This document shows, in pieces, positions 1 through 34,028 of a stretch of 34,028 bases of DNA. Within the stretch, counting starts at the first letter, position 1. Each line of letters begins with the position of its first letter. The notes beneath the pieces are model-generated. The model had not been told where the DNA came from, searched no databases, and was given only the letters and a program-made list of their open reading frames with translations. Source of the stretch: a virus. The position numbers were made by a program, and so were the translations under genes. The stretch is from the IMG/VR virus record IMGVR_UViG_3300021964_000256, positions 1 to 34,028 of that record; one strand, given 5' to 3'.

Positions 1-6
1 AAGTAA

Positions 7-1437
7 TTGGCAACTCAACGAGTTCAATTTGGTGAATGGTTACCTGACCAACCATCTATTGCAGGACAGATGATTGATGTCAACAATGTCATTCCACAGG
101 CAGTAGGTTATGGTGCTATTTCTAGTGCAGTTGATTTATCTAACAATGCAGGTGAAGATTTAACATCTGTATTTGCAGGTAAATTTAACACAACCACACA
201 ACTGTTTGCAGGTGGCGATACCAAGTTATTTCTATACGATGGTGCAACTAAAAACCTCAACAATGTATCTAAAGCAGGTAACTACACTGGTGCAGGTATA
301 TGGAGATTTGCACAGTTTGGTAATGTTGTATTAGCAGTAAACAATGTTAATAAGGTTCAAGCATGGACTGTAGGTTCATCTACTAACTTTGCTGATGTTA
401 ATCCTAACGCACCTGTTGCTAAATTTATTACTGTGGTTAGAGACTTTGTAGTCTGTGCTAACCTAGATGGTGGAACAAATGCTAATAAAGTTCAATGGTC
501 AGATATAAACGATGAAACTAACTGGACATCAGGTTCTACAAGTCAATCAGATTATCAGATAGTGCCAGATGGGGGAAATGTAACATCGATCACAGGAGGG
601 GAGTTTGGTCTTATATTTTTAGAACGAGCAGTGGTTCGTATGTCGTATATTGGCAGTCCATTATTCTTTCAATTTGATACAATTTCTCGTGGACTAGGTT
701 GTATTTCTACAGGTTCTGTAGCACAGTATGGAAACATCTCATACTTCTTATCTGATGATGGATTCTACTCTTGTGATGGTAACTCTGTAAGAGGCATAGG
801 AACAGAAAAGATAGACAGATACTTCTTTAAAAATGCTAACCTTAATCAATTTGATTCTATCTCTAGTGCTGTAGACCCTATTAAAAACATTGTGGTATGG
901 AACTACCCTAATGTGCAAGGTGGTCGTTCATTAATTATTTACAACTGGCAATTAGACAAATGGTCTAAATCAGATTCTACGACTGTAGACTATATATCAT
1001 CTCTAGCAACTTCAGGTATCACGCTAGAAGGTTTAGATGCTTATGGTAACATGGATACACTTACATCATCACTTGATTCAAGAGAATGGGTTGGTGGTAA
1101 GTTACTGTTTGGCGGTGTAGACGGACAAAAGATTGTTACCTTTACAGGCACAAACATGACTGCAAGATTAACAACTGGTGACCTAGAGGTAGGATTTAAC
1201 AGTTGTGTAAATCTAGTCAGACCACAAATACAAGATGGTTCATCAACAGTTCGAGTGGCATCACGCAAGGAATTAGACGATACAATTACTTACGGAACAT
1301 CTGTAACAACATCACAAGAAGGTCGTGCAGGTGTAAGAAATTTTGGTCGATACCATCGAGTAGAAGTTTCACCAACTGGTAACTGGACACACGCAATAGG
1401 AGTCGATGTAGACATCGTTCAACGAGGATTACGCTAA
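7..1437 (+). CDS. Tail nozzle / packaged-DNA stabilisation protein, P22 gp10-like
   Basis: The 476-residue product would sit below the portal and adaptor ring and close the tail channel after packaging. The N-terminal VQFGEWLPDQPSI segment is the usual opening of this family, and the body is a series of beta-propeller-like repeats with W, Y and G at regular positions. The start is a TTG right after an in-frame TAA, at the window edge, so its ribosome binding site is not visible. The next gene begins at its stop (TAATG). The family call is from recognition of the N-terminus and gene order; precise structure is inferred. Confidence 0.8.
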   Translation: MATQRVQFGEWLPDQPSIAGQMIDVNNVIPQAVGYGAISSAVDLSNNAGEDLTSVFAGKFNTTTQLFAGGDTKLFLYDGATKNLNNVSKAGNYTGAGIWRFAQFGNVVLAVNNVNKVQAWTVGSSTNFADVNPNAPVAKFITVVRDFVVCANLDGGTNANKVQWSDINDETNWTSGSTSQSDYQIVPDGGNVTSITGGEFGLIFLERAVVRMSYIGSPLFFQFDTISRGLGCISTGSVAQYGNISYFLSDDGFYSCDGNSVRGIGTEKIDRYFFKNANLNQFDSISSAVDPIKNIVVWNYPNVQGGRSLIIYNWQLDKWSKSDSTTVDYISSLATSGITLEGLDAYGNMDTLTSSLDSREWVGGKLLFGGVDGQKIVTFTGTNMTARLTTGDLEVGFNSCVNLVRPQIQDGSSTVRVASRKELDDTITYGTSVTTSQEGRAGVRNFGRYHRVEVSPTGNWTHAIGVDVDIVQRGLR

Positions 1438-2228
1438 TGTTTAGAGTATTACCATATCAAGGTGGAACACCTCGTGAAATATCAGAAGTCGTAAACAATG
1501 CGATGAATGGTAAAACAAACAATCATGGCACAGTAACTTTAAACACAGGTTGGGCAACGACAACGACATTGTATGATGAGCGTATAGGTTTTGATTCTAA
1601 AATTATTATCATACCTGATAGTGCATCCGCTCAAAGTTCTGCCATACCTTATGGTGAAATTAACTCAACCACAGGTCAAACAGCACCATCTACAGGGACT
1701 ACAGCAGTAGTAGAGTTTGATAACATTACACAGAATAATGGTATCTACCAAGACGGCACAAATGATTCAAGAATCTATGTTAGAGATGCTGGTGTTTACA
1801 ATGTTATGTATTCACTACAGTTAATTAATACAACGAATGATAGTCAATACGCAGATGTTTGGTTTCGCATCAACGGAACTGATGTAGACGACTCTGCAAG
1901 TCGGTTTGGGTTACCTCCTCGTAAATCTAGTGGTGACCCATCTGAACTAATTGGTGCTATGAATATATTTCTCACACTAGATGCAGATGACTATATAGAA
2001 GTAGCAGGAGGTGTATCAGATGTTGGTGTAGAACTATGGTATGACGGAGCACAAACAACACCATTTGTTAGACCTGCAATTCCATCTGTTATCTTAACTT
2101 TAAATTCTGTATCAGGTGGAAGTTTAAGCAATGTGTATGTTTCTGCTCAACAAAAAGGTCAGGCAACCATCACACATTTTGCTAATAACACCTCGAACAA
2201 GACATATGGATATGTTATAGTAGGATAA
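1437..2228 (+). CDS. Tail fibre / appendage protein with C1q-like C-terminal domain
   Basis: A 263-residue protein starting inside the stop of the tail stabilisation gene (TAATG). Residues about 1-75 resemble the short attachment module of small phage fibres (GTVTLNTGWATTTTLYDERIG). Residues about 95-225 look like a C1q/TNF-type jelly roll, with the pattern IYVRDAGVYNV...ADVWFRINGTDV...IEVAGG. The last 35 residues (QKGQATITHF...YGYVIVG) form another beta motif common at fibre ends. It probably contacts the cell surface. Its place next to the tail nozzle supports a tail role; receptor binding is inferred. Confidence 0.68.
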   Translation: MFRVLPYQGGTPREISEVVNNAMNGKTNNHGTVTLNTGWATTTTLYDERIGFDSKIIIIPDSASAQSSAIPYGEINSTTGQTAPSTGTTAVVEFDNITQNNGIYQDGTNDSRIYVRDAGVYNVMYSLQLINTTNDSQYADVWFRINGTDVDDSASRFGLPPRKSSGDPSELIGAMNIFLTLDADDYIEVAGGVSDVGVELWYDGAQTTPFVRPAIPSVILTLNSVSGGSLSNVYVSAQQKGQATITHFANNTSNKTYGYVIVG

Positions 2229-2244
2229 CTCTAGGAGTTATTTA

Positions 2245-2658
2245 ATGGAAAAAAATTTATTTATAGTCCCTACTGAGCACGTCCATCAATTTTGGCATCT
2301 TGCTGAAAAATATTTGCAACAAGCAATAGATACAGGTAATGGTGAATTTACAATTGACCAATTACGTCAATTTGTATCACAAGGAAATTCTACATTATTG
2401 TTAGTGCTTGATGAAAAATATCAATGTTATTGTGCATTTACAGTGCAATGGGTAAATTATCCTAATGATCGAGTTGCTTATATTACTTATATAGGTGGTA
2501 TAACAAACAAAAAATGTTGGGATCAATTTGTTGACTGGGTAAGAAATAATGGTGGCACTCGAATACAGGGTAGCACATCAAAACAATCAATCGTCAGATT
2601 ATGGCGAATTAAATTTGGATTAAAACCTAAATATACTTTAATGGAGTTAAAATTATGA
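2245..2658 (+). CDS. GNAT-like acyltransferase-fold protein
   Basis: A 137-residue protein with the fold pattern of the small GNAT-like proteins found among podophage tail genes: an N-terminal helix pair, the central strands TLLLVLDEKYQCYCAFTVQW and AYITYIGGITNKK, and an end of the form LWRIKFGLKPKYTLMELKL. That end matches the last strand and helix of GNAT enzymes. The acetyl-CoA loop is not clear, so activity and substrate are unknown. GGAG (2234-2237) precedes the ATG, and its stop overlaps the next ATG (ATGA). A second protein of the same kind lies at 21330-21710. Confidence 0.55.
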   Translation: MEKNLFIVPTEHVHQFWHLAEKYLQQAIDTGNGEFTIDQLRQFVSQGNSTLLLVLDEKYQCYCAFTVQWVNYPNDRVAYITYIGGITNKKCWDQFVDWVRNNGGTRIQGSTSKQSIVRLWRIKFGLKPKYTLMELKL

Positions 2659-3479
2659 GTCGTTTTTACGGAACAGAATATTTTGCAGAGTTTGATGGAA
2701 ATCAATCTATTGATAATGGCAAAATGGGCAGAAAATTATTTAAAGGTGGTGGTGGTGGCAGTAGTCAACAAACCACACAACAGCAGTTAGATCCTACTGT
2801 CCGTCCCTTCGTTGAGTATGGACTTCAGGAATCAAAGGCATTATATCAAACACCTGGTCCTAACTATTATCCATATCAAACATATGTTAGTCCATCACAA
2901 CAAACTCAACAAGCGTTACAGTCTGCTCAAAATAGAGCATTACAAGGTTCTCCATTAGTTACTGGCGCACAACAACAATTGGGTCGAACAATATCTGGAC
3001 AAAACTTAGGTTTAAATCCATATTTTTCTAATGCACTAGCAGGAGCAGGAAGAGTTGCAACAACTCAATTTCAAGATGCTCTTAAAAATATTGCTTCTCA
3101 ATCTTCACAAGCAGGAAGATATGGTTCTGGTGCTATGCAAGATTTACAATCTCGTGCATCACAAAACCTTGCGGATAGTTTAGTTAATAAGGCAGGGGAA
3201 CTCGCATATATGAATTACTCCGGAGAAAGAAATCTGCAAGAACAAGCATTACGAGATGCTCCTGCACTTGCTCAGGCAGACTATGCAGACATTCAACAAT
3301 TACTAAATGTTGGGCAGACAGCAGAGGACTACCAACGTCAAGCGCTAGAGTCAGATATTGCTAGATACGAATATGGTGAAAATTTACCATACACAAAATT
3401 ACAAAACTTTTTATCTGCAAGTTATGGCGCACCAATGGGGCAAGTATCTACAACAACTTCATCAGGAGGTGGTAAGTAA
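2655..3479 (+). CDS. Probable internal virion / DNA ejection protein 1
   Basis: A 274-residue Gln-, Ala- and Ser-rich protein. It has a Gly-rich linker near residue 32-36, the motif PTVRPFVEYGLQESKALY, then helical Ala-rich stretches and a Gly/Ser tail. Proteins of this composition directly follow the tail nozzle and fibre genes in many marine podophages and are thought to be carried in the head and ejected with the DNA. It starts by ATGA overlap with the GNAT-like gene and ends by TAATG overlap with the next gene, so the four genes 2655-7185 look coupled. Function rests on composition and position. Confidence 0.5.
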   Translation: MSRFYGTEYFAEFDGNQSIDNGKMGRKLFKGGGGGSSQQTTQQQLDPTVRPFVEYGLQESKALYQTPGPNYYPYQTYVSPSQQTQQALQSAQNRALQGSPLVTGAQQQLGRTISGQNLGLNPYFSNALAGAGRVATTQFQDALKNIASQSSQAGRYGSGAMQDLQSRASQNLADSLVNKAGELAYMNYSGERNLQEQALRDAPALAQADYADIQQLLNVGQTAEDYQRQALESDIARYEYGENLPYTKLQNFLSASYGAPMGQVSTTTSSGGGK

Positions 3480-4288
3480 TGTGGAATTTTATTGTTCCTG
3501 CCATAGTAGGCGCAGGTATATCAATGTTACAAAACAGAGACCCTATTCAAGGCGCACTTATTGGTGGAGCAACTGGTGGATTACTTGGTGGTGGATTTGA
3601 AGGATTTGGTTCAGCATTATCATCAGGCGGAGCATCAGGAATTGCAAATACCACAACACCTGTATTAGGAGGTTTATCTATGCCTGGTGCAACATCTGCT
3701 ATTCCAGGAAGTTTTAGTTCATTAGTTCCTTCTGCAACAACATCAGGAATTGCGACATCTACTCCACAAACAGCAGGTGGATATTCTAGTTTATTAGGTG
3801 GTGACACAATACTACAACCTAACAACATTGGTATGGGTAGTGTGACATCACAATTAAATACAGGTGCAACTACAGCAGGATTGGATTTAGGTAGTGGTGT
3901 TACATCTAATGCAATGAATCAAAGATTTACTCCATCGTTAATGACTACAGAAGGTGCTAGAGGTGTTCCTGTAAATCAAGCGGTAGATAGTGCATCTCAA
4001 AGTAGTTATATATACAGTCCAGATGAGTTAGATGAATTAGATATAACTCCAATAGAAGATGTTGAAGATAAAACTGTAATGGAAAAAATTACAGATACCA
4101 CAGGTCTTGAGAAAAAAGATTTAACATTATTAGGACTTAATCAATTTGCTCAATTAGGTGATGTTAAAGAAAACAAACCAGGTGTTGTTCAATTACCTGA
4201 AATTAAAAAGAAAGAACCAAAACTTGGTAAACCAGTAGCAACTTATTCTGCTTCACGACAAATTAAACCAAGATTTTATTCAGTATAG
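3479..4288 (+). CDS. Probable internal virion / ejection protein 2, Gly-rich
   Basis: A 269-residue protein with a hydrophobic, Gly-rich N-terminus (IVPAIVGAGISMLQ, then GALIGGATGGLLGGG), a long low-complexity Ser/Thr/Gly middle and a charged C-terminal third containing a DELDELD stretch and KKEPKLGK. The N-terminus could insert in a membrane, as expected for a protein that forms part of the DNA channel. It is the second of three ejection-type proteins in series, reminiscent of P22 gp7-gp20-gp16 in arrangement but not in recognisable sequence. Confidence 0.42.
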   Translation: MWNFIVPAIVGAGISMLQNRDPIQGALIGGATGGLLGGGFEGFGSALSSGGASGIANTTTPVLGGLSMPGATSAIPGSFSSLVPSATTSGIATSTPQTAGGYSSLLGGDTILQPNNIGMGSVTSQLNTGATTAGLDLGSGVTSNAMNQRFTPSLMTTEGARGVPVNQAVDSASQSSYIYSPDELDELDITPIEDVEDKTVMEKITDTTGLEKKDLTLLGLNQFAQLGDVKENKPGVVQLPEIKKKEPKLGKPVATYSASRQIKPRFYSV

Positions 4289-4297
4289 GACATAGAT

Positions 4298-5518
4298 ATG
4301 GCAAAGAATTTTATGCAAGATTTTTTAGGGTTTGGAATCCCAGATATTTATTCTGGTATTATTAAAGACCCTAAACAGTTAGAGCAACTTAATACTCAAG
4401 GGTTAAAAAGAGGTGCAACATATGGACTACTTAACTATCTTACACAACCTAAAAACCAAAACTATGGATCAGCATTGCCATATATAGGTCAAGCAGTTGG
4501 CAGTGGTTTGCAAGCATATCAAGGAACAATAGATGCGGGTCTTGCCGGTGCATTACGAGCAAAAGCATTAGAAACAGATGATATTCCTAAGATTGGTGCT
4601 ATTAATGCAGGCGATTATACTCCTGACTCATTGCAAAAATATCAACAAACAAAAAATCTTTCAGACTTAGTAAGAAGAACTGATCCAACAACAACTAAAG
4701 GTATGACTGATGAAGAAATTCTAAAATTAGAAAACGCATTTCCAGGTTTTAAAACAGATGAACAAACTAAAGCACTGCTCAGGACTGACAGAACAAAAGG
4801 TTTAGAAATATTTTCTAAAACATACACTGCCGAAAAAGACAAACCTAAATACACTGGAGAAACAATTAATGCTCTTGCTAAAGCAAACTTTGGAGGTAAA
4901 ATTAATTCAGCAACTGGACAACCTTATTCAGATAATCCTGATTTTGCTGAACTAAATCCACAAGATGCTCTTGCTATAATGGATGCAAAACAAAAACGTG
5001 AGATTGATTTAATTAATGCTGAATCAAATGCAAAATATAATACACCTGAAGGTCAATGGTCACGAATTACTACATTAAACAATAAATATGAGCAAGCATT
5101 AAAAGCAAACCAATTTGAAGAAATGGAAAAAGCATTTCAACAAGTTGAGATGGCAAGTAGAGCAGGAACTCCAATTGGTGACGTAGCATCAGCAATTAAG
5201 ATTATGAAATTGCTTGATCCAGGTTCTGTTGTTCGTGAATCTGAATTAGGTATTGCGTTAAATCAAACCAGTGGATTGGTCGATAGATGGAAAACATTTA
5301 TCGAAAGAAAATACACAGGTCAACAGTTGACTGCTACACAGCGTGAAGAGTTTAGACAAATTGCAAGTGATTTCTATAACATTGCACAGCAGTCTAAAAA
5401 CAAACTTGATTCAAGATTTATTAATTACGCTAAAGGTGCGGGAGTTGACCCAAGTCTAGTGGTTGGTTCATCAGGCGGTTATCTTGAGTATGATGAAAAA
5501 ACAGGAGAATTTAAATAA
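4298..5518 (+). CDS. Probable internal virion / ejection protein 3
   Basis: A 406-residue, mostly helical protein. The N-terminal 90 residues include GLQAYQGTIDAGLAGALRAKALE, a motif style frequent in marine podophage internal proteins. The middle has helices rich in K, E and Q (NKYEQALKANQFEEMEKAFQQ) and the C-terminal part carries an RESELGIAL segment. TAGGA lies 7 nt before the ATG. The stop overlaps the next start (TAATG). No enzyme motif is visible. The virion role is inferred from its place between the other two candidates. Confidence 0.45.
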   Translation: MAKNFMQDFLGFGIPDIYSGIIKDPKQLEQLNTQGLKRGATYGLLNYLTQPKNQNYGSALPYIGQAVGSGLQAYQGTIDAGLAGALRAKALETDDIPKIGAINAGDYTPDSLQKYQQTKNLSDLVRRTDPTTTKGMTDEEILKLENAFPGFKTDEQTKALLRTDRTKGLEIFSKTYTAEKDKPKYTGETINALAKANFGGKINSATGQPYSDNPDFAELNPQDALAIMDAKQKREIDLINAESNAKYNTPEGQWSRITTLNNKYEQALKANQFEEMEKAFQQVEMASRAGTPIGDVASAIKIMKLLDPGSVVRESELGIALNQTSGLVDRWKTFIERKYTGQQLTATQREEFRQIASDFYNIAQQSKNKLDSRFINYAKGAGVDPSLVVGSSGGYLEYDEKTGEFK

Positions 5519-7185
5519 TGGCAAATGAATTTGAATATATCCCTTATGGTGATAAAAAAATCAAAGTCAAAGCAGGACTGTCTAGGGAAGAAAAACTAAA
5601 GGCAGTTCAAAAAGCAGATCCTGATTACAAAACTTATAAAGAGTTATATTTGGATATTCCTGATACTCAAAATGTCCCAACATTTCCTGAATACAAGAAA
5701 CAATTAAGTCAAGTAAAAGCAGATGAAGCAAGACGTGCTGATAGAGGTATTGGTGAAAAAATAGTTGGAGCAGGAGAAACCGCATTATCTACTGGTAGCG
5801 CTCTTGGTAGTGCTATTTTATCTCCGTTAGTATATGGTGGCGAGACTATTAAAGATTTATTTACTGGGCAACCTGTAGAATCATTTGAAGATGTATTTGG
5901 TGACATTGTATCAGCAGGAACATATCAACCACGCACAGAAGCGGGTCAGGAATACACTAAAAATGTTGGTGATGCTATTACAGAATCTAAAATAGAAGGC
6001 GCTATTGGTATGCCTGTATTAGGTCGTTTAAGTAATGTTGGCACAGGCACTGCTATTAAAGAAGGTGTGAAGCAAGTTGGTGGCAAAGTAGGTCAACAAG
6101 TAAGCAAAGTATTGCCTAAAGGTGAAGGTGGAGGAGTTACTTCACAAATACTTGGCATGACAACTGGAGCAGGTAAAAATCCTATACGAATTGCTTATGA
6201 AACTGGAAAACAGGGAACAAAACAAGAAGTAGATGCTTTTTTAAAAGGAATAAACAATAACGCTTCTCCTGAAACTTTAGTTCAAAAAGCAAATAATGCT
6301 TTAGGTCAAATTAAAAAACAAGTTGGTTTAGAGTATCAAGCAAATAAAGCAAAACTTAAAACTGATAAACAGATTATTGAGTTTGATGAAATTAATTCTG
6401 CATTAGATGAAATTAAGCAAGCAGGTAAGTTTGAAAGAACTACAGTTAATCCTAGCACTGTCAATATGCAAAATAAAATTAGAAAAATTGTTAATGCTTG
6501 GCAAAAGAAAAATCCAAAGAAATATCATACACCTGAAGGCATTGATGCACTAAAAAGACGTATTGGTGATTTGTATGATAGCACCCAACCAGGCACACAA
6601 GAACGATTAGTGATTGACAAAGTTTATAATAGCATAGGCAACACTATTAGAAAAAACGCTCCTATATATGATGAAATGATGAAATCATATTCAGAAGGTA
6701 AAACACTAATAAGAGAAATACAAGATACATTTAGTCTTAAAGAAAAGAAAAGTGTTGATACACAATTTAGAAAATTAACATCTATACTTCGAGATGGTGT
6801 CAATGCTAACTTTGGCGAAAGATTTAATTTAGCGCAAAGACTTAATCAACTAGACCCTACACTATTTCCTGAACTAGCAGGAGAAAGTTTAAAAGCATAT
6901 GTTCCATCAGGAATACAAAGAGCAGTGGGTTCAGGCAATCTTGGTTTAAGTGCTTATGCAGGATCTCTTCTTGACCCAATAACTTTAACAACATTAGGCG
7001 CACAAAGTCCTAAACTTGTTGGTAGAGGTGCATTTGAATTAGGAAGAGGTGTTAGAGGTGTTCAAAATATCGGACAACAAATAGGCAATGCAATTAAAAC
7101 TCCAAATGTTCCATCATTATTAGGAACAGGTTCAACACAAGCAATAACAGATCCATTAGGGTTGTTAGGTATTACTGAGAGATGA
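5518..7185 (+). CDS. Probable internal virion / ejection protein 4, large
   Basis: A 555-residue protein. Residues about 75-110 form a Gly/Ala-rich amphipathic or membrane-active helix (GAGETALSTGSALGSAILSP), followed by a second amphipathic region near 150-190 and a long charged helical region at 240-430 (VQKANNALGQIKKQVGLEYQ). This layout is common in the largest ejected protein of small marine podophages and in phage polyvalent proteins. No lytic transglycosylase triad or MuF motif was seen. The C-terminus ends near residue 555 with a stop that overlaps the next tiny gene (TGATG). Confidence 0.48.
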   Translation: MANEFEYIPYGDKKIKVKAGLSREEKLKAVQKADPDYKTYKELYLDIPDTQNVPTFPEYKKQLSQVKADEARRADRGIGEKIVGAGETALSTGSALGSAILSPLVYGGETIKDLFTGQPVESFEDVFGDIVSAGTYQPRTEAGQEYTKNVGDAITESKIEGAIGMPVLGRLSNVGTGTAIKEGVKQVGGKVGQQVSKVLPKGEGGGVTSQILGMTTGAGKNPIRIAYETGKQGTKQEVDAFLKGINNNASPETLVQKANNALGQIKKQVGLEYQANKAKLKTDKQIIEFDEINSALDEIKQAGKFERTTVNPSTVNMQNKIRKIVNAWQKKNPKKYHTPEGIDALKRRIGDLYDSTQPGTQERLVIDKVYNSIGNTIRKNAPIYDEMMKSYSEGKTLIREIQDTFSLKEKKSVDTQFRKLTSILRDGVNANFGERFNLAQRLNQLDPTLFPELAGESLKAYVPSGIQRAVGSGNLGLSAYAGSLLDPITLTTLGAQSPKLVGRGAFELGRGVRGVQNIGQQIGNAIKTPNVPSLLGTGSTQAITDPLGLLGITER

Positions 7186-7247
7186 TGTGGAACGATTTAA
7201 ACTTACCCCCAATAAATTTATACAACGCTCCAAAGAAAGGAAACTAA
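7185..7247 (+). CDS. 20-residue phage microprotein
   Basis: A minigene of 20 codons that starts with the ATG overlapping the stop of the large ejection gene and ends with a TAA overlapping the next ATG. The product begins MWNDLNLPPINLYNAPKK. I recall similar LPPINLYN-type micro-ORFs in other marine phages, but could not check. The double stop-start overlap argues for translation in line with its neighbours. Function is unknown. Confidence 0.5.
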   Translation: MWNDLNLPPINLYNAPKKGN

Positions 7248-7411
7248 TGGAAATGGATCATACAGAAGCACGACTGAATACGCATGAAGCAATATGCAAA
7301 GAAAGATATGAATCTATCTGTGCCAGACTATCAAGACTTGAAAAGATAATGATTGGTATGACTGGCGGTATTCTTTTTATCCTTATCCACATTGCCCTTA
7401 AAATGTCATGA
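7247..7411 (+). CDS. Small membrane protein with C-terminal TM segment
   Basis: A 54-residue protein. I chose the ATG at 7247 because AAAGG (7236-7240) lies just before it and it overlaps the stop of the microprotein gene; an upstream in-frame GTG (7187) has no good site. Residues 1-35 are charged and helical (HTEARLNTHEAICKERYESI) and residues about 37-51 form a hydrophobic helix (GMTGGILFILIHIAL). It ends by ATGA overlap with the next gene. It resembles the small N-in membrane proteins found near phage lysis genes; an accessory lysis or holin-regulating role is only a guess. Confidence 0.55.
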   Translation: MEMDHTEARLNTHEAICKERYESICARLSRLEKIMIGMTGGILFILIHIALKMS

Positions 7412-7884
7412 GTAGAGAAATTGCTCTCTTAGTATCTGTATTACTTGTAATACTGTTTTATGTTCATACATCATGGGCAGAAACTACTACAAACATAAAG
7501 TATTCTGGACAACCAGTTCAGAGTGCTTTTGCTCCTAGCATATCTGCTTATGGTTCAGATATGTGTAGAAGTGGAGTGTCAGGTGGGGCAAACACTGGCA
7601 TGATCTCTATATCAGGAGGTGCTACAATTGTAGATGAAAATTGTGAAAGAATTAGGTTATCAAGGGTTATGATGGATGCCGGACTAAAGGTCGCAGGTGT
7701 TGCATTGTTATGCCAGGATGATCGTGTATTTGAAGCAATGTTACAATCAGGATCACCTTGCCCTTATCTAGGAAGTTTAGGAGCATCTGCTGAACGTGCT
7801 TGGTATGAACAAAAACCTGAGGTATTTAAAAAGTTATATGGTGAAAATTATACACCTCCTACTATTACTTATCCTATGGAGTAA
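7408..7884 (+). CDS. Secreted protein, unknown function
   Basis: A 158-residue protein with an N-terminal signal peptide (IALLVSVLLVILFYVHTSWA, cleavage expected after SWA). The mature part has a Gly/Ser-rich stretch and four cysteines (near residues 52, 77, 100 and 115), which could form disulphides in the periplasm. There is no lipobox, so it is not an obvious o-spanin. It overlaps the preceding gene by ATGA. Its C-terminal 46 nt overlap the start of the next secreted protein. It might be a periplasmic or virion protein; no family was recognised. Confidence 0.55.
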   Translation: MSREIALLVSVLLVILFYVHTSWAETTTNIKYSGQPVQSAFAPSISAYGSDMCRSGVSGGANTGMISISGGATIVDENCERIRLSRVMMDAGLKVAGVALLCQDDRVFEAMLQSGSPCPYLGSLGASAERAWYEQKPEVFKKLYGENYTPPTITYPME

Positions 7885-8872
7885 TGCTTATGCTTGGACT
7901 TGTTATTACCAACCTACGTCAGAAGGTTATATTACTGAAGGATCTCTTAGTTGCGAAGGGATTGACCCTACTATCGCACTGCAAGACTTTTGGTGTGTAT
8001 CTTATCAACCTAATGATCCAATTTGCGATCCGTTTAGGAAAGAGTTGTGTGTTGATACTGTGGAATATCGCACAGAAATGTGTCCCCAATACTATGAAGG
8101 AAGCATATCACAGAGCAGAACATATAGTTGCGCATCCCAAACTTGGTCAGACTGGATTGACTCTGGCGGTGCTTGTGTGCCTTTACCCCCTTCGTGTGTT
8201 AGTTCTACTGTTACACAAACTCGTTCATGTAACGAAGGATATAATGGACAAATAAAAGATACTGGAGAATATATTTGTCAAACCCCTTATTCAGAACCAG
8301 TATTCACAGGGTGGGTAGAAGAAAGCAATACTTGTATACAAAGCGTAATAGACATAAACGATCCAATATCAATTGTAAGTCCAATCTCCACAAATGCTAC
8401 TACAACGAACACAGAGAGTGCAATTGCACCTCAAGTTGTGAATACAATTCCGACTAATCCAATACAGTCAGCAATTAGTCAACAATTAAATGAACCGGTC
8501 GAGCAATCGGTCGACAATTCTGATAAAGACATCAACAATAAAACTGATAGCAAAGAAGAAGTAAAAACAACAAAAGAGAACAGGGATAATAAAGAGTCTA
8601 AAAAGGATAAAGATAATGTCGAAAATAATGCTCATGAAGTCCTTCCTGGATTTGGAGTTGTGTTATCACCTTTAACTTTATCACAAAATATTGGATTTAC
8701 CCAACAGCAAATACCACAACCTTTTTCTATAGAACAGGAATTTTCAGATGAGTTTAAAAGATTTGAGTCCAATATCATTGACATTCTCAAGCAAAGCGAT
8801 AGCGAGGATTATTATAGTCGTAGCACCGATAGTGCTTGGGATAGGATACTCAGCAACCAGTTTCTATATTAA
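7838..8872 (+). CDS. Secreted Cys-rich protein with low-complexity tail
   Basis: I place the start at 7838, giving 344 residues, because it directly begins a signal peptide (MVKIIHLLLLLILWSNAYA, cleavage before W); an earlier in-frame ATG (7796) lacks that logic. The mature N-terminal half has about 13 cysteines in imperfect repeats of the form SRTYSCASQTWSDWIDSGGAC, similar in style to thrombospondin-like disulphide modules. The second half is a polar linker rich in N, T, K and D, then a helical C-terminus. It is probably exported and disulphide-bonded. Function is unknown. The last 125 nt are shared with the next gene in another frame. Confidence 0.58.
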   Translation: MVKIIHLLLLLILWSNAYAWTCYYQPTSEGYITEGSLSCEGIDPTIALQDFWCVSYQPNDPICDPFRKELCVDTVEYRTEMCPQYYEGSISQSRTYSCASQTWSDWIDSGGACVPLPPSCVSSTVTQTRSCNEGYNGQIKDTGEYICQTPYSEPVFTGWVEESNTCIQSVIDINDPISIVSPISTNATTTNTESAIAPQVVNTIPTNPIQSAISQQLNEPVEQSVDNSDKDINNKTDSKEEVKTTKENRDNKESKKDKDNVENNAHEVLPGFGVVLSPLTLSQNIGFTQQQIPQPFSIEQEFSDEFKRFESNIIDILKQSDSEDYYSRSTDSAWDRILSNQFLY

Positions 8873-9185
8873 AATGAATGAAACAATAGAAGCGAGTCAA
8901 GGTCTAGGGCAAATAAAAAAAGATATTAATGAAATACAAATACAATTAACTTCTATTAAAGAACGACAAGTAGAGTCATTAAATTCAAGTATTCGTTTAC
9001 AAGAAAAAGCAAGCGAAGCATATGCACTATCTAAAGAATCTATTGCTTTAAGTAAAGCAACACAGCGTGAAACACAAGCAATTAGCAATGCGGTTCAAAG
9101 CGAAGTAGACACAAAATTACAAGCATTAAATGATAAACTAGAGGTAATTAAACGTGCTACTACAAACCCATTAGATAGAAGATGA
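8748..9185 (+). CDS. Membrane-anchored coiled-coil protein
   Basis: A 145-residue protein with one transmembrane segment near residues 19-40 (ARIIIVVAPIVLGIGYSATS) and then a long coiled coil (IEASQGLGQIKKDINEIQIQ onward, heptad-like to residue 135). AGGA at 8737-8740 precedes the ATG. It overlaps the secreted Cys-rich gene by 125 nt in a different frame; both translations look like real protein there. The topology, N-terminal anchor plus periplasmic coiled coil, is that of an i-spanin (Rz-type). The neighbours include holin and lysozyme, but no lipoprotein partner was found. Confidence 0.55.
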   Translation: MSLKDLSPISLTFSSKAIARIIIVVAPIVLGIGYSATSFYIKMNETIEASQGLGQIKKDINEIQIQLTSIKERQVESLNSSIRLQEKASEAYALSKESIALSKATQRETQAISNAVQSEVDTKLQALNDKLEVIKRATTNPLDRR

Positions 9186-9520
9186 AATTAGATATTAAAA
9201 CTTTACAATCAATATACGATATGTTGCTAACAACTCATGTTTTAAAAACAATAGGGTTGCCACCATCAGATGAAGTTGAGTTTGAGTTATTAGATATGGA
9301 TCAGGATTGTATGGCATCATATACTCCAGACCCTGACACAATAGGAATATGCCCGCAAAGACATAGGTTTCTTACTAGTGTCATTAAATCAATGCTTCAT
9401 GAAATTATACATATGACTAATCATTATTATGGCAAATCATATTTAAGGCACGATAAACATTTTAAAGAATTAAGAAAGCATATAGCAGACGAATTAGGTT
9501 TTGACGAAAACGAAATATAG
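9182..9520 (+). CDS. SprT-like zinc metallopeptidase
   Basis: A 112-residue protein with the zinc site HEIIH at residues 73-77 (HExxH) and a possible third ligand in HDKHFKEL (His90 or His93), the spacing seen in SprT-like domains. This is a minimal peptidase domain with no zinc ribbon. SprT/Spartan proteins process protein or protein-DNA crosslinks, but small phage members are uncharacterised. It overlaps the coiled-coil gene by ATGA and lies in front of the holin, so it may act on virion, host or envelope proteins late in infection. Confidence 0.7.
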   Translation: MKLDIKTLQSIYDMLLTTHVLKTIGLPPSDEVEFELLDMDQDCMASYTPDPDTIGICPQRHRFLTSVIKSMLHEIIHMTNHYYGKSYLRHDKHFKELRKHIADELGFDENEI

Positions 9521-9529
9521 GAGTAGTTA

Positions 9530-10018
9530 ATGTTAAGTATTTTATCCGGCATATTGGGATTTGCAACAAGTGGATTGCCAAGCATTTTAGATTTCTTTAA
9601 ACAAAAAGGTGACCAAAGTCACGAAAGAGAAATGGCACGACTCGATATGGAACGCAGTCTTGCTATGGCAGAAAAAGGTTTTGCATCACAAGAAAGAATA
9701 GAAGAATTTAGAACAGATCAAGTGGAGATGGAAACATATGCGCAAGAAAGAGTTGCCCTTTATGAACATGATGCGAAGATGTCGGAAAATGCGTCTTCTT
9801 GGGTTATTAATCTCCGTGCTAGTGTTCGCCCCATTATCACCTATATTTTTGTTTTTCTTTTGTTATTTACTGACGTTGTCGGAATGATATGGGCAATTAA
9901 AAGTGGTGTAGATTTTGCAACCGCAATGGAGTTAATTTTTTCAGATGAAGAGATGGCAATCGTAGCATCTATTATTGGATTCTGGTTTGGATCAAGGCAT
10001 TGGGATAAGAAGAAGTGA
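9530..10018 (+). CDS. Holin, 3-TM GTA-type family
   Basis: A 162-residue protein. The N-terminal 80 residues are charged and helical (KQKGDQSHEREMARLDMERS), followed by the conserved VINLRASVRPIITYIFVFLL, a second hydrophobic helix and the end FWFGSRHWDKKK. This is the pattern of the holin_3TM family found in gene transfer agents and many marine phages. It would make holes in the inner membrane for the lysozyme encoded next, whose GTG start overlaps this stop (GTGA). TAGGAG lies in front of the ATG. Confidence 0.82.
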   Translation: MLSILSGILGFATSGLPSILDFFKQKGDQSHEREMARLDMERSLAMAEKGFASQERIEEFRTDQVEMETYAQERVALYEHDAKMSENASSWVINLRASVRPIITYIFVFLLLFTDVVGMIWAIKSGVDFATAMELIFSDEEMAIVASIIGFWFGSRHWDKKK

Positions 10019-10503
10019 TAACCAGTGAAGAGGGAATTAAACTTATTAAGCATTTTGAAGGGTGTCATTACCATCCTTATCTTTGTCCTGCTTTACTGTG
10101 GACTGTGGGTTATGGTCATGTTCTCTATCCAGAGCAAAATAGACTCCCACTGGCACAAAGAAAGACATTCCCATTACATAAATCACATAATAGAAAGTGG
10201 ACTCAAAAGGAAGTAGATGATCTTTTACGACATGATTTACAGCGATTCGAGCGTGGCATACATCGTTTGTTACCTACTGTGCCACTTAAACAAAATCAAT
10301 TTGATGCTCTGGTTTCTTTTGCTTTTAATCTTGGTTTGGGGACATTACAAAGATCGACAGTAAGATCCGCATTACTAAGAGGAGACGAAGAAACAGCAAT
10401 AGATACTTTGTTGCTATATAGAAGAGCAGGCGGTAAGATACTTAAAGGACTTGAACGAAGAAGAGCAATGGAAGCACAGTTATTCTTCAAACATATTAAA
10501 TGA
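10015..10503 (+). CDS. Endolysin: GH24 lysozyme with E-C-T catalytic triad
   Basis: A 162-residue GH24 (T4/P21-type) muramidase. Catalytic residues follow E-8aa-[D/C]-5aa-T: Glu15, Cys24 in the place of the usual Asp, and Thr30, then the WTVGYGH motif. The C-terminal half has the typical QNQFDALVSFAFNLG motif and an RR pair before the end. No signal peptide or SAR segment is seen, so it should need the holin next to it. Start is the GTG overlapping the holin stop. The Cys variant is known in this family. Confidence 0.9.
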   Translation: MITSEEGIKLIKHFEGCHYHPYLCPALLWTVGYGHVLYPEQNRLPLAQRKTFPLHKSHNRKWTQKEVDDLLRHDLQRFERGIHRLLPTVPLKQNQFDALVSFAFNLGLGTLQRSTVRSALLRGDEETAIDTLLLYRRAGGKILKGLERRRAMEAQLFFKHIK

Positions 10504-11246
10504 AGATATTGTTTATCGACATAGAGACGAAAGCATCGGTAATTTCTGCATGGGGATTATATGATATTAATGCTAGTCTAAATCAAATTATCAGCAGAGG
10601 TAAAATGATTTGTTGGTCTGCTAAATGGAAAGATGATGACAACATTATCTTTGATTCAGAATGGACTTCTTCGCATAAAAAAATGGTAAAGCATATCTGG
10701 AAACTTATGGATGAAGCAGACATCGTTTGCCACTATAATGGTCAGGCATTTGATGTAAAATGTATACAAAGAGAGTTTTTGCTATTAGGTATGCCACCTC
10801 CAAGTCCATTTAAACAACTTGATTTGCTTCGAGTTATTAAAAGAAACTTTAGATTTATATCTAATAAACTTGACAATGTTAGTCAGGAATTAGGCATTGG
10901 TTCTAAGTTAAAGCACGCAGGAATGGATCTATGGAATGATGTAGATAAAAAAGATCCTGATGCCAGGCAGATCATGCAAAGATACAATGAGCAAGATACT
11001 TTATTGTTAGAAAAACTTTTCTACAAACTAGAGTCATGGTTAGGCGGATACATTAACCATAATGAATATAGTGATGTAGTTGTATGCCCTACTTGTGGTA
11101 GTTCTCATATCCATAAGCGAGGATTCAAAAAAACCAATACTCAAACATACCAACAATTTAGATGTATGGATTGTGGTTCTTGGAGTAGAAGTAATAAATC
11201 AATAAAGGGAAAAACAAAATCAGAGTCGATTATCAGCATAAGGTAG
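10500..11246 (+). CDS. DEDDy-type 3'-5' exonuclease with C-terminal zinc ribbon
   Basis: A 248-residue RNase H-like nuclease. Motif I is FIDIET (Asp7, Glu9), motif II is YNGQAFD (Asp85) and motif III is YNEQDTLLL (Tyr162, Asp166), matching DEDDy exonucleases related to the proofreading domain of family-B polymerases. Residues 196-225 form a zinc ribbon CPTCG...CMDCG. There is no polymerase gene in this window, so it is a stand-alone nuclease, perhaps for trimming or degrading host DNA. It overlaps the lysozyme stop by ATGA. It sits in the late operon, which is unusual for a replication enzyme. Confidence 0.78.
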   Translation: MKILFIDIETKASVISAWGLYDINASLNQIISRGKMICWSAKWKDDDNIIFDSEWTSSHKKMVKHIWKLMDEADIVCHYNGQAFDVKCIQREFLLLGMPPPSPFKQLDLLRVIKRNFRFISNKLDNVSQELGIGSKLKHAGMDLWNDVDKKDPDARQIMQRYNEQDTLLLEKLFYKLESWLGGYINHNEYSDVVVCPTCGSSHIHKRGFKKTNTQTYQQFRCMDCGSWSRSNKSIKGKTKSESIISIR

Positions 11247-11251
11247 AAATT

Positions 11252-11413
11252 ATGAACATAGATGAAATAGCACAGCATATGATTGGTAAAACAATTGAAG
11301 ATGTTAATGTGGTGTATGGGGAGGACATACTCACAATTTATCTGAGTTCAGGTATGAGCATTGAAATTATTTGCGATAGTATTTATGCAGATACTCCGGA
11401 GTTTGATGATTAG
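11252..11413 (+). CDS. Small acidic phage protein
   Basis: A 53-residue protein starting at ATG 11252 after AAGG (11240-11243). The sequence has the pattern IGKTIEDVNVVYGEDILTIYL then SGMSIEIICDSIYADTPEFDD, a short beta-rich acidic fold I have seen repeatedly among phage small genes but cannot name. It overlaps the next gene by 8 nt. Function is unknown. Confidence 0.6.
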   Translation: MNIDEIAQHMIGKTIEDVNVVYGEDILTIYLSSGMSIEIICDSIYADTPEFDD

Positions 11414-11603
11414 AGATATAGAACTTCCTGATGGGACAATTACAGATAACTATTCACAAACTTACCAAAGATATTGTGAAGCATTAAACCTTAGTAAAAA
11501 ACCACTATACAAACGTAGGGAGTGGTTAAGTAAACTAAAGGATCAAAAAAGAATTAATGATCTGAAATATTGGTTAGAGTGGATATGGAAAGTCAAGTCT
11601 TAA
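11406..11603 (+). CDS. Small phage protein, last gene of the late series
   Basis: A 65-residue protein. I chose ATG 11406, which has GGAG 4 nt upstream (11398-11401); the longer in-frame ORF from 11361 has no site. It has a motif style (LPDGTITDNYSQTYQRYCEA, then KKPLYKRREWLSKLK and LEWIWK) shared with small conserved phage proteins of unknown role. Its stop at 11601-11603 overlaps the stop of the leftward gene ending at 11600, so the late and leftward operons converge here. Confidence 0.6.
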   Translation: MIRDIELPDGTITDNYSQTYQRYCEALNLSKKPLYKRREWLSKLKDQKRINDLKYWLEWIWKVKS

Positions 11604-11743
11604 AGACAGACAATCACTCCACTTTCAGTAACCTTACAAATTTGTAAATCTCCCGCAGGATCTATAATAGTTACTGTGTCTCCCGCTATCACATTAAATG
11701 ACAACATTAATGCAAACATAACTGCTAATACTAATTTATCCAT
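11600..11743 (-). CDS. Small secreted protein
   Basis: A 47-residue protein with a signal peptide (MDKLVLAVMFALMLSFNVIA, cleavage before GDTV). The 27-residue mature part has two cysteines (LQICKV and VIVCL), which can form one disulphide in the periplasm. GGAGAG lies 6 nt before the ATG. It is the last gene of the leftward operon. Its stop overlaps the stop of the rightward gene. Function is unknown; a role in lysis inhibition or superinfection exclusion would fit the location but is a guess. Confidence 0.55.
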   Translation of the reverse strand: MDKLVLAVMFALMLSFNVIAGDTVTIIDPAGDLQICKVTESGVIVCL

Positions 11744-11744
11744 C

Positions 11745-11897
11745 TTAACTCTCCTCAAAGTTTATTAAATTATCAGGAAACATCTTAAAATGTTTGCCTG
11801 TAATACTATGACTTACTTCAACTCGAATAGTTCCATCTGTTTGTTTAAAAAAATTAACATTAAAATGTTCACCTTTTATTATCAGTTTTCGAGTCAT
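11745..11897 (-). CDS. Small hypothetical protein
   Basis: A 50-residue protein beginning MTRKLIIKGEHFNVNFF. It has a short beta-rich pattern, then SHSITGKHFKMFPDNLINFEES. It overlaps the preceding zinc-finger gene by 29 nt. Its own 3' end (gag gag agt taa) carries the ribosome binding site of the next secreted protein gene, which suggests coupling. Unrecognised. Confidence 0.45.
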   Translation of the reverse strand: MTRKLIIKGEHFNVNFFKQTDGTIRVEVSHSITGKHFKMFPDNLINFEES

Positions 11898-12015
11898 TCT
11901 TACAAAATCCTTCCATCCAGAAATTCATGGCACAATACCATTGTTTCTTATAATATATCTTAGCAGGTTTTTTACAAATATGGCAAACCTGCCCGTATGT
12001 TTTAATCTTCGTCAT
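11869..12015 (-). CDS. Small Cys4 zinc-finger-like protein
   Basis: A 48-residue protein with the pattern VCHIC-KKPAKIYYKKQWYCAMNFW-MEGFC, so cysteines at residues 11, 14, 28 and 38, compatible with one zinc site. Its ATG overlaps the end of the DUF3310 gene. The basic C-terminus could contact nucleic acid. The role is unknown. Confidence 0.5.
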   Translation of the reverse strand: MTKIKTYGQVCHICKKPAKIYYKKQWYCAMNFWMEGFCKNDSKTDNKR

Positions 12016-12343
12016 GCAAAGAGTCGTCTACATAATCATCAGGATATATTGGAGTGCCTTGCCTTCTTGCTTTTTCCTCTAATATTTGATTAAGTCTGTC
12101 CTGATAAGATTGTTTCTCTGCATCACAATACCAGTTTTGTTTGTTACATTCTTGTATACAATTCTTTAACCAAGTTTCTTCATCAACACCTTTTTCAACT
12201 TTATAACCTCTTCGATCAAGATATTTATATTGGTCACCTTTACACTTACCCCTAAATTCTTCTGGTGTAAGTTTTCTTTTCATTATTTCAATGGTTTCAA
12301 GACCACCTCGTTTATAATGGTCTGGGTTAATTGGATCGCTCAT
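12002..12343 (-). CDS. DUF3310 protein
   Basis: A 113-residue protein whose N-terminal half matches the DUF3310 pattern widespread in phages: INPDHYKRGGLETIEIMKRK, then LTPEEFRGKCKGDQYKYLDR. The C-terminal half is a charged helical extension with cysteines, followed by an acidic end. In T7-like and other phages these proteins are found with nucleotide metabolism or replication genes, but the role is not firmly known. Its start overlaps the stop of the PD-(D/E)XK gene (ATGA). Confidence 0.72.
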   Translation of the reverse strand: MSDPINPDHYKRGGLETIEIMKRKLTPEEFRGKCKGDQYKYLDRRGYKVEKGVDEETWLKNCIQECNKQNWYCDAEKQSYQDRLNQILEEKARRQGTPIYPDDYVDDSLHDED

Positions 12344-12783
12344 ATGAACTCCTTACTATATTTAAAAAGTAAATTAGGAGGTATTTTAAATGCTTTTTTA
12401 GAAACACTGTCACCATCACCATAACCTTCCCAATATATAAGTTTATTAACAAATATACAGTGTAATATATCACCTTTTTTTAAACAATGAAACTTTTTGC
12501 CATCATAAATAATCCAGTAATCTGCTTCACTAATACATAACGCAGTTTGTTGGTTATTCATTTCAAACTCTATTAACACACTATTATATTCCCAACATCT
12601 TGGACACGACTTAACTTCTATCTTTGTTTCAGTTTCAGGAATATATATATCATAGGCAGGAAAATACCCTTGTTCTATAAAAGCATGAGGATACTTTTGT
12701 TGTATTCTTTGTAATACAATATCCTCTACTTTTTGACCCTCTGCCAACCACTTATGAAAATTAGTGCTTGGTGCTTTCATCAC
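12340..12783 (-). CDS. PD-(D/E)XK nuclease-like protein
   Basis: A 147-residue protein with a restriction-endonuclease-like core: Glu20 in GQKVEDIV, Asp45 in YDIYIP and Glu56-Val-Lys58 in KIEVKSCPR, the D...ExK pattern. The remaining strands (ALCISEADYWIIYDGKKFH) fit the same fold. It may resolve branched DNA or cleave host DNA. It is separate from the second nuclease of this fold encoded at 19336-19662. It starts inside the end of the upstream gene, and its stop overlaps the DUF3310 start. Confidence 0.6.
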   Translation of the reverse strand: MMKAPSTNFHKWLAEGQKVEDIVLQRIQQKYPHAFIEQGYFPAYDIYIPETETKIEVKSCPRCWEYNSVLIEFEMNNQQTALCISEADYWIIYDGKKFHCLKKGDILHCIFVNKLIYWEGYGDGDSVSKKAFKIPPNLLFKYSKEFI

Positions 12784-13003
12784 TTTCTTCTACTAAATGT
12801 TGTTTTAATATGCTGTGGGCAACTAAAGACATACCAAGATTAATACCCTTTTCAAATGACAAAGTAATATGCCTTAATACGCTATCATCAACATCATGTT
12901 TAGATTTAATCTCTTGAATTAAATGACCTAGTTCCTCTATAAACACTTTATTAAAATCTTCAACACTTACTCCATTTGCTACTGCTTCTTCAAATGCGCT
13001 CAT
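12761..13003 (-). CDS. Small helical hypothetical protein
   Basis: An 80-residue acidic, helical protein (MSAFEEAVANGVSVEDFNKV, later LRHITLSFEKGINLGMSLVAH). It overlaps the upstream membrane protein by ATGA and the downstream nuclease by 23 nt. No motif was recognised. It may be a partner of the nuclease next to it, but that is only from position. Confidence 0.5.
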   Translation of the reverse strand: MSAFEEAVANGVSVEDFNKVFIEELGHLIQEIKSKHDVDDSVLRHITLSFEKGINLGMSLVAHSILKQHLVEESDESTKH

Positions 13004-13248
13004 TTTTTAGATTCCTCTATTATTAAAAGATGACCATCTACTTCACATCTTACCCCCTTTATGCGAATATAAATTGATGACTCATCTTCCCATTTAATTA
13101 AAAATTTATTTTTATGGCAAATTTTATTGTCATATATGACAGTTTGGGTGTCTAAATAACATCTAACAGCAATACCAAATGCTATAAAAAATATGATTGT
13201 GACTGCAATAAAACTAATAATTTTCCTTAGTAAACTTTGATTTTTCAT
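13000..13248 (-). CDS. Small membrane protein, unknown
   Basis: An 82-residue protein with one transmembrane segment at about residues 9-27 (IISFIAVTIIFFIAFGIAV) and a periplasmic or cytoplasmic tail with three cysteines (CYL, ICHKN, VRCEV). A very strong site, AGGAGG (13256-13261 on this strand), precedes the ATG. It is the first leftward gene after the pqqA-like cassette and its hairpin, so it may be driven by a promoter inside the 13249-13311 gap. A phage-exclusion membrane protein is possible but unsupported. Confidence 0.5.
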   Translation of the reverse strand: MKNQSLLRKIISFIAVTIIFFIAFGIAVRCYLDTQTVIYDNKICHKNKFLIKWEDESSIYIRIKGVRCEVDGHLLIIEESKK

Positions 13249-13274
13249 CTCATCCTCCTAAGTTTGACCGGGTG

Positions 13275-13280
13275 TATAAT
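13275..13280 (+). promoter_or_regulatory. Consensus -10 box for the pqqA-like gene
   Basis: A perfect TATAAT, preceded by TG. It would place the start of transcription near 13287 and give a leader of about 25 nt. No good -35 is found at 16-18 bp (ATCCTC); the TTGACC at 13264-13269 is only 5 bp away and cannot serve. So this is a -10-driven promoter candidate. Confidence 0.45.
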
Positions 13281-13300
13281 GCTAATAAATCTCAAGGAAA

Positions 13301-13304
13301 GGAG
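13301..13304 (+). promoter_or_regulatory. Strong ribosome binding site of the pqqA-like gene
   Basis: GGAG within AAGGAAAGGAG, 7 nt before the ATG at 13312. It decides that the minigene is on the rightward strand, opposite to all flanking genes. Confidence 0.75.
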
Positions 13305-13311
13305 AATCATT

Positions 13312-13383
13312 ATGTGGACAACACCTAGTGCAACTGAAATGCGTTTCGGTTTTGAAGTAACAATGTATGTATGCAATAAGTAA
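13312..13383 (+). CDS. pqqA: PqqA-like coenzyme PQQ precursor peptide
   Basis: A 23-residue peptide too short for usual gene calling. It begins MWTTPSATEMR and contains GFEVTMY, closely matching PqqA (typical MWxKPxxxDLRxGFEVTMY). In PqqA the Glu and Tyr of ExxxY are crosslinked by the radical-SAM enzyme PqqE and become pyrroloquinoline quinone; here they are Glu15 and Tyr19, the same numbers as in 23-residue bacterial PqqA. No pqqB, C, D, E or F gene is present, so the host must supply the enzymes. The gene has its own -10 box, strong SD and hairpin and lies opposite the leftward operon. The end VCNK carries an uncommon Cys. It would boost PQQ for host dehydrogenases. Confidence 0.87.
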   Translation: MWTTPSATEMRFGFEVTMYVCNK

Positions 13384-13395
13384 TTATTGATACTA

Positions 13396-13428
13396 ATATT
13401 CATGGGGGATTTAAGTCCCCCTGAATAT
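13396..13428 (+). terminator. Hairpin after pqqA-like gene, probable bidirectional terminator
   Basis: Stem ATATTCA / TGAATAT, a bulged T, then GGGGGA / TCCCCC, with loop TTTAAG. The U-tract is poor on either strand (ATATATTT rightward). It starts 13 nt after the pqqA-like stop. The TAA of the leftward gene ending at 13411 falls in its loop, so it could end transcripts from both sides. Confidence 0.6.
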
Positions 13429-13593
13429 ATATTTACATTTGACATTAGAACTTCTATACCAATCAGCATCAAACCTAACTCGAACCCAACCTTTTTGATT
13501 TGTAACCCCACCTAAAGGAACTGCATTTTTAGGTAAAAATTGTAGGTTCTCTTTTGGAACTTTTCTATAAATAAATTTAGAACGGAATGTCAT
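13411..13593 (-). CDS. Small hypothetical protein
   Basis: A 60-residue basic protein beginning MTFRSKFIYRKVPKENLQF. I chose the ATG at 13593, which lies in the last codons of the SSB-tail gene (GATGACATTCCG read in the other frame). An in-frame ATG at 13611 is also possible. The sequence LPKNAVPLGGVTNQKGWVRVRF looks like a small beta fold. Its stop lies in the loop of the hairpin at 13396-13428. Unrecognised. Confidence 0.45.
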   Translation of the reverse strand: MTFRSKFIYRKVPKENLQFLPKNAVPLGGVTNQKGWVRVRFDADWYRSSNVKCKYIFRGT

Positions 13594-13828
13594 CTTCCAT
13601 AGCATCCGCACCTTCTACAGCAGGAGCAGACCCTTTTCCATTGTATGGTTCTTGCACTGTGCCACTAATAAACTTAACACCCTTACCTGATTCACGAATC
13701 CAACCTGACAATCTTAGTTCTTTACCATCAACTGTAATTGTTCCAGTGTGAGTTGGTCGTTTAGGGTTATCACCCTGATCGTTCTTAAATAATACAAATG
13801 TATTATTGTTATCGTATTGTTCTGCCAT
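13577..13828 (-). CDS. Small protein with SSB-type C-terminal tip, possible single-strand binding protein
   Basis: An 83-residue protein. The N-terminal 55 residues are beta-rich, of DUF736-like style (NNTFVLFKND, THTGTITVDGKELRLSGWIR, GVKFISGTV), compatible with a small OB-like fold. The end AMEDDIPF is nearly identical to the acidic tip of bacterial SSB (DDDIPF), which binds host replication and repair proteins. With ERF and YqaJ next to it, it may coat ssDNA and recruit host enzymes. DNA binding is inferred; the tip is directly seen. Confidence 0.62.
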   Translation of the reverse strand: MAEQYDNNNTFVLFKNDQGDNPKRPTHTGTITVDGKELRLSGWIRESGKGVKFISGTVQEPYNGKGSAPAVEGADAMEDDIPF

Positions 13829-13829
13829 A

Positions 13830-14027
13830 CTAATCTCCTTGATTGTTTAAAGAATTGTTTTCAATTTTTTCCATCCAGTCATTAATTTGACTTTCAGTCC
13901 AAACGCTTGTATTTTTTCCAACTTTTGTAGGTTGTGGAAAATCACCTTGTTTTATCCAAAGATAAATTGTAGATTTACTAATACTCAATACTTTAGATAA
14001 TTCTGTTGCACGATATAACTTTTGCAT
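13830..14027 (-). CDS. AlpA/excisionase-like HTH protein
   Basis: A 65-residue MerR/AlpA-like winged-helix protein: LYRATELSKVLSISKSTIYL is the recognition region and WIKQGDFPQPTKVGKNTSVW the wing, ending in a helix (WTESQINDWMEKI). It is a small DNA-binding protein that probably controls early transcription, since no integrase is present for it to serve as an excisionase. It sits between YqaJ and the SSB-tail gene, with 1-nt gaps. Confidence 0.8.
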   Translation of the reverse strand: MQKLYRATELSKVLSISKSTIYLWIKQGDFPQPTKVGKNTSVWTESQINDWMEKIENNSLNNQGD

Positions 14028-14028
14028 A

Positions 14029-14595
14029 CTACTCTCCTATTTTAAATGTTGGTTTCTTAGTCCAACGTGGTGGTTCAATATCTTTTGCAAGATATTCATT
14101 AACGAAATCTAAAGCATAAGGCATATACCATGCCATAAACTTTTTACTAAATGGAATAGTTTCTAGTTTGGTTTCATTTTCTGTCCATACATAGAAATAT
14201 GCCATGTCTTTTTTATGCACCATCATTTGTAATTGCACCTGGTAATAATACCGGTCTGGTATAGATGGATACACTTCTCTAGTAAAGGGACACTTCACCT
14301 CTACAGGAAATCCTTTATAAATAGCATCAACTGATGCGCCTATGGGTAAACTTTCATGAACAACTAATTTATTTCCTGGTTCAAGAATGTCATCTAGTTC
14401 TTTTTCTAAGCAAGATAATGCTACAGGTTCGTAAAACCTACCATGCTCTGTGGCATCGTTCCCCTGAAAAGGAGGTTCTCTAAACGTCATTTTTCTCCAT
14501 AGACTTTTACGATCATGTATCACTGCATACGCATTGGATGCAGTGATAATGTTATGTCGTCTGTTATCCTTTAGATGATCTGAGTTTGTTTGCAT
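14029..14595 (-). CDS. YqaJ/lambda-type recombination exonuclease
   Basis: A 188-residue nuclease of the PD-(D/E)XK exonuclease family that supplies ssDNA to an annealing protein. Key residues are His51-Gly-Arg...Glu56-Pro (EHGRFYEPVA), Asp90 in GASVDAIY and Glu99-Val-Lys101 in FPVEVKCP, then YYYQVQLQMMV, the standard YqaJ order. It overlaps the end of the ERF gene by 32 nt, so exonuclease and annealase form the usual pair for recombination-driven replication or end processing. Confidence 0.88.
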   Translation of the reverse strand: MQTNSDHLKDNRRHNIITASNAYAVIHDRKSLWRKMTFREPPFQGNDATEHGRFYEPVALSCLEKELDDILEPGNKLVVHESLPIGASVDAIYKGFPVEVKCPFTREVYPSIPDRYYYQVQLQMMVHKKDMAYFYVWTENETKLETIPFSKKFMAWYMPYALDFVNEYLAKDIEPPRWTKKPTFKIGE

Positions 14596-15112
14596 AATCT
14601 CTTAACACCTCCTGAGTATGTGGATCTAATTTAAAGAACTCGCCTTTTAAGTCACCTTCTTCATGTGCCTTTAGTAACCTAGTTTGAATCTTTACAATAT
14701 CTTCATCTGATAAAGTTTTTGGTTCTTCTTTATTAGAATCTCTATTATCTTTAGTGTCTGGATCTTGAGTATCATCTAATAAAAACAAATTTCCTAAAGC
14801 ATATTTCTTTGCATAACTCGAACTTGCTCCGAAAGACTGGGCGATGTCCATGCCCTTACGATTGATACTGATACCTGCTTGCGCAGTAACAGATGCAACT
14901 TCTTCTTTATGTGACAACTGTGCAGTTGCCTGGATATAAGGAATACCCGCGACTTCTTTTACCTCATCAGATATTGTTAAGATGCAATCTTTTAGTAATG
15001 GTTTGACTGCTTCTAAAATATCTTCTGCACTACGATACTTATATTTACCAAAACTATTAAACTGATTCTTTGGTGCTTTTAATTCTTGTTGTATTCTATT
15101 TAGTTCCTTCAT
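14564..15112 (-). CDS. ERF-family single-strand annealing protein
   Basis: A 182-residue ERF (essential recombination function) protein. I chose ATG 15112, which has GGAG in front of it; the longer in-frame ORF from 15181 has no site and reads into the previous gene. The signature GASSSYAKKYALGNLFLLDD followed by TQDPDT is clear, and the N-terminal motif FGKYKYRSAEDILEAVKP is typical. The family forms rings that anneal complementary ssDNA, as in P22 Erf. It is next to the YqaJ-type exonuclease. Confidence 0.9.
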   Translation of the reverse strand: MKELNRIQQELKAPKNQFNSFGKYKYRSAEDILEAVKPLLKDCILTISDEVKEVAGIPYIQATAQLSHKEEVASVTAQAGISINRKGMDIAQSFGASSSYAKKYALGNLFLLDDTQDPDTKDNRDSNKEEPKTLSDEDIVKIQTRLLKAHEEGDLKGEFFKLDPHTQEVLRDYANKLRSSKG

Positions 15113-15221
15113 AACTCTTCTCCTGTTGTTGCTGTTCTTGTTGTTGAATATTGTAAAGACCTTGATCGTTTTCCTGAGCAAACTCTTCGTTTAGTTGTTG
15201 TAAAAATTCTATAAGATCCAT
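15096..15221 (-). CDS. 41-residue Gln-rich protein
   Basis: It begins MDLIEFLQQLNEEFAQENDQ and contains a Gln/Glu run. AGGAGG (15232-15237 on this strand) lies about 10 nt before the ATG, and the ERF start overlaps its end, so it is probably translated in the early operon. No family was recognised. Confidence 0.45.
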   Translation of the reverse strand: MDLIEFLQQLNEEFAQENDQGLYNIQQQEQQQQEKSYEGTK

Positions 15222-15328
15222 ATTGCTAATGCTCCTCCTATAATTAATAGAATAAATATAATAAGGTCAAGTTTATCCTTGCGCTTATTTTCTCTCTCGT
15301 ATTCTTTCCAATGATTAAATTCTCTCAT
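15209..15328 (-). CDS. 39-residue membrane protein
   Basis: A charged N-terminus (MREFNHWKEYERENKRKDKL) followed by a hydrophobic segment (LIIFILLIIGGALAIWIL) that would span the inner membrane with the N-terminus inside. AGGAGG precedes the ATG, which overlaps the stop of the preceding gene (ATGA). It may serve early takeover or exclusion, but that is unknown. Confidence 0.55.
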   Translation of the reverse strand: MREFNHWKEYERENKRKDKLDLIIFILLIIGGALAIWIL

Positions 15329-15522
15329 ATTACAATACCTCCTAAGTAGTTGACATAAGTTTCTGCATCAAGTTCAGTTTTAAAAGATTCTAAGTATAAT
15401 TTATTTTCAAAGACCATGTAAACTTTTTCATCATGGTCATATCTGATGTGATATTCAGCAGGTGGTTGTTGCTCTAACCACCCGTCATAATCTTGTAACC
15501 AACTGTCATAAGTTTGTGCCAT
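15325..15522 (-). CDS. Small hypothetical protein
   Basis: A 65-residue acidic protein rich in Tyr and Trp (MAQTYDSWLQDYDGWLEQQP, then YLESFKTELDAETYVNYLGG). Its leader AAATAAGGAGAGAGTTATG is nearly the same as that of the first gene of the operon. Its C-terminal half resembles a small alpha-beta fold. Function is unknown. Confidence 0.55.
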   Translation of the reverse strand: MAQTYDSWLQDYDGWLEQQPPAEYHIRYDHDEKVYMVFENKLYLESFKTELDAETYVNYLGGIVI

Positions 15523-15532
15523 AACTCTCTCC

Positions 15533-15721
15533 TTATTTAACTCTCTTTTTAAATGCGATCCAGTATGCTTCGTCTATCGGTAACTCGTATGAGGTCTTAA
15601 GACCTTTGAGTTTGAAGATTAATGAATCACCCTGAATAGTAACTATAATGTTGCGGTTACCTCTTTCAAACTTAACTACATCTGTTTCTCTCGTTACTGG
15701 TTTTGTTAATTTTGTTGCCAT
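15533..15721 (-). CDS. First gene of the leftward early operon, small basic protein
   Basis: A 62-residue protein with alternating beta-strand pattern (MATKLTKPVTRETDVVKFER, IVTIQGDSLIFKLKG) and a basic C-terminus. Its ATG follows AAATAAGGAGAGAGAA. It lies about 35 nt from the leftward promoter, so it should be one of the first transcribed genes and might be a small host-takeover or DNA-binding protein. It has no named family that I recognise. Confidence 0.55.
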   Translation of the reverse strand: MATKLTKPVTRETDVVKFERGNRNIIVTIQGDSLIFKLKGLKTSYELPIDEAYWIAFKKRVK

Positions 15722-15744
15722 TTCTCTCTCCTTATTTATTTAAC

Positions 15745-15769
15745 CTACACCTATATATTACTACACCTA
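15745..15769. repeat. Direct repeat CTACACCTA x2, operator candidate
   Basis: CTACACCTA at 15745-15753 and 15761-15769, 7 nt apart. They flank and overlap the -10 box of the leftward promoter. A weaker related copy, TAGGGGTGA, in reverse sense lies at 15842-15850 by the rightward promoter. The positions suggest binding by an early regulator such as the Cro-like protein. Confidence 0.55.
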
Positions 15770-15783
15770 AAATTTAATTGCAA
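15755..15783 (-). promoter_or_regulatory. Leftward early promoter
   Basis: On the minus strand: TTGCAA (-35, 15778-15783), 17-bp spacer, TAATAT (-10, 15755-15760). The spacer contains the motif TAGGTGTAG and another copy follows the -10. It drives 15721 leftward. Confidence 0.6.
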
Positions 15784-15813
15784 GTTTTTTTATAAATTAT
15801 TTAATAAAATTTC

Positions 15814-15842
15814 TTGCATAAAGTTTTTTAATAGTTTAATAT
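15814..15842 (+). promoter_or_regulatory. Rightward early promoter
   Basis: TTGCAT (-35, 15814-15819), 17-bp spacer, TAATAT (-10, 15837-15842), then AGGGGTGA. It is a mirror of the leftward promoter and drives the Cro-like gene and the replication genes. AGGAG (15871-15875) then serves the TTG start at 15882. Confidence 0.62.
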
Positions 15843-15881
15843 AGGGGTGATTTTATTTAATTATTTACTTAGGAGATTACA

Positions 15882-16049
15882 TTGAAGTTTGAAGATGCAG
15901 TTAAAAAGTTTGATGGATCAGCACGAAAAATGGCAGAAGCACTTGGTGTTTCTGTCCCTGCTGTCCAGTATTGGAAGTCAACAGGAACTATCCCGGCAGT
16001 TCGAGTATTTCAAATCGAGGTCTTAACAAATGATAATAAAGACGTTTAA
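15882..16049 (+). CDS. Cro/YdaS-like HTH regulator
   Basis: A 55-residue protein beginning at TTG after AGGAGATTACA. The sequence MKFEDAVKKFDGSARKMAEA then LGVSVPAVQYWKSTGTIP is a clear Cro-type helix-turn-helix, with AEALGVS as the first helix and VPAVQYWK as recognition helix. It is transcribed first from the rightward promoter and probably binds the repeats in the divergent region. No CI-type repressor is present. It is overlapped by the next small gene. Confidence 0.8.
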   Translation: MKFEDAVKKFDGSARKMAEALGVSVPAVQYWKSTGTIPAVRVFQIEVLTNDNKDV

Positions 16050-16203
16050 GATTATTGATGACGAAGGAGAGGGAGTTCGTATTTTTAACAATAAATATGA
16101 TGCTAAACATTTTGTTGAATCAAGACCTGAGATGGAAATAGTGACACTGGTTAGAGATACATACAAAGAAGCATTTAAATCATGCGGGGAGTGTTTATTT
16201 TGA
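16030..16203 (+). CDS. Small early hypothetical protein
   Basis: A 57-residue protein starting inside the Cro-like gene (ATG 16030) and ending at a TGA that overlaps the TTG start of the replication gene. The sequence MIIKTFKIIDDEGEGVRIFN is beta-rich, and the end has a CGEC motif. No ribosome binding site of quality is seen, so it may depend on coupled translation. Function is unknown. Confidence 0.48.
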   Translation: MIIKTFKIIDDEGEGVRIFNNKYDAKHFVESRPEMEIVTLVRDTYKEAFKSCGECLF

Positions 16204-16793
16204 ATATAAGAAATTGGGGGAGGTATCAACCTAAAATGAAAGACAGAAATGTTATATGGATTAAATTATATCGTCAGATATTAGAAGATTATGAATGGCA
16301 TAACTTATCATCAGACAGTAAAGCAACATTAATTGAGATGTTATTACTAGCATCTGAAAACAATGGTGTCCTTCCAGAGGTGCATAAAATCGCATTTCGT
16401 TTACGAAAGACGGATGAGTTTATCCAGGAGCAAGTTCATTTGTTAGCACATTGGTTACAAGATGTTGACAAGATGTTACCAAGTTGTGAACAAGATGTTC
16501 CCCTAGAGAAGAATAGAGATAGAGAAGAGAAGAATGATCCTTTGTCTTTAGAGTTGTTTGAAAAGTTTTGGAAAGTATATCCTAATAAAACAGGTCGTAA
16601 GGATGCTTTAAAGAAGTGGCAGAGTAATAACTACCATGAAGAGTTTGACAAAATAATTAAACATATTGATACTATGAAACAAACAGAGCAATGGAAAAAG
16701 GGAATCATTCCAAATGGGTCTACTTATGTAAACCAAGAAAGATGGAATGATGATATAGGTAGTCAAAAAAATAGATGGGAGGGTGGTATATAA
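16200..16793 (+). CDS. Replication initiation protein, O-like
   Basis: A 197-residue protein. I chose TTG 16200, which follows GGGGAG at 16186-16191 and overlaps the previous stop; an ATG at 16182 is also in frame. The N-terminal half is a winged-helix-like domain (VIWIKLYRQILEDYEWHNLS) and the C-terminal end FEKFWKVYPNKTGRKDALKK to TYVNQERWNDD is the tail of phage O-like replication proteins. It probably binds an origin and works with the ATPase downstream. The phage lacks its own polymerase. Confidence 0.72.
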   Translation: MNIRNWGRYQPKMKDRNVIWIKLYRQILEDYEWHNLSSDSKATLIEMLLLASENNGVLPEVHKIAFRLRKTDEFIQEQVHLLAHWLQDVDKMLPSCEQDVPLEKNRDREEKNDPLSLELFEKFWKVYPNKTGRKDALKKWQSNNYHEEFDKIIKHIDTMKQTEQWKKGIIPNGSTYVNQERWNDDIGSQKNRWEGGI

Positions 16794-17704
16794 TGAATGT
16801 AGGAGAGATGCTCGATCAGTTGACTGTTACTGCTGAACAAGTCAATGCAGAAACGGGGGACATAATACCGGCAGATTTCAGGATTAAAAATCCGACTGCT
16901 TTTGCAGAAGCATTTAAAGACTTAGCAAAAGGAGGACACACAAAAGGGTATCCATTAGCATGGGCAAAAACACAGGACTCATTTGTCTGCCGTCCAGGCG
17001 AGGTGTCAATAGTTCACGGATTATCAAGTAGCGGGAAGACCGCATGGTTATCACACAACACACTTTACCAACTACAGATGTGCAAGATAATGGTGGCATC
17101 ACTAGAAATGATGCCGGTGTTACAACTTCAGAGGTTATACGCTCAGAAGTATGGTTCACCTGACATTGTAGAATCTAATATCCCTGACTTTTTAAACAGT
17201 TTAGAAAACTTATATATCTACGATCAAGGAGCATCAACGACTTTAGAAGATATGATTGCTATGATTAATTGGGGTGTATTACATGATGTAGAAATTTTTG
17301 TAATTGACTCCCTTATGAAATTATCAGGAGTGTCGGAAGAATCGATGGAGTCCCAAAAGAACGCTATGTCAGTTCTTGCAGACATTGCTATTGAACATCA
17401 GATTCATATTTTTATTGTATGTCATAGTAAAAAACTAATGAATGACTATGATATTCCTCTAGCAAACCAAATATCAGGATCACAACACCTTCGCAATCTT
17501 GCATCCAACATTCTCTGCGTGTGGCGCAATAAAGAAAAACATTCTAAGATACTTAATGGTGATATAACAGCAGAAGATGCCAGGACTATTCCTGATTGTA
17601 AAGTGCTAGTGCAAAAGCAAAGAAATTACTTCGGTGATGATGGTGAACCAGTATGGAATTTTTGGTTCGATGGCAAATCAATGTTATATAGGGAGAGACC
17701 ATGA
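16793..17704 (+). CDS. RecA-fold ATPase / DnaB-like replicative helicase
   Basis: A 303-residue protein. I chose ATG 16793 (TAATG overlap) with GGAGGG 10 nt upstream. Walker A is GLSSSGKT (residues 76-83) and Walker B is EIFVIDS (Asp172), followed by IFIVCHSKK and the ISGSQHLRNLASNILCVWRN motif, as in the C-terminal domain of DnaB or RepA-like helicases. It lacks the DnaB N-terminal domain. It probably unwinds DNA or loads host enzymes at the phage origin, next to the O-like gene. Confidence 0.8.
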   Translation: MNVGEMLDQLTVTAEQVNAETGDIIPADFRIKNPTAFAEAFKDLAKGGHTKGYPLAWAKTQDSFVCRPGEVSIVHGLSSSGKTAWLSHNTLYQLQMCKIMVASLEMMPVLQLQRLYAQKYGSPDIVESNIPDFLNSLENLYIYDQGASTTLEDMIAMINWGVLHDVEIFVIDSLMKLSGVSEESMESQKNAMSVLADIAIEHQIHIFIVCHSKKLMNDYDIPLANQISGSQHLRNLASNILCVWRNKEKHSKILNGDITAEDARTIPDCKVLVQKQRNYFGDDGEPVWNFWFDGKSMLYRERP

Positions 17705-17865
17705 TAAATTTAAATCGTTTTGTAGAAACAATGATAAAAGAGTTTGATGTAAAATCTTATCGAATAAAAGATAAAAATGGTGCAGTAGTTAAATTTGTTA
17801 AAAATGGTATCAACATGGAGGTGAGTTATGAAAATCAAAAAAACACTACACATAACAAGGGATAG
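17701..17865 (+). CDS. 54-residue early protein
   Basis: It starts by ATGA overlap with the ATPase and runs 38 nt into the NinB-like gene. The first 42 residues (MINLNRFVETMIKEFDVKSY) look folded, while the end is hydrophilic. It contains the strong GGAGG of the next gene. Function is unknown. Confidence 0.45.
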   Translation: MINLNRFVETMIKEFDVKSYRIKDKNGAVVKFVKNGINMEVSYENQKNTTHNKG

Positions 17866-18199
17866 TAATTACCTTGAGGTTGTGCTAGCAATGGTTACAT
17901 CTTTAGATGAAGGGGTGTATGATATGATAATTATGGACAAAGATGGCGCAAGAAGTCATGACCAGAATAGTCTATTATGGGGTGTAATTTATAAAGGTTT
18001 ATCAGATGCCACTGGTTATTCTGACACAGAATTGCACGATATTTTGCGTATGAAATTCGAGTTGAAAAACGAGGATGGAAGTTTAGCATCAACCGCAGGA
18101 TTAACTAAGACTGAGTTTAATGAGTATGTAGATAAAATAATTAACTGGTCTAAATCATTAGGAATTGGTTTTGAAAAAGAGCGAGAAAGAATATTTTGA
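17828..18199 (+). CDS. NinB-like recombination mediator (lambda Orf family)
   Basis: A 123-residue protein with the NinB pattern: an early strand region, then the characteristic SHDQNSLLWGVIYKGLSDAT and the LTKTEFNEYVDKIINWSKSL segment. The lambda Orf/NinB protein binds ssDNA and helps RecBCD-independent recombination by loading recombinase. It has GGAGG before the ATG. It overlaps the Ref-like gene that follows, so these recombination proteins are probably made together. Confidence 0.75.
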   Translation: MKIKKTLHITRDSNYLEVVLAMVTSLDEGVYDMIIMDKDGARSHDQNSLLWGVIYKGLSDATGYSDTELHDILRMKFELKNEDGSLASTAGLTKTEFNEYVDKIINWSKSLGIGFEKERERIF

Positions 18200-18449
18200 A
18201 AAACTTGTTGAGTTTGGATGCGTGGTTTGTAAAAAAGATATTGGTGTTTACACACAACCATCTATTCATCATATACGAGAAGGTATGGGAATCGGGCAAC
18301 GCAACTCTACAGAGAATTGCTTGCCCCTTTGCCCTACGCACCATCAACATGGGGGTTATGGCATTGCATTTCATGCGGGGAAGAAAGCGTTTGAAGAGCG
18401 ATTCGGAACAGAAACAGAACTGTTAGAGTGGTTAAAAGCGAGGTTGTAA
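18171..18449 (+). CDS. Ref-like HNH nuclease (RecA-dependent type)
   Basis: A 92-residue protein with the pattern of P1 Ref: CVVCKKD, HHIREGMGIGQRNSTENCLP, LCPTHHQHG and HAGKKAFEERFG. The HH, CxxC and CxxHH residues form the zinc and catalytic sites. P1 Ref cuts DNA within RecA-filament D-loops. I chose TTG 18171, 6 nt after AGGAA (18160-18164); TTG 18165 is in frame but too close. It lies with NinB, ERF and YqaJ as a recombination set. Confidence 0.85.
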   Translation: MKKSEKEYFEKLVEFGCVVCKKDIGVYTQPSIHHIREGMGIGQRNSTENCLPLCPTHHQHGGYGIAFHAGKKAFEERFGTETELLEWLKARL

Positions 18450-18646
18450 TGTTTGAATTTGTATTGATTGTGTATTTAACAATGGAAAAACCAAAGTATA
18501 TTGGTAACTTTGAAAGTTGTGCATATGCAAATAATTATGTAGCAAAATATTATCATGATGCTCCATACACTATATGCTTGCATGAAAATTACATTAATTT
18601 GCCAAAGGATTTAGTTAAGAGAGATGTCAATGTTTCAAGTAAGTAA
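18449..18646 (+). CDS. Small hypothetical protein
   Basis: A 65-residue protein starting at the ATG overlapping the Ref-like stop (TAATG). It begins MFEFVLIVYLTMEKPKYIGN, then has cysteine residues in SCAYANN and ICLHEN. This is the pattern of small phage proteins of the type FxSCxxA. It runs 17 nt into the oxygenase gene. Function is unknown. Confidence 0.5.
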   Translation: MFEFVLIVYLTMEKPKYIGNFESCAYANNYVAKYYHDAPYTICLHENYINLPKDLVKRDVNVSSK

Positions 18647-19235
18647 ATTATATGCAGATATTGATGAAATATTATTTAATGTATTGAAGTTAGATAATTA
18701 TTGGATCAAAAGATTTGATGCTCCTTTTTACACTTTAGGAAGAAATGCTTACTTAGATGGTAAAACAGATGATTATTATAAACATCTAAAACACACAAAT
18801 AAAAGATTAATATCAAATTTTAATAATGTATATATTTCTATACAAGAATATTTGCAAGAATATTTTGGTGAACCAGTGTATTTATATCATGATTTTGCAG
18901 TTCCTTCTTTTCATATTTTTGAATCTGATCCAATATTCTTAAATTTTCCAAGTAATTGGCATACAGATTATCCACATAAAATTTTAAATATCGGTGACCA
19001 AGATACTTACAGTTTTACATACGTTATTGATATACCTTCAAGTGGTGCAGGATTAGAATATAAAGATGGTGAGAATATTAAATATTTAGAATATAATGTT
19101 GGTGATTTTATATTTCATAATGGAGAATTTTTGCACAACATTGCTCCACTAAAAGAATACAGATCAAATGAATATAGAATTACTTTACAAGGTCATACTG
19201 TAAGATACAAAAATAAATTAATTATGTTTTGGTAA
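18630..19235 (+). CDS. 2-oxoglutarate/Fe(II)-dependent oxygenase candidate
   Basis: A 201-residue protein, ATG 18630 (an earlier in-frame ATG is at 18624). The iron triad is visible: His111-Thr-Asp113 in NWHTDYPH and His169 in FLHNIAPL; Arg183 in EYRITLQGH is suited to hold the 2-oxoglutarate carboxylate. The intervening strands (FTYVIDIPSSGAGLEYKDGE, EYNVGDFIFHNG) follow the double-stranded beta-helix order. Substrate is unknown; phage members may hydroxylate proteins, nucleobases or sugars. It stands alone among early genes of DNA metabolism, so a DNA or protein modification is possible. Confidence 0.68.
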   Translation: MFQVSKLYADIDEILFNVLKLDNYWIKRFDAPFYTLGRNAYLDGKTDDYYKHLKHTNKRLISNFNNVYISIQEYLQEYFGEPVYLYHDFAVPSFHIFESDPIFLNFPSNWHTDYPHKILNIGDQDTYSFTYVIDIPSSGAGLEYKDGENIKYLEYNVGDFIFHNGEFLHNIAPLKEYRSNEYRITLQGHTVRYKNKLIMFW

Positions 19236-19244
19236 GGAGTAATT

Positions 19245-19382
19245 ATGGGTAAAGGATCAGCACCACGACCATTTAGTGATCGAAAAACATTTGAAGATAA
19301 TTTTGATAGAATCTTTGGTAAAAAAAAGGAAACAGATGGCGACAAGTCCAACACAACTGACCCTAAAAAAACTAAAGAGTGA
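19245..19382 (+). CDS. KGSAPRPF-type phage microprotein
   Basis: A 45-residue protein beginning MGKGSAPRPFSDRKTFEDNF and continuing DRIFGKK, then a hydrophilic lysine-rich tail. AAGGAG lies 7-8 nt upstream. I recall this start as a recurrent small protein in many phages, function unknown. It overlaps the nuclease gene that follows by 47 nt. Confidence 0.65.
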   Translation: MGKGSAPRPFSDRKTFEDNFDRIFGKKKETDGDKSNTTDPKKTKE

Positions 19383-19662
19383 AGGGTATACAACTGTTCA
19401 AGTGGTCGAAGTATGGATACCATTTGGTAAGTTTGGTAATCGCAGGGATCTGTTTGGAGCATGGGATATACTTGCAGTTAAAGATGGAGAAACCACTGCC
19501 ATACAGGTTACTTCTAAATCTAACATATCAGCACGAGTTAAAAAAATATCACAAAATGAACACATTAATAATTTAAGGGATGCTAACTGGAAACTTTTAG
19601 TGCATGGTTGGTTTAAAAATAAAAGCAATAGATGGGAGTGTAAAGAAATTGACGTTAGTTAA
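19336..19662 (+). CDS. Holliday-junction-resolvase-like PD-(D/E)XK protein
   Basis: A 108-residue protein (ATG 19336 with AAGGA close upstream). It has the pattern FGNRRDLFGAWDILAVKDGE and AIQVTSKSNISARVKK: Asp38 and Asp44 precede the Gln57-centred strand that replaces the usual ExK, as in a number of phage resolvase-like proteins. The end (HGWFKNKSNRWECKEIDV) is also conserved style. It may resolve recombination intermediates. The next gene starts inside its end. Confidence 0.58.
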   Translation: MATSPTQLTLKKLKSEGYTTVQVVEVWIPFGKFGNRRDLFGAWDILAVKDGETTAIQVTSKSNISARVKKISQNEHINNLRDANWKLLVHGWFKNKSNRWECKEIDVS

Positions 19663-20074
19663 AAATCCTCATGATAAAACAAATTATAAATATAAACTTA
19701 AAGAAAAATATGTAACTCGTAAAGAAGCAATAGATGCTCTTTTAAAGGTGTTAGATGGTAATGAACTGACTAGAGAAGATATAGTTCAGCAAACAGGATT
19801 AGAAGAAGTTCACATACATAACATTATACAAAAAATGAAAGATGCAGGACTAATAAGAGTTTTAGATAAAAAAAGAGATGGTCGCAGACTTTACACAAAA
19901 CATTATGAATGTTTACTTGCTGACTTATTTTTGCCATCCGCAGAAGAAATAGAAAAGAATTTTAAAATAAAATCTAAGACTGTTAGAAAAGTAGATCAGG
20001 GAACAAGTAAAGGTTCTGGAACTAAACATAGCGTAACATATACAAACTCTTATTATGATGGATGGGATCTGTAA
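19649..20074 (+). CDS. Winged-helix (MarR-like) regulator
   Basis: A 141-residue protein. I prefer TTG 19649 (MTLVKNPHDKTNYKYK); an in-frame ATG at 19604 would lie deeper in the nuclease gene and lacks a site. Residues about 40-85 (ELTREDIVQQTGLEEVHIHN to LIRVLDKKRDGRRLYTKH) form a winged helix-turn-helix. The C-terminal part is basic. It may regulate the early-to-late switch, because it sits just before the Q-like gene. No ligand pocket is visible. Confidence 0.6.
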   Translation: MTLVKNPHDKTNYKYKLKEKYVTRKEAIDALLKVLDGNELTREDIVQQTGLEEVHIHNIIQKMKDAGLIRVLDKKRDGRRLYTKHYECLLADLFLPSAEEIEKNFKIKSKTVRKVDQGTSKGSGTKHSVTYTNSYYDGWDL

Positions 20075-20400
20075 TGAATTTAGAATATCTTGAATATCTA
20101 TTATCTTTATGGGCAAGATGGATGAGACATGATGACTTAGGTCTTGGTTATCCAAAAAGAAGTTTAGGTATGAGTTCAGGAGGTGCATCAACAGAAGATT
20201 CATTTGATGAATTGTTTGAAGGTTCTGAAAGAGAAAAGGTTAGATCTTTAGATACTATTATTAATTCATTGGAAGAAGATCAGAAAAAATCTATATATCA
20301 TGTTTATTTAGGTTCTAAACCACCATCACTGCAAGACTATAAGTTTCAACTTGCTATGGATAATTTATTAACTTTAGCAACAAAAAGGATTGATCTGTGA
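20074..20400 (+). CDS. Q-like late antiterminator candidate
   Basis: A 108-residue protein beginning at ATG 20074 (TAATG overlap). It has the features of small phage Q-type or sigma-70 region-4-like regulators: SLWARWMRHDDLGLGYPKRS, an acidic linker and SLEEDQKKSIYHVYLGSKPP then a C-terminal helix. The strongest support is context: the -35 of a good promoter lies in its last codons and a terminator follows, exactly where lambda Q acts on pR'. Antitermination is inferred. Confidence 0.62.
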   Translation: MNLEYLEYLLSLWARWMRHDDLGLGYPKRSLGMSSGGASTEDSFDELFEGSEREKVRSLDTIINSLEEDQKKSIYHVYLGSKPPSLQDYKFQLAMDNLLTLATKRIDL

Positions 20401-20418
20401 TTCATTTTAAGGTAGAAT
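20390..20418 (+). promoter_or_regulatory. Late promoter, pR'-like
   Basis: TTGATC (-35, 20390-20395), 17-bp spacer, TAGAAT (-10, 20413-20418). It begins in the last codons of the Q-like gene. Transcription would start near 20425 and meet the terminator 60-80 nt later unless antiterminated. Confidence 0.58.
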
Positions 20419-20447
20419 TGCAGTCATAGGGGCAAATTGCGCCCTTC

Positions 20448-20475
20448 GTTTCTTTACTATCTCTCATAAAGAAAC
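20448..20475 (+). repeat. Inverted repeat GTTTCTTT / AAAGAAAC
   Basis: Perfect 8-nt arms with a 12-nt loop (actatctctcat). It lies between the late promoter and the terminator and may form a hairpin in the leader RNA. TACTAT in the loop resembles a -10 element. Confidence 0.7.
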
Positions 20476-20484
20476 TCTCCTCCT

Positions 20485-20513
20485 AGACCCACTTCGGTGG
20501 GTCTTTTATTTTA
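20485..20513 (+). terminator. Strong intrinsic terminator with UUCG loop
   Basis: AGACCCAC - TTCG - GTGGGTCT, an 8-bp stem closed by C(UUCG)G, followed by TTTATTTT. It lies between the early genes and the late genes. Confidence 0.9.
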
Positions 20514-20555
20514 AGCAATGATAAATATGAGATCACTAAATTAAGGAGAAATAAA

Positions 20556-20615
20556 ATGTATGGCAAAAAACCAATGAAAAAAGCAAACACTAAAAAACCA
20601 ATGAAGAAGAAATAA
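20556..20615 (+). CDS. 19-residue Lys-rich microprotein
   Basis: It has AAGGAG before ATG 20556 and the product MYGKKPMKKANTKKPMKKK. It is first in the series of four basic small proteins after the terminator. The very high Lys content suggests nucleic-acid or membrane association; a virion DNA-condensing role is a guess. Confidence 0.6.
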   Translation: MYGKKPMKKANTKKPMKKK

Positions 20616-20617
20616 TT

Positions 20618-20761
20618 ATGGCAAAAGGTGTTCCTCATTACTTGCCTAATGGTAAATTACATACAGGCAAAACGCACAAACATAATGGCAAACTAATGTC
20701 AGGTGCGACACATACAGCAACAAGTAAAGTATTAACTCATAAAAAACCAAAAGGAAAATAA
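20618..20761 (+). CDS. 47-residue basic protein, His/Lys/Gly-rich
   Basis: It begins MAKGVPHYLPNGKLHTGKTH and repeats the pattern NGKL-SGATHTATSK. I recall this HxG..H repeat as a recurrent phage microprotein. It lies 2 nt after the previous stop. Function is unknown. Confidence 0.65.
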   Translation: MAKGVPHYLPNGKLHTGKTHKHNGKLMSGATHTATSKVLTHKKPKGK

Positions 20762-20762
20762 A

Positions 20763-20924
20763 ATGCCAGGTAAGGGACTTTATGCCAATATCCATGCGAA
20801 AAGAGCAAGAATCAAAAAGGGATCAGGAGAAAAAATGCGATCCGCAGGAGCAAAAGGCGCACCCACAGCAAAAGCATTTAAGCAATCAGCAAAAACTGCA
20901 AAACCTCCTAAAAAATCTAGGTGA
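20763..20924 (+). CDS. 53-residue basic conserved phage protein
   Basis: It begins MPGKGLYANIHAKRARIKKG, then SGEKMRSAGAKGAPTAKAFK and QSAKTAK. I recognise this as a frequent small basic phage protein (NIHAKR...GSGEKMR...GAPTAKAF). Some 19 Lys and Arg residues make it very basic. It lies with three other such genes ahead of the virion genes. Function is unknown. Confidence 0.75.
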   Translation: MPGKGLYANIHAKRARIKKGSGEKMRSAGAKGAPTAKAFKQSAKTAKPPKKSR

Positions 20925-20930
20925 TTGCGT

Positions 20931-21191
20931 ATGAAAAAAGATGCAAGATTAACAAGAGCAGGTGTATCTGGATACAATAAACCAAAGAGAACTCCTAATC
21001 ATCCTACTAAATCTCATGTTGTAGTTGCTAAAGATGGTGACCAAGTAAAGACAATACGTTTTGGTCAACAAGGTGTAAGTGGTGATAAAAAGAAAACAGC
21101 AAGATCAGATTCATTTAAAGCAAGACATGGAAAGAATATAGCAAAAGGTAAAATGTCTGGAGCATACTGGGCAAATAAAGTTAAGTGGTAG
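20931..21191 (+). CDS. 86-residue basic phage protein, DUF6321-like
   Basis: I chose ATG 20931, which has AGGTGA 6 nt upstream; an in-frame TTG at 20925 follows the stop directly. The sequence GVSGYNKPKRTPNHPTKSHV, KTIRFGQQGVSGDKKK and KARHGKNIAKGKMSGAYWA is typical of a small conserved family, which I recall as DUF6321. It may bind DNA or RNA. Its 3' end overlaps the DUF1289-like gene by 7 nt. Confidence 0.72.
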   Translation: MKKDARLTRAGVSGYNKPKRTPNHPTKSHVVVAKDGDQVKTIRFGQQGVSGDKKKTARSDSFKARHGKNIAKGKMSGAYWANKVKW

Positions 21192-21334
21192 AAAGTCCAT
21201 GCACCTATGAGTGCCATGTAATTGAAGATCAATGTATAAAATGTAAGAGAACAGTTGACGAAGTAATTAATTGGATTAAACTTACAGATACAGAAAAAGA
21301 ATCAATTATAGAAAGAATTAAAAATCAAAATTGA
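21185..21334 (+). CDS. DUF1289-like Cys4 small protein
   Basis: A 49-residue protein from GTG 21185, overlapping the end of the DUF6321-like gene. It has the DUF1289 pattern: SPCTYECHVIEDQCIKCKRT, VDEVINWIKLTDTEKESIIE. Cysteines at 6, 10, 17 and 20 probably bind a metal or Fe-S cluster. This family occurs widely in Proteobacteria as a small protein of unknown role. Its TGA overlaps the following gene. Confidence 0.72.
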   Translation: MVESPCTYECHVIEDQCIKCKRTVDEVINWIKLTDTEKESIIERIKNQN

Positions 21335-21710
21335 TAATACAATTGATATTGCAAAAGAGTATTTAAGGGTTGAATCAATACTTCAACCTGCTATTGATTT
21401 AAATAATGGGTTATTTGAATCTAAAGATATACTTGAAAGTTTAATTAAGCATGAATATCAATTATTTACTGCTAAACATTCAGCAATCGTTACCACAATT
21501 AATCCATATCCTCATGGCACTGTGTTGCATTTGTTTTTAGCAGGTGGCAATTTAGAAGAACTAGAAGAGTTATACAAAGAAACGGAAGAGTTTGCACGTT
21601 ATCAAAACTGCAAGTCAATTACATTAATGGGTCGGTTCGGTTGGAAGAAAAGTTTCTTAACTGAATACGGAATGAAACCAACCTGTTTACAAATGAGCAA
21701 GGAATTATGA
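21330..21710 (+). CDS. GNAT-like acyltransferase-fold protein with no canonical start
   Basis: The reading frame is open from a TAG near 21310 to 21710 and has no ATG, GTG or TTG before the GTG at 21522. Translation before that point looks real: ILQPAIDLNNGLFESKDILE, then AKHSAIVTTINPYPHGTVLH, LFLAGGNLEELEELYKETEE and RFGWKKSFLTEYGMKPTC, the end of a GNAT fold. An ATT at 21330 overlaps the previous stop (ATTGA), the same geometry as the ATGA overlaps here, so I propose AUU initiation, giving 126 residues. Alternatives are a +1 shift or a shortened protein from 21522. It resembles the protein at 2245-2658. Confidence 0.5.
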   Translation: MDNTIDIAKEYLRVESILQPAIDLNNGLFESKDILESLIKHEYQLFTAKHSAIVTTINPYPHGTVLHLFLAGGNLEELEELYKETEEFARYQNCKSITLMGRFGWKKSFLTEYGMKPTCLQMSKEL

Positions 21711-22351
21711 TAAAACTACATCACATATTTAGATTAGTCTTTGGATTTGCAATGGTCGAGTTTTGCAGATTCTTTTACTATTATAATTACAATACAGGTC
21801 CAAGTTATTCAAGACTATCACCATCTGCTCCATCATTATCAGCAGAGCAACAAAAGTTATTAGGAATAACACCAAGTTCTAAATACACAGGATTGTCACA
21901 AATTGGTGACCAAAACTTATATTTAAGCGGTAACCAAGTATGGCAACAAGATAATTCAGGTAATTATTATCTTCAAGATATTGGGACAGATACACGCTTT
22001 AAAAGATATAGTGGTGATGTAAAAGGATTAATAAAAGAAGGTGAAGAAGATTCAAGAACATATACACCATCTATGGCATATTTATCTGCTTTGCAAAGAG
22101 CGCAAACACCTTATGTTCCATATTCTGCACCACAAGCGCCACTAAGTATTGCAGGATATAACCCATCTGCAATGTCAAGTGTTTACACTCCTGCAACTGC
22201 AAGTAACTTATTAGGTAATTTGCCAACTGGTCCAATGTATGGAGCAGGAAGATTTTTAACAGGTGGTAGTGGTTTATTAAATATGCCAATATCATTCACA
22301 CCATCAGGCAATAACACAGGAACAGGAAATACAGGATCAAGCACACCTTAA
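21707..22351 (+). CDS. Hypothetical late protein, Ser/Pro/Gly-rich
   Basis: A 214-residue protein from ATG 21707 (ATGA overlap). After a hydrophobic or aromatic first 35 residues it has a central motif with repeated Tyr (SGNQVWQQDNSGNYYLQDIG), then an Ala/Ser/Pro-rich stretch and a Gly/Asn/Thr tail. The low-complexity C-terminus is similar in style to virion-associated proteins. A start at ATG 21752 is possible. Function is unknown. Confidence 0.45.
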   Translation: MIKLHHIFRLVFGFAMVEFCRFFYYYNYNTGPSYSRLSPSAPSLSAEQQKLLGITPSSKYTGLSQIGDQNLYLSGNQVWQQDNSGNYYLQDIGTDTRFKRYSGDVKGLIKEGEEDSRTYTPSMAYLSALQRAQTPYVPYSAPQAPLSIAGYNPSAMSSVYTPATASNLLGNLPTGPMYGAGRFLTGGSGLLNMPISFTPSGNNTGTGNTGSSTP

Positions 22352-22355
22352 CTTT

Positions 22356-23042
22356 ATGTTAAATATCTTTGTAGGATTTGATAGAGAAGTAGAACCAGTT
22401 GCATATCATGTGTTCTGCCAAAGTGTAATAGATCGAGCAACGATACCAGTAAGTTTTACACCGCTTGCTTTAAACACATTAAATAATTACATGGAGACAC
22501 ATAATGATGGTTCTAATGCTTTTATCTATTCTCGTTTTTTAGTTCCATATTTATGTGATTTTAGTGGTCATGCTTTATTTGTTGATGGCGATATGTTATG
22601 CCGGGAAGATATATCAGAATTAATTAACACTATAGATAAGACAAAAGCAGTATCAGTAGTCAAACATGACTACAAAACAAAACATCCAGTTAAATACTTA
22701 GGTAATAAGAACGAAGATTATCCTAAAAAGAACTGGTCATCAGTTATGTATTGGAACTGCGGGCATTTTAAGAATAGAGTTTTAACACCTGAATATATTA
22801 TGACTGCTTCCGGGAAGCATTTGCACCGGTTCGAGTGGTTAAACAATGACTTTATAGACTTAGTCGGTGAAATACCTAAGGAATGGAATTGGTTAGTCTC
22901 TGAATACGAATACAATCCTGATGCTAAGTTAGTTCACTTTACAATAGGAACACCATGCTTTAGTGATTACAAAGATTGTGATTACGCAGAAGAATGGGAA
23001 TTTCAGTTAGATAACTTATTAATACCGATGGATAGATCATGA
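22356..23042 (+). CDS. GT8-like glycosyltransferase
   Basis: A 228-residue protein: LNIFVGFDREVEPVAYHVFC opens like family-8 transferases, YSRFLVPYLC and HALFVDGDMLC include the DxD motif (Asp77-Gly-Asp79), SVMYWNCGHF and WLNNDFIDLVGEIPKEWNWL follow in the right order, and LVHFTIGTP gives the late His. Such enzymes move a sugar from a nucleotide donor. The substrate may be the host surface or the virion. It overlaps the next gene by ATGA. No signal peptide is present, so it should act in the cytoplasm. Confidence 0.78.
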   Translation: MLNIFVGFDREVEPVAYHVFCQSVIDRATIPVSFTPLALNTLNNYMETHNDGSNAFIYSRFLVPYLCDFSGHALFVDGDMLCREDISELINTIDKTKAVSVVKHDYKTKHPVKYLGNKNEDYPKKNWSSVMYWNCGHFKNRVLTPEYIMTASGKHLHRFEWLNNDFIDLVGEIPKEWNWLVSEYEYNPDAKLVHFTIGTPCFSDYKDCDYAEEWEFQLDNLLIPMDRS

Positions 23043-23617
23043 CACCAGAAGAAATATTACAGGCAATTAGACAAGGGCAATATGATGAAATATTGCGTGA
23101 GTCTGAATTGAATAATACTGTAAATAATATATATCGTGAATCAGAAATCAATCAAATTGATCCACAAGAATTATTTAGGAAGCAAAGACTAGCAGAAATT
23201 AATGCTAGAATGAATCCTGAAAGATATGCCACAGGCAATGAACAACCAAGACTTATAGATGTAAGTGGTTATTATGATTCACCTAACGTGCAGGGCAGTT
23301 TTGATACACGAGGTGGAAATGTAATACAAGACCCTACACAAGGAACTAATTGGTCACCTTATGAGGATGTTACATCTTATGGTGGAAGAATAGGAGCAAA
23401 CATTCCTGTAAATAATGGTATATTAAGTGGCGGGGTAATGGGTCAAGGATATAATGTAGATGTCAATGCTCCAGACTATAAGGGAAACTTTAAAGATAAA
23501 GCAATTACTGGCGCAGATATATCTTATGGCAATAACTCAGGCGAAGTAGGATTAGAATACTTTATGAATGAAAATATGCCAGATGATTTCTTTTTACGAG
23601 GTATACTTAACTTTTAA
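23039..23617 (+). CDS. Hypothetical late protein with beta-barrel-like C-terminus
   Basis: A 192-residue protein: the N-terminal 60 residues are helical and acidic (MTPEEILQAIRQGQYDEILR), the centre has polar turns, and the last 80 residues alternate polar and aromatic residues in short strands (YGGRIGANIPVNNGILSGGV to LEYFMNENMPDDFFLRGILNF). The final Phe and alternation resemble the last strands of outer-membrane barrels. There is no signal peptide. It sits before the terminase genes. Unrecognised. Confidence 0.45.
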   Translation: MTPEEILQAIRQGQYDEILRESELNNTVNNIYRESEINQIDPQELFRKQRLAEINARMNPERYATGNEQPRLIDVSGYYDSPNVQGSFDTRGGNVIQDPTQGTNWSPYEDVTSYGGRIGANIPVNNGILSGGVMGQGYNVDVNAPDYKGNFKDKAITGADISYGNNSGEVGLEYFMNENMPDDFFLRGILNF

Positions 23618-23640
23618 CAACCAACCTTTACGGAGTTGTA

Positions 23641-23970
23641 ATGGAACACGATGATAATATAGAACAAGAACCTGGATGGGGCGGTAAACGAGAAGGTGCA
23701 GGCGCTCCTAAAAACAATCAAAATGCTAGTAAAAGCAATAGGTTATATGCAGAAACAATCAAGAGGATTAATGTTCAGTCTGAAGGACAGGTAGCATATG
23801 ATATTGCTATGGCATTAATTACAAAAGCAAAAGATGGCGACATCTCTGCTATCAAAGAGTTTGGTGATAGAGTAGATGGTAAAGCAGTATCTACAACAGA
23901 ATTATCAGGAATAGATGGGGCAGATCTTCCAATAGGTATTACAGTAGAGTATGTCAAATCTAAAGATTAA
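23641..23970 (+). CDS. Terminase small subunit
   Basis: A 109-residue protein with the N-terminal GWGGKREGAGAPKNNQNASK, the usual head of many phage TerS proteins, followed by a helix-turn-helix-like and oligomerising region (GQVAYDIAMALITKAKDGDI). TerS recognises phage DNA to begin packaging. CGGAG lies in front of the ATG, and the gene overlaps the large subunit by 20 nt. The combination with a P22-like portal suggests headful packaging, but this is inferred. Confidence 0.82.
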   Translation: MEHDDNIEQEPGWGGKREGAGAPKNNQNASKSNRLYAETIKRINVQSEGQVAYDIAMALITKAKDGDISAIKEFGDRVDGKAVSTTELSGIDGADLPIGITVEYVKSKD

Positions 23971-25216
23971 AGCAAAGTTTCCTGAAATACTAAAGTTTCT
24001 ATCTGAACCATATAGATATAAAATCTTATTCGGTGGTCGAGGTAGTGGAAAATCTTGGGGAGTTGCTAGAGAATTACTAATACAAGGAGCAATGAAAAAT
24101 AATCCATTGCGTATTCTTTGTGCAAGGGAAATACAACGATCAATTAAGCAGTCAGTTCACCAATTACTATCAGATCAGATACAAGAGTTAGGACTAGGAT
24201 CATTCTATGATGTCCTGGAAAACGAGATACGAGGTAGAAACGGAACAAAGTTTAGTTTTACTGGTCTTGCAAACAACACAGTAGAAAGTATTAAATCATA
24301 CGAAGGTGTTGACAGAGTATGGATCGAGGAAGCGCAAACAGTTAGTAAGAAGTCATGGGACATCTTAATCCCTACGATTCGTAAACCAGGTTCAGAGATA
24401 TGGGTAACATTTAACCCATCATTAGATACAGATGATACTTACCAACGATTTGTAGTTAATCCACCTGAGAACAGTAAGGTTGTTAAGATTAATTATAATG
24501 ACAATCCATTCTTTCCGGATGTTCTTGAGCAAGAAAGACTATACAGTAAAGAGCATGACCCTGATTATGGAAACATATGGGAAGGTGAATGTAAGAGTGC
24601 AGTTGATGGTGCTATCTATGCTAGTGAGATAACACAAGCACAAGAACAAGGGCGGGTAACAAGAGTTCCTTATGACCCATCACTGAAAGTTCATGTAGTC
24701 ATGGATTTAGGTTGGAACGATAGTATGTCGATCATACTTGTGCAAAAAGGTGTATCTGATATTCGTATCATTAACTACATTGAAGATGACCATAGAACAT
24801 TAGACAGTTACTCTGCACAACTAAAAGATATGAAATACAATTGGGGTCAGATGTATTTACCTCATGATGGTAGAACAAAAGATTTTAAACATGGTATCTC
24901 AGCAGAAGATATTATGCGCAGATATGATTGGGATGTTCGCATTGTGCCAAGACTTGATATAGAATCAGGTATAAGAGTTGCAAGGATGAACTTTCATCGT
25001 ATCTACTTTGACACAAATGCTCATCGTTTAATCGAATGTCTTAAGCATTACAGACGTGGTATTAGTGCCACAACAAATGAACCAGGCGCACCAGTGCATG
25101 ACCAATATTCACATGGTGCTGATGCGTTTCGTTATTTAGCAGTATCTATACAAGATATGACCAATGAGTCCTGGCATAATAGCGAGATACAATATTCTAA
25201 TTTAGGAATCGTTTAA
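23951..25216 (+). CDS. Terminase large subunit
   Basis: A 421-residue TerL. Walker A is GGRGSGKS (residues 28-35), Walker B is VWIEEA (123-128), followed by FNPSLDTDDTYQRF and KINYNDNPFFP. The nuclease domain starts with VMDLGWNDSMSI (first acidic Asp) and continues to YSHGADAFRYLAV with the last Asp. The family is PBSX/Terminase_3-like. It drives packaging through the portal encoded next, with which it shares a TAATG junction. Confidence 0.93.
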   Translation: MSNLKIKAKFPEILKFLSEPYRYKILFGGRGSGKSWGVARELLIQGAMKNNPLRILCAREIQRSIKQSVHQLLSDQIQELGLGSFYDVLENEIRGRNGTKFSFTGLANNTVESIKSYEGVDRVWIEEAQTVSKKSWDILIPTIRKPGSEIWVTFNPSLDTDDTYQRFVVNPPENSKVVKINYNDNPFFPDVLEQERLYSKEHDPDYGNIWEGECKSAVDGAIYASEITQAQEQGRVTRVPYDPSLKVHVVMDLGWNDSMSIILVQKGVSDIRIINYIEDDHRTLDSYSAQLKDMKYNWGQMYLPHDGRTKDFKHGISAEDIMRRYDWDVRIVPRLDIESGIRVARMNFHRIYFDTNAHRLIECLKHYRRGISATTNEPGAPVHDQYSHGADAFRYLAVSIQDMTNESWHNSEIQYSNLGIV

Positions 25217-27279
25217 TGAAATTAACACAAGAAGAAATAGTTGCTAAGATAGAGAACGAAGAGAGCATTGCGTATGGTATTAACGATTCGCAATTATCTG
25301 AAGAGCGTGCGCAAGCAATTCAGTATTATCTTGGCGAACCTATGGGTAACGAAGTTGAAGGTCGTTCTCAAGTGGTATCTTACGACACTCAGGATACAAT
25401 CGAATCTGCATTACCGCAAATTTTAAAAATCTTTGTCAGTGGAGACGAAGTTGTAAGATTTGAACCAAAGAATCCAGAAGATCAAGAGTCAGCAGACCAG
25501 GAAACAGATTATGTAAACCATGTTGTTATGGAAAAGAACAATGGGTTTGAAGTATTCTATGTATGGTTTAAAGATGCACTACTTTCTAAAAACGGATATG
25601 TAAAAGCATACTACGAAGAAGAAGATGATTATGATGAAGAGTCATACGAAGGTCTAACAGATGCACAGTTAGATATGCTTGCATCAGATGACAACATCGA
25701 GATATTAGAACACGATGCTTATCCTGATCCATCAGTTGCCCCAATGCCACTAACTCCTCCGATGATGACGGAAGGTCCAGATGTAAAACCTTTAGATGGT
25801 AAAGGTGTTGAAATTGATATGCAAATGCAACAAGCATTTGAGCAACCAATGTTACATGATGTGAAGATCCGCATTAACGAAACAACAGGTCATATTAAAA
25901 TTAAAAACGTAGCACCTGAAAGCATCATGGTTTCTGTAGATTGTAGCGGAACAGATTTAAACACAGCAAGATTTGTGCAACATCGTGAGTTAATGTGTCC
26001 AGAAGAAGTAGCAGAACAGTTTGACATGGATGTAGAAGAAGTAGAACAAATCATGGCAGACACACAAGATGCGTTTGAATTAGAATCTAATGCTCGTGAT
26101 ATTTACTCAGAGCAATATGATCGTGCTGTAGATACAACAGATATTTTAGTTAAAGACACATACTATAGAATGGGTGATGAGCGTTATCGTTATGTTGTTA
26201 TTGGTAATACAATTATCTATGAAGAAGAATGTGACCATGTTCCATTTGCTTGTGTTACACCAATGTTAATGCCACACAGACATATTGGTCGTTCATATGC
26301 AGACTTAACTAAAGACATTCAAATGGTTAAATCTACATTGATTCGTGGTCAATTAGATAATATGTATTTATCTAACAATGGTCGTTATGCTATCTCTGAT
26401 CGAGTAAACCTAGACGATATGCTAACCTCAAGACCAGGCGGTGTTGTTCGAGTGCAAGGTGAACCAGGTAGTTCAATTATGCCATTGCAACACGCTCCAT
26501 TCCCCGCATCATCTTTCAACATGGTTGAATACATGGATAACATGAAAGAAAAAAGAACGGGAATTACTGCATACAATCAAGGTTTAGATAGTAACTCATT
26601 AAATAAAACTGCTACCGGTGTTCAGCAAATCATGAACGCATCACAACAGCGTTTAGAATTAGTTGCTAGAACATTTGCAGAAACAGGTGTTAAAGATTTA
26701 TTCTTGCTTGTTCATAAGATGGTAAGACAAAACTTAACTAAACCTGACATCGTTCGTATTAGAAACAAATGGGTAGAGATTGATCCACGTTCATGGAAAA
26801 ATCGTAAAGACTTAACTATTTCAGTAGGTCTTGGTGCAGGAAACAAAGATCAACAGTTAATGCACTTAAACAACATTCTACAAATGCAGAAAGAAGCATT
26901 ACAAGTTGGACTTACAGATCCAAGTAAAATATACAATGCGTTAGCAAAACTTACACAGAACGCAGGATTTAAGAACCCAGAAGAGTTTTGGATTGATCCA
27001 TCTAATAACCCACAACCACAGCAACAACAACCAAATCCACAAGAGCAATTGATTCAAGGTCAGTTACAGATCGAGCAAATGAAAGCGCAAGCAGATATGC
27101 AACTAGAAGCGCAGAAGAATGATGCTGATATGAAGCAAGAGCAACTCCGTTCACAAAATGATATAATCATAGAACGTGAGAAGATTGCATCTCAAGCAGA
27201 GTTGGAAAGATTTAAAGCACAACTCAAGGCAGAGACCGATCTTGCTATTGCCAACATTAAAGCACAAATGGGTATGTAA
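25216..27279 (+). CDS. Portal protein, P22-like
   Basis: A 687-residue portal. The N-terminal region EEIVAKIENEESIAYGINDS and the DTQDTIESALPQILKIFVSG motif are typical. The core HIGRSYADLTKDIQMVKSTL to MYLSNNGRYA and LNKTATGVQQIMNASQQRLE gives the stem and channel part of the P22 family. The last 90 residues are a Gln-rich coiled coil, which resembles the barrel tail of P22-type portals. It forms the dodecameric ring for DNA packaging. Confidence 0.92.
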   Translation: MKLTQEEIVAKIENEESIAYGINDSQLSEERAQAIQYYLGEPMGNEVEGRSQVVSYDTQDTIESALPQILKIFVSGDEVVRFEPKNPEDQESADQETDYVNHVVMEKNNGFEVFYVWFKDALLSKNGYVKAYYEEEDDYDEESYEGLTDAQLDMLASDDNIEILEHDAYPDPSVAPMPLTPPMMTEGPDVKPLDGKGVEIDMQMQQAFEQPMLHDVKIRINETTGHIKIKNVAPESIMVSVDCSGTDLNTARFVQHRELMCPEEVAEQFDMDVEEVEQIMADTQDAFELESNARDIYSEQYDRAVDTTDILVKDTYYRMGDERYRYVVIGNTIIYEEECDHVPFACVTPMLMPHRHIGRSYADLTKDIQMVKSTLIRGQLDNMYLSNNGRYAISDRVNLDDMLTSRPGGVVRVQGEPGSSIMPLQHAPFPASSFNMVEYMDNMKEKRTGITAYNQGLDSNSLNKTATGVQQIMNASQQRLELVARTFAETGVKDLFLLVHKMVRQNLTKPDIVRIRNKWVEIDPRSWKNRKDLTISVGLGAGNKDQQLMHLNNILQMQKEALQVGLTDPSKIYNALAKLTQNAGFKNPEEFWIDPSNNPQPQQQQPNPQEQLIQGQLQIEQMKAQADMQLEAQKNDADMKQEQLRSQNDIIIEREKIASQAELERFKAQLKAETDLAIANIKAQMGM

Positions 27280-27536
27280 TGAAAGATAAAACACTTGAAG
27301 AGATAAAGCGTGGTGAGCAAGCAGATAAGATACTGAGCAACGAAGTATATAGAGAAGCATTTAATAAAGTTAGAAATAACATTGTTGATGCAATGGAAAA
27401 CAGTCCGTTAAGTGATGATGTAACACACAACAGATTAGTTATTGCTCTACAAACTTTGACTCAAATAGAGAAAGCACTGAAAGATATTATGCAAACAGGT
27501 AAGATGGCAAAAATACAGGTGCAAGATCTTAAATAG
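27279..27536 (+). CDS. Small helical head-region protein
   Basis: An 85-residue helical protein (LEEIKRGEQADKILSNEVYR to MQTGKMAKIQVQDLK). Proteins of this pattern are found between portal and scaffold genes in marine podophages. Start overlaps the portal stop (TAATG). Function is unknown, perhaps in head assembly. Confidence 0.62.
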   Translation: MKDKTLEEIKRGEQADKILSNEVYREAFNKVRNNIVDAMENSPLSDDVTHNRLVIALQTLTQIEKALKDIMQTGKMAKIQVQDLK

Positions 27537-27594
27537 ATTTGGGTAAGGGCAGACCCACTTAGCAACACAATGCCTAATTTAAAAAGGAAATACA

Positions 27595-28614
27595 ATGAGT
27601 GACCAACCTAATATGGAGTCACCACAAAGTCGTTTGGAAGCGATGCTTGGTGACATTGAAAATGATGCTCCTCTTGAGGACATTGTTGAAGAACCACAAG
27701 AAGAAGAGGAAGAAACTGTAGAAGATACAGAAGAAGAAGTCGTAGATGATTCAGAAGATCCTACAGACGATGCTTTCGATGATGAAGAATCCGAAGAGAC
27801 TGATGACGAAGTAGAAGAAGAGGACTCCGATGAGGAACAACCTACAGAAACTGTTAAGTTAAAAGTCAATGGTGAAGAAATCGAGAAACCTCTTGACGAA
27901 GTAGTGGCATTAGCGCAACAAGGACTTGACTACACCAAGAAAACTCAGGAAGTTGCTGAAAAGCGTAAGGAACTTGATGCTTTAGAGAATCAAATTCTTT
28001 TGCAAGAACAGAACCTCCAACAGCAATCTATGCTGAACAGTGAGTTAATACAGGATGTAGCGAAAATTACGGCACTAGACCAACAATTATCCGAGTATCA
28101 AGACGTGAACTGGGAACAATTGTCTGATAGTGATTTCGTAACAGCACAGAAGAAATTCTTTACGTTTAATCAGTTACAGCAACAACGCAGTAACTTGGTT
28201 TCACAGTTTGAATCCAAAAGGCAAGAAGCATTGAATAAACAGCAACAGATGGTTGCAGATAAGGTAGCAAAAGGTAGAGAAGTCCTCGCTAAAGAAATAC
28301 CGAATTGGAGTCCAGAGACTACCCAAGAAATTATTTCTACAGGCAGAGATGATTACGGATTTACCGATGCTGAACTTAACTCAATCATTGACCCTCGCCA
28401 CGTTCGAGTGTTGCACGATGCTATGCAATGGAGAAAACTTAAATCTAAAAATTCGGTAGTAAAGAAAAAGGTCAGTCGTGCTAAACCAGTAGTGAAACCT
28501 GGTTCTAAAGACCCAAGTAAAACAGTTACCTCTAGTGCTAAAAAAATGCGTGAGCAATTACGCAAAACAGGTAGCACAGAGTTAGCATCTAAATTAATCG
28601 AAGATATGATTTAA
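27595..28614 (+). CDS. Scaffolding protein
   Basis: A 339-residue protein with a very acidic N-terminal third (residues 20-80 mostly E, D and V), a short KLKVNGEEIEKPLDEVVALA motif, a long coiled coil (QEVAEKRKELDALENQILLQ) and a basic C-terminal region (KSKNSVVKKKVSRAKPVVKP) that would bind the capsid protein. This is the usual composition of podophage scaffolds. It lies directly before the capsid gene. AAAAGG lies upstream of the ATG. Confidence 0.85.
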   Translation: MSDQPNMESPQSRLEAMLGDIENDAPLEDIVEEPQEEEEETVEDTEEEVVDDSEDPTDDAFDDEESEETDDEVEEEDSDEEQPTETVKLKVNGEEIEKPLDEVVALAQQGLDYTKKTQEVAEKRKELDALENQILLQEQNLQQQSMLNSELIQDVAKITALDQQLSEYQDVNWEQLSDSDFVTAQKKFFTFNQLQQQRSNLVSQFESKRQEALNKQQQMVADKVAKGREVLAKEIPNWSPETTQEIISTGRDDYGFTDAELNSIIDPRHVRVLHDAMQWRKLKSKNSVVKKKVSRAKPVVKPGSKDPSKTVTSSAKKMREQLRKTGSTELASKLIEDMI

Positions 28615-28627
28615 GGAGTAAATAATC

Positions 28628-29584
28628 ATGGCAGTTTCAGCAACCAATGTCTATACCGGTGCAGGTATAGCAGAAGATTTTCAGAATGTCATTTATGACA
28701 TTTCCCCAGAGGAAACACCTCTACTTTCAATGTCGAAGCGCACATCGGCAGGTCAGACTTACCATCAATGGCAGACGGACCAATTAGCACCTGCGGGCGC
28801 TAACCGCCAGTTAGAAGGTGACGATGCAACATACGCTACATTAGCATCAACAACTGTGTTAGGTAACTACACACAGATCTCTCGTAAGACAGTCAATATT
28901 TCTAACACATATGACGTGGTTAAGAAATACGGAAGAAAAAGTCAAGTCGCTTATGAATTAATGAAAGCGGGTAAAGAACTTAAACGTGATATGGAATACG
29001 CATTAGTGCGTAACCAAGCATCATCAGCAGGTGGCGCAGGAACAGCACGCTCATCAGCAGGTGTTGAATCATGGATCGCAGGCAACAGTGTTAAAGCAAC
29101 ATCAGCATCTACAGCAACTACACCAGGTTTCTCAGGTGGCGCAGTTGTTGCACCTACAGATGGAACAGCAGGAACATTTGTTGAAGCAGATCTTAAATCA
29201 GCATTAGAATTAGCATGGTTAGATGGTGGTGAACCAACAACTATCCTCATGTCATCTAAAAACAAAAAACTTTTCTCAGCATTTGCAGGTATTGCAGAGA
29301 AACGTCATATGGTAAACGGAACAAGCGAAGCAATCATTACTGCGAGCGCAGATGTATATGTCAGCGATTTTGGGAATCATACTGTTAAATTAGACAGATT
29401 CATGCGTGATGAAGCAGTTCTTTGTCTTGATCCACAATATGTTAGCGTTGCTACATTAAGACCGATCACAAAAGAAGAACTTGCTAAAACAGGTGATTCA
29501 TCTAAATACTTGATGACAGCAGAATACACATTAGTGGTTAATAACCCTGATGCTCATGCTAAAGTTCAAGGTGTTGGTGCTTAA
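28628..29584 (+). CDS. Major capsid protein, SU10/DUF5309-like
   Basis: A 318-residue HK97-fold capsid protein of the SU10_MCP type. The opening VYTGAGIAEDFQNVIYDISP then EETPLLSMSKRTSAG, the QLEGDDATYATLASTTVLGN motif and VSDFGNHTVKLDRFMRDEAV are typical. AAGGAG stands before the ATG. An intrinsic terminator follows at once, in accord with high separate expression. The Ala/Ser/Thr/Gly-rich insertion at 135-180 may be surface exposed. Confidence 0.9.
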   Translation: MAVSATNVYTGAGIAEDFQNVIYDISPEETPLLSMSKRTSAGQTYHQWQTDQLAPAGANRQLEGDDATYATLASTTVLGNYTQISRKTVNISNTYDVVKKYGRKSQVAYELMKAGKELKRDMEYALVRNQASSAGGAGTARSSAGVESWIAGNSVKATSASTATTPGFSGGAVVAPTDGTAGTFVEADLKSALELAWLDGGEPTTILMSSKNKKLFSAFAGIAEKRHMVNGTSEAIITASADVYVSDFGNHTVKLDRFMRDEAVLCLDPQYVSVATLRPITKEELAKTGDSSKYLMTAEYTLVVNNPDAHAKVQGVGA

Positions 29585-29604
29585 TCAACATTAGTTTATA
29601 ATAG

Positions 29605-29634
29605 AGGGGTGGGATAACTACCCCTTTATTTTTA
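29605..29634 (+). terminator. Intrinsic terminator after capsid gene
   Basis: AGGGGT - GGGATAACT - ACCCCT then TTATTTTTATA. It lies between the capsid gene and the next gene, so it should set capsid mRNA above the downstream genes. The loop is 9 nt and the stem 6 bp, so partial read-through is likely. Confidence 0.72.
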
Positions 29635-29637
29635 TAT

Positions 29638-29964
29638 ATGGCAATATTTTTCGACAAAGATCCTTTAACAGGAATCACACAATATTATGACTATGACCCA
29701 TCTAAAGATGAGCATATGATTCATAGCGTGCAAGATCCAACTGCTTTAATTGAAAAGTTAAAAGTAGCAAGAAACAATCCTGAAATATGGAGTAAGGGTG
29801 TAAAAGAATCTTGGGTTCACTATGCAAGTATCCCGCCAATTGTAGAAATGCAATTAAAAGCAAAAGGCATAGACATCTATAATAAAGATCAAACAAAAGA
29901 GTTAATGAAAGAGATTAACGAAAACTATCCGTTTCTAAAAACAACTACAAAGAAACATGGATAA
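29638..29964 (+). CDS. Conserved small protein after capsid gene
   Basis: A 108-residue protein with DKDPLTGITQYYDYDPSKDE at the start, GVKESWVHYASIPPIVEMQL and KGIDIYNKDQTKELMKEINE. It is a pattern I recognise from the position just after the capsid gene in many podophages, but its role is unknown. It is probably a head-associated or assembly protein. It overlaps the TPR gene by 8 nt. Confidence 0.7.
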   Translation: MAIFFDKDPLTGITQYYDYDPSKDEHMIHSVQDPTALIEKLKVARNNPEIWSKGVKESWVHYASIPPIVEMQLKAKGIDIYNKDQTKELMKEINENYPFLKTTTKKHG

Positions 29965-31276
29965 AGAAGAATTACAAAAGGTTCAATTAGCAATTCATGA
30001 TCTCGTAAACAAAGAAGATTATGAAACTGCAATGCCTTTAATATACGCAGTATTAGAACAGCATCCAGAAGATGCTCCTACATTAAACTTTCTAGGTTAC
30101 ATTTGGTTGATGGGTGATAAACCCGCATTAGCATATCAAATGTTTAGACGTGCATTACAAGAGAGTCCAGGCAACAAGGCATTATGGACATCGTTGGGCA
30201 GAGCGTGTCATGAAATGGATATGCCGGAAGATGCACTAAAATACTTTCTAAAGTCTGCTGAATTAGATAACAATTATGCTCAGGCATACAGTAACGCATC
30301 TGCTACACTTGTTCAGATGTCAGAATGGAAGAACGCAGAAGAAACTTGCAAACTTGCATTAGAGTGTGATCCTAATGATTTAAACGCACAGTTAAATTTA
30401 GCGCACTGTTACCTGGCACAAGGTGAGTGGGAACAAGGTTGGAAACAATGGGGTAAGTCACTAGGTGGAAAGTTCAGAAAAGAATGGTTCTATGGTGACG
30501 AAACAAGATGGGAAGGTCAAAAAGACAAGAACATTGTTATATATGGTGAGCAAGGATTAGGAGATGAAATCTTCTATGCAAACTGTATTAACAAGGCAAT
30601 AGATATAAGCAAAAAAGTATATATAGATTGTGACTCTAGGTTAGAGGGTCTGTTTAGACGTAGTTTCCCTAGTGCAGAAGTCTACGGAACAAGAAGAGAC
30701 GACCATCCTTCTTGGATTTCAGATGCGACTATTGACCATCGTTGCCCGATAGGGGGATTACCTGAATTCTTTTGGTTAGACTCTAAAGAGTTTAATAGAG
30801 AACCTTATCTGAAGGCAGACCATGATAGACGAATGATGTGGAGAGCATTGTTTGATTCATGGGGTAAGAAAGTAATAGGTATAACAACACATGGTGGTCT
30901 TAAAATGACCAACAAAAAGGGTCGTGAATTAACACAAGAAGATTTACAACCTTTACTAGATAAAGATTATGTATTTATATCATTAGACTATAATCCTGAA
31001 AAAAGATTAGATGGTGTTAAATACTTTGACTTTGCAACAATGTCTAATGACTATGACGATACCGCAGGGTTAATTGCAGAACTTGATGCAGTGGTTGGAG
31101 TTAATACTACAGCATTACATTGCGCATCTGCATTAGGAGTTAAAACAATATGTTTAGTTCCTAAATGGCATCAATGGAGATATGCTCATCCAAGTATGCC
31201 TTTTTATAGAAGCATGAGTCTTAAATACCAAGACGATAAGTCCTGGAGAGAAGTAATTGAATCAATTAATATCTGA
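29957..31276 (+). CDS. TPR protein fused to a glycosyltransferase-B-like domain
   Basis: A 439-residue protein. Residues about 5-165 are four TPR repeats (AMPLIYAVLEQHPEDAPTLN, GNKALWTSLGRACHEMDMPE, NAQLNLAHCYLAQGEWEQGW). Residues 190-439 match the family-9/41-type donor domain: VIYGEQGLGDEIFYANCINK, VIGITTHGG and LDAVVGVNTTALHCASALGV then LVPKWHQWRY. Such TPR-GT proteins add sugars to protein targets. Placed in the head genes, directly after the capsid gene, it may glycosylate the capsid or a fibre. The first helix at the N-terminus is atypical. Confidence 0.75.
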   Translation: MDKEELQKVQLAIHDLVNKEDYETAMPLIYAVLEQHPEDAPTLNFLGYIWLMGDKPALAYQMFRRALQESPGNKALWTSLGRACHEMDMPEDALKYFLKSAELDNNYAQAYSNASATLVQMSEWKNAEETCKLALECDPNDLNAQLNLAHCYLAQGEWEQGWKQWGKSLGGKFRKEWFYGDETRWEGQKDKNIVIYGEQGLGDEIFYANCINKAIDISKKVYIDCDSRLEGLFRRSFPSAEVYGTRRDDHPSWISDATIDHRCPIGGLPEFFWLDSKEFNREPYLKADHDRRMMWRALFDSWGKKVIGITTHGGLKMTNKKGRELTQEDLQPLLDKDYVFISLDYNPEKRLDGVKYFDFATMSNDYDDTAGLIAELDAVVGVNTTALHCASALGVKTICLVPKWHQWRYAHPSMPFYRSMSLKYQDDKSWREVIESINI

Positions 31277-31769
31277 CGAATATAGAGAGATGCAGGCAAA
31301 ACTGCATGAGAACCCTAATTATGGGATCGCATCTACTTATTTTGCACCTATTGTTGATGATATTATTAAAAACTTTAACATTAAAGATTTATTAGATTAT
31401 GGAGCAGGTAAGTTAAGACTTAGAGATAGCATTAAAGAAAAAGTAAACTACTCTGCATACGAACCTAGTAACCCTGATTACGATGCAGAACCTGAACCAA
31501 CAGAATTTGTAACCTGCATAGATGTATTAGAACATATTGAACCTGAATTACTTGATAATGTATTAGACGACTTACAAAGAGTCACAATAAAATATGGTTT
31601 GTTTACTATACATACAGGACCGGCAGTAAAGACACTTCCAGATGGCAGAAATGCACATCTAATACAGCAACCATTTACATGGTGGCAACCAAAGATTAAA
31701 GAGCGATTTGACATAGTAAGAGAAGTTGCTATGGACAATGGTTATCTTGTATTTGTAAAACACAAATAA
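31257..31769 (+). CDS. SAM-dependent methyltransferase-like protein
   Basis: A 170-residue protein from TTG 31257, with GGAGAG 7 nt upstream and a 20-nt overlap with the TPR gene. The motif LLDYGAGKLRL (45-55) is the nucleotide-binding Gly loop, FVTCIDVLEHIEPELLDNVL is motif III/post-II region and KYGLFTIHTGPAV the next strand. It is a class I fold, but shortened. The substrate is unknown; the coupling with the TPR-glycosyltransferase suggests that it methylates the same sugar or protein. Confidence 0.66.
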   Translation: MNQLISDEYREMQAKLHENPNYGIASTYFAPIVDDIIKNFNIKDLLDYGAGKLRLRDSIKEKVNYSAYEPSNPDYDAEPEPTEFVTCIDVLEHIEPELLDNVLDDLQRVTIKYGLFTIHTGPAVKTLPDGRNAHLIQQPFTWWQPKIKERFDIVREVAMDNGYLVFVKHK

Positions 31770-31778
31770 GGACAATAA

Positions 31779-32393
31779 ATGGCATTTACTAATTACACTA
31801 CATTCGTAGCGACTGTAACTAATTATCTTGGAAGAGATGATTTGTCATCAGTAATACCTGACTTTGTAGAACTTGGTCAGCATCGAATGACACGAGATTT
31901 GCGTGTGCAAGAAATGATAAAGTCAGCAACTGCAACTACAACAGCAGGTGATAACACAATTGCATTTCCTAGTGATATGTTAGAAATTAAAGATATTCAT
32001 ATCAATGGAACACCGAACTATACATTAGAATATCAGACACCAGATCAATTTTATAGAAACGAGCAAACTCACACATCAGGAACTCCTAGATTTTATACAA
32101 TGTTAGGTCAAGAGTTTCAGTTTGCACCAACTCCTGATGGGTCACAAACAGTGCAAATTTTATATTATGCTAAACCAACTTTTATTTCATCATCTAATGC
32201 AAGTAATGTGTTATTGGCAAATTTTCCTGATGCGCTGTTATATGCAACTCTAGCAGAAGCAGAACCATATCTCATGAACGATGAACGAGTCGCAACATGG
32301 GCAAATATGTATGATAGAGCAATTGTAAACATTAGGATTAATGACAAGGGTGCAACATACCCTAACACTTCACTAAACGTAACAACTCGATAA
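31779..32393 (+). CDS. Head-tail adaptor protein
   Basis: A 204-residue protein of the gp6/SU10-type adaptor family: helices from 20-50 (IPDFVELGQHRMTRDLRVQE), a beta domain with YLGR, TIAFPSDMLEIKDIHINGTP, EFQFAPTPDGSQTVQILYYA, and a C-terminal helical region (DALLYATLAEAEPYLMNDER). It would attach below the portal. AAGGA precedes the ATG. Confidence 0.78.
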   Translation: MAFTNYTTFVATVTNYLGRDDLSSVIPDFVELGQHRMTRDLRVQEMIKSATATTTAGDNTIAFPSDMLEIKDIHINGTPNYTLEYQTPDQFYRNEQTHTSGTPRFYTMLGQEFQFAPTPDGSQTVQILYYAKPTFISSSNASNVLLANFPDALLYATLAEAEPYLMNDERVATWANMYDRAIVNIRINDKGATYPNTSLNVTTR

Positions 32394-32404
32394 GGAGCAA
32401 TATT

Positions 32405-32791
32405 ATGGCAGAAATGTCGAATTTTTTAGAAAACGAACTGTATGACCATGTGTTAAGAAACGCATCTTACACTTCACCAACAAATATTTATATGTCACTT
32501 CATACTGCTGATCCAACCGATGCAGGAACAGGCACAGAAGTATCTGGTGGTTCATATGCTAGAACAGCAGTAACAATGGGTGCACCTACCAATGGTTCAG
32601 GCACTAATTCTTCTGATGTTCAATTCCCACAATGCACTTCAGACTGGGGCAGTGTTACTCACATTGCTATATGGGATGCAACTACAGCAGGCAATATGTT
32701 ACTACATTCGCCACTCGATACAAGCAAGGACATTACCACAGGAGATGTCTTTAAGGTCGCTAGTGGTTCATTAACTGTTACATTTGCTTAA
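32405..32791 (+). CDS. Small neck/fibre protein, Gp80-like
   Basis: A 128-residue beta-rich protein with the pattern YTSPTNIYMSLHTADPTDAG, VSGGSYARTAVTMGAPTN, HIAIWDATTAGNMLLHSPLD and VFKVASGSLTVTF. I recognise the family as the recurrent small phage structural protein called Gp80-like, often next to adaptor and fibre genes. AAGGAG is in front. It may form part of the neck or head decoration. Confidence 0.72.
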   Translation: MAEMSNFLENELYDHVLRNASYTSPTNIYMSLHTADPTDAGTGTEVSGGSYARTAVTMGAPTNGSGTNSSDVQFPQCTSDWGSVTHIAIWDATTAGNMLLHSPLDTSKDITTGDVFKVASGSLTVTFA

Positions 32792-32793
32792 TC

Positions 32794-33321
32794 GTGCCTG
32801 CTGATGTTTGTGGTTTTACTACCCTAGAGTCATTAGATGCTTTAGGCAGTATAGATGATTTAGTATTGTCATTAGATGATGGTGCTTACGCTACTGCTTG
32901 TTTGCATTATGGTGATGGAGTAGTCACGACTGATGGAACTGTATCTGCAAGTCCTACAGTCACTATATCATTTAGTGGAACAATTACAGGTGATGCTGAT
33001 GCAAGTGCTAGTGCAGGATTAATTGTTACTAGAACTGCTGATATAGATACATCTGCTAGTGCAAGTGCATATCCTACTAAGATTATATTCTTTAGTGGTG
33101 ATATAGATGCTACTGCTAGTGTGCAAGCACTGGGTGGTGGTCAATGGACTGGATACGCATTTATGGGGGCACAGGCAAATGCGTATGTAAGAGGTAATGC
33201 AATATTTGAATTTACAGGCAATATATCAAGTCGTGCAGATATGTCTGCTGACCTTTACATATACGGACAAGAATGGACTCCTGTATCAACAGGTAGTGAA
33301 ACATGGACACAAATAGGATAA
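32794..33321 (+). CDS. Beta-repeat structural protein
   Basis: A 175-residue protein from GTG 32794. It contains repeats of short strands with the pattern SGTITGDADASASAGLIVTR, SGDIDATASV and TGNISSRADMSADLYIYG, so it is probably a short beta-solenoid. The end EWTPVSTGSETWTQIG is the usual close of a class of small marine-phage tail proteins. It is probably a tail or fibre component. Confidence 0.6.
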   Translation: MPADVCGFTTLESLDALGSIDDLVLSLDDGAYATACLHYGDGVVTTDGTVSASPTVTISFSGTITGDADASASAGLIVTRTADIDTSASASAYPTKIIFFSGDIDATASVQALGGGQWTGYAFMGAQANAYVRGNAIFEFTGNISSRADMSADLYIYGQEWTPVSTGSETWTQIG

Positions 33322-33333
33322 ACGAGGTAAATT

Positions 33334-33996
33334 ATGGCAAAAACTAAAATTTCAGAATATGATTCAACCGCTAGTGCGAATACCGATATAGACAGTATTA
33401 ATATCGATGAAGGTTGTGCACCTAGTGGTATAAACAATGCTATTAGGGAACTAATGGCACACCTAAAAGACTTACAAGCAGGCACAAGTGGTGATACAAT
33501 ACCAGTAGCATCAGGCGGAACAGGTGCAACAACTGCATCTGGTGCAAGAACTGCATTAGGAGCAGGTGCAACAGGTGCAACTTTATTTCAAACTGCAACA
33601 GTCGCATCAGCACAACAAGCAATAGATGTTGAAGTTGGTGTAGATGTTCAAGCATACGATGCAGATACATTAGTCGGTGATACAGCAAAAACTCTCACTG
33701 CTCCATTCAGAGGAACAGTAACTACAGACAATGACTTATCATTTGACCAGAATGTGACTAATAACTTCTCATGCACACCTACAGCAGGTGGCACACTCAC
33801 CTTTACTAATCACACAGCAGGTCAGTCAGGTTATGTGTTATTAGATAACTCTAGTGGTTATGCAATTACTGCTCATGCTAATACTAAGATTACTGCAACT
33901 GATTTAACAACCATCTCAACAGCAGGTGTATACTTAATATCTTACTTTGATAACGGAACAAACGCATATTGCACAGTTAGTGCATCTTATGCTTAA
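33334..33996 (+). CDS. Tail fibre-like protein
   Basis: A 220-residue protein: an N-terminal attachment-like module (MAKTKISEYDSTASANTDID, INNAIRELMAHLKDLQAG) then SGGTGATTASGARTALGAG, a motif very common in tail fibres, and a C-terminal beta domain (LTFTNHTAGQSGYVLLDNSS to SASYA). It lies with other structural genes. GAGG before the ATG is weak. No chaperone domain is present. Confidence 0.7.
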   Translation: MAKTKISEYDSTASANTDIDSINIDEGCAPSGINNAIRELMAHLKDLQAGTSGDTIPVASGGTGATTASGARTALGAGATGATLFQTATVASAQQAIDVEVGVDVQAYDADTLVGDTAKTLTAPFRGTVTTDNDLSFDQNVTNNFSCTPTAGGTLTFTNHTAGQSGYVLLDNSSGYAITAHANTKITATDLTTISTAGVYLISYFDNGTNAYCTVSASYA

Positions 33997-34010
33997 TACG
34001 GAGATTTACC

Positions 34011-34028
34011 TTGAGTTTATTACAAAAC
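34011..34028 (+). CDS. 5' fragment of a possible gene at right edge
   Basis: GGAG at 34000-34003, 7 nt before a TTG at 34011 that gives MSLLQN and runs out of the window. It looks like the start of another late gene. If the window is simply joined end to end it would stop after 7 codons, so either the gene is tiny or a short segment is missing between the ends. Confidence 0.3.

Follow-up and report, generated by a model that had tools for sequence, protein, structure and literature searches.

The window analysed here, the whole 34,028-nt stretch of IMG/VR virus record IMGVR_UViG_3300021964_000256, carries a stand-alone gene for PqqA, the 23-residue PQQ precursor peptide. At a probability of roughly 0.78, the phage gene is functional and would supply the consumed PQQ precursor to host enzymes, sustaining methanol oxidation during infection. 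Stand-alone pqqA is likely a near-universal and repeatedly acquired hallmark of Methylophilales phages across unrelated lineages, which has escaped notice since 23-codon ORFs are passed over by gene callers. It would form a distinct class of auxiliary gene, with the phage contributing just the consumed precursor and the host carrying out its maturation, and would act as a one-gene host marker.

The pqqA reading frame and its setting

The ORF at 13312-13383 on the plus strand translates to MWTTPSATEMRFGFEVTMYVCNK followed by a stop (23 aa). The peptide matches the PqqA profile PF08042 (Pfam) with E=1.4e-10 and 41.3 bits (cut-off 21.1) over 19/19 profile positions, and the equivalog TIGR02107 with E=2.2e-11 and 43.3 bits (cut-off 20) over 21/21 positions; both curated PqqA cut-offs are exceeded by about 20 bits. 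A six-frame search of the record recovered the same gene (E=4.9e-11), and none of the 14 control genomes gave a match. At the level of sequence, this match, far beyond chance, confirms the identification as a genuine PqqA that a sequence-only reading of the window had proposed. The ExxxY pair is E15-V-T-M-Y19, so that Glu15 and Tyr19, placed by that reading where the translation has them, are the PQQ-forming pair. The strong Shine-Dalgarno sequence that it described before the 23-codon ORF is AAAGGAG at 13298..13304 (plus strand), as read from the sequence, 7 nt 5' of the ATG; it is kept in close relatives and in solo pqqA copies of OM43-type hosts. A longer in-frame ORF with a TTG start extends over 13237-13383, and an antisense ORF with a GTG start overlaps pqqA at 13245-13511; the antisense frame is interrupted by stops in relatives L289 and L293. 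ATG 13312 is taken as the start in view of the Shine-Dalgarno sequence, the conservation of this start and the fact that all changes are synonymous.

A -10-like box, TATAAT, lies at 13275..13280 (plus strand), about 31 nt 5' of the ATG, and close relatives keep GYGTATAAT in the same position. The window contains two occurrences of GTGTATAAT, where 0.74 would be expected. The promoter scan found no full sigma-70 site and no -35 box at pqqA, and a complete sigma-70 promoter was rejected. A hairpin 3' of pqqA (13396..13428, plus strand; -19.3 kcal/mol, z -3.7) is conserved among close relatives and may act as a terminator where the pqqA and SSB units converge; it has no T-run, and the terminator scan made no call. 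Because neither a -35 box nor a T-run was found, the pqqA transcription unit is only putative. Rfam and tRNA scans of the window gave no matches.

The gene stands alone on the plus strand with minus-strand genes on both sides and is antisense to an SSB/exonuclease/ERF operon. Upstream and divergent is an 82-aa ORF of unassigned function (13000..13248, minus strand) without a PHROG match. Convergent with pqqA is the gene for a single-strand DNA-binding protein, SSB (13577..13828, minus strand; PHROG 18154, E=1.3e-11), followed on the same strand by genes for a RecE/YqaJ-like exonuclease (14029..14595; PHROG 434, E=6.8e-21) and an ERF-like ssDNA annealing protein (14564..15124; PHROG 155, E=3.9e-38). 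The terminase large subunit (23951..25216, plus strand; PHROG 3717, E=1.2e-68), used as lineage marker, identifies the record as a tailed phage, and portal, capsid and helicase genes are present on the same contig. These phage genes, the same pqqA site in relatives and the occurrence of pqqA in isolated phages place the gene in a true phage genome, not in a host fragment. The window contains no methanol dehydrogenase and no PQQ gene besides pqqA. Also, a glycosyltransferase family 8 gene (22356-23042) lies 5' of the terminase, and a TPR protein (29957-31276) is followed by a methyltransferase-like ORF (31257-31769, below cut-off).

Conservation and distribution among phages

Relatives were collected with the exonuclease as bait, independently of the pqqA sequence. 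This search yielded 25 relatives with exonuclease identities of 60-87%. The sequence-only reading had expected the peptide in related phages, and pqqA was present antisense to the SSB/exonuclease/ERF operon in all 20 relatives whose contig passes the site; the other five contigs end before it. Glu15, Tyr19 and the whole PqqA core are kept in all 20, and none of these copies is broken. With the terminase as bait, pqqA was found in 11/12 contigs of at least 20 kb, the exception being the 30-kb contig G077. The four closest distinct pqqA copies show synonymous differences only. For nine distinct relatives the pN/pS ratio is about 0.10; for a larger set of 114 distinct viral sequences it is 0.17. 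The larger set was mostly gathered via the motif GFEVTMY, so the conservation of this motif within it is not independent evidence. Phage pqqA is under purifying selection. One viral contig, G085 (L377, 52,362 bp), has two pqqA copies (1948-2004 and 40838-40894), which may reflect a true duplication or a single genome repeated in the assembly.

A tblastn search of 50,697 phage records was made with PqqA of the window and with Pseudomonas-type and alphaproteobacterial-type PqqA. The stand-alone pqqA sought in other viruses was found in cultured methylophages: nine records of Methylophilales phages matched, namely P19250A, Venkman, MEP301, MEP401, MEP402 and four Melnitz variants. The remaining matches were the spring virus ctXG6705, mislabelled Acinetobacter chromosome contigs and one chance-level match. 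The gene is present in all nine cultured methylophage records of the collection, a small sample from which the taxonomy-listed MEP431-434, EXVC038S and HIM624-A are absent. Nothing is annotated at pqqA in six of the ten phage records (the nine and ctXG6705); in ctXG6705 and Melnitz the annotated ORF is on the strand opposite to pqqA. No tblastn match among the 50,697 records lay in a phage of Pseudomonas or of another PQQ-making host, and none lay in those Pelagibacter and Vibrio phages that are closest to Venkman and MEP402. HTVC008M, LKA5 and four spring viruses, which are related phages with other hosts, proved negative for pqqA in a profile test. Within these records the gene is restricted to Methylophilales phages and the one spring virus.

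Like the window, P19250A, Venkman, MEP301, MEP401/402 and Melnitz carry a stand-alone, unannotated pqqA, whereas their lineages and gene neighbourhoods differ from those of the window. Terminase comparison shows no detectable relatedness among the window, P19250A and MEP402, and puts MEP301 at the limit of detection. Between Venkman and ctXG6705 the terminases are 74% identical, and both are about 31% identical to that of the window. Melnitz is T4-like (PMC9004378), and its PqqA is the most divergent of the cultured-phage copies (68% identity). Since five phage lineages, the window included, carry pqqA, the gene tracks the host and not the phage lineage.

The IMG/VR scan gave at least 120 contigs. 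Among the matches listed, the PqqA ORF is complete in 120/120; 93 have proteins in common with the window, ctXG6705 or cultured methylophages, two are host-DNA-like, and 25 are neither. The 32 records taken from viral collections have one pqqA each (including G021, later judged host DNA), and in none of them does PqqE exceed its cut-off; PqqB was absent from all 25 contigs tested. A PqqE profile match of 27.7 bits, below cut-off, at 47246-47494 of G031 (L064, 52,352 bp) lies in a 385-aa frame and is some radical-SAM protein. Several viral contigs (L025, L028, L004, L013, L018, L024 and others) encode PqqA of a non-Methylophilales type (e.g. MKWETPSFEDLRFGFEVTMYINASN) without PqqB; these contigs are perhaps phages of other PQQ-making hosts.

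Some contigs were set aside. L129 (CAKLQF020000010.1, 'Acinetobacter phage MD-2021a') contains ppk, pqqB, pqqC, pqqD and a radical-SAM gene; the MD-2021a matches are bacterial chromosome, because pqqB, pqqC and pqqD follow pqqA. The 72-kb G021 (L043; IMG/VR UViG 3300025120_009955) has a full-length PQQ alcohol dehydrogenase together with pqqA. It is probably host DNA, since its neighbouring genes are formate-dehydrogenase-like, SoxY/SoxZ and CHASE2/cyclase and it resembles host loci only, and the viral link between pqqA and methanol dehydrogenase that it offered was dropped. G021 and possibly L030, both classed as viral, resemble Methylophilales chromosome and are probably misclassified. An alphaproteobacterial-type match in the viral contig L388 is a chance match within a long unrelated frame, and L389, with a real alphaproteobacterial-type PqqA, was dropped as a contig not shown to be phage.

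Viral PqqA was reported from Lake Baikal viruses together with methanol dehydrogenase (PMC7678222), and a sediment viral gene list mentions pqqA (PMC13188868). The T4-like Baikal viral population VP_266 and the window both have a phage-borne pqqA, a predicted Methylophilaceae host and the same proposed role; VP_266 was described with a viral methanol dehydrogenase, whereas the window phage belongs to a small-genome lineage without one (PMC7678222). That pqqA recurs among cultured methylophages is not described there (PMC7678222). The Melnitz, MEP401/402, Venkman and MEP301 papers do not mention phage pqqA, and no report of its recurrence across cultured methylophages was found in the literature searched, which excluded preprints and most subscription journals. 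A single phage pqqA is therefore of a kind already reported (PMC7678222), and the new part is apparently that all nine records of cultured methylophages carry it.

Relation to host pqqA genes

Among cellular genes, those closest to the phage gene are solo pqqA copies in two OM43-type genomes, a marine MAG (69/72 nt) and LSUCC0665 (68/72 nt). Alignment with Methylophilales PqqA, which the sequence-only reading had suggested, showed that the phage peptide differs from the PqqA of each of these two, OM43 LSUCC0665 included, at a single residue (22/23 aa). Every residue of phage PqqA is inside or adjacent to the host range of variation. The phage peptide shares its length, the Glu/Tyr pair and a similar pre-ATG leader with PqqA of OM43 and other Methylophilales. 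Unlike the host genes, the window pqqA is antisense to a recombination operon, has its own hairpin and is accompanied by no other pqq gene. The likeness to host pqqA is limited to the coding region and a short leader just 5' of the ATG; acquisition of a host cassette together with flanking DNA was rejected, flank similarity not being above that of shuffles. A methylotroph host such as OM43, as first suggested from the window alone, is strongly supported, since the nearest copies are OM43-type and the known carriers are phages of OM43 or of its freshwater sister group; the window phage is accordingly predicted to infect an OM43-type host.

The host genomes hold several pqqA genes: three in each of six OM43-type genomes, one in a partial single-cell OM43-type genome, two in Methylopumilus, five in Methylophilus and seven in Methylotenera. 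PqqE, by which the presence of PQQ enzymes was judged on the side of these presumed hosts, exceeds its cut-off exactly once in 9/10 Methylophilales genomes and not at all in the partial single-cell genome. OM43 LSUCC0665 has a single PQQ alcohol dehydrogenase above the family cut-off. Methylophilaceae were reported to have 3-12 pqqA and usually one set of the other pqq genes (PMC4109929), and a PQQ producer has five pqqA copies with different expression (PMC9851590). In an OM43 isolate, xoxF was the most abundant transcript (PMC5120137). Retention of three pqqA in hosts with streamlined genomes suggests that PqqA dosage matters. Also, a conserved 31-32-aa ORF with the consensus end WPFHNWxCTCPICSAK lies between tandem pqqA genes in the OM43-type host genomes L249, L251, L252, L253 and L254; its DNA pattern was found in no viral contig.

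Proposed role and alternative explanations

One PqqA is consumed per PQQ, and PqqB-E are reused. When infection lowers host expression, the PQQ enzymes would persist and the PqqA precursor would run out. Many replicating phage genomes, each with pqqA, could keep up, restore or raise the PqqA supply, and the catalytic steps (PqqB-E, proteases) would be left to host enzymes already present. Phage pqqA would thus be transcribed and its peptide processed by host PqqD/PqqE, and the resulting PQQ would keep the XoxF-type methanol dehydrogenase, a PQQ-dependent enzyme and the host entry step for methanol, working during infection; PQQ would rise and the phage would benefit. A single precursor gene, no enzymes, a tie to the host and purifying selection fit this substrate-supply role. 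A raised PQQ supply for methanol dehydrogenase, the role first proposed from the sequence, would fit all the evidence. The presence of pqqA in every cultured methylophage examined suggests that precursor supply matters for infection. Cyanophage auxiliary metabolic genes of the psbA type are likewise phage copies of a high-turnover host component and track host physiology; the pqqA product differs in being a consumed precursor peptide and not an enzyme or photosystem subunit.

The PQQ could instead serve mainly another host dehydrogenase or redox role, or be released and affect superinfection, which is considered unlikely. PQQ exits cells, other bacteria import it, and it blocks infection by an E. 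coli phage whose receptor is the PQQ importer (PMC12124388). However, the tblastn search found no pqqA in phages of other PQQ makers such as Pseudomonas, and the restriction to Methylophilales phages points to methanol dehydrogenase as the PQQ user, as does the lone PQQ alcohol dehydrogenase of OM43 LSUCC0665. Rather improbable is a decoy or regulator, in which phage PqqA would occupy PqqD/PqqE or a PQQ-sensing regulator and lower or retime PQQ, for example limiting formaldehyde. The gene does stand alone without enzymes, and a short peptide whose sequence binds well could act as a competitor for PqqD/PqqE, but a decoy would be expected to alter or drop the reactive pair, whereas all relatives collected independently of the peptide retain Glu15, Tyr19 and the core, and the sequence stays within host variation. 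The close identity to the host copy and the very short gene would suit a recent host-derived passenger without phage function; this is very doubtful, given one site kept across clearly diverged relatives with exonuclease identities of 60-87%, synonymous change only among the closest of them, and recurrence in several phage lineages. An attachment-site copy, carried by a phage that integrates into host pqqA and so keeps that gene intact, would account for the near identity (69/72 nt) and was rejected as extremely improbable: no integrase of the tyrosine type (PF00589), the class searched for, was found in 24 records, the window and 23 others, host likeness ends at the coding region save for the short leader, the synonymous differences among relatives are not expected of an attachment core, and T4-like Melnitz also has pqqA.

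Precursor supply by phage pqqA, the preferred reading, would be a need common to phages that are unrelated to one another but infect abundant methylotrophs of marine and fresh waters, and this shared need would point to methanol oxidation remaining active in infected cells. In viral metagenomics, pqqA may serve as a marker of methylotroph hosts for uncultured viruses, and its case shows that auxiliary-gene surveys miss very short genes. Cultured phage-host pairs with pqqA are Venkman and Melnitz on H5P1, MEP301 on HTCC2181, and MEP401/402 on FZCC0133; since all carry the gene, the idea of precursor supply is directly testable in them.

Follow-up and report, generated by a model that had tools for sequence, protein, structure and literature searches.

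A putative Q-type antitermination switch with a conserved 5' leader hairpin in an uncultured phage and its relatives

Genome setting and the probable late-switch interval

The window analyzed here is a whole IMG/VR record of 34,028 b, and its source is an uncultured virus of bacteria. Its gene order is that of the lambdoid plan. A leftward block contains Erf-like and RecE-like genes, and the rightward genes run from a Cro-like ORF through replication initiator-like, helicase-like, NinB-like, winged-helix and Q-like genes to the switch and then to the late genes. The main features are listed below.

15884-16048, rightward: short Cro-like ORF with a TTG start, at the head of the rightward operon
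19604-20074, rightward: winged-helix protein, directly 5' of the Q-like gene
20074-20400, plus strand: Q-like protein of 108 aa, with a possible alternative start at the in-frame ATG upstream, at 20062
20390-20418, plus strand: candidate late promoter TTGATC-17-TAGAAT, 9/12 consensus matches
20425, plus strand: predicted transcription start, placed 7 nt 3' of the -10 from the -10 position
20428-20446, plus strand: 5' leader hairpin AGGGGC-AAATTGC-GCCCTT, with in-register conservation in relatives
20448-20475, plus strand: second leader hairpin, 9 bp, in the window only and absent from the other leaders inspected
20485-20514, plus strand: intrinsic terminator, tR' equivalent (hairpin 20485-20504), 8 bp, UUCG loop, U-rich tract
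20556-20615, plus strand: first small ORF 3' of the terminator, read from the sequence, with AGGAG at 20544-20548
23951-29584, plus strand: late genes for terminase large subunit (TerL), portal, scaffold and major head protein
29600-29630, plus strand: another terminator-like hairpin, inside the late operon just 3' of the major head protein gene

The -35 TTGATC (20390-20395) lies within the last codons of the Q-like gene, the stop codon is at 20398-20400, and the -10 TAGAAT is at 20413-20418; this is the arrangement that an earlier sequence-only reading had pointed out. That reading also described a leader of 60-80 nt and a terminator with a UUCG loop before the late genes, and this description holds: from the predicted start at 20425 there are about 60 nt to the terminator stem and about 80 nt to the terminator end, and the late genes are on the same strand. 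The terminator reads AGACCCAC-TTCG-GTGGGTCT, then TTTATTTT. Folded as RNA, positions 20425-20512 form three separate hairpins (z -5.9 against shuffles), of which the two leader hairpins were missing from the reading. The window matches no Rfam family and its leader hairpins are not mutually exclusive; an attenuator or riboswitch was rejected on these grounds.

Taken alone, the window promoter is not above chance (17 such sites found against 21.8 expected), and terminators number 3 against 1.3 expected. The set of elements in the window rises above chance only through its conservation in relatives, not through the window promoter itself.

Several observations concern the surroundings of the switch. 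The annotated Cro genes of phage Venkman and of one other related record (L002) match the Cro-like ORF in position. The winged-helix protein scores barely above the cut-off for PF02002 (TFIIE alpha), with MarR-type matches under their own cut-offs, and is a possible partner or regulator. The hairpin at 29600-29630 is strong; the P22 record notes a stem-loop at the equivalent place, and Venkman has a TTCG hairpin there. A late antiterminator would need to carry transcription through the 29600-29630 hairpin. The rightward genes at 7-11246 are probably a continuation of the late operon across the record ends, an assignment that stays conjectural since the ends carry no end repeat and no reading frame crosses them cleanly. 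The window TerL (23951-25216) is 74-77% identical to those of group B and C records (G002, G005, G006), and the Q-like protein is only about 45% identical to those of the same records; to judge from these identities, phages that are otherwise close seem to swap their Q modules. The view that the phage lacks an RNA polymerase of its own is plausible in light of ORF sizes, the largest ORF being the portal protein of 687 aa; a PF00940 (RNA polymerase) profile search gave no match, but no control responded and the result carries no weight.

The Q-like protein and its relatives

In a tblastn search of phage records, three relatives of the Q-like protein were found, two of them annotated as antitermination proteins ('phage antitermination protein Q' and 'antitermination-like protein'). 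Scanning for close relatives with only the window protein as query yielded none. A scan of IMG/VR gave 366 pattern stretches, 323 of which were confirmed to encode a relative; the best 80 of these 323 were kept, and further scans added more. The pattern scan of bacterial genomes gave 15 stretches, none of them confirmed as a relative, by which absence is not proven. A literature search, whose coverage lay outside most subscription journals, found no paper describing the Q-like family or a Q switch with a leader hairpin. The string 'antitermin' does not occur in the examined portion of the paper on Melnitz, a relative of Venkman (PMC9004378).

The switch had been called lambda-like. Its layout bears this out (see the counts of stops below), but the protein family does not: neither the window protein nor its relatives match PF03589 (lambda Q), and hhalign against lambda-type Q gave a probability of 0.15% (E 0.4). 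Membership of the lambda Q family was rejected, and the protein is closer to the phage 21 type. The window protein does not match PF06530 itself, and 7/18 family members match it weakly (E<=1, best 2.3e-4), with bit scores, where given, of 20.2 and 16.4 against a curated cut-off of 26; by record, three of nine match and none of the nine exceeds the curated cut-off. QuuD, a PF06530 protein, matches Q21 at 7.6e-7, which ties PF06530 to 21Q. With hhalign, the family profile reached a probability of 55 (E 1.2e-4) against 21Q and QuuD combined, 30 against the QuuD type alone, and a weak 1.1 against the 21Q type alone. An hmmsearch of PDB sequences with the family profile did not find Q21.

Two AlphaFold2 models were compared with known structures, with mean pLDDT of 77.7 for the window protein and 79.1 for the second. 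In the window protein model, helices span residues 3-18, 40-47, 52-65, 68-79 and 87-106; pLDDT falls below 50 at residues 25-42, and at residues 22-43 of the second model. In VIA-align, Q21 chains came first for both models, with Z of 6.9, 6.5, 6.4, 6.2 and 6.2 for the window model and 7.5, 7.0, 6.3, 6.2 and 6.2 for the second. The best alignments cover 94 residues at rmsd 5.5 (Z 6.9) and 82 residues at rmsd 3.3 (Z 7.5). Structures of sigma region 4 lie just below or among the Q21 chains (best Z 5.6 and 6.3). Foldseek by itself placed a Q21 chain only 37th (E 8). The sequence-only reading had proposed structure prediction against known Q families, and this comparison speaks for 21Q in rank but not in score: every Z (6.2-7.5 for the Q21 chains) is below the guide value of 8, and the 21Q-like fold is thus supported and unproven. 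In the predicted fold, a flexible stretch links an N-terminal helix to a bundle like that of sigma region 4, which is supportive rather than proof; in the published 21Q crystal structure, as the consulted sections of PMC6606751 describe it, H3-H6 resemble sigma region 4 and a flexible loop is present. From sequence profiles and models together, the Q-like protein looks like a remote relative of 21Q. Membership of the 21Q family is not claimed, since the PF06530 cut-off is not reached and the spacer element of that family was not found.

Conservation of the module and of the leader hairpin

The first set of loci consisted of 83 relatives and the window. In 77 of these 84, a promoter and a terminator are present in the stretch 3' of the Q-like stop. 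The seven misses are L003, L034, L041 and L042, where another gene comes next; L045, where the promoter is present and the terminator absent; and L063 and L073, where the contig ends. Under a strict rule, with loci made distinct by downstream sequence and segments shorter than 170 nt excluded, the module follows 74/104 distinct Q-like stops and 7/2457 stops of other ORFs in these loci; because of how the search was built, each locus has the Q-like gene alongside. Among the 30 misses are 17 loci of the Venkman type, three with an inserted gene, L045, and nine below threshold (L093, L098, L118, L119, L134, L135, L138, L158 and L215). In these nine the module is visible by eye, in full or in part, with elements that are weaker or differently shaped. 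The promoters of the relatives lie in the same place and fit the consensus better than that of the window, mostly with TG before the -10, and their terminators lie at a similar distance.

Twelve records were searched for the window TerL and the Q-like family. In 7/7 checked records of the three main groups (G002, G003, G005, G006, G009, G010, G011), TerL lies downstream of the Q-like gene and is co-directional with it. In 3/3 records of the Venkman type (G004, G007, G008), the group without the module after Q, TerL is on the opposite strand, and likewise in Venkman itself, whose annotated late operon is on the minus strand. In the checked records, therefore, the module follows Q where the late genes follow. 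One record (G001) has no TerL match; the relative EBPR podovirus 1 has the module between the Q-like gene and TerS, with TerS directly 3' of the switch. In another (G012), TerL adjoins both Q-like genes; this 23,353 b contig of L134 holds two Q-like genes and three TerL matches, and is either a chimeric assembly or derived from more than one phage.

In the Venkman type (L003, L144, L148-L150, part of L196-L242, Venkman record MT375522), varied genes lie directly 3' of the Q-like gene and overlap its stop or start close by. In Venkman, TTGTGG-17-TATAAT at the record ends, 5' of gp72 and away from the Q-like gene, is a candidate late promoter; an AT-rich 5' hairpin and a weak hairpin resembling a terminator accompany it (positions 1-464, minus strand, in Venkman, L243; 2713-3270 in L264). 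The site is common to G004 (87% identity over 559 b), in which the two Venkman record ends join at it. It is treated as a lead and not counted as evidence. A GGG-N7-CGCCC element near the Venkman late operon was rejected; its sole exact match, at 9952, is not near the operon.

In the relatives, the leader hairpin begins within about 6 nt of the predicted start. In-register pairing covers 73.6% of the cells in an alignment of 36 distinct leaders, compared with 36-40% when the strands are slid by 1-3 columns; 0/500 shuffles reach the in-register value. Compensatory changes, on both sides of a pair, occur in 4/6 pairs, part of this covariation being one change between groups; control (a) of the alignment retains relatedness. 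Rows L004, L017 and L134, whose pairing is shifted by one column, were counted against the helix; L197, where a promoter match arose by chance within a cargo gene of the Venkman type, was removed before alignment. The hairpin is broken in L009-type leaders, L093 and L137, and both hairpin and terminator are lost in L045. Significance per sequence is weak (p<0.1 in 12/29 leaders), and the support for the hairpin thus comes from the alignment, not from single sequences. In group C, Q-like proteins that are almost identical are found with two different stems, GGACA/TGTCC and GGGCA/TGCCT, which favors RNA pairing over a fixed DNA operator.

The late leaders of lambda and HK639 can also form a hairpin at the 5' end. 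Shuffle p values are 0.026 for lambda (L165), 0.054 for HK639 (L252) and 0.105 for P22, and 0.23-0.94 for four other leaders of the 21 type, whose start sites are assumed; on these values, a general 5' hairpin in known late leaders is not claimed.

For 21Q, lambda Q and AlpA, the relevant passages of PMC6606751 and PMC9371919 place the binding element in the -35/-10 spacer and, after the start, a pause element that resembles a -10. In the spacers examined here, compared within groups of similar Q-like proteins, no hexamer is conserved; the most frequent occurs in 6/27 distinct spacers of group A and 7/14 of group C. The mean pairwise difference in the spacer, close to free, is 0.49 (group A) and 0.45 (group C), and in the hairpin region 0.12 and 0.36, respectively; the nine sequences of group B (0.11 and 0.05) are too uniform for spacer and hairpin region to be compared. 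A degenerate spacer site may exist. Hexamers of -10 type inside the hairpin (GATAGT, GATAAC, CATAAT) are frequent but not general: at alignment column 8, A2 and T6 are present in 14/36 leaders, and 16/36 have at least 4/6 matches. A second such element at column 20 (A2 and T6 in only 13/36 leaders) is not general and was set aside.

The proposed switch and its likeness to known systems

The interval is very likely the late switch, acting by Q-type processive antitermination of the late operon as a variant of a known mechanism; the earlier suggestion of a putative antitermination switch from early to late genes is well supported by the conservation of the module and its co-direction with the terminase gene. 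The rightward early operon would have the Q-like protein as its final product. Host sigma-70 RNA polymerase would start constitutively at about 20425, produce a leader of about 80 nt and stop at the terminator 20485-20504, and the Q-like protein would let this polymerase run through into the late genes. Loading probably takes place within the leader's first 35 nt, the hairpin region, and not in the -35/-10 spacer; this is the least certain step.

What is new here, and open to testing, is the 5' hairpin. Whether it is a working part of the switch is doubtful. It might load the Q-like protein, through the RNA hairpin or its pause, in place of the -35/-10 DNA element; or it might fold outside the protein ring once the RNA has passed through, acting as a stopper knot that keeps the antiterminator from coming off the RNA.

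Promoter and terminator together make up a complete, short transcription unit whose 5' hairpin is conserved, and they could also encode a stand-alone small RNA of about 80 nt, with other promoters driving the late genes and the Q-like protein doing something else. A CTCTCC stretch in several groups and a further promoter-like site at 20949-20978 (10/12) would fit this reading, but the unit occurs in association with the Q-like gene and with late genes on the same strand, its sequence outside the stem diverges between groups, and promoter-like sites in the late region are below chance (39 against 51.9 expected); the reading is unlikely. Alternatively, the Q-like protein could be a sigma-region-4-like activator of the late promoter, the terminator serving only as insulation. 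Sigma70_r4_2 (sigma-70 region 4) weakly matches 7/18 members, and in the fold comparisons the next best scores belong to sigma region 4 structures. Against this very unlikely role, the promoters of the relatives, being near consensus and mostly with TG before the -10, would have little need of activation, the terminator sits between promoter and genes, and 21Q, whose H3-H6 are likewise sigma-region-4-like, is an antiterminator according to the part of PMC6606751 consulted.

It is most improbable that the leader is a cis-acting RNA of the HK022 put type, in which hairpins make RNA polymerase resistant without a protein. The window leader does have two stem-loops right after the start, as putRNA has in the account given in part of PMC9378689, but the second is found only in the window, the other groups keep just the short first hairpin, and a constitutive antiterminator would leave the terminator without purpose. 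Q-type antitermination, the preferred reading, would explain concretely how uncultured podovirus-like phages of a broad group (323 IMG/VR stretches with a relative in one scan) pass from early to late genes; in the records consulted, their late control has no other assignment.

HK022 put RNA likewise has hairpins directly after the promoter. It consists of two large stem-loops, about 70 nt in total, whereas the present leaders keep only a single short hairpin and come with a protein gene; the pair of conserved stem-loops that marks put is not found, the second stem-loop being window-only and Rfam unmatched. AlpA of Pseudomonas aeruginosa and GafZ of Caulobacter, in the portions of PMC9371919 and PMC11150451 consulted, are HTH antiterminators that are loaded at the promoter through binding elements between -35 and -10 and pass a nearby terminator, AlpA having two more helices than 21Q; they are likened to the present system by description, not by sequence.

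The promoter, short leader and intrinsic terminator that lambdoid Q switches place between Q and the late genes are present here. Lambda and P22 (PF03589) share this layout, but their protein family is unrelated and their promoters and leaders differ in sequence. In P22, promoter and start are annotated 43 nt and 78 nt after the gene 23 stop, and the terminator lies 30-58 nt after the start. The Q/pR'/tR' switch of phage 21 and its PF06530 relatives, such as QuuD of DLP12, has the same gene order, with the promoter directly after Q, and the same short leader and terminator before the late genes; weak PF06530 matches and a similar predicted fold add to the likeness. Phage 21 Q has 162 aa compared with 108 aa here, and the Q-like protein is below family cut-offs. 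The window family is without a conserved element in the -35/-10 spacer and has a conserved 5' hairpin, which the 21-type leaders of SfI, SE10 and ST64T lack. If this hairpin is part of loading, recruitment of the Q-type antiterminator would be unlike that in lambda, 21 and AlpA.
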